A stretch of DNA of 64,000 nucleotides, from positions 248,001 to 312,000 of the forward strand of contig NW_026570298.1 in assembly GCF_019649055.1 (NCBI RefSeq). The letters are read 5' to 3'. Numbering within the stretch: the stretch's first letter is position 1; each line of letters opens with the position of its first letter. This stretch comes from Paramacrobiotus metropolitanus. Lineage: Eukaryota; Tardigrada; Eutardigrada; Parachela; Macrobiotidae. Of this stretch, positions 1 through 64,000 are shown one piece after another. The notes under the pieces were generated by a model that was not told the DNA's origin, did no database searches, and worked only from the letters and a program-made list of their open reading frames with translations. Position numbers and translations under genes: made by a program.

Positions 1-140
1 CCGCGGCTGATATTGATCAAGAAATGAACGTGGATCTGTACTGCCGCTACGATGTACCGTAGGTGTTGTAGATGTGCAGTGTACAGTGTACACGCCGCGG
101 TGCTGAGTGGCCAGTACGGATACGGGAGAGTAAGGCTTTC
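1..140 (-). pseudogene. Class A GPCR fragment (TM2-TM3 region)
   Basis: Read on the minus strand, this stretch aligns base for base with the TM2-loop-TM3 part of the intact receptor at 15160-16161 (its bases about 15777-15900), including the YWP and CTL codons before TM3. Similarity stops near base 140, so neither the upstream TM1 exon part nor, inside this window, the rest of the receptor can be seen. The frame is disturbed by small indels. It is a relic or the edge of a copy that continues left of the window. It belongs to the same receptor family as the copies near 21.5, 56 and 59.5 kb. Confidence 0.7.
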
Positions 141-696
141 CGTTCGTGCATATCATGAGCTACAGCAATAGCGAGTCCGCTGTAGTTCATGATACCCAGT
201 GCAAAGTTTGTTGCATTTAGCTGCCAAGCGTACTGTTTTACTTGTTTTCCTATGTCTAATGCCTGTACTCTGTAGCCAGGGCGTCCGCGTTGAGCGTTGT
301 TGCGGATCGGATTGCGGCGAAAATAATTAGCCATTAGGACGAATACGCCACAGTACAAATCTCACTACTTTTACTACAGAGTACTGAAAGCAGCAGCAGG
401 AAAACTCTTGCTGACAGGGTACCTCACATTTCCGCTCAAATTTACTTGAGTGACCCATGACCAACGTAAAAATTTCTGCTGTCTACCAACTTTCCTTCCT
501 CTAACTTTAATTCTGTCGGAATATCCGCTTTCTTAATAATTATTTTAATAATCATCTGCAGTCATATCCCTCACAAAAGAGCTGGGCTGCGGTCTACCAA
601 TACACAGCAGGCTGAATTTTTCTAATTGTAACATAAGAAAACAAACCATACGATTCGCGCAAAATAAGTACCCGGTACAAGACAGTTTCGGGCAAA
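141..696. other. Intergenic, no supported gene
   Basis: A 103-codon minus-strand reading frame (47-358) runs from here into the receptor relic, but it has no recognised domain and overlaps degenerate receptor sequence, so I do not call it a gene. The remainder is AT-rich 3' flank of the F-box copy that ends at 697. Confidence 0.4.
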
Positions 697-1960
697 TTAT
701 TCATCATCAGTTTCATCGCTCTTTGTATCTTCGTCTTCGCCCACGTCGTCGTTATCATCATCATCGATCTCATCTTCAGACTCTCCATCACTATCCTCTT
801 GAATGCCTCCGTTGAGTTCTCCACCATCCTCCCCTTCGCCCAGTTCATAATCTCCAGAATTCTCCGCATCTTTCAAAGCTTCCGGCAGAACTTCTTTCAA
901 AGCACGCAACGTGATGGTGATCAGCTTGGAAACATCCAGCTCGTGGAGATTCTCCACCGTCCACTCGCGACCGTGATACGGCGTCGTCTGTCGCGGATCG
1001 TAACTTTGCCAATCCTTGAGATACTGCACATGAACAAACCATTAGAATTGGTTAAATACTTCTATAAATTAATAATAAATCAGCGGTGTGCATACCATTT
1101 TAGCTTAACTAGTCGCCGCATCGGCCATCATTACGATCGTAGAAGAAAACCGTACATTTCTACCCAGCCAGTTTTTTCGGTATTTTCGTACCTGAACAAC
1201 CATCGTGCGAAACGACTCCGATCCTGTGCGAATCCACTCGGCCATTTCCTGCACATCTACTCCGTCGCGGGACAGACTGGCCTCGTAGAGATCCCAGAAT
1301 TGTGCTTCCATATCCGCTGCATCCGGTTTCAGTACAGCATCCGGGATAATCGCGGCCATTTGTTGGTGACAGCGGAATTGACAACGTCGAAGCCGCACTG
1401 CATCGCAACTAGGCGCCAAAACCTTCAGATGCTGGACCAGACGTCGTATCCACCGGCTCCCTCCGGTCTCCGCCTCCTCAGCAGCCATACCACCGTTCCC
1501 GGCGTATTCGGACCCCATGAAACGGTCGTCTCAATCAAAATCCACATTAGAGAACACCAGCTGCTGGATGTGGGTATTGCGCAGCATCCACTGAATCACC
1601 GTCAGTGCACCATCCAACTTGTCCCTCGTCATCTGCTCAATAATAAGCCGCTGTGTTCCACCATTCATACACTTGATCAGACCCGCCACGGCGCCGTATA
1701 CTGCGGTGAAAAACGGGTTCATCTCGAAGGAAATCCGGACAGTCTTGGCGTCGGCCAAGATGGAATTCCACAGGGGAGACACGCGGTGCAGTTTAAAACG
1801 GCTGACACTGTCCAGTGACTGGAAGATCTCGCGCAAAAGGTGCGTCTCCGTTGGTAGGACACCGTTTTCCTCCGGCCGTCCGTCATCGTCGGGGTGTTTG
1901 CGCTCTCTGGACAGGTTCAGTGTGAACGCAGCGAAACGCTGCTGGAGACTTTTCAGGCTC
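697..1960 (-). pseudogene. F-box protein gene, copy 1 (nonsense mutation, 5' end lost)
   Basis: Two exons align with the paralogue at 18184-19826. Exon 1 (about 1960-1192) has the F-box core (LPTETHLLREIF, then LHRVSPLW) followed by a leucine-rich repeat-like middle; exon 2 (1023-697) starts KDWQSYDPR and ends in a long Asp/Glu tail. The intron 1191-1024 has a CAG|GTAC donor and a TGCAG acceptor. F-box proteins act as substrate adaptors of SCF ubiquitin ligases. Breaks seen here: an in-frame TGA at 1533-1531, where the paralogue has Trp, and a 5' end about 10 bases shorter than the paralogue, without its ATG. A retroelement starts 30-40 bases upstream, at 1995. It is most likely a dead copy. 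Confidence 0.75.
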
Positions 1961-1994
1961 TGCCGCAGTGTACCAGCTTCGTGACTCGCTTCGC

Positions 1995-2177
1995 TGTAAC
2001 GGGGGATTTCCTCCTCTGGTATTGGTGCTGTACGAGTATGTTCTGGGTTGTACCGCCTTTCGTGTTTCCTGTTCCTGTACGAGTGGTTCAGTATATATAG
2101 CTCTGCTGGTGTTGTATTTCTTCGGTCGATTGGGTGAACAATATTTCCGTATGAGCCAGTCTCCGTTGCCCGTTATA
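1995..2177 (+). repeat. 5' LTR (183 bp)
   Basis: Starts TGTAACGGG and ends CCCGTTATA, an inverted pair as expected for LTR termini. Bases 2007-2177 are repeated at 12152-12322 with two C/T differences. It contains a TATA-like stretch at 2092-2100. No AATAAA is seen in it. The unusually short LTR is flanked on the left by the target duplication TCGC. Confidence 0.85.
2092..2100 (+). promoter_or_regulatory. TATA box of the 5' LTR
   Basis: TATATATAG lies 86 bases before the LTR end and is conserved in the 3' LTR. It is the likely core promoter of the retroelement transcript; the start site itself is not determinable from sequence. Confidence 0.5.
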
Positions 2178-2181
2178 CTTG

Positions 2182-3407
2182 GGCCTCGTCCCCAATCTGT
2201 AGCGAATCTCGTTACGGTACAGGGCACCACCGTCCCAGAATAGGAGATACGCGATACGGTATGGCGGTTCTCGCTTCGCGTACCTCGTTACCCGTGAAAA
2301 GATTAGGGACGGGGGTATGCTCCGTATCCTAATGCGTCCCGTATTCATAACTCTCTGATACGGTATCCAGCGAACCGTATCTCAAATCCCGTACCAACCC
2401 CGCGTCCCATATCAGCCAAAAATTTTACGCGCGCTTTTTACGCATACCCTGAAATACAAAGAAAAACGATACAGTATTTATGAAGCCACCTCCAGAGGGC
2501 TTTCCCTGTATCTTTTGCAGATGAGTGAGTTTTTGGATATTATGTTAATGTGGCGATATTTTTTTCTCGAGAGTTATTTATTTTTAATGAACATTAAAGA
2601 TGTATACGCTTCATATCATTTCTATTTTCATTTCATTTTAAAATCTCAGTTAAATGCACATACGAAATGTGCTTTTCTTAAAAATTCCACCTGTTCCAGC
2701 TCGTCAATATTATGAGATAACAACATCATGCAGAATTACATAGCTTCAAAGAAGCGGAATGGAGAAAAAGATCGTTCACACCGAGTGTGCTTTCGAACAT
2801 ATTAACGTAAAACTGAATTCCCATTCATTACCACATAATACTGATTGGGAGAAAAAAGCGAGGCTGGGAAAAGAAGACTTGATTTTGCGAATTGTTATCC
2901 GTATGTACCACTACAATTATTATTGTACGCTTGTCAAAATAAATTGCGCGGATGGCTTGAAAATGCAACTGATGTCTCATCAGTGCATCACCAACTGCGA
3001 AGTGTGGACTATGATGCCAAACACAAAAACTTTCAATCCAGGGAACAAACATTTCACAATTCACACTAGGAACTAATTAGAATGATGGCATAAAAACAAT
3101 CAACCCAAGAATCGAAATTCCTCAAACAAACTTCGAATTTTTCACCACACATAAAAACACACAGAGCACACATAAAAACTGGTAAACAGTGCGATATGCG
3201 ATCGGAGCGATGGGACGCAAATACAGCGATATGGGGCCAAAGCTGAGGATTCGATACAGGAAACCGATAGCGAGCCCAGTTTCGATATGCGAAGCCTGTA
3301 CTGTACCTTTGTGGCGCGCACCAAAGAGTGTCCCATTTCTGTACTGCAGCGAAACTAGCTACGGTGCTGTATCGTAACGAGATACGCTACAGATTGGGGA
3401 CGAGGCC
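2182..3407. mobile_element. Non-autonomous DNA transposon inserted between LTR and primer site
   Basis: About 40-45 bases at the left end (starting GGCCTCGTCCCCAATCTG) recur inverted at 3362-3407 with a few mismatches. The direct repeat TTG flanks the element at 2179-2181 and 3408-3410. Removing 2182-3407 plus one TTG brings the LTR end to two bases before a TGG primer site, which is the normal LTR spacing and supports the borders. The left end holds further copies of ATACGGTAT- and GTCCCGTA-like words. No transposase frame is present; the ORFs of about 100 codons inside have no recognised domain. The family is not identified. Confidence 0.7.
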
Positions 3408-3408
3408 T

Positions 3409-3432
3409 TGGAGTCGCATACCGAGAATCGAA
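3409..3432 (+). other. Primer binding site (tRNA-type)
   Basis: Begins TGG, the complement of a tRNA CCA end, and positions 17-24 read GAATCGAA, the complement of a tRNA T-loop (TTCGATTC). It would prime minus-strand DNA synthesis by reverse transcriptase. Before the DNA element inserted, it lay two bases after the 5' LTR. The particular tRNA is not identified. Confidence 0.65.
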
Positions 3433-3512
3433 ATTTTTCAACTTCTCAAATCGTTGCGTTCGGAGTGACCTTTGTCCACCGCTACCCCACCACCGCCCTG
3501 CCTGTCCAACAG

Positions 3513-3518
3513 GTAAGT
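3513..3518 (+). other. Candidate splice donor for env mRNA
   Basis: CAG|GTAAGT, a perfect donor, in the retroelement leader 160 bases before gag. It pairs plausibly with the TTTTCAG acceptor at 8682-8688, five bases before the env ATG. In gypsy-type elements env is made from a spliced message with this layout. A nearer AG at 3548 would give an improbably short 36-base intron. Confidence 0.5.
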
Positions 3519-3672
3519 CACTAATTGACCCATCCAATTTCCTTTCAGTTGACAATTACTAAATCGTAATTTAAAATCTATCGAATCCTTTTTCAACCTG
3601 GAAACTCGTAACGCAGCTAAAGTACAGCACGCTAATTCCCACTTGCGAAAACAGCTTTCTGTTAGACCGCTT

Positions 3673-4992
3673 ATGGTTGATAATCAACAGCAAGTCGATG
3701 TCATGGCTTTAACTCCCCAGGATTTGCAAAATATTCTTAATACCGCTACCGCAGCTAATCAGCAGAATGCCGCATTACAGCAGAGTCTTCAGAATAACGC
3801 GACAGCTCATCAGAATTTGCTTAATTTTTTGAACAATCAAAACGGCGCTGTGTTTGTGAATAATCAGAATGGTGCTGCAGTTGCTGGTGTAACATCTCTT
3901 CAGCTGCGTGATCTGCCGAAGTTTGGCGGGTTGTCGTATGAAGATGCGCATGACTTTTTAACGCAATTTGAGACAATGGCAGTCGCTAATAATTTCACAC
4001 CGGCAGACAGAACCAAGCACTTTGCGCTCTGTTTGAGAAATAACGCGCTCCGATGGTTTACTACCGAACCTGCAGGCGTTGACTGGACAGATTTACGAAC
4101 TCATTTTTTAGCCGCTTTTGGGAAAACTCGCTTCGAACTTGACCTTATGAACGAAGGCTGTCGTACACTGGCATTTACCGATCCTCGCACCTATGTCCAC
4201 CGTATTTTGGATTACGTCGAAACTGTGAATCCGGCCGCTACCGAACGAGAAAAAATGATTCGTCTCTTCGAGTCACTTCCCATTGAATTCAAACCGGCAT
4301 TCGTGACCAACACCCCTGCAACCGTCGCTGACTTCGTTGAACGCCTACGTGATGTCGCTGTCAAACAACAGTATAAGCTGACTATGCAAAACAGTGCACG
4401 GTTTGGACAGCCCACTTCCTCTCAATTTCTCAGTCTCGCAGCTCAATTGAACCCTTTGTCGCTCAATACAGAATTGGCGTCACCTGTTTTCACTCAAGTC
4501 ACTCAGCAGCTGACCGAAACAACTACGAAGGTTCAGGCAATAGAAGATCAGATTAAGCAACTTAAGGATCAGAATAGATCGCGGAACAATAACAACTTTC
4601 GGGCACGGAATGACTATCAACAGAACAACAACCGAGGTAACTGGCGCTCATCCTTTCGACCCGATTATAATTCCGGCCAGGACACGAATCGCATCTGTTT
4701 CACATGTGGACGTCGAGGGCATATTGCTCGATTCTGTAGGTCAGGAGGTGGCCACTCCCACCCTTCAGCTTCGAGTTACTACCGCATGCCTAGTCAGCAT
4801 TACAATCGCTCTGAGCCACCGCCCAACGCTGCACAACAATTTCAGCCCATTGTTCAGGCAGTGCAGCCATTGGCTTTAACCGGTCCTGGCAAAACCACAC
4901 CGCGGGCACAGTTTTTTCTTCCGATCGAGATGGTCGACCCCCAAGCGGCCGGCAGCGCGCAACCGGCTGTTTTGGGAAATTCGGTAAACTAG
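3673..4992 (+). CDS. gag: Retroelement Gag polyprotein
   Basis: A 439-residue frame from the first in-frame ATG; the frame itself opens upstream at 3643. The N-terminal half is Gln/Asn rich. The middle (about residues 80-250) has the capsid-like pattern of Ty3/gypsy Gag, with FLTQFE, the ALRWF core and the 'W-DL---F---F' spacing. A basic Arg/Asn stretch precedes one CCHC zinc knuckle (C342, C345, H350, C355), which binds RNA during packaging. It forms the particle core. The stop at 4990-4992 lies inside the protease frame, which is -1 relative to gag and open for at least 80 bases of overlap. Pol is therefore expected by -1 ribosomal frameshifting; a T-rich stretch at 4911-4917 is a possible but imperfect slip site. 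Confidence 0.9.
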   Translation: MVDNQQQVDVMALTPQDLQNILNTATAANQQNAALQQSLQNNATAHQNLLNFLNNQNGAVFVNNQNGAAVAGVTSLQLRDLPKFGGLSYEDAHDFLTQFETMAVANNFTPADRTKHFALCLRNNALRWFTTEPAGVDWTDLRTHFLAAFGKTRFELDLMNEGCRTLAFTDPRTYVHRILDYVETVNPAATEREKMIRLFESLPIEFKPAFVTNTPATVADFVERLRDVAVKQQYKLTMQNSARFGQPTSSQFLSLAAQLNPLSLNTELASPVFTQVTQQLTETTTKVQAIEDQIKQLKDQNRSRNNNNFRARNDYQQNNNRGNWRSSFRPDYNSGQDTNRICFTCGRRGHIARFCRSGGGHSHPSASSYYRMPSQHYNRSEPPPNAAQQFQPIVQAVQPLALTGPGKTTPRAQFFLPIEMVDPQAAGSAQPAVLGNSVN

Positions 4993-5267
4993 CACCTGTC
5001 GCGTTTTGTTGGGCAAACGTGGCAGAAGTCGACCCGCCCAGCATGCAATCTTTTGTTTCTGGTGCTCTTGTATGTAATGTGTACGTTAATTCTGTACCTG
5101 CTATAGCCATATTAGATACTGGAAGTGCACTGTCGTTGATTTCTCGAGAGTTTGTTGAAAAGAATGATTTGCCAGTTTGTAGGGTAATCCCCCGTTTACG
5201 TGTGGTAACGGGTGACACATTTTGTGTGAGAATGCTGCAGCTGTTGTTATTGGACTGGCTAAGTTGA
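4983..5267 (+). CDS. Retropepsin (aspartic protease), frame interrupted
   Basis: This frame carries the catalytic LDTGSALSLIS motif (5115-5147) of retroviral aspartic proteases and a flap-like region before it stops at 5267. The C-terminal half of the same domain, with LLIGMDIL (about 5315-5338), lies in the next frame, shared with RT. The reading frame therefore changes inside the protease domain between about 5215 and 5260. The protease normally cleaves Gag and Pol. The change may be an inactivating indel or a sequencing error; a second programmed shift is unlikely in this position. No start codon is expected, since translation should enter from gag. Confidence 0.7.
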   Translation, partial: GKLAPVAFCWANVAEVDPPSMQSFVSGALVCNVYVNSVPAIAILDTGSALSLISREFVEKNDLPVCRVIPRLRVVTGDTFCVRMLQLLLLDWLS

Positions 5268-8200
5268 ATATGATAGCAGTATGTGGAATTGTGCATAACT
5301 TTGCATATGACTTGCTAATTGGTATGGATATCTTGTCGCATGCGCCGCTCATGATAGATTTTGCTCGCCTGTTGCTCATTAATGTAGTTCAGCCGTCACG
5401 CATATATCCTGCTGTCAAGTTTAATAAGTATTTCTCGAGTACGCCGCCATTGCTAATGTCCGCACGTGTGACCTCGCCGCCAGTTATAACCGAAATTTCC
5501 GACGAAGATCAAAACAAGTTTGACCTAATTCGGTCTCCAGTGCTTGAAAAGTCAGCCGTTTCTCATAATTTGAGCGTCCCAGATGTTTTTAATTTCTCTA
5601 AACCAGATGTTTTGCATCAGTCTGAAGGTCAATTAAATTTTAACGACGATCTTGATGATGAACATGTCTGGCTGCCGTCTATTTCGAAACTTGATCAACA
5701 CAGCCTTCCAGTGGCTGTTGATGATAATTTTCTTGATAAGCTAAATATTAATCCGCAGCTGTCGGAGGATGAAAGGCAACAACTTCGCCAATTGCTAGCA
5801 GAATTCCGTAGTATTTTCCCATTACCCGGTCAGGAACTCGGGTATTGTCCCCTTCTGACACACAAAATAGACACAGGAAACGCCTCTCCAGTTAAAATGC
5901 CAATGCGACGTTTTTCAAAATGGCAGGCGGAGGAAATCCATCGACAAGTTGAAAATTTATTAAAACTGGGCGTTATCTCACCATGTGAAAGTGACTGGGC
6001 AACGAATGTCCATTTAATACTAAAAAAATGTGGTGATAGCCCTATGGTCGTTGACAGTAGACCATTAAACGCTGTTACGGTAAAAGACAATTACCCAATG
6101 GGCAGTATCGACAACATGCTTGACTCCCTTAACGGAGCTTCCATCTTTTCCTCGCTTGACTGTTTTTCGGGGTATTATAACATACCAATTGCCGTCGAGG
6201 ATAGGCACAAAACTGCCTTCATTGTACCCCCCGCGCCAGGTTTTCCGGGCGGACTTTTCCAATTTGACCGCATGGCTTTCGGCCTTTGCAACGCCCCGGC
6301 GACGTTTTGCCGTCTTGTTGATAAGCTTCTCGGACATCTAAAGTTACAATTTTTGCTGATCTGGGTTGACGATTTTTTTGTGTACTCCAAAGATTTTTTG
6401 CAACATTTAGGACACCTTCGCATCGTTTTTGAAATTCCTTTAAACGCTGGCCTTAAGCTTAAACCTGAAAAATGCTTTTTTGGCCAATTTTCGGTAACCT
6501 TTCTCGGTCACCAGGTATCAGCAGCCGGCATATCGGTAGATCCCAGTAAAATTGCTGCCGTCCAAAGTTTCCCGATCCCTACTTCAATAAAAAAGTTACG
6601 CGCTTGGCTAGGCTTTACGAACTATTTTCGACGTTTTATTCCTAATTATTCTGATATCGCTGCTCCACTCACGCTGCTCACAAAGAAAGACACACCGTTC
6701 ATTTGGACAGTCAAACAACAAACTGCTTTTGAGATTCTTAAAGACCGCCTCTTACACGCTCCGATATTGGTCCACTTCGATCCTGAGCAGCCAGTACAAT
6801 TGCATACAGACGCCTCGCACGCTGGCGTTGGCGCTGTCCTCATCCAAGAGAAAGACGGTACAGAACACGCAGTAGCATACGCATCTAAGACACTGAATGC
6901 CGCACAACGAAAATACCCTGCTACAGAATTGGAACTATACGCCGTCGTTTTTGCTGTCAACAAATTTAAATTTTATTTGTCGCACGAAAAGCCATTCAAG
7001 ATTTTTACTGACCATTCCGCTATAAAATCGCTTCTTAAGGTGAAGAATCCACCTGATCGACTTTTTCGGTGGATGCTACAACTTGCGCCTTACAAATACG
7101 AGATCATCTATCGGCCAGGGAAACTTAATGTGCTCGCAGATGCACTTTCTAGGTATCCTATTGCCGACCAATGTGAACCAGTTTTCAATCTATTCGCACA
7201 GCCTCTGCTAATCGAACCGACGCTTAACATCGCAGAAATGCAACGAAATGACGCCTTTTGTATCAACGTGCGTAAAATCATCTCCGACCCACAACACAAG
7301 CAGCATAAGTCTCGCATTCTTTACTATGTCATAATTAACGACATTCTTCATCGTAAGGTGATTCGCGATGGTAATCGTCATCTACTACTTGTCCTTCCGA
7401 AACAGCTGATAAACGACGTCCTATTCGAAGCTCACGATTCAGTAACATCAGGCCATGTGGGAATAGCACGAACGTATGCACGCCTGCAAGAGCGATACTA
7501 TTTTCCCGGCGCTATCGAAGCAGTAACTAAATACGTGCGTAGTTGTCCGTCTTGTCAACACCGTAATCACCCAAATTACAAGCCACCTGGATTTCTTCAA
7601 CCACTGCAAATTGTCGGACCGTTTCACCGCCTGCACATTGACTTTTGTGGTCCTTTTACGCTGTCTAAACGTCGAAATAAATACATTCTGCTAGCGATAT
7701 GTCCGTTCACTAAATACGTAATAGCAAAGGCGACTCGTCATGCCGACGCAATCACAGCTGCCGAATTTGTCGTTGAAAACATTATACTGGTACACGGTAT
7801 GGTGAAAGAGATTTTAACAGACCGCGGCACTCACTTCACCAGCGCTGTTTTAAATGAAGTCCTGAAACACCTGAAAATCAAACACTTGCTAACCTCAGCC
7901 TACCATCCGCAATGCGATGGTCAGGCCGAGCGTTCGTTTCGCACCTTGGTCAACATAATGTCCCATTTTGTCAATTCGCAACAATCGAATTGGGACAGAA
8001 TTTTACCGTTCGCGGTGTTCGTAATGAATACGGCTCAGTCAGAAACCACCGGTTTCTCTGCGTTTCAATTGGTTTATGGCCGTCTGCCACAGCTACCGCT
8101 CGACTTGATAACAGCACAGCCACAAAATGAGGCAGCAATAGAATACGCTGCTGCCGTGCAGAACTGGATGAATGAAGCGCGCGAAATTGCGTTAGTAAAG

Positions 8201-8659
8201 GTTAATCAGCTATACGATCAGCAAGCACCGCGCTTCAATGAAAACCGTAGCCCAGCTCTTGAATTTCAGAAAGGAGATCTCGTTTTAGAATGGCGTCCTG
8301 TTAGCGCTGAAAGTCTCACCACGAAGCTGCTCTCACAATGGTTAGGCCCTTTTAAAATTCTCGAAAAAACTAGTGCAGTGAATTATAAAATCGCGTTACC
8401 CGACGATTCGGATGATCCTCGCATTGTGCACGTAGAGCGGCTAAAGCCATTCTACTTACGGGAAAATGATACAGCAGATCAACGCTTCAGCCGCAGTGAC
8501 TCGCCAGAACAGAGTAGCAGCAGCTCATCAGCATCCGATTCAGATTCAGACTTTGAACCCGATGAACCGGTAGCCGCAGCCGCTGACGTCAGACAATCTA
8601 AGCGCATAAGACGCATCCCAGACCGATACCTTGCCTCACTGCCTGCATTATTTAAATAA
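5222..8659 (+). CDS. pol: Retroelement Pol: protease end, reverse transcriptase, RNase H, integrase
   Basis: An open frame of 1145 codons, without its own start. Residues 1-55 finish the protease. The reverse transcriptase (about 220-440) has its active-site motif as WVDD (381-384) instead of the usual YxDD. RNase H (about 520-640) shows TDAS with D530 and a TDH motif. Integrase follows: HHCC zinc finger around 745-790, then the catalytic triad D807, D867, E903 with the expected 59- and 35-residue gaps, and a GPY/F-type module (WLGPF) near 1040. The last 50 residues are Ser/Asp-rich. There is no chromodomain. The length and domain order are those of Ty3/gypsy, and the frame has no internal stop. 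Confidence 0.92.
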   Translation: MCENAAAVVIGLAKLNMIAVCGIVHNFAYDLLIGMDILSHAPLMIDFARLLLINVVQPSRIYPAVKFNKYFSSTPPLLMSARVTSPPVITEISDEDQNKFDLIRSPVLEKSAVSHNLSVPDVFNFSKPDVLHQSEGQLNFNDDLDDEHVWLPSISKLDQHSLPVAVDDNFLDKLNINPQLSEDERQQLRQLLAEFRSIFPLPGQELGYCPLLTHKIDTGNASPVKMPMRRFSKWQAEEIHRQVENLLKLGVISPCESDWATNVHLILKKCGDSPMVVDSRPLNAVTVKDNYPMGSIDNMLDSLNGASIFSSLDCFSGYYNIPIAVEDRHKTAFIVPPAPGFPGGLFQFDRMAFGLCNAPATFCRLVDKLLGHLKLQFLLIWVDDFFVYSKDFLQHLGHLRIVFEIPLNAGLKLKPEKCFFGQFSVTFLGHQVSAAGISVDPSKIAAVQSFPIPTSIKKLRAWLGFTNYFRRFIPNYSDIAAPLTLLTKKDTPFIWTVKQQTAFEILKDRLLHAPILVHFDPEQPVQLHTDASHAGVGAVLIQEKDGTEHAVAYASKTLNAAQRKYPATELELYAVVFAVNKFKFYLSHEKPFKIFTDHSAIKSLLKVKNPPDRLFRWMLQLAPYKYEIIYRPGKLNVLADALSRYPIADQCEPVFNLFAQPLLIEPTLNIAEMQRNDAFCINVRKIISDPQHKQHKSRILYYVIINDILHRKVIRDGNRHLLLVLPKQLINDVLFEAHDSVTSGHVGIARTYARLQERYYFPGAIEAVTKYVRSCPSCQHRNHPNYKPPGFLQPLQIVGPFHRLHIDFCGPFTLSKRRNKYILLAICPFTKYVIAKATRHADAITAAEFVVENIILVHGMVKEILTDRGTHFTSAVLNEVLKHLKIKHLLTSAYHPQCDGQAERSFRTLVNIMSHFVNSQQSNWDRILPFAVFVMNTAQSETTGFSAFQLVYGRLPQLPLDLITAQPQNEAAIEYAAAVQNWMNEAREIALVKVNQLYDQQAPRFNENRSPALEFQKGDLVLEWRPVSAESLTTKLLSQWLGPFKILEKTSAVNYKIALPDDSDDPRIVHVERLKPFYLRENDTADQRFSRSDSPEQSSSSSSASDSDSDFEPDEPVAAAADVRQSKRIRRIPDRYLASLPALFK

Positions 8660-8680
8660 TAATCTTTTTGTGAAAGTGAT

Positions 8681-8688
8681 ATTTTCAG
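8681..8688 (+). other. Candidate splice acceptor for env mRNA
   Basis: ATTTTCAG, five bases before the env ATG at 8693. Its position at the pol/env junction and the strong donor in the leader at 3513 fit subgenomic splicing of env as in gypsy. Confidence 0.5.
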
Positions 8689-8692
8689 CATA

Positions 8693-10069
8693 ATGAATTT
8701 CCTACTCCTCGTCTACGTTTTCGTCGCGCACTACGTGCTCCCGTCACTTCCGCTCACTGCTACCCTGTGTGATTGCCGTTCTCCTGTTGTTCACGGCACC
8801 GTCTCCCTCACCCGTTTCTCAACTTGTAATTTACCACCGCTGAAAGCCACCGGCACCAGTGTAGCCTATCAGCTATATCAGGACGCAACGAAACGCATCG
8901 TTGAAGGTTACAGCTGCCGTGCGTGGGATGAAGGAGTCCAAGTTGACACCTTTTGGACCGGGTCCACCGACACCACGCCGTACCGGGAAACCATCATTTT
9001 ACAGCCGTCCACCTGCTGGCAAATGACAAAAACTATGTCCTGCTTTGGTTCCACTATGGTCAAGGAAGGTAGCGCATGGCAGTTCAGTGCAAAACCTGAG
9101 CCGAAGTGGGCTTACTTAAAAACAGTAAAAACAAAAATTACAAATTGCTTTTTCGAGTCTGTCAAACTGCATGTGTATAATTCTACTGTGCTCGGTCCTC
9201 TTGGTAAATTATCGGATAACATAAACGCGGGTGAAGCAATTTTTCACGATTCAACGTTTGTCTGGGAAAAGCCGTCAGATAAGTCAGCTTGCGAATTTAC
9301 GAACGTTTATAACGGTACAGCTCGGCTATCACATTTTTTTGATGAGAAGAATAACTCGAATTACCGGCTCGCAGACGCCGAACGTCAGATCGATTTCGTT
9401 ATATCGAAGCAGAAAGTAGATCAGTGTTCTCTCAGTTTGCATCCAGTTCAGTCAGAGCCGCACCTCTTCGCAAATTTTACGATTGCAAAATCTAACAAAA
9501 TTGTAAGTGCAGTCAGGGAGACAGAAGAGAGTATTGCCGTCTTCTTATCGGCTCACTTCCAACATTATGAGGATAGAAATACCGCTCGTTTAAATCGCCT
9601 TTCGCAAGACTTACAGCAAACGGACTGTCTTGCCGATCAACAGAAAATCCTCTTACTGAATTTACTTTCATCGTACAGTCCAGTCTTAGCAGCTAAGGCC
9701 ATTAATTTTACAAAATGCATGCACCTTAAAATGTACGGTAAGAACGCGTTGTTATCCCGCTGTAAGGTAATCACAGCATCAGTATCAGCTAAGCATACAG
9801 ACTGCGGTGTTCATCCCACCGTCGAATTGAACGGGCAGTCGTTTTATATCGGTCACGACGGAATCTCTCTCTCATCGGTCGCAGCCTGCCGATACCCCCC
9901 TGCTGCAGCTAATATTAATGAACAGTTTCACTATTTTAATGGCACCGATTGGGCGCCTTGGTCCAGTGTGATTAATGCTAGACATCATGATAACGCGATT
10001 TTTCGAGCTGAAACGGATAATCTGAAAGTTTATTTGAACAAATTTTGGACACATCCCAGCAAATTTTAA
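8693..10069 (+). CDS. env: Env-like glycoprotein, ectodomain part
   Basis: A 458-residue frame with a hydrophobic signal peptide (about residues 3-22), a Cys-rich ectodomain (CDC just after the signal; further paired cysteines along the chain) and several N-glycosylation sequons. It starts 34 bases after pol. It should be a membrane-anchored surface and fusion glycoprotein, but this frame stops before any membrane anchor. The anchor is in the overlapping frame that begins at 10045. The cysteine arrangement near the N-terminus recalls glycoproteins of some negative-strand RNA viruses, whose env genes other metazoan retroelements have captured; this is only an impression. No furin site is obvious. 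Confidence 0.75.
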   Translation: MNFLLLVYVFVAHYVLPSLPLTATLCDCRSPVVHGTVSLTRFSTCNLPPLKATGTSVAYQLYQDATKRIVEGYSCRAWDEGVQVDTFWTGSTDTTPYRETIILQPSTCWQMTKTMSCFGSTMVKEGSAWQFSAKPEPKWAYLKTVKTKITNCFFESVKLHVYNSTVLGPLGKLSDNINAGEAIFHDSTFVWEKPSDKSACEFTNVYNGTARLSHFFDEKNNSNYRLADAERQIDFVISKQKVDQCSLSLHPVQSEPHLFANFTIAKSNKIVSAVRETEESIAVFLSAHFQHYEDRNTARLNRLSQDLQQTDCLADQQKILLLNLLSSYSPVLAAKAINFTKCMHLKMYGKNALLSRCKVITASVSAKHTDCGVHPTVELNGQSFYIGHDGISLSSVAACRYPPAAANINEQFHYFNGTDWAPWSSVINARHHDNAIFRAETDNLKVYLNKFWTHPSKF

Positions 10070-10416
10070 ATAATATGCAGTTTTTTAATGATGTTAACGG
10101 CGGTACATTAATGCAAAGTGTGGGTCAATATGCGCAGGAAACAGTTTCGACAAATTCTTTCTTTGGATATTTGCGGCAAATTTTTCTGTGGATACTTGCT
10201 ATTTTATCGGTTTGTGTACTGGTATTTATCGCAATTCGCTTCAAAATTTTGGAAAAAATAATCCTTTTGATGCGTCAGTATAATGTATGGCACCTTTCAA
10301 CGCAGCCTGAGCACGAGCAACCAACGGCACCAACTGAGACAACGATCCAGTTATATCCACTTCTCAACGCGGATAAAGCTACCGAAACTCAGATGTCAGA
10401 AAAAAATCAGTTATAA
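10045..10416 (+). CDS. Env-like glycoprotein, membrane anchor and tail
   Basis: A 123-codon frame overlapping the previous one by 25 bases, in the -1 direction. It has one strong transmembrane helix (about residues 44-68, starting at LRQIFLWILAIL) followed by a basic and then Gln/Thr-rich cytoplasmic tail. It is clearly the C-terminal continuation of the env-like protein, so the env reading frame is broken between about 10040 and 10069 in this copy. Whether that is a genuine indel or an assembly error cannot be judged here. Confidence 0.7.
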   Translation: MDTSQQILNNMQFFNDVNGGTLMQSVGQYAQETVSTNSFFGYLRQIFLWILAILSVCVLVFIAIRFKILEKIILLMRQYNVWHLSTQPEHEQPTAPTETTIQLYPLLNADKATETQMSEKNQL

Positions 10417-11680
10417 TAACAATAATCTATGCATGAGCATTGCTATCATATTTCGCGCAATAGACGGGATGGCTATAGACGCCTGCCCTTGTTTCGTCCT
10501 CTATTCTATTGTGGTGAATACAGGTATGTCCTACGGGTGCCTGTATATAATGTGAAAGTAAAACTGAAATCTGACTCAAAATAACAAAAAAAGGGGGTAG
10601 CACTACGGAAGTATCCGGATTACCAAGATGGAGATCATCAATAAAGCTATGCTCTGCTCGCTGCACCGTGCCTTTTGGTAAGTATTTTGAATAATATAAC
10701 ATAAATTAAACAAAAATAAACTGCTTCTCGCGCAAATCTGTCCATACTTGAAACGTAAAATATCCTTCCTTTAACTATGTCTCCTCTTAATTCAGAATTA
10801 TCGATCAACAGTTCGGTAGTCGAAGCGGTTATCAGTTGCTCTGGTACATCAATATTCTTTTCTCAAATTATAACGGAATGTCTTAACAAGTTCATAAGTA
10901 AAATACAAGCTTTCCGCAAAAAAAAAAAAAAAAATTACAAAAATAAACTACTTATGCCTTACTAAATTTTTCCAAAATCCCAAAAACAGAATACTTATGC
11001 TTGTTGTTTTGTTAATAATAATTTGGCCTTCGTATAGGAAATCAGCACTAGTTCAGCGCTCCGATAGCCAACTCGCCAGCTAGGTAGTATAAGTTAGTGA
11101 GGACCGGCCGCTCACGGCACTGCTTGCGAAACTTTTGAACACGTACAGTATGGCGCCGATAGTAAAAATATTCAGTTTTTTCCTACGATAATATTAAACA
11201 ATCATCATAGATAATTATCATTGTTTGTTTTAGTCTGTAATGTAATTTTTTTATTATAAAACCTATGTTTACCTTTTTGCTGTGTTTTGCTGACTATATT
11301 ATCTACCGTATACCGTATATCATAGCGTTAACGGACAGACAAAGGCTGTTGAGGGCTTCCATCGCGTACAGAATTCTGTACAGGGAGATCAACCAACTTC
11401 GCCATAATTCGTCTGACCATTTGGCCCGATGAAGCACCTCTTGATTTTATTAGGCCAGCAACTTTGGCCCGATCCTCTCCCCTTCCTATCGTTCTCTCTA
11501 AGCCCTGCCTCCTGGCTTGGCGATCTTAAAATAGCCAACGGCCAGTCATCATTCTTTCAATTAAGCTGCATGCTCATCGCAACCTCATATTCTAAATCCA
11601 CCAGAATCATTTGCATTTGCATTCTTTTACATTGTTCAGCTACATTGTCAGTAAATCTTTTCTTGAATAACTGCATACAA
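10417..11680 (+). other. Retroelement 3' region, non-coding
   Basis: Contains a purine run (seven or more A then GGGGG) at about 10583-10597, a TATA-like word and an AATAAA near 10640, and an A16 run at 10919-10934. The purine run looks like a polypurine tract, but no LTR follows it; the 3' LTR is 1.5 kb further on. I see no reading frame with domain support before the RFX-like frame. Confidence 0.4.
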
Positions 11681-12151
11681 ATGCCTCGTGCACAGCATGC
11701 GCGCGTACAGAACCAGCTTGTGGCATGGCTCCGCGCCAATTGCCAAACGATTACCTTTGAACGCTCTAACAGGCATCGTTACATCAATGCTAAAATTCTT
11801 GTTGAGTATTTGTCCAGAATCTCTCCCATCGTAACGGAACGAAGAATTGGATATGCCATACGTCGGGCCTTCCCAGCCACCCATGGCAAACTGGACAAAC
11901 TGACACGACCAAGCAGCAACGGAAGTCGCCATTACCTGGGCCTCCAAATGATCCCTACATCGGAACGCACACCATCACCGGAAATCCCAGCACCGGAACC
12001 GGAAGTCCCGACGACTCCTACTCCACTAACCCCACCGGACGTCACCGCACAAGAAAACAAAGCGACCCCAACATTCACCTTGATGCGATATACAATGGAC
12101 TCCATCGCAATCGGACGGGAAGACCTCGTGGATCCCACTCTTCCACGCCGC
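11681..12151 (+). CDS. RFX-like DNA-binding protein, 3' truncated, inside the retroelement
   Basis: From the ATG at 11681 the first 90 residues follow the RFX winged-helix pattern: a WLR- start, a middle segment, then IGYAIRRAFP, a short linker with K-L-T-R, and SRHYLGLQ, comparable to the FGK-IR--FP ... SKYHYYGL signature of RFX domains. A Pro/Thr-rich segment (PAPEPEVPTTPTP) follows. RFX domains bind X-box DNA as winged helices. The frame has no natural stop: it runs on through the 3' LTR and into host flank to 12496. That fits loss of its 3' end in the deletion that also removed the first 12 bases of the LTR. It could alternatively be unrelated sequence inserted into the element. The frame is also open upstream to 11429. 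Confidence 0.45.
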
Positions 12152-12322
12152 TTTCCTCCTCTGGTATTGGTGCTGTACGAGTATGTTCTGGGTTGTACCG
12201 CCTTTCGTGTTTCCTGTTCCTGTACGAGTGGTTTAGTATATATAGCTCTGCTGGTGTTGTATTTCTTCGGTCGATTGGGTGAACAATATTTCCGTATGAG
12301 CCAGTTTCCGTTGCCCGTTATA
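12152..12322 (+). repeat. 3' LTR, lacking its first 12 bases
   Basis: Matches 2007-2177 with two differences and ends CCCGTTATA directly before the target duplication TCGC. The TGTAACGGGGGA start found in the 5' LTR is absent, and no polypurine tract precedes it, so a deletion joins the RFX-like frame to the LTR interior. Confidence 0.8.
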
Positions 12323-12582
12323 TCGCGCATTTTTTCCTATCAAAAGAAATTCATCATTAAAAGAAGAACATGCATCCGTGGAAATGATCGGCAAGACGGC
12401 ACTGCATGTTTCAAACATTCGTTAACAAAAATAGTTTTCAAAGTTAGACAAAGCGTAATGTATGAACACCTGTTAGCTAACCAAAACACTGAATAATTTT
12501 TCCAAAATATTATTCAACTCGTTCATTTTTTACATAACTTTGGTCAGAACAAATCACAGTAAAAGCGGCAGAAACCACACGA

Positions 12583-13305
12583 CTAGTTTCTAATAATCTG
12601 CACAGTACGCACCACATCTTTTTCTGTCAAGGGCTTCGCGTCCTTTCGCTGCATATACTTCAGGGTTTCGCTAAGAACCGCGACAACACGAACATCCTCG
12701 TGCCGGTGATGGTATTTGCGAAAACGATCAAATTCCACAGAAGAGCTGGTCGACCAAAAATTTGCAGGGAGAGGATGTTCTCGCAGTGCAAAGGATCCTT
12801 CCTTCAGCGCACGTTTGGCCAGCTGCTTCTTCGACGGCCGCAGACGCACTTGATCAGTGGAGAAAAGTTCTGTTTCCTGTCGACCATCCAACTCCACGTC
12901 GGCCACCACGAGGCCATTATCGTCGAAGGGGAAGAAGAAAGCCCGATGCAGGAGCCGCGCAGGATACCACAGCCAGGCAGCGCCCGGATCCAAGCGCCAC
13001 AATACTTGCACGCTGGCCTTCTCCGTCAGTGCTGGATTCGACTGTAGTTCTTCCTGCCAGTCATAATACTGCGCGGAACAGTGGGCCACGGAAGCGTCAA
13101 AAAGTTTGTCGTAGTGAACCAAGTGGGATCGCTGCCCGCTGCAGCGAAAATCCACAATTACACCGTTCTCCGCCACATCGATCACGTCACCGTGCTGGAA
13201 GAGACCGCTCTCTGTCAGCACATCCACCGAGTTCCACTGGTGCACGGGATGGGATTCAAAACGTTTCTCTCCGTATAGGTGAATTTCAGCCAACAGAAAA
13301 TGCAA
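12583..13305 (-). CDS. Gene X, copy 1 (uncharacterised, cassette partner of the F-box gene)
   Basis: A 240-codon frame of unknown family, but certainly coding: the copy at 20188-20742 keeps the same frame with many synonymous changes. Visible features are a segment HGDVIDVAENGVIVDF that reads like a small beta-barrel (Tudor/SH3-like) strand pattern, an aromatic-rich middle (RAFFFPF), a Lys/Arg-rich stretch with KKQLAK, and a basic C-terminus. There is no signal peptide or membrane segment. No ATG occurs in frame before the conserved part, so either an upstream exon or a TTG is needed; I could not place a convincing acceptor. It lies between an F-box gene and a receptor, all on the minus strand. 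Confidence 0.55.
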   Translation of the reverse strand: MHFLLAEIHLYGEKRFESHPVHQWNSVDVLTESGLFQHGDVIDVAENGVIVDFRCSGQRSHLVHYDKLFDASVAHCSAQYYDWQEELQSNPALTEKASVQVLWRLDPGAAWLWYPARLLHRAFFFPFDDNGLVVADVELDGRQETELFSTDQVRLRPSKKQLAKRALKEGSFALREHPLPANFWSTSSSVEFDRFRKYHHRHEDVRVVAVLSETLKYMQRKDAKPLTEKDVVRTVQIIRN

Positions 13306-13449
13306 AACGCTAGAACAGAAGCAAATACTGGCAGCCAGGGAGAGGGAACCAAGCCGAACGATATAGACTGACGCTGACTACTTAACAAAACTTCACGATA
13401 TGAGAAATCCAACAGGTTGCAACATGAAAGCTTGCATTTGCCGCAGATA

Positions 13450-14041
13450 CAGTGAAACCTCCTCGTACGTACACTCCCAAGATACGCACACCTCTCACTT
13501 AAGTACAGAAAATTCTGTACCGAAAATTCTCCGTAGACTACAGTATAGGGGGGAACCTCTACGTGACGTACACCTCTACGATGCGTACACGTACACCTTT
13601 TTTCTGTACCGCCTAAGTATTGAACTGTACGTAATCACCTCGAATGTACGTACACCGGTGACTCAGCATTTGATTTGTGCAGATATCTGATGGGAAAACT
13701 GGGAAAATCCAAGGAAACTAGCGCAATACTGAATATTTTCTTTTGTTCTGAACTGATTTGGACGATGTTTTCTGTGTGAATTGTGTGGGAGAGTCTTTTC
13801 TTCCTGCTTCTATGCTGTAAAGAGATCAAGATTTATGTGAACTAAGGCAACACATTATACATTTCAGAACTGCACGCAGTGTAGTTGCATGCAGTTTACC
13901 AAGCACTACGCGGTGGGGCCGTGCCCATTATACAGTCGCCCCCCAGGGGGGCTTGGGGGTTGCGATTCTATGTTACGTACACCTCTGAGTTACGTACGAA
14001 ATTTTTTGAACGGAGGTGTACGTATCTTGGAGGTTTCACTG
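13450..14041. mobile_element. Tc1/mariner-type MITE (592 bp)
   Basis: The ends are perfect inverted repeats, CAGTGAAACCTCC at 13450 and GGAGGTTTCACTG at 14041, flanked on both sides by the dinucleotide TA. That is the target duplication of Tc1/mariner/pogo elements, and the terminal sequence is typical of them. Subterminal sequence repeats the word GTACGTACACCTC in both orientations. No transposase is encoded. The second cassette, near 20.77 kb, lacks it. Confidence 0.8.
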
Positions 14042-14043
14042 TA

Positions 14044-15159
14044 CGGCGCATTACTGATCGTCACCACCGGGCGGTTGGGTACTTTGAAACTTTCACTACG
14101 ATAGGTTTTTTTCCATACAAGTGTATAATGTATTTGGCATTGTCTTTGGTGGTTATGTACTTCGCATGGGGCCTTAAGTTTTCCACTCATATAGTTCGGG
14201 AAATTCGCACTCTTAGCTGCAGCCTAGGGAAACCGTCAACAGTTGACGACACATTCTCACCTTGATTTATTGTAACACGAAAAAACGTTTAGATAGAAGA
14301 GATGTCATTGTAGAAAGGCGTTCGCATGCGGATTTAGAACATCAGCGCGTTCAGCTTTATATTATATCGGCAACTGACAAGCGTCCATCGCATAAAGCGT
14401 AGGAATCGGCTCGTAAACGGAATGGAAGGTGTTATGAAACATTCAGATGTAGCTTGTCTTTTGTCCGGGAAGTATATAGCCGTTGATCCAACTCAGCGAT
14501 AGCCCATAAAGAAGGCAAAGCGCTGTCGAAGTGCTGCATAGGCTCCGGCACCGTGTCCGTTATGGTACCGGTCTCCACCTTAAGTGTGGGATGTAAAAAA
14601 AATTTTTGTTTATACTTAATATTCTACCAATAACGGTTTACCCGCTGGTAATCGGGTCAAGACCTTTCAACATTTTTGTAGCTGGTACTACGAAAGCAGC
14701 GATTTGTACTGGTTTGAAGTACAGATAGATTAGTAAGCTCGTCGTTGGCTCGAAAGCTAAAACCGAAGGCAAAACGTATATTAATTTCAATTGACAATTC
14801 CCAGTTCGGGTTCTAACAGCGCAGGTGGCACAAAATGCCACTAGTTTACATGACGGAGCAGTAACTAAATAAAAAAACAACAACCATAATTAATGTTGCT
14901 ACATCAATGAGAATTTTCATGTGCATTCACCGTTAAAACAGTTCTAGCTGTATTTCCTTTGAAAACAGAGGTTACGCTCCTCTGATAAACATTCTTAATT
15001 TCTTCGTGCGCCAATAACGCAAATTGTATTTAAACGTGTACTTCGTTAAACGTGAAATAAAACGAGAAAAATGAAAAGCGAGAAAACGAGAGAAACAGAT
15101 TTACGTAACAGAAGAACCAGTTTCTTCCAAGTGTCTGCGATAGTAACGGTTTCACATAT
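14044..15159. other. Spacer, 3' flank of GPCR copy 1
   Basis: The first 120 bases match 20770-20870 of the second cassette. The rest is AT-rich; I see no supported gene, RNA or repeat. Confidence 0.4.
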
Positions 15160-16161
15160 TCAGCACCTGCTCAATTTTCTCCATAGGGCGACGAGAATAT
15201 TGTCCAGATCGCGAAAGCTCAAGCACACCACTAGCGGATCGATGACCGATTCTAGGGAATACAACACCGCTGTGATGCTACGGACCGTTTCCAGTTGTCC
15301 GGACGGGATGAAATCAGTCAGCGTGTAATAAATCGCACTGGGCACCCAGCACACCAATACCGACAACGTAAACAGCGTCATAGCCATGAACGGTCGCAGC
15401 GCGCCCCGGCGCAGTGAAGCAGCGGCTGCCTCCGACGGACTGGACTGCTTCCCGTCGCCAGATGGCGCCACTGACGATGAATCACCTTTTCGCCTGTACA
15501 GCGCTTTCCACAGCAGCACTGGATAGAAAACAGGAATAAAGAAGAGGGGAATATTAAACACGAGAAAGGATTCCAGGATGTACCACACTGGCTGGGCGAC
15601 ACCATTCACCCAGCAGCCCATCTCCACCGGGATCCGGAAATACACTGCATCCCGGATGATCCCAGGGAGTAGGATAATGTGCACGTAGATAATCATTCCC
15701 GAGCAAAGGCACCATGCAACAGTAAACGTATGATAGCGACGGAACAACATCGGCCAGAAAAGCGCCCATGCCCGGCTGAAACTAATCAAGAGATGCAGGT
15801 GGATCTGTATTGCCGCTACGACGTAGATGTTGTAGATATTCAGTGTACAGGCCGCGGCGCTGCGTGGCCAGTATGGATACGGGAGAGTTAAAGGTTTGAT
15901 GGAGCTTTGCACAACGGTGAAGAAGGCGTTACTGCCGAGCAGCACCATCACGTACACATCGAACGGGGCGCGGTGCTGGTGTTTGCGTAAGAAAATCAGA
16001 AGAAGCGTGATGTTGAGGACCAGTGCCGGAACGGTTGTGCTGAGCAGTGCGGTCAGGGAATGATCATTACTGAGATTCGTAATATTACCGTTGTTAGGTT
16101 GAGTCCAGGTTGAGTTTAGCGAGATATCTGCGAAACGGAGCCCAGAAGTGTTGGCTGCCAT
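15160..16161 (-). CDS. Orphan class A GPCR, intact copy 1
   Basis: 333 residues from the ATG at 16161, single exon. Seven membrane segments are visible (about 38-58, 68-90, 104-127, 146-168, 193-219, 257-280, 296-316). C105 and C183 can form the usual extracellular disulfide. TM6 has the class A motif CWVP. The DRY motif is replaced by SRA (129-131) and NPxxY by DPLVV. The N-terminus has N-glycosylation sequons. It is presumably a plasma-membrane receptor for an unknown ligand. The start is chosen because the MAANTS N-terminus is shared with the copy at 21612; the frame extends 26 codons upstream. Paralogues in the window: 1-140, 21400-21612, 55987-56989, 59103-60075. Confidence 0.85.
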   Translation of the reverse strand: MAANTSGLRFADISLNSTWTQPNNGNITNLSNDHSLTALLSTTVPALVLNITLLLIFLRKHQHRAPFDVYVMVLLGSNAFFTVVQSSIKPLTLPYPYWPRSAAACTLNIYNIYVVAAIQIHLHLLISFSRAWALFWPMLFRRYHTFTVAWCLCSGMIIYVHIILLPGIIRDAVYFRIPVEMGCWVNGVAQPVWYILESFLVFNIPLFFIPVFYPVLLWKALYRRKGDSSSVAPSGDGKQSSPSEAAAASLRRGALRPFMAMTLFTLSVLVCWVPSAIYYTLTDFIPSGQLETVRSITAVLYSLESVIDPLVVCLSFRDLDNILVALWRKLSRC

Positions 16162-16249
16162 AATGAAGTTAATTTTAAAACAAATACAACGACGCTGTTT
16201 GTACGATGTCAGTTGATCTTTTATATTGAAGACTGACAAAACATGCGAA

Positions 16250-17490
16250 AGAAACGGAAGCAGGCTGCACTTGCAACCTCAGCTTGCTGGGGAGTGTTGA
16301 ATGACCGTGTTAATTACAATCTGCTGCATTTCGGTGAGACCGGCATTCCCGCCAATTAACGGCTGATTACATCAATCCAATTACTGCTGTTCATGACCGT
16401 GAAACTGCGTGTGTTCCTAGGGTTTGGTTGAAGGATATTTTTATCACGTGTTGTTTTGGTGGTTTGAGAAGAGAGGGACGCACACGGCAGCATTGTGCAA
16501 CATGGAATCTCTCTTCTTAATGCTATTCCGGCTACTCCAAGCGTACTGTCAGGACATATAATTGTGTGTATGTACTTCCCACTCGATTGTAATGCGTAAG
16601 ATATACGTATGCTGAGCATTGTGTTTTCCTTTCCAGTTAGGTGCATGTTTTCTCAGATCGGATTAGTGCCACTTATTCAGTTTAGTCATATACTCGACCG
16701 TGACAGGCGCAATAATGTGCTTCGATAACCCGGTTTCTCAATTGACGCTCGTCCATTTTGGTTCTCCGTACACGAGCTAAAAAGCTTGAACAGGCAATAC
16801 GATGACGGGATAAATGAGCTCGATGCACACGAGGAAGTGGTAACATAGCTCAGTAATTGTGCCCGTGCCTGGGTAACACGGAGAGTCACCAAGGTACGGA
16901 AGCCTATACTATCACGCAAAATACTCGTACTGTCGTACACAACGAAAGTCGAAAAGCATAGCCTTTTTTCGGTTCTGGATTTGATTGATTTGATATTTTG
17001 ATTTATTTTCGAGTAGCCAAGCCCGTAAACAACTCCTTTAACACCAGTTATACGTAGGCAAAAAAGCAACACGTCACAGAACTGCGGTAGGCTAATACGG
17101 GCACAAAGTACGCCATGGAAGCAAGGCCCAAGGCACGGAACTCCGTATCATGTATATCGCATCCGTATCAAAATTGAGTCGAAGTTGAAGCCCCTTCTTA
17201 CGTCCACGCACGGCTTCGAAGTGACGACTAGGTCCATGTAATCCGCACTGATCACCGGCATCGAGGAATCGTACACGCCACTCCGTACGGCCAGCATTGA
17301 TGCCGACTGTTGCAAACTTGCAGCCATGGATGTTTGAATCTGGTAGTGGTGAGATAACCACGATCCGACAAATTTTCACGGTTGTCTGCCTCATGTGACT
17401 GACGGAATGTTAGAAATATCTCCGGCCGCAGTGAATGCGGTAAAGACGTAGCCCCTTCGCCCATACGTGCCCCTGCACGTATCTATACTT
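16250..17490 (-). repeat. GPCR 5' flank, shared between copies
   Basis: Blocks of this spacer recur upstream of the other receptors: 16290-16460 with 21760-21940 and 57185-57320, and 16620-16740 with 22115-22240 and 57480-57590. Conservation is patchy but includes long identical runs (for example GGTGCATGTTTTC and CATATACTCGACCGTG). These are remnants of the duplicated unit and probably include the receptor promoters. No other gene is supported here. Confidence 0.6.
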
Positions 17491-17552
17491 TGACCGCACT
17501 GCTAAGCACAACCGTCCCACAATGCGGGACGGTTGTGCTTAGCAATGCGGTC
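17491..17552. repeat. Hairpin built from receptor TM1 sequence
   Basis: Two 26-base arms (GACCGCACTGCTAAGCACAA... and its complement) surround a short loop, with one mismatch. The right arm matches the codons for LTALLSTTVP of the receptor N-terminus (compare 16028-16055). So a receptor relic was copied in inverted orientation next to itself. Confidence 0.7.
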
Positions 17553-17705
17553 AGCGAATATTTATGACCTGTAACCTGTTTCGGAGCACTAAAAGACCGC
17601 TTTTCTTTCCGATATAGCATTGACCAAAAACACCAGCATGCTCTGCAATTAACGGCTAGTTACACGGTTTACACCGTTCTACTTACGCCGGCTGAGTAGT
17701 GACCG

Positions 17706-18140
17706 TGACATTTTTCTGCTGATTTTGTTTCTAAAAGAGAAACTATTTTTACGTCCTACTCGTCGTCTTGAAAAGAGAACGACGCGAAAAATATTGTCAG
17801 ATTCATTCACCTTTCCGGTTTTCCGGTGCCCGCAACGCACAGCTAGGAAATAAAATGTCCGTTAACGGGTGTAACACGACTGGTTTACGTAGAAATCCAC
17901 ACACGCACAAATGACATTGCATTTCGTTTCCTGTTAGGTGCATGCGCCCTTAAACCTGGTGGAAATCACTTTGCAGATTAATTGCTCTAGCGCGATTGTG
18001 TATAGTACGTGCGTTACATCATTTTCTGATCTGGTCTAACCATAAGCCGGCATTTGTGCACCACGCTTTTTTACATGTACGAATATTGTTTTAGTACCAG
18101 TTGTTCATGCACAGTGCAATCGCGTTGCCTTTTACTAATG
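17706..18140. repeat. Segment duplicated at 44475-44885
   Basis: About 400 bases align in direct orientation with 44475-44885, including the runs ACTCGTCGTCTTGAAA (CTGCTCGTCGTCTTGAAA in the other copy) and GCAGATTAATTGCTCTAGCG. No coding potential is apparent. The left copy ends at the 3' side of F-box copy 2. Confidence 0.65.
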
Positions 18141-18183
18141 TACATCTACTGAATTATAAAGGTACGTGATAGTTGTGGGCCGA

Positions 18184-19826
18184 TTATTCATCAACTGCAT
18201 CGTTATTGGCATCTAAGGTGTCTTCATCATCTTGGGCGTTCTCGTCGGCTTCAACGTGTTCGGCGACTTCATCATCCTTGTCACCTTTGACCGCATCATC
18301 GTTGTCATACTGGATGTCTACGTTGACGTCACCACCATTTTCGCCTTCGTCAAGTTCGTCGTCGCCAGAACTCTCCGCATATTCGGCAACTTTCGGCAGA
18401 ACTTCTTTTAAAGCACGCAACGTGATGGTGGTCAGCCTGGTGATATCCAGCTCGTTGAGATTCTCCGCCGTCCATTCGCGACCGCGATACGGCGTCGTCA
18501 AACGCGGATCGTGACTCTGCCAGTCCTTGAAGAAACTGCACATGGACAAACTATTAGAATTTCTAAGATAAATAATAAATCAGCTGTGTGCATGTCAGTT
18601 CCAAAGTACATGTAACCCGTTGTCGGTGACGGAGAGACAGTACGATAGAATAAATACCGTAATATCAATCCTCCCGACCTGCCTCAACTGCATTCCGACG
18701 ATGATTTTTTAATGTTAAACTCCGACACTGCCAAAACTCAGAATGAGAAACAGAACCTAACGCAAGTATTGCAAGCCCGAGACTTATAACCACACGCGAG
18801 GCGCATCCGGTTTACAAACCGAAAGTAGAAACCAAAACAAAAGTTACAAAGTGCCACAAAGTATCTACAAAGTATTTACAAATACGTACGAGTACTGATA
18901 GAAAATGTACGTACTAGGCCGCTACCGTCTGCCATATTCCGTCATCGGATCAGTCATAATTTCGATCGTACAATACAACTCTGTAAATGTTTATCGAGTA
19001 ATTTTTTCTGGTATTTCCCTACCTGAGCAGCCATCGCGCGAAGCGACTCGGATCCGGCGAGAATCCACTCCGCCGTTTCCTCCTCACTCACTCCGTCGCG
19101 GGGCAGATGTACCTCGTAGAGATCCCACAACTGCGCTTCCATATCTGCTGCATCCGGTTTAAGCACCGCATCCGGGATAATCGCGGTCATTTGTTGCCGG
19201 CATTTGAATTCGCAGTTTCGAAGGCGGACTTCATCGCAACTAGGCGCTAAATTCCGCAAAATCTTAACCAGCCGTCCAATCCTCCTGTTTCCTCCAGCCT
19301 CCGCGTCCTCCACAGCCATATCACCGTTCCCAGCGTATTCGGTCCCCACGAAACGGTCATCCCAGTCGAATTCCACATTACAGAATATCAGCCGTTGGAT
19401 GCGAATATGTCGCAGTATCCATCTAATCACCGTCAGTGCACCGTCCAGCTTGTCCCCTTTTAGCTGCTCTACGATTAATCCGTGTGTGGAACCATTGATA
19501 CATTTGACCAGACCCGCGACCGCGCCGTATATTTCCGTGAAATATTCCCGTTTCTGTGGGAAAAACGGGTTCGTTTCAAAGGAAATGCGCACGGTTTTGC
19601 CGCTGTCGGTGCCGGTCAAGAGTGAGTTCCACAGCGGACAGACGCGATGCAGTTTAATGCGGCTCATGCTGTCCAGTGACCTGAATATCTCAAGCAGAAG
19701 GTGGGGCTCTGTGGGCAGTACACATCTGATGGCCGGATGCTCGTCATCTTCTGCGTGTTTGCGTTTTCTGGGTAGATCGATCGGGATACGCGACTCCAGC
19801 TCAGCCAAGCGCTGCTTGAAATTCAT
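18184..19826 (-). CDS. F-box protein gene, copy 2
   Basis: Exon 1 (19826-19023, phase 0) encodes MNFKQRL..., the F-box (LPTEPHLLLEIFRSLDSMSR and then LHRVCPLWNSL) and an LRR-like region. The donor CAG|GTAGGG and a TGCAG acceptor define a 487-base intron. Exon 2 (18535-18184) gives KDWQSHDPR and a tail of about 60 acidic residues. It is a predicted SCF ubiquitin-ligase adaptor; the acidic tail is unusual for the family. Next to the acceptor, exon 2 has one base more than copy 1, so the conserved acidic frame is not reached with the phase-0 junction used in copy 1. Either this copy is frameshifted at its last exon, a different acceptor is used, or the base is an error. The second gene X copy lies upstream. 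Confidence 0.7.
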
Positions 19827-20187
19827 CAGTCTGCCGCCGTGCAAACGATTTTCGGCTCGACGCGTTCATTTTTTCCTATCAGAAATTACACACATCATCA
19901 GAATTAACGGAACATGAATACCTATGCCGGCTATGAAGGAACCCGTGCACCAAATCTCTAATTTCACTTATTTAAGAACCAAAGCCTAAAGAAAGTTAAG
20001 AAACCTGGTGCTGGAACATCCAGTGATAATCATTACCCAATTCACTAAACAGCTCACATAAAATATTATTAAATTTACTAACTCATCGCTTTTACATAAT
20101 TTTAGGAGGGACCATAAAAAATTAGAAAACTGCAAAAATCAGACGGCTTGGTCACTTGTTTCTAAAAATTTGAATTTTAAATCTGCA

Positions 20188-20742
20188 CTATACACGCACC
20201 ACATCCTTTTCTGTCAGGGGCTTCGCGTTCTTTCGCTGCCCATACTTCAGTGTTTCGCTGGCAACGGCGACAAGACGAACATCCCCGTGCGACTGATGGT
20301 ACTTGTGAAAATGATCGAATTCCATAGAAGTGCTGGTCAACCAAAAATCTGCAGGCAGACGATGTTCTCGCAGTGCAAGGCATCCTTCTCTCAGTGCTCC
20401 TTTGGCCAGCTGCTTTTTGGACAGCCGCAGACGCACCTGATCAGTGAAGAACAGTTCCGTTTCCCGTCGACCACCCAACTCCACGTCGGCCAACACGAGG
20501 CCAATATCGTTAAAGGGGAAGAAGAAAGCCCGATGCAGGAGCCGCGCAGGGTACCACAGCCAGGCAGCGCCCGGATTCAGGCGCCACAGCACTTGCACGC
20601 TAGCATTCTCCGTCAGTGCGGGATTTAACTGTAGCTCTTCCGACCAATCATCATACTGCGCGGAACAGTGGGCGAGGGAAGCGTCAAAAAGTTTGTCGTA
20701 GTGAACCAAGTTGGATCGCTGCCCGCTGCAGCGGAAATCCAC
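20188..20742 (-). pseudogene. Gene X, copy 2, 5' truncated
   Basis: About 180 codons match the C-terminal three quarters of the copy at 12583-13305, in frame. At about 20760 the match ends inside the coding region and joins sequence that corresponds to 14044 onward in cassette 1. A deletion of roughly 0.85 kb (gene start plus spacer) therefore explains the truncation. Without the conserved N-terminal part this copy is probably not functional, although no stop interrupts what remains. Confidence 0.65.
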
Positions 20743-21399
20743 AATCAGACCGCTCTCCGCAGGTGCGGTGCATCATTGATCGTCACGACCGGGCGGTTGG
20801 GCACCTTCACTATGACAGATTTTTTCCGTACAAGTGTATGAAACAGTACGATGTAGTATATCGGCACGGCCTTTGATAATTATATAAGTGCAAACTGAGT
20901 GCAAAAACAAGCAAATCTTAACAATTCATAACAAAACTAACGTACCAGTTCTAACAATTTATTAAAAAATTCATAACAAAGTATTTCCTCTTTGTTGTCT
21001 TGGTCAGTAAGTGTGGCTACTGATTGGTGAAGAAGACTTGTACGGTATTACACTATTACCTAATTATTGTATGTACAAGGAGAGGTTGGTTGCCTTAACC
21101 CGGACTGGGAAATTGGGAATATGTCAAAAGAGCGAGCGTCAACCGGTCACTGTGTGGTTTGCGCCAGTGTGAGCAGCGGTCCACTTTGGTGTGCAGTGCG
21201 GACTTCGGGAATTGTAGTCTGTAGACTAAATTGCAACAAACAAACCTACCGTTTCTCGCTGATACCAGGTATCTAACCGGCAAATGATACTTATTAAATC
21301 ACGGATACACGGCTGCGGCATCCAAGGATGTTCACTTCTTTACCAGCCAGGCATATATTACTGTATATCTCTGTAAGTGTAAGAATTACCAGCAACATC

Positions 21400-21612
21400 G
21401 AATGGAGCGTACACATCAAATGGAGCGCGGTGTTGATGTTTTCGCAGGAAAATCAGGATGAGCGTGATGTTGAGGAAGAATGCCGGGATGGTTGTGCTGC
21501 GAAGTGCAGTCAGGGAATTCTTTTGCGTTGTATTATTTCTTGTGTTGGGTTGGTTCCAGGATAAGTTAAGCGAGGCATTTGCGAAATGGAACCTAGAAGT
21601 GTTGGCTGCCAT
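21400..21612 (-). pseudogene. GPCR fragment (N-terminus and TM1)
   Basis: Starts with ATG and MAANTS as in the intact receptor, covers the N-terminus and TM1, and ends in a short local duplication (APFDVYAPFDV). After this, TM2-TM7 are missing. Its 5' flank (21700-22250) matches that of the intact copy. It is a truncated cassette member. Confidence 0.75.
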
Positions 21613-22250
21613 CGTGAAGTTAATGTTCAAGAAAATATACTGAAGTCAAGGAATTCGCTGTTTGGACGATGTCGGTAGATCTTTTATACCGAAAACTGAC
21701 ATAACATACGAAAAAAACGGAAGTAAGGTACACCTGCAACACCAGCTCGTTGGGGAGTGTTGAATGACTGTATTAATTACAATCTGCTGCATTCCGCTTG
21801 GGACCTGCGGCCGATTACATCATTTCAGGTACTGCTGCTCACGACCGTGAAACTGCATTTAGTCCTAGGGTCTGTGGATCTGGTCATCGTCCTACTCCAG
21901 GGGCTTGATTTAATTGAAGGAAATTATTTTCACGTGCTGTTGTGGGGCTTGGAAAGGGCGCCGCGCACACGGCAGTACTCTGTATTGTGCAATGCTGCAT
22001 TTCTCTTGTTAGTGTTATTCCCGCCACCCCACATGTACTGTCAGGACGTACAATTCTGTGTGTAATAATTTCCAACGCGACTGTTACGCGTAGATATATA
22101 CACACTGAACAATGTGTTTTCATTTCCAGTTAGGTGCATGTTTTCGCAAATTTGATTAGGGCCACTTAACCAATTTAGTCATATACTCGACCGTGGCAGG
22201 CGTAGCAACGTGCTTCGCTAACCCGGTTTCTTAACCGCTGCTTGTCCAGT

Positions 22251-23050
22251 TTAGTTCTCCGTACCTGATCTAAAAAGCTTAGACATGCAATGCGAGGACG
22301 GGATGAACGAGCTGCATGCACACGAGTAAGAGGAAACAAAGCTCGTTAACTGTGCCCGTGCCTCTGCAACACGGCCAACCCACCAAGGTACGACAGCCCG
22401 TACTATCACGCAAAATACTCGTACCCAACGACTGTTGAAAAGCGTAGCCTTTGTCGGTTCTTGATTTGATTTATTTTCGAATAGCCAAGCCCGTAACCGT
22501 ACGGGCACACTCGCATATCCGTTGCAGAACATCAAATATTCTAGGCCAGTCAAGTCACTACAACTGCTAAACACCAGTAATACCGAATACGTACGCTAGA
22601 GAAGCAACACCGTCACAGAACTGCTGTAGGCTAATACCGGCACAAACCTACGTCTTGCGCACAAGCCACAAAGCCACAGAACAACAAGATCAGTAACACT
22701 CTATATTGCATCCCGCATCCGTATCTCGAAGTTGTACCAGCTACCCGTGGGACGGTAGCTATTGGCAATGGTAGTTCAAACTTCAAACGCCGTTGCACGG
22801 TCGTAAATTAAGGCAAGCGCCATAACGATCAATAGCCCACGTCCGTACACCTTATGCAACGGAGAAACAATAACATGATTGAAATACGGCACTGAATAGT
22901 GGCAAACTTACTTCGACCCGCAAGGATCCGAAAGAACGTGATATCACATTAGTAAAAAGCTTCAACGCATTAAAACAGTCAACTTTTCGTGGAGCTTACG
23001 TTATCGAAAGGACAGGCCTTGTCATACGTCATCGAAAAGACAGGCCTTGT
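22251..23050. other. Spacer at the edge of the palindrome block
   Basis: 22,250-22,600 is degraded receptor flank. 22,770-22,960 matches 29,130-29,310 in direct orientation, with shared words such as AAGCGCCATAACGA and ATACGGC. No gene is supported. Confidence 0.45.
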
Positions 23051-23052
23051 CA

Positions 23053-23288
23053 AATGTTTGCCATACTTTCTTCAAGATCCGACGGCGCTTTCGGTATCCA
23101 AATCCAGCAAATAGGCGCATCGATACACACTGAAAAAGAATCCAAAATGCTGCAGCAAATTCCTGTAGGATGCAAGGTTTCTTAGGTTTCTTTTTCAGTG
23201 GGTATCGATGCGCCAATTTGCTGGATACCGAAACTGGATTTGGATACCGAAAGCGCAGTCGATCTTGAAGAAAGTATGGCAAACATTT
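23053..23288. repeat. Long hairpin (about 95-base arms)
   Basis: 23053-23142 and 23188-23288 are nearly perfect inverted copies around a loop of about 45 bases (for example TTCAAGATCCGACGGCGCTT against AAGCGCAGTCGATCTTGAA). A transcript through it would fold into a long double-stranded RNA. ORFs here are shadows of the hairpin. Confidence 0.8.
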
Positions 23289-23387
23289 TACACTTCACTT
23301 ACGTTGTAAAATTTTCAGTTTAGAATCAGTTTTCAATTTTTAACTGTACTTGAACATTTGCCAGCCAACTAGTTAGAGCAACATGTA

Positions 23388-23636
23388 ATGTCGTGTAATG
23401 CTGGCCGATTAACGATAGTCGTGTTACGGTATACAGTATTCTCAGCCCTAACTACATTCACCTGGGGCACGGTAAATTCCGAAATCACATATGGTCAAAC
23501 TTTTTCAGAAACTTACCGTTTGACACCGCCAGAACGTTACGAGGGAGAGATGGTTTCCTTCAAGGACTATATTAGCCGCATGAAGAGAATCAGAAGGCCA
23601 TTTATTACATTACCGGCGAGAACAAGGAAGTAGTGG
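23388..23636 (+). pseudogene. Duplicated exon related to the 29.9 kb minus-strand gene
   Basis: The translation QTFSETYRLTPPERYEG continues to SFKDYISRMKR. It is the same exon as QTFAEIYHLTQKERYEG at 29994-29899, in opposite orientation, and flanking non-coding sequence is also shared (23270-23460 with 30060-30210). The shared part ends in arginine-rich sequence. A second inverted copy of 58 bases lies at 23997-24054. I regard this as a duplicated exon relic. Confidence 0.45.
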
Positions 23637-24156
23637 CTGGCTCTCCCTTGCAACGCATCTGCAGTACAGGCCATATTTCTGTCAAGCTCGTTGTTTTCAT
23701 GTTCACAGATGAACGGCATGATGCTTTTGTTATGTTTCAATCGAATTCCTATGTTTATAAGCGGTCATGATGATATTTTTGGGTTTTAAAACAGATGGCT
23801 GTATTCATCACTGTACAGCACTAATGGGCTGAGATGACAAATAATACTGCAGTTTTGCTTACCTAAATCGTCACGGTTGGAGAAGACCGTGTCACGGTTA
23901 TATGTGATATGCGTGTCACCGCGTCACGGTTATACGTGATACACGGGATGGTTATACGTGACCGTCCCATATATCCCTTTATGCGGCATCCGCCAAATAA
24001 ATGGCCTTCTGATTCTTTTCATGCGGCTAATATAGTCCTTGAAGGAAACCATCTCGTCACCGTTGTTCTTGGCACACTGATCGCAAAAATTTCTTATACT
24101 GATCCGAACAACTCGACACACTTCACCGAATTCTTACGAATAACTTTGAGAATAAC

Positions 24157-24431
24157 CTTGTTCTGTTGAAGCATTTCACGCGAGCTATTCAGAGGGCGAT
24201 CTTCGCAGGTACCAATCTTATCCAAGGCATCGGAAGGGTTCGAACACAAAAACGCGTTAGCGCGCGCCTCTCCTGTTTGTTCCTTTCTTGCGTCGAACAA
24301 CTTCATCGATGAACTGACGAGTACTAACGCCGCAACTTCCCGCAGTTTCGAAGGACAGAGGTTGGAAAAAATAACGATCGGTGAGTTCTTCATAATTACG
24401 CCGCTATGGATATATGTCTCGTCTATATCTA
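24157..24431 (-). CDS. Candidate internal exon, unknown protein
   Basis: The open stretch is bordered by CTGGCAG on its 5' side and AAG|GTTATT on its 3' side. It encodes about 91 residues beginning DIDETYIHSGVIM. No domain is recognised. The sequence around its acceptor is repeated inverted at 34915-34995. It may belong to a damaged duplicate of a neighbouring gene. Confidence 0.3.
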
Positions 24432-25198
24432 CTGCCAGGTTAAAAGATGCGGTCAATTAGGCGTTTTTTTGGGTACAAAGAAATTAACCGTGGCGCGGTT
24501 AGTTTCAAAAAAGCAGTGACATGGTTAATTTTACTGTAAGCCGTAACACGGTGTCGTTTTACGACGTCGACTCAATAAAATGCATAGCACGGTTATGTGC
24601 AAAAGAAGCGCATCACGGGCACTTCTATGACTCGTCACCATTATCGGAACAGCGCTTAGCGGCTTGTTACTAATCTAATGAATTCACAAACCGAAGACGA
24701 AGAATTCAATTCACGAGACGCGGTTCATTTCTCCGCAAACCTCAACATGACTTTTCATAATTTGCTAAAAGCGGTCAATTTGGCACTATTTGCGTACAGG
24801 GCAACTAACCGTGACCCGGTCAAATTAAATATTGACGTGACGTGAAGCCCAAAACAAGGTCGTCCATATCTACTGCCCGGGTAACATCGTATGCAGCGAC
24901 CCATACATTGCGTTGTGCCAATGATTTCAATAAAAACAAAACCAATTCAGCGCTTTAAAATCAACTGCAGGCGTTTTCCTTACGAATATAGGGGAAATTT
25001 GAAACCGAAAATGGGCTTAAAGACCTCCACAGTGTTCTGCTTGCACAACTGAAAAATCAGCTTATCAAAAATATAAATGCACACTAAAAAAACTAAAGCA
25101 ACATATTATATCTAAAGCAACATAATCTGCACATTAAAGTAGAAAACTAAAATCTTAAGACAGCAGAAAATTAGGGAAGCAAAAAGGCCCCAAACTCA

Positions 25199-28100
25199 CT
25201 ATTGCAGTTCACTCTCTTTTGCCCAAGCGCGCAATTCATTGATGTGCGCTGACTGCAACACCAGTTTCAGTTTTACAAATCCGTCGTCCCGAGGTCCTTT
25301 AACATCTTCAAACGTGTATTCTTTGAGCTTAAGAAATCGCAAACGGCGACTGTCATCTCCGATTGATTCTGTTGGGTCCTTCGACATTTCGTCTTTCTTG
25401 TTACAAACATAGTTTAGTTTTGTCGGCAAATATTCAGCCACCCGGTAATATTTGTTTACTAAGACAGGGTTGCTTTCGCCTGCGTACAAAGCCCTGAAGC
25501 CTATGTCGACACCAAGCTTCCCTGTTTTTCGTCCAGATTTTATCATTCTTTTGCGCATCAGGAATACCTATAACAGTCGTCGATGTTAAAATAAATGTTA
25601 TTGTGATCAGCACACTAATTAAATGTCTAGGCGTAGATGAGGTAAATTACAGCCGTGTCACGGGTTAACAAATGGTGCTCTGGCATCGCATTTATTACTT
25701 ACATAACCATTAACGGTCGAAGTCGTAGCTTTTTCAGCGTCTGCATCAGATCCGTTAGTCTCATCACTACTTTCGGAATCTTGACTCTCAGCAGACTGCG
25801 ATCCTGATCGAACAATCGCCGGCTCGGCCGCGTCTGATAGGGAAACCGGTAACTCCGATACCGGCGGTACTTGAGGCGGAGGCAGGGGACTTCCTCGACG
25901 GGAGCGCGATGGGGAAGGCTCAGTCGGACCGCCAGGATTAGGGGTAGATGGTCCCCGCACTTGTCGGGCTGGTGAACTCGCAGCACACTAATTAAATGGC
26001 AAGCCGTAGGATGAAGTAACTTACAGCCGTGTTACTGTAAAAAAGTGGTGCTCTGGAACGGCATTGATTACTTACATCTCCGTTTTTGCTCGTAGCCCCG
26101 GTAGCTGCAACCGTTTCAGTAGCGCGCACATCGTTATCTTGAAAGGGCGCAGGCGGGGGCGGCGATGACAAATAGGCTGCGTCTACTAAGGAAAACGGTA
26201 ACTGCGATTCCGGCGGTACTGGTCCAGGCGGTGGCAAGGCATTTCCTCGATGGGCAGACGGTCCCCGCACTTGTGGGGCAGTTGGAGCTGGTGGGGACTG
26301 CTGTTGAGGTTGACCAGGCGTCAATGAACTCGGCCGCGTTCGCTGGGAATGTTTGCTGGGAACGCTGGACGCATCCGGAATTTCAAAAGCTGCTATGTAT
26401 CTGTTCCTTGCCTCCTGGTGCTCAATTGCTTGCACATCATTTGCTAAATTCATCGATTCACGGGCAATATCCTGCAACTATTCCGTATGTCAAACACATC
26501 ATACTACCGTTTCACGCTGTTAGTGAGTTCGCTGTAATACTTACCGCATCTGATGTAACGACAGCCCCATCTTCTTCATCATGGCTACCATCATCAAAGT
26601 CCTCCCTGTCATCGGATGATTGGTCAGAGTTCTCCCTGTCATCGGATGATTGGCCATCTTCGTCGTCATGGCTTGTATCATCGCTTTGGGAACTCGTCGG
26701 AGACAAATTATTCGGATTCGGCCTCCAGGCTTCTGCAGCTGGTAGGGACTGCTTTTGAGGTTGACCAGGCGTCAACGAACTCGGCCGCGTTCGCTGGGAA
26801 TGTTCGCTGGGAACGCTGGACGCATCCGGAATTTTAGACAGTGACCGTGAGCGCCCGCCTAAGGCTGCCATGAATCTGTTGCGCGTCTCCTGGTGTTCAT
26901 AAGGGCGCACATCATTTGCATTATCCTGCAACTATTCCGTATGTCAAACAAATCATACTACCGTCTCACGGTGTTAATGAGTTCGCTGTGGCACGGCACT
27001 TAATACTTACCGCATCCGATGTAACGCCAGCATGAAAATTTTCGATCTCGTGAACACCATTATCCTCACATTCCCCATATTCTTCATCATGGCTACCATC
27101 ATCGGAGTCCTCCCTGTCATCGGGTGAGTCGCCATCATCGTCGTGGGAACGCGTCGGAGACAAACTATTTGGATTCAAACCGGACGGATCCACAAGTGCA
27201 GCTGGCAGGGGCTGCATCACGGGCTGAATTTCAGCTCCTTCCGAACTCGATATGACTTCCTGGGCAACAGGGGGTAAGTTCCATTGTGCTGCCCATAGAT
27301 CATCAATGTCTCCATCGCCGCCAGTTTTGCTGGTCTGCTGCCGTTTCCCGAACGGGTTGACATCATTGAGGTCGGGAGCTGGTGCATTATCGAAAGCAGA
27401 ACTGATTATACCGATGAAGCCGGCAGGTGCCGGCGAATTTGCCCTTTGGGAACGCGCTTGAGACGAGCCATCCCCATGCGATGTCCAAGTTTCAAAGCCT
27501 CGTGGTCCCGAAACACGCCCAGCACTCTCATTGATGACGGTGACTTCTGTCATTATATCAGCCAAGCAGCTTGACTCGCACTCTTCTGCTTCAATAACAG
27601 TGTCCAATTCTCGTGGATCTCCTACATATTCATCAATGATGCCAGTTCCGCGAATCCGTTGCAGTTTGCGTGTTTGGCCGGAAAGACAATCGTCAGCTGG
27701 TCTTTTGGATGGTGCGAGAGACACGGTCCGAGACGCTTGAGGCGGCGCAGGCGAATGTCCTCGTCGTGGGGTAGATTTGGCCGAGACACTCCCCTGGTAA
27801 GACAACACAGCATCCTCTGGCCCGGTCCACGAATATCTAAGCATAAATTCAAACTCCCGGTCGATAGTGGGACCTGCCAAGGCAATTTTTTTTCCGTCGC
27901 GAGCCCTTCCGACGTACCGGTCGTTACTGAGAGAGTCCTGCAACACCAAACTTACAACTCAAGTGTTGCCGCGAAAAGTAATCTAGGTACGATTAAGCCG
28001 GTGTAATGTTTAACCGCGTCACGGTAATTGCAGTTTAGACTAACCTTAAACATCAAAAGCTCGTTTTCAACGAAATACGCAAACATCGGGAATCGTGAAT

Positions 28101-29071
28101 GGGGGAATCGGCACATTCCCAGGCGCCAGGCCCTGCCCATGAGAATAACTGCCCGGAAGTCCTTGTGAACTCCAAAAGACCAGTGGTGATGCTTCAACTA
28201 ATTACACAGACACGGTAAGCGAGATTAGTGACTTTAAGCGTCATTGCAACGTAACTTTGCGAAAACCTCGGGGCAATTCTACGGTATGTTTTTTTATCAA
28301 ATCTGTCAGTGTCCTCGTATTTTCCGGACCGTAAGAAAATCTGAGACGCTGTTTCGTTCTATAAGCCAAAAACAGCTCTTCCTGAACGGTTTCTAAGACG
28401 AAATTAACCTTTCGGACATCCTTTCCTGAAGCAAGTTCAAGCCTCAGTGCACTGGCAAGGGGAAAGCACTGGTTTTCCTTCTGCTTTTGCACATAAAACT
28501 GGGTGATTTTAAGACACGTTCCTTTAGGCAGACCTGTCAATGCCGCAAAAATTCTATGAAGTTCTTTCGGTAGCGGATTGTTGTTGGTATCCCAGTAATA
28601 ATAACGCTGCACTCCTTCCTCTCTTCGTATTCTGGCAAAGGTTACAACATGTAATCCAATGATCAGGATTCGGATGCCACGATCACCTCCCATAAATTGG
28701 TTGGCTTTGATGTCGCACATAAGCTTAAGCATGGCATCGCATCCACCCAACTTCGGAAACCACATGCGTGCAAGCATACCAGCAAGGCTCACAAACGGTA
28801 CAGTATTCCCCATGGAACCCTCTTCCCGAAACTTCTCAGCATGTTCACGTGTAATGTGGAGCTCGGGTATCGCCCAGTGGGAATCAACGTAGGCTGTAGT
28901 TGGCAGCAGCAGGTGGTCCTGATCGAAGTATAGCTCGTATCCTCCGACAAATTGAACAAAATTTATTGGGTAGGTGTGCTCTTGGAAAAGCTGGTACAAG
29001 TCGCCCAAGTTGTGCCGGATATAGTCACTGATCTGCGCTGCTTCCTTCGAATCAGTGACAGCAATGTATGA
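25199..29071 (-). CDS. Multi-exon gene with C48/Ulp1-like protease exon and Ser/Pro/acidic tail
   Basis: Exons, all joined in phase 0: 29071-28256, 28197-28045, 27937-27011, 26931-26545, 26477-26076, 25987-25703, 25567-25199; together about 1112 residues, 5' end not found. Exon 1 has a catalytic-type set: H141 in GLHVV, D161 in YYYWDTN, and Q201-C202 in KENQCFPLA. That is the His-Asp-Gln-Cys order and spacing of SUMO/Ulp1-type cysteine proteases. The rest is low-complexity: Ser/Pro-rich with repeated acidic DDRE/SDD runs. Exons 4 and 5 are duplicates (both begin LQD and share IPDASSVPS). Four introns hold the local palindrome. Exon 1 can also read to a stop at 28241 if the weak GTTACG donor is not used, which would make two genes. 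Confidence 0.5.
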
Positions 29072-29437
29072 CTGAACAATGGATTAACATAGTTAGAACA
29101 AGCGGAGAGATCACCTAACCGTGGCACGGCAACCAATAGGCACTGCAAGTTTAAACCCCGAAGAAAGGTAAGCGCCATAACGACCACTCATACCCATTTA
29201 CGTAAATCTGATTTTACCAATAAAGTTCGGAAGATTACGTACACCATATGCAATAACATTACTCAAATACGGCTTTGACTAGTGCCAAACTTACTTCAAC
29301 CCGCACGAATAGGAAATCAGCAGATAGCAAATTTTTGAATTCCTGAAACCAAGCACACATGCAGCAATGGATTACTACAGTGAAGTTTTCTTGGAACTTA
29401 CGGAATCGAAAGAAGACAACTTGTTAATGATTTTATT

Positions 29438-29994
29438 TTACTCGTAAATATCGGAAACCGGTGCATCATGCATCAAGGACAGACTCCTAGAGGCACTCTG
29501 GACTTCGTCCAAAACCACACATCCGGCTTGCTTCACCTCTTCACCAATTCTTTCCACATCGCCAGAACAAAGTAGTTCGTCAATATGGCGAACAACAGTC
29601 GGCAGGGTCTCGCCCATCGATGCGGATGGATTTTGATTGTTACCAATATTTTGGTCAGGCTTGCGTGAAAGGTCCTCTAGGAAAACTTTACTCGCGTAGC
29701 GAGCATTCCAATTAAAACAAATTTTCGACACATCAGGATCTTTGTCACCAGGTTCGAGTTCCATTTCGCATTCGGGGTTGCTGCATTCGTCGATCTTAGG
29801 TCGCAGAGGTTTTTTTCGAAAAGTGACTACGAGTAATGTCCCAATCAATTACTCATCCCAGGATGTAACCACAAAAAGGAACAGAATTTGCAACTTACGG
29901 TTTAATAAGCGCAATATTTCCCGTCGAATCCAGCGAATTAGATCGCGAATACTAAATCCCTCATAACGTTCTTTCTGCGTCAGATGATAAATTT
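29438..29994 (-). CDS. Two-exon gene fragment, unknown protein
   Basis: Exon A (29994-29899) follows TTTTGCAG and ends AACC|GTAAGT; exon B (29826-29438) follows CTCGTAG and restores the frame (phase 1). The product has a basic part (IRWIRREILRLLN), a CSNPECE cysteine pair and an acidic region, ending SDIYE at a stop. A 48-base open stretch with good splice borders (about 29292-29339) follows, so it may be the 5' part of the protease gene downstream. Exon A is duplicated at 23.5 kb. Confidence 0.4.
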
Positions 29995-30331
29995 CTGCAA
30001 AAGTTTGAGCATAAATGATTTTGCAAATGACCGTGCGCCGGGCTGAAAATGCTGTATACCGTAACACGGTTATCGTTAATCGGCCACCATGACACCTTAC
30101 ATGTCGCTCTAACTAGTTGGCTGGCAAATGATCGGATACAATAAAAAACTGGTTCTTAACAGAAAATTGTACAACGTGAGTGAAGTGTAATGTTTGCCTT
30201 ACTTTTGGCACGATTTACGCGGCGTTCGGTCGCCAAATCTTTCAAAATTTAATATCCTGTTTGATATACGCCTAGGAAAAAACCAAAGTGTTGTAGAACA
30301 TTCCGGTAGGACGTCAACTTTTTCATTATTC

Positions 30332-30869
30332 TTAATTAAGTTGGACAGGGAAGGAGTTTAGGCACTGGAAAGCATCATATGGAATCGGCCACTCTGTTTC
30401 CTCGGCCAAACCTTCAGCTAAGCGTTTGCGACGTTTTTTCTTCGTTTTTTGTTCAAGGTTATAGGAGCGCTTGTCAAACAGTTCCAAGAAATCCAAAACA
30501 GTTTGCAAGTGTTCGGATTCGCGGAGCTCGAAGATGGTCTTAATAAAGCATTTCCAAATCACATCAGTCATCATTCTCAGGAATTTCCCTGTCAAAATTT
30601 TGTCAACAGTCGCAGGCGATTCCTCGTTACGTATCTGAGTGCGCCGAATTTTGAAGTAAGTGTTTGCGAGATGAAGCATAACCATATCCTCAGTGATCTC
30701 GTCTTTCTCTTCTTCCTCTTCGTCACTTTTCGCGGTGACCATAGAGATTGCAGTAAAGAGGGGATCAACTGCTGTAGCGGGAAACTGGTCGAAATTTAAC
30801 TCAGGGTCGGCTATCTGGTAGCCATAGCGATCCAAATTGTTTGTCAGCGGCGAGTCGATGACGTTGACT
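30332..30869 (-). CDS. Terminal exon of an unknown protein with acidic and basic runs
   Basis: About 178 codons from a GCTAAG acceptor to the stop. The protein has DEEEEEKDE, a leucine-rich helical middle (HLQTVLDFLELFDKRS) and a nuclear-localisation-like KKKRRKR before the C-terminus. The frame is closed by TAA just upstream of the acceptor, so it must be spliced to upstream exons, possibly those at 31.66-32.40 kb. The phase of that junction did not match simply. No family is recognised; a nuclear role is a guess from composition. Confidence 0.45.
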
Positions 30870-30907
30870 TAGCAACAAAGTTTATCAATTATTTTCTGAA
30901 TCTGAGC

Positions 30908-31640
30908 GGTGACCTACGCAAACTTGCAAGTGTACAGCCGTTTCATGGCTGTATGTACAACTGTTGTGCTCTATAATCGTGCCAAGGTGTGGCAAAATTG
31001 TCGTATTTTAGTCATTCCACAGTTTTGTAACAGTACCACGGCTAAGAATCGACAAACTGAAACTCTTGCTTCAGCGTTAAAACGGAAAGCATACAAAAAC
31101 TGCTGTGAAATAGTGGCACGGTTAAACACTAGAAATAAATTTACAAGTCGTACTCTACCTAAGAAGGAGGATGACAAGAAAGCGCAACTTACGCGAATCT
31201 ACTGCAGTTGTACAGCCGCGCAATGGCTTTATGTACAACTATTGTCCTCTTAACCGTGCCACGGGGTGGCAAAAATGTCGTATTCTAGTCATTCCACAGT
31301 TTTGTAACAGTACCACGGCTAAGAATCGACAAGCTGAAACTCTTGCTTCAGCTGTGAAATAGTGGCACGGTTAATCACTAAACAGAAGCCTTATCACAAA
31401 AAATGAAAACCAGATAGTATGGACAATGCACAGTACAGTGCACAAGATTTGAAATAAATTTACAAGTCGTACCCTTTCTAAGAAGGAGGATGGCAAAAAA
31501 GCGCAACTTACGCGAATCTACTGCAGTTGTACAGCCGTGTAATGGCTTTATGTACTATAACAGTGCCACGGGGTGGCAAAAATGTCGTATTTTAGTCATT
31601 CCATATCACGGCTAAGAATCTACAAACTGAACTCTAAACT
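30908..31640 (-). repeat. Tandem repeats containing splice signals
   Basis: About three copies of a unit of nearly 300 bases; they share the stretch from GCAACTTACGCGAATCTACT to the ACAGTTTTGTAACAGTACCA region, and the last copy is shorter. Read on the minus strand, each copy has CTGCAG, nine bases, then a GTAAGTTGCGC donor identical to the donor ending the upstream exon at 31661. An intron and its donor were thus amplified in tandem. The units also hold half or full copies of the block palindrome. Confidence 0.6.
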
Positions 31641-31660
31641 GATACACGGGCGCAACTTAC

Positions 31661-32404
31661 GCGAATCATCATAGGACCCTTTCTTATGTTTTCGTCTTCG
31701 TTTCGCTCCTTTTCCTCCCTTTGAACGTCCAGAGCTTGAGCTATCTGGATTCCAACCATACGGTTTAAAGGGCGAAGCTTCACGCCCTTTAGGAAAGGAA
31801 CAGTTCCTCGGTCTGATAGACGCTTGCGAGCTTTACGGTAGGCTTCGGGATCTACTGGCTCTACATCCACGTTGTAAACTCCGAAATCGACAACCTTGGC
31901 GTTCTCCAGCTCAGTAGTTAGACGGGCTTTGTATCGCTTGTATTCCCGCGCCTTTTTATTGACGAAACGGAAAGGTTCCGTTCTGAGAAGATCTCTGAGG
32001 AAGACGTCGAAGGTCTCAAACGGCTGCAAATGCAAAACATATGGCACACAAACACACACACAAACACACGCACACAAACACAAACGGCAGGTTTACCTTT
32101 CGTTCGAACTGGTAAAATTCTTGCTTGGGTTTTTTGGAGTCTCAATCTTATCAGCTTCAACGTAGTCCTCATCGGATTCTGCTTGATAACTAGACTTGCG
32201 CTTCGGAGCCTTCTTCGTGTGCGTACCTGTGGTCCTCCGCTTCTCAGTGATTTTTTTCTTCTGGTGCTGGCTCGTTGATGGTTTCTCAGAAGCCTTTCCC
32301 CTCCGAGGCTGCGTCCCCGCTTTGCTGGCTGCCTGTGCCTTTTCCAGCAGTTTCGCACGATCGCGGTTCGTCGCCTTCGGTTTCGTTGGCCAAGCTCTAC
32401 CCAT
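31661..32404 (-). CDS. Lysine-rich gene, two exons, unknown
   Basis: Exon 1 starts with ATG at 32404 and encodes MGRAWPTKPKATNRDRAK followed by a Lys/Ser-rich tail with SDEDYVEADK. Exon 2 (32023-31661) encodes QPFETFDVFLRDLL... then a charged helical region, and ends ATTCGC|GTAAG. The intron between them has a CA/TG simple repeat. With the obvious donor at 32096 the phase does not fit the preferred frame of exon 2, so a microexon or another donor is likely. Composition suggests a nuclear, nucleic-acid-associated protein; nothing firmer. A relic of exon 1 lies at 42017-42202 on the other strand. Confidence 0.45.
32041..32092. repeat. CA-rich microsatellite
   Basis: Imperfect (CA)n/(CACAAA)n run of about 50 bases, inside the intron of the lysine-rich gene, directly after the donor. 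Confidence 0.8.
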
Positions 32405-32863
32405 TGCGCCAAACGATCATCGTCTTTCGTCGTCAAAATACTCTCAAAACCGCGAATTACAAGCCAAATTCTGACAATTTTCAAGTTCGATAACACTTCA
32501 AGTGAGACGGCGATGTGAAACTGTACCATGCAACGGCTGGACAGATTGGTGTTCAGCAGTTCCATGTCTCGACAGCGAGCGTGTCAAAGCATGCCTGTAC
32601 TACTGTGGTGCCAAGTCGAAACAGCGCCCGCCCGCACAGTGAGTTACATGCTAAACGGATACAACTCACTGTAGTACTTCACCTCACCCGCACTATTGCG
32701 CTGCACATTGTGTGCACTGAAAATGTGGCCTGTTCAATAGGAACTCGCTAGAACTTTCAGTTGGTGTGTTTCAAAGTCGCTGCACGTGCATCTGCTGGTT
32801 CATAAAAAGCCTTCGGATTTTTTGCGCACACTGTTACTTTGTTCTGGATAAGTTTGTGAAGAC

Positions 32864-33834
32864 ATGTCTAGTCGACAAGAGACGCCTCGGCCCGCCCCTG
32901 GAAGAATGCTCAACAAGATGAAACAAGACATGCTGAAACGTGGAGTGCTGACCACGGAGACCTATCCCTACTGGCCTGGGCCATTGAAAACGAAAGCAGA
33001 ACGAAAAGTTTATGTTCCTCCTGAGGAGTACGTTCCTACTTTGGCTTCCTCTGAGGGAACGACTTCACCGGGACGCGATCAAGGCTCAGGTATGCTTCGG
33101 GAAAAGTGAAGTTTAAAAAACCGGATGTGTTCTGTTTCTGGTTTGTTGTGGTTTTTGGGGTGCCCCCGGCAGGGCAGGCAGGCAGCGAGGACAGTGCAAG
33201 GCAAATTGTTAACGTTGAATTCTGTCTAGATGCCGGCACCGCGAAAAGGGGGCGTGCTGAAGCGAAAGCAGTGCAGGGACGCGGGCGCCCTAAAGGCTCT
33301 GGAGAAGGTATGTACTTTTCTGTTTCTGGTTTGTTGTGGTTTTTGGGGTGCCCCTGGCAGGGGCAGGCACGCACGTGTTCTAACGTGTAATAACGTGTTC
33401 TTGAATTCTTCAAATAGCTTTGAAAGTGTAAATGTTTTCTTCTAACTTTAGTCTTCTGCAAATTAATTACTTATATTGACTTCTTATTTTTAGGTGCCGG
33501 TGTCATCAAGAGAAAGAGTGAGTATTTAAGTTATTGAATTCGGTTTAGCTGTTATCTAACGTTTGCTTCTCTGTAGCTGCCGGTACTGGTAAGCGCGGCC
33601 GTCCTCCCGGAAGCGGCAAGAAAGCTGGTGGAAGCGCGCCGAAGTCATCATCTGGACGCGGTCGTGGACGTCCTCTGGGAAGCGCCAAGACTCCACATGG
33701 TATGGAGCGCTTTTGCAGGTGCAGCTGCAAAATTTGTATACAGTAGTGGTGATTATTTTGTAGAAAAACGTGGACGTTCCAAGAAGGATGCTCCTCCTCC
33801 AAACGCGCAAGACGGAACTGCAATCTCGGGGTGA
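32864..33834 (+). CDS. AT-hook (HMGA-like) protein, five exons
   Basis: Exons 32864-33089, 33230-33307, 33494-33517, 33577-33699, 33764-33834, all joined in phase 1 with GT/AG borders; 173 residues. The N-terminal 75 residues include a PYWPGPLK stretch. Exon 2 has the AT-hook GRGRPKG, exon 4 has KRGRPPG and GRGRPLG, and exon 5 has KRGRSKK. Almost every downstream exon begins with the same glycine/AGT-type junction, as if made by exon duplication. AT-hooks bind the minor groove of AT-rich DNA; the protein should be a chromatin architectural factor. A polyadenylation signal AATAAA follows at about 33866. The donors GTATG/GTGAG and acceptors TAG are all good. Confidence 0.75.
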
Positions 33835-33889
33835 AGATTACGAGGACAACGTTGCAATGAGCGCCTAATAAAGATTTGAATTCTGCTCT

Positions 33890-34145
33890 CAGCATGAGGC
33901 TCTCCTTTGCAACGTATCTGAAGTACAGGCCATATTCTGTGTTGTATTCATGTTTACAGATGAACGGTATGATGCTTTTCTTATGTTTAAAAAGATGTTT
34001 ATAAGCGGTCATGATGATGTTTTTGAGTTTTTAAACAAACGACTTCGTCAGAAACTGTACAGCACTAAATGGCTGAGATGACAAATTATACTGCAGTTTT
34101 GCTTACCAAATTCGTCACGGTTAGAAAACACTGAGGCACGGTTAT
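33890..34145. repeat. Segment duplicated at 23636-23905
   Basis: Direct copy, about 80 percent identical by eye, sharing ACAGATGAACGG and GCGGTCATGATGAT, and ending at copies of the TCACGGTTA half-palindrome. It forms the 3' flank of the AT-hook gene. No coding potential. Confidence 0.65.
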
Positions 34146-35260
34146 AAGTTGAGTTGGCAAATTCTGTCGGTACTCGAAGCGATTCCGTACCCATAGCGAT
34201 CCCTGTCGTCTGTCAGCGGTTTACGTGATAACAATAACCTAGCAAAATGGTTAATCAATGATTTCCTGTGTCACTGCATTTGTACGACTGTTTGGTTTCA
34301 TAATCGTGCGACGGTTCGACAGGATTTCCACTTCTAGCCGTTGCATGGCTTTCTACCGTAGCACGGTAAAATATCGTAAGCTCGCTCGGGTGTCGGAAAG
34401 GTCGGGTGCGCCCGGTAAACCAGTTCAAGTTTGCGAGAGGTGTAAATGTTTGCAGAGTAAGTGTTAGCAATCGCTTTTGGTTCGTTCACTTCGTTTAATA
34501 ATTTCTATTCAATTTCTTAGCAGTAATCAGTAAACTGCTAAGGACCGGGTCACTGTCAATGCATAAGCAAAACCGAGTCACGGTCAATATCCCTGCTACC
34601 CGCGACACGGTCGTCTATTTATTTGATGCACATAGAACACCAGGCCAGCATATTTAAAGGTTCGGATCATAGGTAAAGTGCATAAAATCCACTTTGTATA
34701 TGATGCAGCCGAGAAACCACACGCGGCTAACCATGTCGAAAGTGCGTACGAGCCCCTTCGAGACGAGTACGCGCACAGCGCATCAACTTTTGTCTTGATT
34801 AAAAAATTGCAAACAATTTACTCTTTGGACTGGTTCGATAAAGCATATCGTTTACGCTGATATTAACCATGTCACGGCAATATTTAAACTGACCGGGCCA
34901 CGGTTAGTTGCTTTGCACCCAAATAGTGCCTAATTGACCGCATCTTTTATGTTGTTACCCTGGCAGCAGATATAGACGAGACATATATCCAAAGGCGTAA
35001 AGACTTTGTTTTGGGCTTGATGCCAAGGATTTTTGTGATTAGTGGCGGAATTTCGCGAGCATCCAAATCCTGATCATTGGCTTACATGTTGTAACCTTTG
35101 CCAGAATCCTAAGCATTTGCACGTACGATCCGGGTTGATTGAAGCACAATGCACGTCAGGACAATGCAAGGATGCATTGAGATGACACTTTATTTAGACA
35201 AAGTCATCGAACACTAAAACACTGCAGTCATACATCATCAGTAAACAGTAAAACATTCAT
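34146..35260. other. Spacer rich in half-palindromes
   Basis: Holds copies of the block palindrome at 34572-34584, 34865-34877 and 34892-34904 plus several half-sites. 34915-34995 is an inverted copy of 24401-24480. Short ORFs here are not supported as genes. Confidence 0.45.
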
Positions 35261-35424
35261 TTATAGAAACCTTAAGGAGCTAACCTCAAAAAAATAAGAT
35301 ACCTGACACAAACAAATATAATATGAGGTCATCCTAGATAACAAAACCAATAATACTAAGACGAACAACAATATCTGCAAAGGTTTGTCAAATCCGCTTT
35401 TTTCTCGAAAATTTTGGAACTGCT

Positions 35425-35791
35425 TTAACGATTCGCGGGGCTGGTAGGCGGCTTTGTATTCGGCTTTGTAGGCGTAAGGCAAGCCGGCGATCGTTGAGCC
35501 AATTCTGCAGACGATTTCCGCTGCTTTGTTGGAGCTGACATCGATAAACACGGAACACGCAATCTTTCTTCTGAACTAACGTTATCCTGATCGCCGTACG
35601 ATTTGCCTTCGGTATCCAACTCGTCAAGAGCATCCAACATTGATCGCTTCTGTATATCAGCAACTCAACTTAAAGGATTTCCAAGTACGTAAAAGTACCT
35701 GTACATTGAAGTTACGCGCGGACATAGCCGGAGTAGTGGCAAACTCATCAGAAGGCCGAAGCGCCGGCTGAGAGCTTTTGGCTTTCTGCAT
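35425..35791 (-). CDS. Small two-exon gene, 103 residues, unknown
   Basis: Exon 1 (35791-35705) starts MQKAKSSQPALRPSDEF; exon 2 (35649-35425) continues KRSMLDALDELDTE and ends in Thr/Pro/Lys-rich TPTKPNTKPPTSPANR. The intron is 55 bases with GTACAG and TATACAG borders, phase 0 on both sides. No domain is recognised; it resembles the Ser/Pro-rich tail exons of the protease gene only in composition. A perfect copy of the block palindrome lies 45 bases upstream of the ATG. Confidence 0.5.
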
Positions 35792-35835
35792 TAAAGAGAG
35801 AAAACCCACCAATATTAACACTACATTAAATAAAC

Positions 35836-35856
35836 TTTGACCGTGACACGGTCAAA
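35836..35856. promoter_or_regulatory. Perfect 21-base palindrome upstream of the small gene
   Basis: The ten-base arm TTTGACCGTG and its exact complement flank one central A. It is the most symmetrical copy of the block palindrome, 45 bases before the ATG at 35791. It is a candidate operator or promoter element. Confidence 0.45.
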
Positions 35857-36257
35857 TCAGCTTATGTGTACCTTAACAACAACGTCCGATTTCGCTGGGC
35901 CTCTGGCTACCTTAGCATCGGTTGATGTACTGGCTGCCTGCGAGAGTACGTCATTTGACTGCCCGACACTACCACACAGCAAAGTTCAAACCGTGACACG
36001 TTCATATATCACAATACCATTGCTTGGGCCTCAGTTGCAGCAAATTCATCAGAACGCAAAGGGACCAGCTTAGAACCCTTAAAATCGTGCATTGCGGACT
36101 GAAACACCAAATTGGCTGCCGACAGGAATCAGGTACGCCGTTGACTAACCGGCACTACCAACTAGCAAATACAGTCGTGACCCGGTCACAAAGCACAGTG
36201 TCCGTGTCACGGATGAACAAAGTCCATAAGCACAGTTATTTCAAAGGACGGACGAGA

Positions 36258-36503
36258 GGTTGGAGAACATACTTATTGAGCAAAGCTGGCTTTGGACAGA
36301 CTACAAAATAAACGGAATCACAGTATCAATACCGTGCCCTCGGACAAGGACGGGCGAAAATTTCTTCTAAAGGACGGGCGATAGGCGCTACCTGTTTTTT
36401 GATTCAACGTTTAAAATTGGAGAGCATACATATTGAGCAAAGCCGGCTTTGGGCAGACTACAAAATAAACGGAATCACAGTAAAAATACCTTGCCCTCGG
36501 CTG
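36258..36503. repeat. Tandem duplication of an 85-base segment
   Basis: 36258-36345 and 36419-36503 share TTGAGCAAAGC and ACTACAAAATAAACGGAATC with few changes, 160 bases apart. It may be a duplicated exon edge on the minus strand, but no frame is convincing. Confidence 0.55.
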
Positions 36504-36800
36504 CAGAACGCGAAGGCGCTAGCTCAGAACCCTTGGAGTCTTTGCAGACTAGTACTGGGCCAAAGCGATTATAAAGCGTAGTTGTACCTTTTCACGAGCG
36601 GACACTTGATGGGAACTCCCATGAGAGTGGAGGCTCAGTTTCCCTTCTGAAGATTCGGCGGCTATCCGGTTTCTGGCCGAGTTCATGTCTTCCTAGAACA
36701 TTGCCGATAAAAATGCCGTGCACATTATCACCTATGATATAAACCGTGGCACGGATGTTTGGGAAAAATGCCGTGAAACGGTTGACTAACTGACCGCAAT

Positions 36801-36839
36801 ACTCGTCACCATTATCAGTAATTGATAATGGTGACGAGT
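36801..36839. repeat. Perfect hairpin with 16-base arms
   Basis: ACTCGTCACCATTATC, a 7-base loop, then its exact complement. One arm also occurs alone near 24630. No T-run follows. Confidence 0.8.
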
Positions 36840-37518
36840 GTTGGGATGTTATAAAGTGTTGCTTTTTCGCTTGCTTTTAGTGGTTGTCGTTTGTTGATAC
36901 ATGTGTATCTCGGTTTTCAAATAAAGGTTAGAGCGCGCATATTATCACTCATCTTAATTGTCAATGCTCTTATAACACCCAACCTATTCGGTACACCGAA
37001 AATGTCCTCGAAAATGTCGCAACACAGCATAGACTGATTTTCGACTTTGAAACACTGTTGCTTAGTGAAACAGAATTTGCTAAAGTAGCCCGCCAATGTA
37101 AATATGAAATCACATAATAGTTAAAAATATAAAATAATAAAAAGAAAATTCATTTGGAAAATTGCATTTTAGTATGGAACTGAATCTCCGACCTTCAACT
37201 GAGCCAGAACGGGAGTTAATACTACACTAGCTACGCAAAAGTTTAATTTACCGCGCCGCCGGAGACGCTAGTGTGTACTGCAAACTCTGTGTACCGGCTG
37301 CCCGCCCAATACAAATACTGCACGAGAACGCTACAGAAGGGTGTGAGATTGCATCTGCAGCTTCGCCTAATAACTTTATTATTTTAACGTGTACTATGAG
37401 AGACCTTTTGAGTTTTTCCATTTGAGTCTAGTTTTTGCAAATAACACGTACTGCATGGTTTCAGGAAGTCAGAAAATTTCGTTTTAGTTTTCCGTGCGCT
37501 GTGCGAGTGCACTATAAT
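36840..37518. other. Spacer, 5' region of the homeodomain gene
   Basis: AT-rich, no supported gene; presumably contains the promoter of the gene starting at 37519. No block palindromes were seen from here until 42309. Confidence 0.4.
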
Positions 37519-39631
37519 ATGGAATCGACGAACCCAAATCATCCGGAGCTTCGCTCTATTATCAGTGCCAGCGCCAGCGCCCGTCGCGAAACAAGTTCTC
37601 GTTCGCACTTTCGAAAAGACCAGACCCAACTTTTGCAGCAATTTTTTAAAATATGCCGCCGTCCCAACTACAATCAGCGGCTGGCGATAGCCGAAAAAAT
37701 TGGTATTAAAGATTCGGAAAAGCGGGTCCAAGTCTGGTTTAAGAATCGTCGATCTAAAAAACACCAGGAGGATGGCCCTGCCAACTTTCAGGCCCTGTCT
37801 CTCCCATCCGTCATTCCTACTCCTCCTTCTGTGATGCTCGAGCAGCCAGGTACTAGCGGACTACAGCCAAAGGAACCAGACACTGACCGACAACAGTCCA
37901 TAGAATCGGATGACGACATTATGTTCAAGTTCGATCTGCGAAAAGATTTAACGTAAGACAGAACTTTGCCTTTTACTTACGTAGTCTGTATTCATGGATG
38001 GTAATCATACTACTCGAAGTGCTACTCGGACAATTTCTGCTTTTTTAATTAACTAATTTGAGCGGAGCTGACTGATGTTGCAGGGATTTGTCTGGACTCG
38101 GGAATTTTTGCCAAAGCCTGGTGGAGAAGCTGAAAATGGTAAACACTTTTTTTTCTCTAAGTTATGCGTAATTTTTTGAAGTATGATGTTTTCTTCAGTG
38201 TATATAGTTTACTGCAGTTTAATAAGCTGTACTGCATTGTGAGCTTTGACAGAGGGAAATGGAACCTACAGTAATTACGCTGGCACTGGATCCTTCGGAT
38301 GGTGTTGATATCAGTGACATTGCAGGATTTATATCAAATCAATGGAAAATAACGGGAAAGAATGCCGAGGTTGGCGATTTGTAGTTTAACGAAAGATAAC
38401 TGCGCAGATCGTGTTATATATAATTTTAATGGTTTTTGACTTTAATTGCAGTTAGTATCCCACGGTTATTTTAGGTAATGGTTATTTTAATGTTCTTGGT
38501 TGTTTTAGGTAATGGTTATTATGGGCGCACAAGCTCTTGAGCACACACAGGTCTTGAGAACTGATAGAGCATGACCGTTTAAATAAGGTATCAAATTTTT
38601 TGCACGATCGATTGTCAATCCGTAATGCAATCGTGCTGTTTTCGGGGTTTTTTTATTTACTGAGTAATTTTTTAAAATATGGGACGTACGTATTGGATTT
38701 TCTCAAAAGTTGAGTTTCTGAAGTTGTTTCCTTGTATCATGCAGAAGCATGCGTTACATGCAGTTCCGTAATTGTTTGTTGTTTTTGTTACAGGTGGACG
38801 GCTTTTATAATCTGCAGTATTCGATTGTCCCGGGTGAAATAAAACACATCGCCGACAAGCAGACCTTCGTTGAACAGATGCTTCAAAAACATGATGACCG
38901 GACCACCAGTTCGCAACGCAGTAATCTGGAATCAGTTGTCACTTCGCAGCTGGATAAATCACCCCGTGAAATAGGCCCTTTGTTACCCGATATTCCGCAG
39001 GCTACAACTACCGCTGCCGGCCCTGTCATACCTGAGTTGCAAGAAGCTATTATCAACGGCCCTGATGTTTTACCCGGAATTTCGCCGGTATCTGTGATTG
39101 CAGGTTCGTGTATAATTGAATCTTTTTAATTCTGACGGGAACAATTTATGTAGCGATGTAACGTACGTTACTGCAATGATTTCGATTACTTTTTTATACT
39201 AATTTAGGATACCCATTCATAATTCATAAAAGAGAAAGCTCGGAACCAATTTAACCGCTGATTACCTTCAAATTAATTACCGCTGATTACCTTCATTACC
39301 TGATTTAGGAGATATTGATCGAGCAATTCCGGTGTCCAGCGGAGACTTATCGAAGACTGCAGCACGCACTTCACCATTAATTATGCGGACCGCACTGAAT
39401 CTCCCGCCAGTAAATGGACTGTTGAATAAATTTGCCAACGAGCGCAACCTCACCACATCGGATCAGCCGTACTCTGAGGCGAAGAAGAATCGTGTGTTCT
39501 GGACTACTTCTTCGCGGCAGCTATCGTTAATGTCCGAGCTTGTCACTGGCCATGAGCAGGTTACATTCATATTTGAGCCCCTTGGTGATAAGAGAGTTCT
39601 TTCTGTGACCGTGAAAGATAGCTCTATTTAA
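37519..39631 (+). CDS. Divergent homeodomain protein, five exons
   Basis: Exons 37519-37952, 38084-38138, 38253-38369, 38794-39103, 39309-39631 join without frame errors to 412 residues. Residues about 24-83 form a homeodomain: QTQLLQQFF for helix 1, and RVQVWFKNRRSKKHQ for helix 3 with the invariant W, F, N and R. Lys at position 50 predicts the TAATCC-type preference of K50 proteins (Bicoid, Otx and Gsc classes). The spacing from helix 1 to W48 is about two residues longer than normal. The remaining 330 residues have no recognised domain. It should be a nuclear transcription factor. The third donor (GAG|GTTGGC) is weak. The class cannot be assigned further. Confidence 0.75.
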
Positions 39632-40230
39632 TTTATCATTCTAAATATTGTTTGTTTTTTTATTGTCTGGCATTGCGACCGAAAGATTTTTTATTGATAT
39701 TCTGTGATCAAGTAAGTCATTGTGATTATTATTTTTTCCCTCTGTATTTCATTTGATGGTGTTGGGATTATTTCATAACGTTTTGAGGTTTTTTGACCTG
39801 ACGATGTTTTTAATGTTTGTACCTGATGATGCTCAATCATGAGGATTTCTGCATGAAGCGGAAATGAAAAATGGCGAATGGAATATCGAGTTTGTAGTTT
39901 TTGTAAATTAACGTAGTAGAAAGGCAATTAGTCAATATTTTAGTCAGATCTTAAGGGAAGTGGCCCGGTAGATGGTACCAAAATCGTGTACATCCACGGA
40001 AACTTTCATTCTCGCGCACTCCCAAACACATTCTTGTTTCGTTTTATGGCATTCTGTAGTCAGATGATTTCTATACACTATTGTGAAAACCGTTTGTGCG
40101 CGCAACATCCGGTTCGAGAGTTATGGCTGTAAGAAAATTCTCAAAAGTTTAAGTGCTTTCAGGTGTACCAAAAGTCTCATTATGGACCGACCTCCTTCAA
40201 ATTTTGCATGTAAATGCGCATGGCCATGAG

Positions 40231-40510
40231 GATCGTTTTTACACCGATCCAGACTTCCACGATTTTTTTCAAATTTTAAAATGAATTTCAAAATTTTTGA
40301 AATTCATTTTAAAATTTGAAAAACATGCTAGAACAGTGGATCGGTGTAAAAACGTTCTTCGTGACGTTTTTACGGATCGTTTTTACACCGATCCAGACTT
40401 CCACGATTTTCTTCAAATTTTAAAATGAATTTCAAAATTTTTGAAATTCATTTTAAAATTTGAAAAACATGCTAGAACAGTGGATCGGTGTAAAAACGTT
40501 CTTCGTGACG
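40231..40510. repeat. Tandem pair of a 144-base palindromic element
   Basis: Each unit has inverted ends (GATCGTTTTTACACCGATCC and its near complement) and a central perfect palindrome of TTCAAATTTTAAAATGAATT type. The second unit starts at 40375 and is almost identical to the first. It looks like a small foldback MITE that was tandemly duplicated recently. Confidence 0.8.
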
Positions 40511-40705
40511 CTTCGTTCAAAATTTCAGAGTATCGGGTTCTTCCTAAAATTGATATTCCTAAAATTGGTAAACTAAACATGATAGAGTCGCGAGGTCGTG
40601 TACGGGTCGCGAGATATTATGGCTATACAGTTTATCGAAATCTCGCAAGCTCTTAGCAGTGGAGAAAGCACATGGATCCCAGATTGCAGGTACGAAAGAA
40701 GGAAA

Positions 40706-41133
40706 ATGTCCCAGGATGCGTTGCAGGAACCCGGGAATCTATCGTTCATCATCCTAGCAAAGCCGGGGTTGAAGCTTGGATCGGAAACACTCTACCGAGT
40801 TTTTGGAAACAGTGACGTGCTTCAGGCACTGTGCGGAGGCCCAGACAACCGAAAAATCGCCATCCAGGTATGCGGAATGTGGTAATAGTCCGTCATTTGA
40901 ATCGCCTTGCGTACCAACCGCGAAATACTACTGTTCTGTACTAATGTTCTTCATGTTAGTACTATTTTAATTGTTTGGTTCTGTGCCTTTTTCAGCTATT
41001 GGCCAAGGAGCCATCCAAAGAAACACAACAACAGGAGACCGTGCGTACCAAGCGCCTAACAAATCTGCCAGCGAGTGCTTCTAACGTCTTCGCTAACCTA
41101 CGCCAATGGAGTCGGGACGGAGACCTTACGTAG
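40706..41133 (+). CDS. Small two-exon gene, 99 residues, unknown
   Basis: Exon 1 (40706-40867) starts MSQDALQEPGNLSF and ends ATCCAG|GTATGC; exon 2 (40996-41133) follows TTTTTCAG, keeps phase 0 (LLAKEPSKE) and ends DGDLT before TAG. No domain is recognised. The frame is open upstream to 40598, so the ATG is the first after a possible acceptor at 40689. An independent role or a place as the 3' end of a larger gene are both possible. Confidence 0.45.
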
Positions 41134-41151
41134 ATCGACCATGCGGCGCTG

Positions 41152-41415
41152 ATGTTCCCCCAGCATCGGTACTGCCTTTTTACTGAAAAGCGACCCAGAG
41201 CAGCCGCGGAAAGCTGCCTGCAAGGCGAAGATAATGATTGGGATCGGACGTTTTTCTTACTCCAAAAAGCCGATGCAGCTGGTTATATCTCGCAGTATTT
41301 GACGTTTCTGGACCAGATTCCCAACCAAACCACCAAAGATTATCACCTCCAAAACCTGCGCGCGCGCGCTAACCTGCCCTTGTTTCTGCTGATTGTAAGC
41401 CTGCTTCAAGTCTAA
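41152..41415 (+). CDS. Possible small ORF, 87 codons
   Basis: Opens 19 bases after the previous stop. Contains a reasonably amphipathic stretch (FLLQKADAAGYISQYLTFLDQ) and a GC-rich run. No domain, no paralogue in the window. Weakly supported. Confidence 0.25.
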   Translation: MFPQHRYCLFTEKRPRAAAESCLQGEDNDWDRTFFLLQKADAAGYISQYLTFLDQIPNQTTKDYHLQNLRARANLPLFLLIVSLLQV

Positions 41416-42016
41416 GGTTGATGATGCGCATATTGTTAACAATTGTGTTACTGCTATATTGATTGACATTGTGGTGTTCAGCTGAAGTCGAAGTCTGCGC
41501 CTTCCAAACCGGCGCCTGTTATTGCTACGGAAAGACATGAAATTCGCATGTCTTTCGGGAAATGGAAAGGTATGGTGCAATATGACCATGTCGGGTAAAT
41601 CGCGGATTGAATTTTGTTGTATCGCAGATTGAATTTGAATCATGAATTGAATTCTTGTCTACCTCGTGAAACCTCGTACCTCGTGAATTTGACGATATTT
41701 GGGAATACAAATCCTGAAACGTTAGTTATAATTATGACACAATTTGGACAGCGGATAGGTCAACGGAGTGTGACCAAAATATCACGCCACCAAAGCAAAT
41801 AAGCATAAATGTAGAAGTAGAAAGTATAAAACAAAAAAAAGAAAGTTTATTCAGAAAGTTCGAGCAAGGCCCGTCAGTAATACACTAGCTGGGCTTACTG
41901 CGTTAAGTATTTCGCCAAAAGCGCAACGTACCGTCCATAGGCGCAAGTGCTGACACCACTGACACTTTGTGCGCAACAAATCCGACGGCTCTTTTTGAAC
42001 TGCAAATTATGCTCGA

Positions 42017-42202
42017 GCTTCGCCAACGAGACCCAAGGCGACGAACCTCGATCCTGAGAGCAGGGCGCAACTTCAGGAAAAGGCACAGACCGCGGGCAAG
42101 CGTGGGATGCGGACGGGAAAAGCTTCTGAGGAGCCAGAAACGCGTCGGCAACAAAAGGACGAAGTCAGTGAGAAGCGGGGGACGACAGCGAAGCGAAGCT
42201 GA
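42017..42202 (+). pseudogene. Relic of the lysine-rich gene exon 1
   Basis: Aligns with exon 1 at 32404-32180 (shared PKATN, EKAQ, GKASE and SEKR), in opposite orientation. It lacks the start codon and ends at a TGA before the conserved acidic part. Confidence 0.55.
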
Positions 42203-42778
42203 AATATTGGAATGGATTGGAATCGCCAAAGTTGCGTATCCAGGGGTCGTACTTACGGTGCCACGTCAAGTACAATGAATGACTAGCTCTCGGTTAAAGT
42301 GATTAGGTACCGTGTCACGGTTAACGTTAGTACTCTATGGTAGCCTGCGTGCCTTTTCTACTACGGAAATGCGTTCAAAAAAATTATTCATATTCAGCTT
42401 TACCTTTTGATGGTTTATATCCATATGTGTCATATTCACCAAAAACGTATTGTGTCATATTTAGCTTCCAAATTAGTGTATTACCGTTGGTGGGGTTTCT
42501 GATATCTGATGCGAATGCTTGCATCGATTATTGGTAAAAATTTAGAAATTATTTGCGTTAGCTTATTATAGGTCCGCCTGAACTTCCCGCCTGATATTAT
42601 TGGCGCTTATATTGCCACTTGACTACGCCGTTTGCTGAAGATGTAAGCTTCTTCACTTCACTCGTCTGCATAAACACCAGCAACTGCAAAGTGCGCGCCG
42701 CCCGGTGGGAGAAAGGCTCGTACCTCAGCGTACCTATTACTTTTCACGATGCATTATTTTAACGAAATGGCTGTTCGC

Positions 42779-44175
42779 CCGAAACTCCCGGGCGAGAAGC
42801 CAAACGGCTATTCGCCCGGGATCGATCCCGGGCGAGAAGCCAAATGGCTATTCGCCCGGGTTTGGACTTTCACCCCTTGCAGGTGGTATCATAACAGAAA
42901 CAAAAGATCACAGACAGCGACGGCGAGCGACACTCTCCCGTGATCTGCCTGTTCCTTTTGTAACTAGGACTTTTTTGGGTAATTCGCTAACTCGTAACAT
43001 CACCGACGGTCACCGACGAACCATCAAACCTCGTTTTATCGTGGTACGGGTGTGTAATCCACTCCACTAGTGGCAGCTTAGAAGTTGCCGTTGCAATATG
43101 CATGTAGTTAGTGTAAAGAGCAAAGTCCGCTCCTTTTAAATGCGCGCTAAAATTTTCAAAAGCAAATCGCCCACGTTTAAACTACAACTTTTATAAGTAA
43201 CCACGGGACATTCTGATGCTATAAATTCAGAAAATTCTCAGTTTTTGCAGAAAGTTAGAACAACTATATAGGTTGCCTAAAAAAATTATTTCATGTGCCA
43301 TGGCCAATGGGCGTGGCCAAAACAGAATTTAAAAATTAATTCTACACTGTGTTGTAGCCTATAGGCAGTGTACCGCATTATACCTTACAAGACTAATTTA
43401 AACCTTACCGAACAACCTGTACCAGTACGAGTCCAGCTTTCTCGCTTCAAATTTTTATCTGTGCTTCACAAGCGGCTGTTGGGAATACTTCTTTTTGTTT
43501 CGAGTCTTACGACTTCGACGTAATATTTGAACAATTACTAACAGAAATCAAAGTGAATCGTTTCTAATACAAAAATGAAGCGCAAACTGTATAATCTCCA
43601 GAAACGGGAAACTACATACTACAAGCGAGCAACACAGATAAAAATCTGAAACGAGAAAGGTGGCCTCGTACTGGTACAGGTTGTTCGGTAAGGTTTACAT
43701 TAGTCTTGTATGGTATAATGCGGTACACTGCCTATAAGCTACAGCACAGTGTAGAACTAACTTTAAAATTCTGTTTTGGCCACGCCCATTGACCATGGCA
43801 CATTTTCTTTTTTTTTTCCATTGCCATTTTCTGCGTTAACATTTGGGCCCGGCTGGAATGTTAACGTTAACATTCTCGCCCGGCTCACATGTTAATGCGT
43901 TAACCGTTAACATGTTAACTGTTTTGCCGGCTACACACGTATACACCGGTTACAGTGTTACACTAAACACTTATAGAACGTAAAAATTGCTACTCGTGCG
44001 GCCCACGTTCTCCGGCGAAAAGCCGTTTGGCTTCTCGCCCTGGAGTCCCGGGCGAATAGCCGTTTGGCTTCTCGCCCGGGAGTCCCCGGGCGAATAGCCG
44101 CTTGGCTTCTCGCCCGGGAGTCCCCGGGCGAATAGCCGCTTGGCTTCTCGCCCGGAGTCCCGGGCGAATAGCCGC
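42779..44175. repeat. Nested hairpin repeats of CCCGGGCGA type
   Basis: Two units at 42779-42865 and about four at 44020-44175, in opposite orientation, each about 38 bases and itself able to fold (GGGCGAGAAGCC against GGCTATTCGCCC). They bracket the 171-base inverted-repeat element. ORFs across them are repeat translations only. Confidence 0.75.
43293..43803. mobile_element. Inverted-repeat element with 171-base arms
   Basis: 43293-43463 and 43633-43803 are inverted copies with about 85-90 percent identity (ATGTGCCATGGCCAATGGGC against its complement), around a 170-base unique centre without a gene. It is typical of a foldback MITE. Confidence 0.75.
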
Positions 44176-44474
44176 CACCTTATTTTAATCGTATTACTTA
44201 AATTTGTTGTAACACGGTTTCGTTTCGGCTTTGTGGTTGATGAAGAGTAACCATTAAACAACGAACGGCAGGCGGTTTCCTCCCTTGAGCAGACTCCAGC
44301 AGAGCGAGCGCTCATTACTGCATCCTCAATGTCTTGGGTTCTTCCCTTTTCTGGGTTGTCTTTCAAGGCCAGCCCGGCCGGACCGGGCATTGTGCAGTCG
44401 ATTACGCCGACGTCTCCGGCACAGACGGCAGCCGCGGTGCCGCAGGCCGTACAGACTACGGCTTGTCTCCGCGA
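44176..44474. other. GC-rich spacer, no supported gene
   Basis: Open on both strands for about 100 codons because of high GC content. No domain, start context or splice structure supports a gene. Confidence 0.35.
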
Positions 44475-45010
44475 AATTTTTCTGCAGATTTTGTTTCAAA
44501 AGCAGAAACTATTTTTAAGTCCTGCTCGTCGTCTTGAAACGAGAACGACGCGCAGAATTTTTAATTTTGTTGTTTTCGATTCTCAATTTTCAGTTGCCAA
44601 ATTTGCTTCATCATTCCGGTTTTCCGGTCGCAACGCAAAGCCTGGAAATACAATGTCCATTGCCGGTTGTAACACGATTGATATTTATGCAGAAATCCAC
44701 ACACGCACAAATATCATATCATTTCATGTACTGTTAGGTGCATGCTCCCATAAACCTGGTGGATATCAATTTGCAGATTAATTGCTCTAGCGCGATTGTA
44801 TAGTAAGTGCGTTACATCATTTTCTGATCTGGTCTAACCATAAGCAGGCATTTGTGCACCACGCTTTTTTATATTTTTTCGAGAAACTACGTTACTCGAC
44901 AGGTGGGCCAAATTAGCCAATACTGCACACAAAATTAGTAGTATTAATTAACTGTTGTTCATGCATAATGCAAGGCGTTGCCTTTTACTAATGTACATGA
45001 AGTGAATAAA
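44475..45010. repeat. Second copy of the 17706-18140 segment
   Basis: Direct duplicate of the F-box flanking segment. It has an insert of about 70 bases near 44,880-44,950 that the first copy lacks. Confidence 0.65.
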
Positions 45011-47141
45011 GTTATAAGTATACAAGTAGTGTTTATACAAGTACTGTTTATACAAATAGTGTTTACTAGTGGACCCCGCGCAAATTGCGCGAAGTGAATT
45101 AGTGACTGATAACTGCACGAACTATGGAGACCTACTCGTACAATACTGTACTTATTTTCGTTATTATAAATGGCACGATAGTAAAAATTACGTACTTATC
45201 AGCAGTCGTGATAATGAACAGCCAGCCAAACAACCAAAAATACTTGCGCGATTGCACCGTTTAAAACATTTGAAAACTAATTAATAATTTGACCACTCCG
45301 TTCACCACTTCTCATTGCCTTTCAATCGTACTCTTTCTGTACACAAAAAAGTTTGAAACTTTCGAATTCGGTACTCGTACTACTTTTCCTTCCGTTCATT
45401 GCGGTACTGGCTGCCCAACGGTCCAAGACAAAATTCCCTTCGCCTGATATTTGCATTTGCTTTAACCACACCTTCTTGTTTAAAATATTTCTGTGCTTTA
45501 CATTCACTTGCATTTTTTAAGATATTTCGAAAGTATATGTTTCGTAAATGTCCGAAATATGCTGCTAGATACTTTAAACAGTCGGACAAAATACCATTAT
45601 GTTGTTGCGCAGTGAATTTCTGGACGTAGAATTGGGAATAATTTCCGAAATTCAGAGGAATTTATTGCTGGAATTTATAAAAATAATAATTTCTGGAACT
45701 CAGATATGTTTACAATAACGCGTACGTCTCTTAAACACAGCAAAATTATTGTGCAGAAAATACACTTCAAAGTGTTTGCCCACGTCGGACCATGATGGAC
45801 GGTGAATGGCGAAAACCGAAAAGGTAGTTTACCGCGTAAATAGCGCGCAATGTAGCGCACGGGGTGAACGTAGTGAGACCAACCGAAAGGTTTTAAAATT
45901 TGTTAACGAAGTGGTCGCAAACTTTTTGGCTTTCGGTTTTTCACGTCTACTTGTGGTTTGAAAGTGCAATTCCGAAAACACTAAAAGCAAATCTAATTTT
46001 CGACTTTCGCCAATTGTGGAATTGCTGTGTATTGTTAGTTCGTGTGAATTCGGAATTTGGCTATTACTGTGCCACGGAAACCGCTTGTGTCGTGTCGACC
46101 GGTGTCACCTGCCTGAGTGCCTGTGAAACTATCAAATTTGGTAACATGAGGTTTGAAACCCGAACGGCGGCAAAGCTCGCAAGAAGTTTCCACGTTTACA
46201 AAAACTGAACATAACAAACACAAAATTTTCCGGTTTTTTTCAGTTTTTGCTTGTAGCAATTTCCACAGATATTGCGAAACTTCGCAGCCCAGCAGCAGCA
46301 ACTGCACAAATTTCATAACTGGAATAGTAGTCAGATTACTATGTGTAGTTTTTTTACAGTACGTTTTAAATAATCTGTAGAAATCACAACTGGACAAACT
46401 TTAAAGTTTAAAGGTGCGCCTTTTACCTTCAACAATTTAAACGCAATTTAAACGAACTCGACTACGTACAAACCGGATAAGGTGTTGCAAGCTGCAGCCG
46501 TAAGTAAGTACTTCTTCGCAGTTACGGTAATTAAAATCAGTAGAGCTCCACAACCTGCGCAAGGTGGCAGCTACATATTTACTTAGCTGCGCTCTGTTAA
46601 CTGGTTTTTGACGCCCCGTAGACTTTCCATGTTAGAGTTTTGAATTTTTTCTCAAAACTGTTTACGTTTTTCTGGAATCTGATAACTTTGTACAAATCTA
46701 CACATTCAAGGCTATCGAACGGTACATAGACATTCAAGTTTGGTTGAACGTGTCTATAACTTAGACCCTGACACACACAGATTTCGTGCACCTTCCTATT
46801 CTTTTATATAGATAGATGAACAAAGTATCCCTCCGCCCTGCCTCATACAAGTCTGTCGGGACTTTTTGCAAATCCTTAGAAGATATTAAATGGGAAGAAC
46901 TAAATTGGTCTACAACGTTTTTGCACCTGTGAACCGTTTGTTTGCATTGTACAGCTCTTTCATTAAGCTTCTGGTTCCTGTTATTATCGTTCTCTTTTAG
47001 CCGTAATTTTCTTTTATCAGTCTCGGTTCTCATATCAATTAACTTGTTATTCGTGTTTTCCTTCCAACATGCCTTCCATTTGTATAACTTGTTCTTGGTT
47101 CACTGCTGCTAAGGGGTATGACCCCGTTGCACGAAGACAAT
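45011..47141. other. Two kilobases without a recognised feature
   Basis: AT-rich with several ORFs of 60-120 codons on both strands, none with a domain, paralogue or consistent splice signals. I see nothing I can name. Confidence 0.4.
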
Positions 47142-47445
47142 AAATTTGCCATTTTGATTAGCATTATAATTATAATTATAATTAATTATAATTTTAGATT
47201 AGCATTATAATGCTAATCAAAATGGCAAATTTAGGCTAAGGCTATTTTGCCGCATATTTTCCCAGTGCGGCAAAATAGCAAAAGGCTATAGCAATAGCCT
47301 TTTGCTATTTTGCCGCACACTGCGTTAAAATAGCCTTTAGCTATTTTGCCGCAGTATGGTAGGCAAAGTAGCCATTTGCTATATTTTACCGCACAGTGCG
47401 TTTAAACTTTAAACAGTCTTTTGCTATTTTGCCGCACTGTGGTCG
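47142..47445. repeat. Hairpin array GGCAAAATAGC...GGCTATTTTGCC
   Basis: Starts with a 29-base-arm hairpin (47142-47170 with 47204-47232), then five or six imperfect palindromes of about 35 bases, each reading GCAAAATAGC ... GCTATTTTGC. The same unit occurs at 55430-55525. It is a small palindromic repeat family, possibly an amplified MITE end. Confidence 0.75.
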
Positions 47446-48639
47446 TATCTAACTTGCCACAGTAAAGAGTACGGCCATCTAGACTATAGAGCTACATTTT
47501 GTGTTGGATTTGAGCTAACGCCTGAACTCTCCCGCGGGCGGTACCCGAAAGAGTGCGAGTATCATGAAAAAATGCAATTAAAAAAAGGGAATTTTTTGTG
47601 AGCTTGCGCTGACCATATGTCTGTGGCAGTGAATGTGTCGCTTGCCAACGCCAATGGACATGGACAGTCCACCGCAAAAAAACGTTTAATTCTGTGATAA
47701 CTTGCGAAGACAAATTACGTAAAGCGATACTTCGTTAAATAGCATAAAACAATATTTAAAATGAAAGTGTCGAGGTGGTCAAGAAAATGACCGCAGCCAG
47801 CAAAAAACAAAAACTTCCATGTGTTGTGACCACGACTACAGATAGAATACTGAAAATGGAAGATGCCAGCGATGTTTCTTTCCAAAACTTTCATTACGCT
47901 CTCATATGAGTCTGCACAAAGCAATGTTTTTTGGTTGAAGATTACATTATTGGCGCATTTCTACTGCCGGCATTGTCCGCGCTTACATTTTTCCTGGGTG
48001 TGTCCGCAGGTGCCAGCGTAAAAAAAAGGATGCCGATGGTCCAACTGCAGTGGTCATTAGTGCCAACTCAAGTATTAGAGGTCACTAACACTTTTAGGAA
48101 CGCTTTAGCGGCCGAAAGTAACTAAAAAGGCTGCCGTTAAGGTCAGCATCATTGAAGTGCACACTTCTGTGTGCAGTTGCGTACTGTACAGATAGTCTGC
48201 AACCGCCCGTGACTGATCAAAACTCAAAACACACATTCTTCAAAGGTGCGCAGCGCTCTTCTTAAGCGTGCCCAAGCGATGCATTGATATTTACAAACGC
48301 GGCAGAATGCTATTTCACAGTGTTAATGCAAGGGCGGTAGAATTGCAATCAGGACGGTTTCCAAAACGTTCTGTTTTTCCGGAAGCAAACAAATTTTGAG
48401 ACGGTTTTGTTTTCCGGCGCACCGCCCAGGTTGTTCATTAGCAGTTGGACAGCAGCCAAACAGAGGCTCACGATAATGAGAAAACAAGGCTTTATTGTGG
48501 ATTGCATTAATGCACCAGAAACCAAAACACAAACCACGTGAAAAGCTCGGTGTGAGCGTGATGATGAAAGTACAGTTAATGATAATGGTAGCGAATGCTG
48601 ATGAACGGCATATCGAGCCAAACAAAGGAAAAAGCCTAA
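47446..48639. other. Spacer, no supported gene
   Basis: Short ORFs only. I see no domain, RNA gene or repeat other than local A/T runs. Confidence 0.35.
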
Positions 48640-49970
48640 CGCGTAACCGACCAAAACGTCTGGACAACCAAGACGCCCGGCGAAAGTTTTGGTCGTTAGA
48701 CCGACTAAACCGTCCGACGGCTGAAAAAGCATCCGCCGGAAATTTTCCCAACCCAAATTTTTCGCGTTCTCGATGCGACCAGAAGCTCCTGACAGCTTTT
48801 GCAGCCCGGACACTTTGGTCAAAGCACTATGTCAGCCCAGACACTTTGGTCGGAATAATATTCCATTCAGGATCCTTTTGTCGGAGGACGTTTTCATCCC
48901 GGACACTTTGGTCGGAGCAATAGTTCTGCCCGGCCACTTTGGTCAACGCACCCGGACAGCTTGATCATGGTACGATCTGGTACTATTTAGGTTTAGAAAA
49001 CTGGCAAACAGGCACCTTCAGTTGCCGTACGATTTCTTCAGAGTCTTTGCAATATAATTTCGTCCTCAGCTGATTTAACATTTTTTTTATTCAGTACTGC
49101 ATTCTACTGCGATAATTGATTTAAATATGGTGAGGCTAATGCTGTTGACTGCAGGCCATCAACGGCGGCCTTCACGTACAATCTCTCCCTCAAAAGAAGC
49201 CCGACAAAAACTTGGTACTCTCCACAAGGAATGTGAGAATGGATAGCAGGTTTTTCCCATAAAAAGACGCGCCGGGCGCCGCACGCAAGACTTAAAATTT
49301 AAAAACCAAGATTTGGTTTTATAACCTTCGATGACGCAGCGGTATACGAAGCGCAGCGCATCGTTATGACGTGGCTGCGCAGGCAAACTATTCGGCTGCC
49401 TGAGATACCATAGTACTCCGCCCAAAGTGTCTGGGCTGGAATAGTACTCAGACCAGAATGTCCGGGCTGGAATAGTACTCCGACCAAAGCGCCCGGGCTG
49501 GAATAATGCTGCGACCAAAGTGCCCGGGCTGACAAATTTCTAAGTGTCCGGGCTGTAATAATACTCCGACCAATCTGTTGGCTGACATAATTCTTGGACC
49601 AAAGTGTCCGGGCTGACATAGTGCTCCCACCCAATTGTCCGGGCTGAAATAGTACTCCGACTAAAGTGTACGGGCTGTAATAATTCTCCGATCAATGTGT
49701 CCGGGCCGACATAATTCTCCGACCAAAGTGTCGGGGTTAACATAGCGCTCCGGCCAAAGTTTCCGGGCTGAAACACTGTTCCGACCAAAGTGCTCAGACT
49801 GAAAAAGCTGTCAGGAGCTGTTAGTCGCATCGAGAACGCAAAAAAATTTGGGTGGGCAAAATTTACGGCGGGCGTCTTTTTGGCCCCCGGACGGCTTAAC
49901 TACCGAAACGTCCGCCGGACGTATTGTTCGCACGGACGTTTTGGTCGGTTACAGGCGCTGGCGATGCGAG
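48640..49970. mobile_element. Foldback element with 31-base tandem repeats in its arms
   Basis: The outer parts (48640-48810 and 49800-49970) are inverted copies, for example CGCGTTCTCGATGCGACCAG against TAGTCGCATCGAGAACGC. Inside, each arm has tandem units around CCGGACACTTTGGTCGGAG: about five at 48800-48960, and about thirteen in complement at 49400-49800. The centre (48960-49390) has no gene. This architecture is that of Foldback-type elements. Confidence 0.75.
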
Positions 49971-50049
49971 TGCGTGCGTACGGGAGTGAGTGCGATCGTA
50001 TGCCCCACTGCACCGGTAGCGGGACTGTCGCTGGCTGCCGTCTCGTAGG

Positions 50050-53000
50050 CTGCGATAGCAACGGGCCCAACATGCCTCTGGGCGGGAGTTCAAGCTCCTG
50101 CAAAGGGCATCGGCTTCATGCCATCGTTTCTCGGGTTACCTGATGGTACCGGTTCAGTTCACCGAGGTTGGGGTAAGAAATTGGCGCAAAACTTTTTTCC
50201 GTCCAAACTACTTCGGGCAAGGTATTAATCTCCGCAGCCGGGTGAGAAACCGGGCTTGAAACTCACTTCCGACCGGGGATCGATCTTCCGGTCTAACCTG
50301 ACCGAAAGGTTCGTAGCCATTTAATACAAGCTTGTGCTTGCGTCCACCCGAGGTTCATCGGCTAAGGTGAGTAGAGAGTCACTGTCGCATATGCGAATGC
50401 CGTGAGGCATCCTTTCTGGGTAAGGAATTGGACCTGTAGAGTTACTTGGTCGGTAGAACTTTCGGTGCCGGCAGCGGCACCTGTTACGCCTGGTTTGGCT
50501 GTTTGTGACGGATTTATCAGCTGGTTTGGTGGATACGGGATGGCTCCCTTGGATTTGCCATCCAGCCATACGCTCCATTCGGTAGCTGGATCAGCGGGGG
50601 CACATTCTGGCCTTGGTTTAGCTGAACCATTGGTGCTAGTGGGACCACCGCAAATAGCGAAGCTCCTGATAGATAAGGCGCGTTCTGGCCCAAGGTGGGT
50701 TGGACTTCCGACATCAACTTGGTCATAATCTTTGACACAGAATCGAAGAACAACGGGCCATCATTCGGGGAGCTAGCAAGGAACCGACCCGACCTTCACC
50801 AGGCAAACGAACCGGATCCGGAGAAACAGAAATTGGACTAATGGTCGACTCAACCAGTAAGTCAAAACAGAATTTTATCCCACCTGAACAGCAGCCGGAC
50901 GCCTACATGGCGGAACCGTCAGCTCAACCGGAGGCTTAACCAGAAGCTCAAACGGAGCAAATTGATGTTGAAGTGGCCGACGAGATTGCACAGTTATCAC
51001 TGGTCGAGATACCAGCCGAGAAGACCTTCTTTACAACGATGCCCGACAGCAAGGTATCGAAGTCGTCATGCAACATCCGTCCGAACTGACGAATAACATC
51101 ATGAACACCATGGATTAAGAGGAACGACACCGCCCACAAATCTGGCGGATGGCAGAGAACCTACGGCAGTTTTTCATCCGATCTGGATACCAGACGCTGC
51201 TGGTGGCAGGCGGATTTCAACATGGCTGCTCACACCGGCCAGGATGCGGAACATCCGTATGAACGAGCGAATGCCTTGCCATCGATGACTAACCTGGTTT
51301 TGTTGAACATACCTTTGTACAGCCCGCACTGGACGCGTGCAGGTCAACTAAACGCCCGGGAATACCAGTATGATAATCTGGAAAGCTTCGCCCAGTTGGT
51401 CATTACCGACGCCCACCCGGTTTTTGTCATCACAGCAGCTAGTGCAGCCTCAGATTTACTTAACCATCTCCTGGGAGAGGAGATAGACCTCGCTCAAAAC
51501 AGTGTGGCTGCAGTCGTATGATACATCTTTGAAGCAAGTCTTGGCAGCTACTTTTGCCATTCCTTCTTGTACGGATTCTATCGGAACCTGCGGATATCAT
51601 CGGCCTTGGAAACTATCGTGGCCGAACTTGGCTCACCGATGCGAAACATCATCCTCGCCGTAATGCAGCGGGACCTACTTTTTACTCACGGACTTTACGC
51701 GGGGAAGTACGGTTTCCGAGAGAAAGAAATAGACCTTTGTGACGACGCACCAGAATTCGTGAGCTGATACCGCGAGAAAAAGACTTTACCGAGCGGATTT
51801 ATCTCGCTTCCTTACGAGAGAGGGATGTCAGACGACCTGGCACCGGGCGCACGACCATTCCTGCTGAAACTTCGAAAACAGGTCGCTAAAGCAAAGAAGG
51901 CCCAGGCAAAATACCCAGGCCAGGAAGCGGACGAAACGGACGATACATCACAACGAAGCGGTCCGGCGCCATGTGAACCGAAGGAGGCCCTACGACGCCC
52001 TTACCGATGACCAAAGCCTCACGACGAAGACAAAGAAGACTACTTCGGCGGCAACCCGCCTGTTCCGGTGAACTTGCGATAAGGATAGATACCACACTGG
52101 AACCTGATCCCTGCTTCGAACACCCAAGAGGAGAATATGCTGAGAAACAGCAACGTCGAGAAACCACAAATGAACGTCGAGAAACGACTTCGAGATGGAC
52201 ACTTTTTTTATCTCTCTTACAGAAACCGATAAAAGATGAACGCAGCAGTCGTCAACCACGCCTATGTCAATAGTGCCGACCACATAAGTTTGCCGGATTC
52301 TGCGGTCGGCCCCGGAAACGAGTGGTCAGTCCTGCGTATTTGGATTCCTTTAACGTACCGGTACATCCCCCGAGGAATCCCTGGAATGAACTGGCCAAAC
52401 TGACCCCAGTTCCCAAGCACGGCATAAGCAAATCGCTCGAACCACATCTGCTACTGTCGGAGCCAACAGACGCCCCGGCCTGCTAACTATGCAAATCGTG
52501 GAATCACGCCCGTCAGCTACATAGTGAGCAAGAAGATTACTCCATCCAACCGTCTCCGGAGTATAGACCTAGAGGATTCTGCTAACATGGCCCGGAACAC
52601 AGCGCTGCGTGTGTCAGGGCCATGCTTGCCAAAGCACCCGTGGCCGACTCGGGAACCAAGTAGCCGACCAGCAACCTTCGTCACCGCAGACAGTGGATGT
52701 CTTACTCAGCGAAGCTGCCAACAGCGCAGAACGACCAGCCTGATCGTACTAACTCAAGTCAACTACAGAAGCCAACCGCTTTCGAGGTAGTTGTCAACCA
52801 GGAGACTTTATCACGATAGCGGGAGCGAACGAATGGATTCCTGCCCAGAGGCCTAGCTTCCGCAGATCGCAGTGGAAACCTTGATCCTGCTATTTGAAGT
52901 TGACTACAAAAGTCGACCGATACACGGTAGTTGCATGGTAGCCGATGGAACATTGGAAGCCAGATCTGTTACTTCAGCCGCCCACAGAAGTCAACTGTAT

Positions 53001-54950
53001 ACTTAGTAGCCGATCAGAGCAGCCTAACCACAGAATTCGGCCGGACCTACGATCTGGCCCTTCAAATCGCAACGCTACAGACTGTAAACCAGGATTCGCT
53101 ACCTTAGCCGACTACAGAATCGACTATGTTAACGTTAATGGTACCAGCGAAACATATGTTTTGGCCGACCACGGAAGCCGACCATAACGACCAACAGATG
53201 TCGACCTTATGGAAACAAGGGAAGAAGCAGACCAAGTCACGATTCGGGATCACGACTGCTACCATCTAAAACTCTGGCCGGCTTCTCCGTTTGAACCCAG
53301 ATTTATAGGCTCTCAACCAGGAACCTGTACCCGGAGTTCAACCGAAGTCTCCCCCGGAGGATATCGGATCAACCAACCAACTCACTGGTGACCACGACTA
53401 CGCACGCTTAGAACGTGCTGCCTTTCCTTCAAGGGGCCTCCGACGGTTTGGTTGACGTCTGACGAATCTGATGATATCTGAGGATAAGGCGACTCCGCCG
53501 ACCCGCTTCCCCATAACTTAAAACTTAACTTCCCCAAATCGAACATCCTAGGCAGACCACGCTAGTAGACACGGCCGGAACCCTTTTAACGAACCTCGTG
53601 GACGTGGGTCGCCTACTCCCAACAGAAGCGGCTTGGCGTCTCAGGTTCGCGACAAAGAAACGAAGAATCGGATCTGACACCACCTCAGGACTTGCATGTG
53701 CATAAAGTTAAAATTTCTTCCGGCAACCAGCCCCACATGGACTTACCGGAGAAACGGGCAGTCTGACTCAGGTTGGGACCCGTGGCACAACGCTGCCGAA
53801 GTGCGAGAACTGTACGCCAGTTTCAACCAAAAAGCTTTTCCTGTGTACTGAAGTCCTTTGTTACCACAAGCAACTACAATTGTGGATGATGTAGTACAAG
53901 TCACTTGGCCGACAGACGCCATGGCAAGAAGCCATCACCGACTTGAAATTAACCGTACGGAATTCGGAACGTCCAGAGGCAAGTCACTTGGAGCGACAGG
54001 TTAACCGGCCATCACGAGCTCGGATCCGACCGAGAGCACATATCAAGACGGAGTCGACCATATGATTCTTTACCATCCCTAGACGGGTGTAATAGAGTAA
54101 GTCATCTCGGTCGACTATGAAGGAGAACGTATGACCGACCACTAGTCGTTCGGATCACACGACCGAAAGGAGGTCGGAAAAGCACGACAACAAGTCGACA
54201 ACGCAACCATAAGTCGGACATCAACTTCCCACGGAAGATTGCAACTTTTGGACGGACGGAAACATACTTTAGTTGACCATCGGAAGTTGATAGCCGATCT
54301 TCAAAAAACACCATAGATAACCGACCACTGGTCGGATATGTTAACCGACCGACAACAGGTCGGCTTACTCGATTAACATCGAAGAAGAAGACGCAGAACT
54401 ATCTCTTTATATACGAATTCGACGAAAACAAACTTGCCTGGCCCCACTTGGGTGAAATAGTGCAAGTTATTCTAGCCGACCATCGACGGATGGAATGACC
54501 GACCACTGGTCGGATACCATTATGACCGACCACTTGTCGGATATCGTTACGACCGACCACAGGTCAGCTTACAATGGAATTCATCGGATGGAAATACTAC
54601 CCCTGGCCATAGAAGCGTAAGGTACTAGTCAACCGACCCTTTCCATCGTAGAAACTCAAGATTTCCAACCGGACTTTCGAGCCGGTTCGTATCAGTTAGT
54701 CATAACCAGGTTTGCGGTAGCAGATTAAACAGTTTTAACCGATCAATTTCAAACGGGATTACTGTACGGGTCGACCACAGAAGTCGCATCCTACAATTAT
54801 GATTTTCTCCGACCAGACCCTTGGGATTTGGAACTTAGCCGGATTCCCATGCGGTACTCTGGTGCAGCACCGAGTTCAAGCTTCCCTCGCGGGAGTTCGA
54901 ATTCCCGCCCAGAGGCATATTAGGCGTACGGCCCTCCGCGTGCTGCTCCG
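50050..54950. mobile_element. Degenerate element of unknown class
   Basis: A long stretch with higher GC and remnants of reading frames: 51222-51521 and 51567-51767 on the plus strand read LLNIPLYSPHWTRAG and LAVMQRDLLFTHGLYAGKYG, interrupted by stops and frame changes. The words GCCTCTGGGCGGGA (50072) and its complement (54905) lie near the two ends in inverted orientation and may be terminal repeat remains. From 52,700 on, palindromic words of ACCAC...GGTCGG type accumulate. I recognise no RT, integrase or transposase motif. Confidence 0.35.
54133..54566. repeat. Palindrome family GACCGACCAC-N-GGTCGG
   Basis: Five or six copies: about 54133, 54319, 54343, 54498, 54524 and 54551, usually followed by AT. 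Looser relatives (GTCGACCACAGAAGTCG type) occur from 52,750 to 54,790. It is different in sequence from the 23-42 kb palindrome. Confidence 0.6.
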
Positions 54951-55429
54951 CCCATACTTGGCGTGCGTGCACTCACTTACATGCCGTATTCGCCTCTCTC
55001 TTATACGTACGGGTGCTCCTACCCTGCACTCTCCGCTGAAGCGGATATAACGCGTGCGCACACTGAGCTGTACTTGCTCTCTCGTCCCTATCTCGCACTA
55101 CCACTCAGCGTTCATACGCTCGCGTTGGAGAGAGTCCAGTCTGCGCATCACACACAGCTGATACATCTGGCCACGACATGCCGCCAGCAAGCTTTCACGC
55201 CTAGACAGACGCAACTGACTTGCGTGCACGTTCTAGATTTAGGACAGACTGACATCGTTGTTCTTCCAGCATATCACGCGGTATTTGCTCCCTTTATTTG
55301 TCAATAAAGCACTATCGTGAGTCCTCGCACTTGTCCGTTAAACATAAAAAAACCTTCCTTCCTTTAATTATCCCTTCCTCGAGTCCAACCACATCGTCAA
55401 AACGTCGATTTCCTCTCTATTAACAGGAA

Positions 55430-55525
55430 TCTGCGGCAAAATAGTAAAAGGCTATTTCGCCGGTCATACTGCGGCAAAATAGCTAAAGGCTATTTTACCG
55501 CAAACACTGCGGCAAAATAGCCACT
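55430..55525. repeat. Hairpin array, second location
   Basis: Three units of the GGCAAAATAG...CTATTTTGCC family found at 47142-47445. Confidence 0.75.
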
Positions 55526-55656
55526 TCGTTATAATTATACAAGAACAGATAGACTAAAGTTGTCACAATTCTACAAGTAGTCATAAGAAAACATTAAAGT
55601 GCTTTAATTCAACGCTCAAGCTTGATTATAAAGACTTAGTGGAGGTGGAGAGCATT

Positions 55657-55998
55657 ATGGGTAGTGGGTGTGCTGTTGTTCCGCTTCTGCATGATGGTCG
55701 CTGGCATTTTGCTGCTGTGGTTGTCGCACGAGGTCACAAATCTTTGTTTTGCCTGGATACATGGCGAAGCGTTAGCGCTGTATCAGGTCGCGGAACACTT
55801 GCACCGCGCCGGCATTCCATCCTCCCTTTGAACAGACGAACGCCCAGGTCCAAAAATGATCCGGTACACGTTGATTGTGCCGGTATAGACTGGCACAATC
55901 ATCTCGCATCCGCGACGGCAGCCATCAAACAACAGGGAACTGTAACCAGTTTATGGCACAAGTACGACACGAGTGTGTTAAAGGGTTTAACATGGTAA
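55657..55998 (+). pseudogene. Ulp1-like protease fragment
   Basis: A 113-codon frame from the ATG at 55657. It begins with a segment typical of the C48/Ulp1 fold around its catalytic His and Asp: VVPLLHDGRWHFAAVVV, then FCLDTW. The catalytic Cys region is absent, so it is a fragment or a single exon of a larger gene. Its end overlaps the 3' end of the receptor pseudogene by 12 bases, tail to tail. It is not closely similar to the protease exon at 28-29 kb. Confidence 0.4.
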
Positions 55999-56989
55999 TC
56001 GATCTCTCCACGCTCTCCAAAACGTGCTGATTCTGCTATCCAGGTGTCGAAGGCTGAAACACACCACCAGCGGATCGATGACGGATTGTAAGGAATACAG
56101 CGTCGATGTGACGATACGGAGGGTCTCCAGTCGTCCGGACGGGAGAAAATCAATTAGCGCGAAATACGTCGTACTGGGCACCCAGCACACTAACACCGAC
56201 ACTGTAAATAACGTCATGGCCAAAAACGGTCGCAACGCCCCGCGACGCAACGAGGAAGCGGCCGCCTCCGATGGACGGGTTGCGTCACCAGATGGCGCCA
56301 CGGACGTTAAATCTTCCTTTCGCCTGTACAGCGCTTTCCACAGCAGCACTGGATAGAAAACGGGGATAAAGAAAATGGGAATTTTGAACAGGAGGGTGGA
56401 TTCCAGGATGTCCCACACCGCACACCGGCTGGGCGGCACCATTCACCCAGCAGCCCATCTCCAGCGGGAGCCGGAAAGACGCCGCATCGCGGATAATTCC
56501 CGGGAGCAGGACGATGTGCACGTACAGGATTATTCCCCCGCATAGACACCAGGCAATAGTGAAGGTGTGATAGCGGCGGAACGCCACCGGCCAGAAGAGC
56601 GCCCATCCGCGATTCACATTTATTAAGAGATGCAGATGGATTTGCGTTGCCGCTATGACGTACATGAAGTAGGTGTGCAGTGTGCAGGCGGCCGCGCTGA
56701 GTGGCCAGTGCGGATGCGGAAGAATCAAAGCTCTAATGGATCCTTCCACAACGGAGAAGAGAGCGTTGCTGCCGAGTAGCACCATCACGTACACATCGAA
56801 CGGGGCGCGGTGCTGGTGATTTCGCAAGAAAACCAAGATGAGCGCGATGTTGAGAACGAATGCCGGCACGGTTGTGCTGAGCAGTGCGGTCACGGAATGA
56901 TTGTGACTCGTAATATTGCCGGTGTGGGGTTGAATCCCGGTTGAGTTAATCGATTTATTTGCAAAATGAAGAGAAAAATTGTGTGCCAT
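55987..56989 (-). pseudogene. Class A GPCR, copy 3, frameshifted by a 7-base duplication
   Basis: Starts MAHNFSLHFANKS from an ATG at 56989 and matches the intact copy through TM4 and the loop with CWVNGAAQPV. Then the frame changes, and the rest (WDILESTLLFKIP to the C-terminal RLPC) continues in another frame to 55987. At 56414-56427 the heptamer CACACCG is present twice, whereas the intact copy has one equivalent. That tandem duplication explains the shift. Both halves are otherwise free of stops, so the lesion is recent. TM6 keeps CWVP and TM7 keeps DPLVV. Confidence 0.85.
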
Positions 56990-56999
56990 CGTTTTGAAG

Positions 57000-57650
57000 A
57001 CAAGCTAGGAGAAAGATATAATCAACGAATTCAACGAAAGAAATCAACGAATTCGCTGTTTGCATGGTGTCGGTAGATCTTTTATACGAAGAACTGAAGT
57101 AGTATGCAAAAGAAACTGATGTGTGTGTGTAAGATAAATTCGTCACAGTAGCTGGTCGGGAGCATTGCACTTTATTAACTGCGATCTGTTCCTGTCTGCT
57201 GCGTTCCCGACAATTAACGGCCGATTACATCATTCCAATTACTGCTGCTCACGACCGTGAAAATTGCATATATCCCTAGGTTCCTTATTCTGGTTGAAGG
57301 AAATTATTTTTACCTGTGGTTGGGCGACTTGAAGAGAGAGCGACGCACACGGCAATATTGTATAAGGTTTCACGTGCCCGGTAAGTGTTTTGTGTACTAC
57401 TGCGAACACACTTGCAGGAAATAGAATTTTCGCAAACGAATTCCAGCACGACTGTTATGCGCAAGATACGCGGAAGCCACATGTGTTTTCATTTCCTGTT
57501 TAGATGTGGGTTTCCGTAAACCTGTCTAATGACAATTAGGTAGCCAATTTAATCAAGTACTCTAGCGTGACAGGCGTAGCAGCACTGTTGGGCCTGTAAC
57601 ACGCTACCAGCTCTTGGTGGCTAACAATGTTGGTGTTACTGCTGCCTTTT
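57000..57650 (-). repeat. GPCR 5' flank, third copy
   Basis: Matches parts of 16250-16740 and 21700-22250, including TTACATCATTCCAATTACTG. It gives the extent of the duplicated receptor unit. Confidence 0.55.
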
Positions 57651-59102
57651 TAAGTTACTTTTTTGCCGCCTACCTTTCCAAGAAGCATGTTTTTGTACAT
57701 AAATTCAGTTGCCTGTAAATATTGACTCTGTTCTACTTGCGATGCTGTGTTTCCGCAAGGTTCTTATCGTGTGTTCCAGACGAGCAGCTGCGTATTGTCG
57801 TCGGTTAGCTGTGGCAGTCGCAATATTGCTTTGTTTGAGTGGGCACCAAATTAGTTGGAACATCATCTTAGATTTCGTCATTATTGTTCGATAATGATCA
57901 CTCACTCCGTGTAGCTAAATGGATGGATCTTCGGATTTTGAAAGATAGTCTACATCGAGCGCGGTTTGGATTTGGATGGGTGACCACTCTGAGTTCAGGC
58001 TGCGAGTGCATGGCCCGCAAGGCTGTGTGCGACGTGGTTAGTCGGCATCAGCGCTGACCGTACTGAGTGGCGTGTGCGTTTCTTCGACGCCTGGGCTTAA
58101 ACGGATCCTCCATGGTTCAACTCGCTCGTCGCATCAGGATAAAGCACCCGCGCTCCATTCCTCATTCAACTACGGATACGGCCGAACGATACGGATCTTG
58201 TTGTCTATAGCGTTTAGTCTGCGTGCTTTATACACGTTTATGTCAATGCTTATTAGCCATTGTCTAGTGTGCCAGTGCATGGGTCTAATAATGCTTGCAA
58301 TTCTGAGCTGTGTTGTATCATATGCCTTCTGTAGCGGAGTTTGATAATGAGCGTGTGTTGTGTTCGGCCAGGTTTAAATTCCCATGCTGTGTATGCAAAA
58401 CACAGCAGGTTAATGGGTTACCTGCTACCGAGATGAAACTATTAAACTATGTGACGTTGAATTACGCTTAAGGCAGCCAATAGTGTGAACCAGGCGGAGT
58501 TGTGCAATATATGCATTGGTATTATGCTCTTAAAGCATCTCAACTGGAATTGCTTATTATTGGAATTATAATATTGTCATAAAGCCGATCGGTGCAGCAA
58601 GAACCAACCAATACCACCAGCGTGGAAATGATAAAAAACTCTCAGCTGTTTTCAATAGTTTGCTCCTTGAATTATAGTCCCGTGAAGTTCTACGTGCATA
58701 CACTTCAGCATTGCATAATAATTATGTGTACATTTACATCTTTTCTAATTACCGTCTGAGCACGTAACCGTTCGGAATTCCGCTTTGCAGTAATGCAGCA
58801 TGCCTGTTTCACTGCCTGTGAGTGTGAATCACAGGTGCATGCAGTGTACACTGTACTTGTACAGCTTGTAGACTGCGTGCACAACACTCTGTATTGGGGC
58901 AGTACCCTTAAGTAAGAAAAACTTCAATTATTTTGCCATTATTATTTTGCCACCACTACCGCCCGGCAACGCTCCCGATCACTGGCATAACTCGGTACCG
59001 CAAAGACATAAAAGAGATTAGCAAAAGTGCCAGGGAATGAACGCTATGCAACCTAAGAGCTTTACGTCATCAGTTTCTGTGCTGGCACATTGACAGAGGT
59101 AT
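57651..59102. other. Spacer, no supported gene
   Basis: Several ORFs of 60-90 codons without domains. A 30-base stretch at 57970-58000 (TTTGGATGGGTGACC-like) recalls the 3' part of 5S rRNA but nothing around it supports a gene. Confidence 0.35.
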
Positions 59103-60075
59103 TTAGCGTTTTCTCCATTTCGTATACAGTGCAACGAGTTTGCTGTCAAGCTGTCGAAAGCTGAGACAAACCACTAACGGATCGATGACGGACTGCAGGG
59201 AATACAGCGCCGATTGGACGCTGCGAAACGTCTCCAACTTTTCTGACGGGAAAAAATCAATCAACGTGTAATAAATCGTACTGGGCACCCAGCACACCGA
59301 CACCGTAAATAAGGTCATGGCCAAGAACGGTCGCAGAGCACCGCGGCGTTGTGAATTGTGAGCCGACTCCGGTGGCGGTGCACTGCCAAAGGGTGCCACC
59401 GACGAAACGACGTTTTTCTGTAGCGCTCTGCACAGTAACACTGGACAGAAAACAGGAATGAAGAAGATGGGAATGTTGAACAGTAGAACGGATTCGGCAA
59501 TGAACCACACCGGTTGCGCGGCGTCGTTCACCCAGCAGCCAAACTGCACCGGCAGGCGGTAATACACGGCATCCTGGATGGTCCCCGGGAGAAGGATAAT
59601 ATGCACGTAGAGAATAAACGTCCCGCAAAGACACCAAGCCGTAGTGAAGGTGTGATGCCGGCGGAATGAAACAGGCCAGAACAACGCCCAATCACGGTTG
59701 ATGGTGATTAGGAGGTGCAGGTGAATTTGCACAGCCGCTACGATATACATGCTGTAGATGTGCAGTGTGCAGACGGCGGCGCTGAGTGGCCAGTGCAGAT
59801 ACGGATGAATTAACGCTTTGATGGAGCCCTCCACGAAGGTGAAGAGAGCGTTGCTGCCGAGTAGCACCACGACGTACACGTCGAACGGGGCGCGGTGCTG
59901 GTGATTTCGCAAGAAAACCAAGATGAGTGCAATGTTGAGAACGAGTGCCGGCACGGTTGTGCTGAGCAGTGCGGCCAGGGAGTAACTGTGCGTCGTACCA
60001 TTCTCGACGTGGTGTTCCGTCCAGGTTGAATTAGATGCGTTGTGCACGAAATTGAACAGAAGCGTTGGCTGTCAT
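59103..60075 (-). pseudogene. Class A GPCR, copy 4, start codon out of frame
   Basis: The frame 60047-59103 covers the N-terminus with two N-glycosylation sequons and all seven membrane segments; it ends YTKWRKR. Cys of TM3 and the second loop are kept, the DRY position reads NRD, TM6 has SVCWVP but is two residues shorter than in the paralogues, and TM7 has DPLVV. The ATG that aligns with the start of the other copies (60075, MTANAS) is one base out of frame and runs to a stop after 14 codons. No other ATG precedes TM1 in frame. It may therefore be a young pseudogene, use a GTG at 60047, or carry a sequencing error. Confidence 0.7.
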
Positions 60076-61527
60076 CGTGCTAAAGCGCTTTTGATGAATA
60101 ATACAGCAAAACCAGCGGATTCGATGCGTTATACCTGTGTAGTGCTTGTAGTGTATTTTATAGCGTCATAACGTGCTGGCGCGGATTTCCGGCATTTCTC
60201 GAAAAGAGTGTCTTATTATTAAACATCAAATGACCTTCTTGCTCTCGACACCTTACTCAACGCGCTGCGGCAAATTCTGTTGTTATGGCGCACTACGACC
60301 GGCGTTCCTGTACTTAACGATCCGATAACTGCACCGTGATAATTAGATTACTGAGATCCCTTTTCGTCACCCTGAAATAAAAGCGACGTTTATTGGAATA
60401 TACAAGTGCCGCACATTTTGCCTGGCAGATATCCGCGACCGCGAGCAAACGCTAAGTAATTAGATTTGACAAGTTACGTGTTATAACCGCTATAGTGTGT
60501 CACGGCTGCTATGCTGTACGAATGTAAAAACAACGTCATTTCATTTCCTGTTTATCTTCCTGCCTCCGTAAATCTGATCGGGTGTCCCGTGCCGCTGTCC
60601 TGTTCAATTACATGTGTAAAATTACAGTTAAAATCTTTAAGGCATTTACTGCGGGAGTCGCAAAGCCGGAAAATTCCGCTGCTCTGAATTTTGATGCCAT
60701 TGCCTTTTCCAAGGAAAGACCCGGTACATGCAGTTTTAAAAATTGTACAAAACTGTTCAACTTTTAGTGCGTTTGATTTATACCGAATGCCATACACTGA
60801 AGTGGAAAGCAATGTCGCGGATTTGTGGTACATCTTCTTCATCTATGTACCTCCTGTTACTGCGCTAAAAAAGTATGCACGGCAGAATTTTATTGTACAC
60901 ATGGTGCATACTGCTTGGTTCCCTGGCACTTTACAGTTTCCACTGTTACCGCAGTTATGCGTGATAAGAAAAGAAAGCGCAGCATCCGCTGGACCCGGTG
61001 AACGTGCTAGGCAGTGTTTGGCAGCCGTTGAACCTTATCACTGACTTCAACGTATTATGACTCTAATGGCACATTTTATCGTGCATGGTACTCGTGGCTA
61101 TGCTATAGCACTACTATCGTTAGACTTACACAAACTTCAGTTAGCTTTTGTATTATTTGTCACATAACACCAATAAATTAAGGTGGTTCGTATAATTATG
61201 TCTACGCGTGTTCAGTAACTGACTTACTGCTTGTACAGATATAATATTAATCGAAATACATCGTAAATTTCCAGCAGTACAATGAGATGAGCAAGAAATT
61301 TACAGAAGAAAGGCAATTAAAGTCAAAACTGGCGATATAGAATGCATAGTGTTTACCTACGATATCGAAAGTAAAGATAAAACAGGAAAAAGAGGATTTC
61401 TCACATTCTACCATTAAAAATGTCAGGCGAAATTTTCGGACTTGGTGTTAGATTTTAGGCTTCTACGTATTCACATTACATTTCTATTCTGTCATCATGC
61501 ATATGATTGCGTAATCCCTTAGCGGTC
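60076..61527. other. Spacer, no supported gene
   Basis: Short ORFs on both strands, none convincing. The promoter of the lectin gene must lie near its right end. Confidence 0.35.
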
Positions 61528-64000
61528 ATGGCGTCGCTTATAGTAATGCTGTTTGCACTGGCATGGCTGGGATCAGGTTAACACGTTCACTTTGCTGAAT
61601 TTTAAATATTATCATCTTTTTTTAATATGCAAAAAATGTTTCTTATGATGTCAGCTTATTAATTTAATTTTTTACATATTTTTGCCCTTTAGGTTATTTT
61701 TTTGTTTCGGGTTTTCGTTGCCCTGGCCATGATTGGTATTACCGAAAGGGCACCGATAAGTGCTATTATGTTATGGGAAAATCCAACAACAACGATCCGG
61801 ATGGTTTTCATGGAGGATTATCTGGCAGCAACACTTTTAACTATTCCATTGAAGCCTGCAGAGCTTTAGGAGGAAAAATACTAGTTTTGGAAGATTCTGA
61901 AGAGCTGGTAAGGTTGTTACCTAACGGTTTTTCGCTTATTTTAAGTGTTACTTTCTAATACTAAGTTTCTACTTGTTCCGTGCTACTAAATAATGGTAAT
62001 GAACTATTTTTCGTAGCATTAGAGACATTATTAAACAGAAGAATTTATTTTAGTATCGACGATTGGAAAGCGTTTTGTTTGATATTCCAATTTCATTATA
62101 CAAATAGGTCACTAGCATGCACACCTAGATTTTGCGTCTTCTCCAACTAAGAACTGCTATATGATGCTAAAGCATTTGCCACTGAAGTAAATTTTTGTTT
62201 TCAGAGTTGGCTCACTGCCAAAATTTCAGGATGTAAGCTGAACTCTGAACCGCTTGTTCACAACGTATCTAAACCAAGCTCGTAATAATGTTAACCTACT
62301 GCTTGAAAGATTCCTTTCTTTCAAACTGAATCATATTCTTCATAAAACTGGATACCAAACCCTTAAAATTTATATGCAAAAACCACTTTAAACTACCCTT
62401 GCTCAATTTGTTAGCATATAGTGAGTTTTGGATTGGGTTGACCTATGAGAATAATCAATGGGAGTGGACCGACGGCGACACTTTCAAACCATATACTGCA
62501 ATTCCAGGCTTGTATGACAATTTCATATTTTGTCAACTTAGGCGTTGCTTGTAGGTGTAATTACGGTACGAGTATATATGTATTCTTAATTTTGTAATAC
62601 AGAAACGTTCAACCTCCAACAAACAGGCCGGAATTACAACGTGGAATTTTAAATTACATTGCCAACAGAACATTCCAGGGATTTATCTTCAAAGCTGATA
62701 GCAGGCAAGAATCTAATGGATTCGTTTGCAAAGGAGACTGGAGTACGTGGCACAGCGAACAAAAAACAAAAAACCGGCCAAAAAATACAATTTTATCGAC
62801 AGACCACATTTATTACAAAAACGGTTCACATGATTTGAGTATTTTTGTAGGCGGCCGTCCATGGTGCAAAACGGAAGAAGGCTACGTTTATCATGATGGT
62901 CGCTGTTTCCGCCCAGTGTACGAGCCTTCAGGATTCGTCGAAGCAGAAGCACAGTGTCTGTATGTTCGCTTGATTACGTGAAACTTATAAGAAAAAAATT
63001 GATTATGCCCTGATAAACAGCGCCGACGGAGGATATCTTCCCGTTCCACGAACAGCAGCAATAAACAGTCGATTGGCGTACTGGTTTCGTGCCTACTTCA
63101 AAGTCAAGCAAACGTGGCTGGGAATTAAGATCTGGAATAAAACCGACTTAGTGACAGCCGATAATCTTCATTGGATGGATGGCACTCCAATGAAAAACAC
63201 ATCAGCAGATCTTTGGCGAAGTCACCCTGACTCCTACGTTAGGTACATATTATGTATATAACTTTTTCGTATCGAAGTTTTTTGGACTAATTAAACTGCC
63301 TTTCCAAAATTGTGAGTATAACTACAGTAAACATTTAGGTTTAAGGCATACTGTATGCTAAATAATGAGATTAAACCTGTATAAAATACAAGTTTGGACT
63401 GTTGGTGATAGGGATATACCAAACGGGGAGAATTACTGCGGTGAATACACCACACAGGCTGGCTATTACGGTGGACCATTTGGCTTTATCTGGATCGAAG
63501 CAATAGCGGAATGGGCCTTTACCACTGACTGCACCTCGCCTAGACCATACGTGTGCGAATCACCTTTAAGTAAACAAACGAAAGCAGAATTTATATCACA
63601 GAAAATTAGTATTTATGAACAAAACGAAAAGCAACGGTTTTTTGTAATATCAATGTGTAACGCCTGTGACCGGTTTGCAGATAAATGCCCCTGTGGATGG
63701 CATCAATCCGGAGCCATGTGTTATCAAATCAATTTAGGAGACGAGAGCCTGAAAAACTGGACGAATGCTCAAGCCACCTGTCGGCAGAAAGGAGGCGAGT
63801 TAGTGGCCATTCAAGAGTAAGTGGAAAGAGTCATCACGAGCGACAAAAGGTCGTTCTTGTAAATCTAACGTGTGGTCGACATGAACATTGCACAGTGCAT
63901 CGAAAAACATTTACATCGCGGACTTGATCTGGAAGTACGGCATCCACGACTGGGAAGACGGAACACAGCACGAATACTACTGGATTGGCTTGAAAGGTAA
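61528..64000 (+). CDS. Secreted multi-domain C-type lectin, 3' end outside the window
   Basis: Exons 61528-61576, 61693-61907, 62205-62232, 62415-62550, 62603-62959, 63021-63237, about 63385-63816 and 63896-63996, joining in consistent phases except for the start of the seventh, whose acceptor I could not fix. Exon 1 is a signal peptide (MASLIVMLFALAWLGSG). Three C-type lectin-like domains follow. The first starts CPGHDWYY...CYYV, continues FWIGLTYENNQWEWTDG and ends FVCK. The second starts CKTEEGYVYHDGRCFR and ends YVCES. The third starts CPCGWHQSGAMCYQ and has YWIGLKG at the window edge. WND-type calcium residues are not obvious in the first two domains. It is a predicted extracellular binding protein, perhaps immune or cuticle-related. 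Confidence 0.8.

Follow-up and report, generated by a model that had tools for sequence, protein, structure and literature searches.

Genes and features of the block

The window, i.e. the whole 64-kb stretch of DNA that was analysed, contains a group of genes in and between which copies of a 13-base palindrome, ACCGTG-N-CACGGT (putative binding-site sequence ACCGTGNCACGGT), are scattered. Matches with at most two mismatches are called sites unless stated otherwise, and names such as C8 denote contigs of the genome.

22744..22801, no strand: rearranged element fragment with two two-mismatch sites (22744 and 22789), homologous to C502 11406-11696, where the counterparts are 11414 (exact) and 11454
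23886..23930, no strand: site pair 23886 (exact) and 23918 (one mismatch), 32 bp apart; motif scan
24487..24820, no strand: array 24487/24513/24540, spaced at 26 and 27 bp (24513 has three mismatches), plus 24808; motif scan
25201..32404, minus strand: main gene with roughly 13 exons, which cover 5147 of 7204 bp (boundaries set by hand); open reading frames (ORFs), conserved in C8, C502, C416 and C488
25652..31572, no strand: eleven intronic sites, at 25652, 26506, 26960, 28013, 29118, 30058, 30976, 31110, 31253, 31359 and 31560; exon test
30868..31660, minus strand: 793-bp intron with tandemly duplicated units and five sites; self-alignment
32865..33836, plus strand: gene of a small basic protein with GRGRP motifs, oriented divergently to the main gene and free of sites; ORFs, conserved in C8 and C488
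34130..34904, no strand: intergenic cluster 34130, 34303, 34355, 34544, 34572, 34599, 34866 and 34892, the last five including intervals of 28, 27 and 26 bp; motif scan
35200..36876, minus strand: degenerate second minus-strand gene, in which 36580-36701 matches the final part of the C416 gene for an Ulp1-like protease (Peptidase_C48); GT-AG introns contain sites 35840 and 35990, with 36201, 36743 and 36770 nearby
37521..39631, plus strand: homeodomain gene, no sites inside; Pfam Homeodomain, 1.4e-12; element-linked also in C488 and C416
40620..41395, plus strand: gene of unknown family, two copies in C416 and one in C9
42015..42321, no strand: inverted remnant of the first exon of the main gene with the exact site 42309; homology and motif scan

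The main gene product is characterized by a lysine-rich start, a 272-residue exon and partly duplicated acidic C-terminal exons. The 272-residue exon possibly carries a cysteine-protease-like motif, its H-D-Q-C order being one that we take to resemble C48/adenain; it had no Pfam match over the cut-off, its best PDB sequence match (E 0.27) was unrelated and its model reached a pLDDT of 30, the two structure predictions for the main gene having pLDDT values of 30 and 53. Neither the Pfam nor the PDB sequence searches gave anything usable on the domain of the main gene, and no relatives at E≤0.01 were found among the 7996 candidates scored in a search of 5.8 billion proteins. A viral origin was considered and rejected, as the exon alignments A2 and A3 had no relatives in viral_contigs. 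The dN/dS ratios (NG86) were 0.25-0.56 in nine of ten pairs for exon E3 (0.84 for the window against C8), 0.42-0.53 for E6 and 0.62-0.88 for E5 (three pairs each), and in the window copy a stop lies inside the E5 frame and the E3 frame ends sooner than in C8. These sequence comparisons indicate past constraint on E3 and E6, with the window copy now decaying.

The GRGRP motifs of the small basic protein are AT-hook-like. An Ulp1-like peptidase C48 (PF02902) is encoded in C416 (L005:1696-1920, 25.9 bits; L005:1200-1670, 21.2 bits; cut-off 20.7), and remnants only of this gene are present in the window. The Pfam searches covered 70 ORFs (E≤0.05, 25 of 26 families listed) and 112 ORFs (E≤0.01, all six families). 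Except for the homeodomain, whose usual targets do not resemble ACCGTG, the conserved proteins showed no recognisable DNA-binding domain. A single zf-C2H2 match (E 2.3e-4) was to an untraced ORF among the 112.

Abundance and architecture of the sites

The window contains 35 sites, as against 2.0 expected from 100 dinucleotide-preserving shuffles (sd 1.44, largest 6). Between 23886 and 42321 there are 30 sites, 16 of them with at most one mismatch and three exact, so that the "about twenty near-perfect copies" reported for 23.9-42.3 kb by the sequence-only reading are a fair description. In the other 45 kb that reading noticed none; five sites, all with exactly two mismatches (970, 22744, 22789, 46066 and 52916), lie outside the block; 22744 and 22789 sit in the element fragment, and the other three are a chance number. 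Since there is no site in 36783-42308, the true cluster comprises about 22.7-36.8 kb and one exact copy at 42309. The half-sites ACCGTG/CACGGT that were noted in the block number 37 in 20 kb, full sites counted in, and 22 in the remaining 44 kb. In the 20-kb block ACCGTG ranks first among all 4096 6-N-6 palindromes with 32 matches, the next unrelated one (AATTTT) having 20, and of its 180 letter orderings the second most frequent has 7 matches, with a median of 0.

Neighbouring sites are frequently phased: 15 pairs lie 26-28 bp apart, against 0.62 expected and a maximum of 6 in 5000 random placements. The spacers between neighbours differ from one another, only weak base preferences extend into the flanks of the 13-mer, the centre base is free and the arms vary independently. 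Changes in the arms were one-sided in 141 cases and two-sided at the same position in four, one of which was complementary; 11 two-sided ones are expected under independence, a comparison in which the 2-mismatch limit biases the count of doubly changed arms downward. An intronic RNA hairpin, such as a signal for splicing or for small RNAs, would agree with the many sites that are intronic and spliced out. However, the arm changes are uncompensated, which speaks against such a structure, the stem would be limited to 5 bp with a 3-base loop, and arrays are located between genes too; this explanation has next to no chance of being correct and was rejected for want of compensatory change.

The sites avoid exons in the ranges to which the exon counts refer, namely the main gene of the window and stretches of four other contigs. 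In the former none of 11 sites was exonic, though exons make up 71% of the DNA examined; in the latter none of 30 was, though exons make up 56%, when trimmed exons were used (untrimmed stop-to-stop ORFs reaching into introns placed 7 of 30 in exon-like stretches). At least one site was found in seven of the 12 listed introns of the main gene, and in nine of 12 when three mismatches were allowed. These observations bear on the possibility that the palindromes are operators for ordinary coordinated transcription, through which one host or element factor drives the element genes in the same tissue. Sites within or next to several block genes, together with the intergenic cluster 34130-34904, agree with such a role, but for a promoter they should be few and near gene starts, whereas they run through introns along a 7-kb gene; moreover, a pre-existing host factor should have sites at host genes, and the genome background is at chance (see below). 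We regard ordinary operators as rather unlikely.

Some of the sites were multiplied together with their surroundings. Self-alignment revealed tandem duplication of intron pieces (30925-31343 / 31203-31635), exon-intron modules were duplicated as well (26283-26565 with 26734-27031), and the matching part of C8 contains a repeat pair at joined-stretch positions 15665-15871 and 15894-16107. Such duplications would also be compatible with the spread of a small, functionless insertion or introner-like sequence within the element, but little common sequence extends past the 13-mer, the spacers differ, sites lie between genes too, and the spread beyond the element that would be expected is contradicted by the chance-level background. 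This explanation is very improbable, and the footprints of a tiny transposon that had been proposed as one of two readings were not borne out, tandem duplication accounting for part of the multiplication. The other reading, a dimeric regulator shared by the gene cluster, fared better: the free centre, the independent arms, the absence of tested exonic sites and the 26-28 bp spacing agree with it. Not visible to that reading was that the block belongs to a dispersed element, of which it forms one copy.

A dispersed element and its copies

Genome-wide, 378 matches with at most one mismatch were counted, compared with 368 for the reversed control pattern, yet 21 of the 30 exact copies are concentrated in five places. 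The genome background is at chance frequency. The five places correspond to diverged copies of a single dispersed element, low in copy number, at least about 14 kb long and with intron-rich genes. The palindrome is not a general motif of the genome and is at background outside the element; the block in the window is one copy, and the site clusters recur in others. That all copies might fall within a single known repeat family comes close to being literally true, but the family in question is the large element, which could not be matched to a described one, rather than the palindrome.

The element loci contain 123 sites in 86.8 kb, including 7 kb around a retrocopy with none, and the controls (ten loci and the rest of the window) contain 15 in 144 kb, nine exact ones counted in, as nine of the control loci surround isolated exact sites and one lies between two of these. 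Since the element copies are related, counts across them are not independent. All six places encoding the E3 protein (C78, C8 twice, C502, C416 and C94) carry or adjoin sites, those of C94 being about 4.4 kb away; C8, C416, C502 and C94 were first chosen for their exact sites and later recovered by protein likeness. C488, fetched by protein likeness and not by the motif, has 17 sites in 12.7 kb (8 in 4.7 kb and 9 in 8 kb). Of the further loci fetched in this way, C17 has three sites and C250 two, each in 6 kb. C9 has one site in 6 kb, and the relatives on C1, C3 and C244 have none in 5, 5 and 6 kb, which means that the motif tags some relatives of the element and not others.

The sites are still present where copies have diverged down to about 70% identity at the DNA level. 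Their identity between copies is slightly above that of other aligned non-coding DNA (higher in six of six comparisons; resampling 0.05 to 0.28), a difference too small to prove selection on individual sites. The siteless C106 (locus L024), with no site in 7 kb, is a partial retrocopy that shows intron removal for the C502 relative of the main gene, and its lack of sites is explained by this partial, intronless nature; only A/T-rich words stood out there when a substitute palindrome was searched for.

Neither element ends nor a target-site duplication nor a transposase was found in the copies examined, which are incomplete, so that the term mobile rests on the dispersed, diverged copies. This bears on the possibility that the palindromes are replication, excision or transposition sites bound by a recombination protein of the element, like the subterminal repeats of some DNA transposons. 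Iterated, phased palindromes do resemble iterons and subterminal repeats. CACTA/Ac subterminal repeats, however, are many short sites bound by an element protein near the ends, unlike the sites described here, which are spread along the element over introns and gaps and not gathered in one or two places. Moreover, no transposase, integrase or polymerase was among the Pfam families listed for the 70 and 112 ORFs, and a role of this kind seems improbable. The Kyakuja-Dileera-Zisupton (KDZ) DNA transposons are large and can carry Ulp1-like proteases, and the present element is likewise large with an Ulp1-like protease gene. Membership was rejected, as the three KDZ transposase matches in the genome are on C65, C129 and C515, never on contigs where the element was found.

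Possible self-recognition and known systems

The explanation that we prefer is that the palindromes are double-stranded DNA sites of a putative homodimeric protein, spread through the non-coding part (introns and intergenic gaps) of a large mobile element present in few copies. Most probably the binder would be encoded by the element itself, with the main gene or the AT-hook gene as first candidates, and the binder may coat the element copies and keep them expressed, or otherwise distinguish them from host DNA, the effect being self-recognition or anti-silencing. We give this explanation about an even chance. Protein binding, the encoding of the binder by the element and anti-silencing rather than, for example, replication are what we infer. 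The genome contains no match to PF00145 and 57 exon matches to the Piwi domain; therefore, small-RNA or chromatin silencing would be the likely opponent. A more far-reaching version, which we put forward tentatively, is that self-tagging of an animal element evolved independently of plants: a dimeric element protein would recognise the 13-bp palindrome in most non-coding gaps, the 26-28 bp phasing would serve cooperative coating, and the element would escape Piwi or chromatin silencing in a host that lacks DNA methylation, while C1, C3 and C244 would have different tags of their own.

Sequence-specific self-recognition of transposons has already been described for plant VANDALs. If the self-recognition explanation is true, the present element would add a second case, to all appearance unrelated to the plant one, from an animal in which no DNA methylase is recognisable. 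It would mean that elements have repeatedly found a way to relieve their own silencing but not that of all others; introns would be kept and multiplied as binding platforms, and the 13-base motif would be directly testable. No comparable case of transposon self-recognition in an animal was found among the listed titles and abstract beginnings, and five spellings of the motif did not occur in the open-licence papers searched.

In Arabidopsis, VANDAL21 and its VANC21 protein form an anti-silencing system with a short motif highly enriched in one element family (PMC5735166; PMC10398659). According to these papers, the motif of VANDAL21 is, like the palindrome, concentrated in introns, intergenic gaps and other non-coding parts of one element family, dense locally and sporadic outside the element, and its target regions are amplified by intronic tandem repeats, as here at 30925-31635 and in the repeat pair of C8. 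For VANC, peptides repeated in tandem and exon changes associated with repeats are reported there (PMC5735166), and the main gene has tandemly duplicated C-terminal exons. The VANC domain is DUF1985 (PMC5735166); neither this domain nor a MULE transposase was among the Pfam families listed for the 70 and 112 ORFs of the incomplete element copies. The VANC21 motif, YAGTATTAY, has 9 bases, is not palindromic and is arrayed in a single orientation (PMC5735166; PMC10398659), unlike the 13-base palindrome phased at 26-28 bp, and the present host, unlike that of VANDAL21, is an animal in whose genome no PF00145 DNA methylase was found. For one exon of the host, the best-matching named relative came from the nematode Plectus sambesii (60%), and a further relative was closer (69%). 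Summarizing, the element is not claimed as a VANDAL, and by analogy its palindromes may work like the VANC/motif system of those transposons.

Palindrome clusters in the window and the genome

The sequence-only reading had claimed a cluster of the palindrome ACCGTG-N-CACGGT, and this cluster proved real: at up to two mismatches, 35 matches were counted on both strands of the 64-kb window against 2.0 expected, and the largest count in 100 shuffles was 6. Thirty of the 35 lie inside 23886-42321 (the block); 16 of these thirty have no more than one mismatch, and ACCGTG is the commonest six-N-six palindrome there when all 4096 are compared. In the genome (170 Mb, 533 contigs), a general enrichment was absent, since 378 matches at up to one mismatch compare with 368 for the reversed-pattern control. 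Exact palindromes number 30 against 15 for the reversed pattern; 21 fall in five contigs, C78, which holds the window at C78:248001-312000 (3), C8 (3), C416 (8), C502 (6) and C94 (1), and nine are scattered. When up to two mismatches are allowed, the small contigs C416 (24.9 kb) and C502 (14.8 kb) have 27 and 26 sites, respectively. A host transcription factor binding these sites would be expected to have targets in the host, yet the genome elsewhere stays at background.

On contig C60, two exact palindromes 20 kb apart (L013:5835 and L014:6010; C60:120835 and C60:141010) have mirror-image flanks and are perhaps ends of an unrelated repeat or an inverted duplication. The window also holds two nearly identical tandem copies of a self-complementary 144-bp unit (40225-40510), a MITE-like imperfect inverted repeat of about 245 bp (23048-23292) and arrays in which units of 38 bp and 31 bp are repeated in tandem (44014-44175, 48802-48944, 49410-49792).

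A dispersed element and its genes

Judged from alignments, the block is a member of a dispersed, low-copy family, because its DNA aligns with C8 (78-86% in stretches longer than 1 kb), C502 (68% across 3.1 kb, shorter pieces higher) and C416 (69-76%), and because two main-gene exons recur: at the protein level one has 12 genomic matches, some of which are fragments of one copy, and the other has 6. The genes found in the window are:

25201-32404, minus strand: main gene
divergent to the main gene: AT-hook-type gene
in the window: degenerate gene, its end matching a Ulp1-like peptidase gene of C416
in the window: homeodomain gene, its linkage repeated in C488 and C416
in the block: one further gene

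The main gene is broken in the window copy, with a stop in the frame of exon E5 and an early end in that of E3; between older copies, dN/dS is 0.25-0.56 for E3 and E6 and higher for E5. The C416 peptidase gene lies above the Pfam cut-off. Apart from homeodomain and peptidase, the conserved proteins gave no relatives outside this genome in the searches made, the large protein search covering one exon. Relatives on C1, C3 and C244 lack sites, and that on C9 has one.

The C-terminal main-gene exons (25702-27937) encode acidic tails and are partly tandem duplicates of one another, introns included. A distant, siteless paralogue of the 272-residue exon (40%; L026:2011-2727, C1:2853011-2853727) does not keep the cysteine of a possible catalytic motif, and may represent a host ancestor or another element family. 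C416 carries a 3.4-kb inverted duplication (6254-9564 and 21509-24879; 93% identical) reaching the contig end, and C8 a 102-bp satellite with long open frames (L012:4327-6624).

Position and shape of the sites

Exon limits of the main gene were set by hand from the minus-strand sequence, several intron ends being off by a few bases. None of its 11 sites at up to two mismatches is exonic, exons making up 5147 of 7204 bp; with three mismatches allowed, one of 19 is. Sites occupy seven of the 12 introns listed (nine with three mismatches), and sites 35840 and 35990 lie inside GT-AG introns of a second minus-strand gene. In stretches of C416, C502, C8 and C488, none of 30 sites is exonic (exons 13278 of 23520 bp); with untrimmed ORFs seven fall within ORFs, all in overhangs reaching into introns. 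Sites spread along introns would fit a transposase less well, as such a protein should depend most on the element ends.

The introns are independently evidenced, on alignment, by a partial copy on C106, which shows seven gaps against the C502 gene, four being introns with splice-type borders; two of these bear sites, three in all. This copy (L024:3331-6000, C106:242331-245000) is a partial intronless retrocopy, and no site was found in 7 kb of its locus. It is followed, from about L024:6437, by a probable NUMT, a stretch that we read as cytochrome b when the invertebrate mitochondrial code is applied.

In a profile of 123 sites, drawn from related copies whose counts are not independent, arm positions 2-4 are conserved at 93-97%, positions 5-6 at 87-89% and the outer base at 77%, with a centre composition of 30/20/20/30; all six copies tallied share the arm consensus. 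Neighbouring sites are 26-28 bp apart in 15 cases against 0.62 under random placement, and further pairs at 52-56 bp. A plain tandem repeat would not explain this spacing, because spacers differ between pairs, except in pairs common to several copies; part of the sites were multiplied together with intron pieces or exon-intron modules. Arm changes were one-sided in 141 cases and two-sided in four, one of them complementary; compensatory change was not seen, the two-sided count being biased downward by the mismatch limit. In each of the six comparisons where sites could be aligned (at two further loci none could), sites are more identical between copies than the remaining aligned non-coding DNA, but by no more than a few points, resampling giving 0.05-0.28.

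A putative element-recognising protein

The combination of features suits a putative protein that would recognise the element as such through its palindromes, since the clusters lie in one family, tested exons are free of sites, the sites are phased and dimer-type, and the genome elsewhere is at background. An exon-by-exon search found no PF00145 methylase in the genome against 57 Piwi-domain exon matches, so whatever silencing the protein might counter would differ from PF00145 methylation. By analogy, the closest known working principle is VANC of the Arabidopsis transposon VANDAL21; membership in that system is not claimed, and the element differs from it in motif shape, protein family and host. 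According to PMC5735166, the VANC motif occupies non-coding DNA of VANDAL21, introns included, is sporadic outside this family and spreads by tandem repeats.
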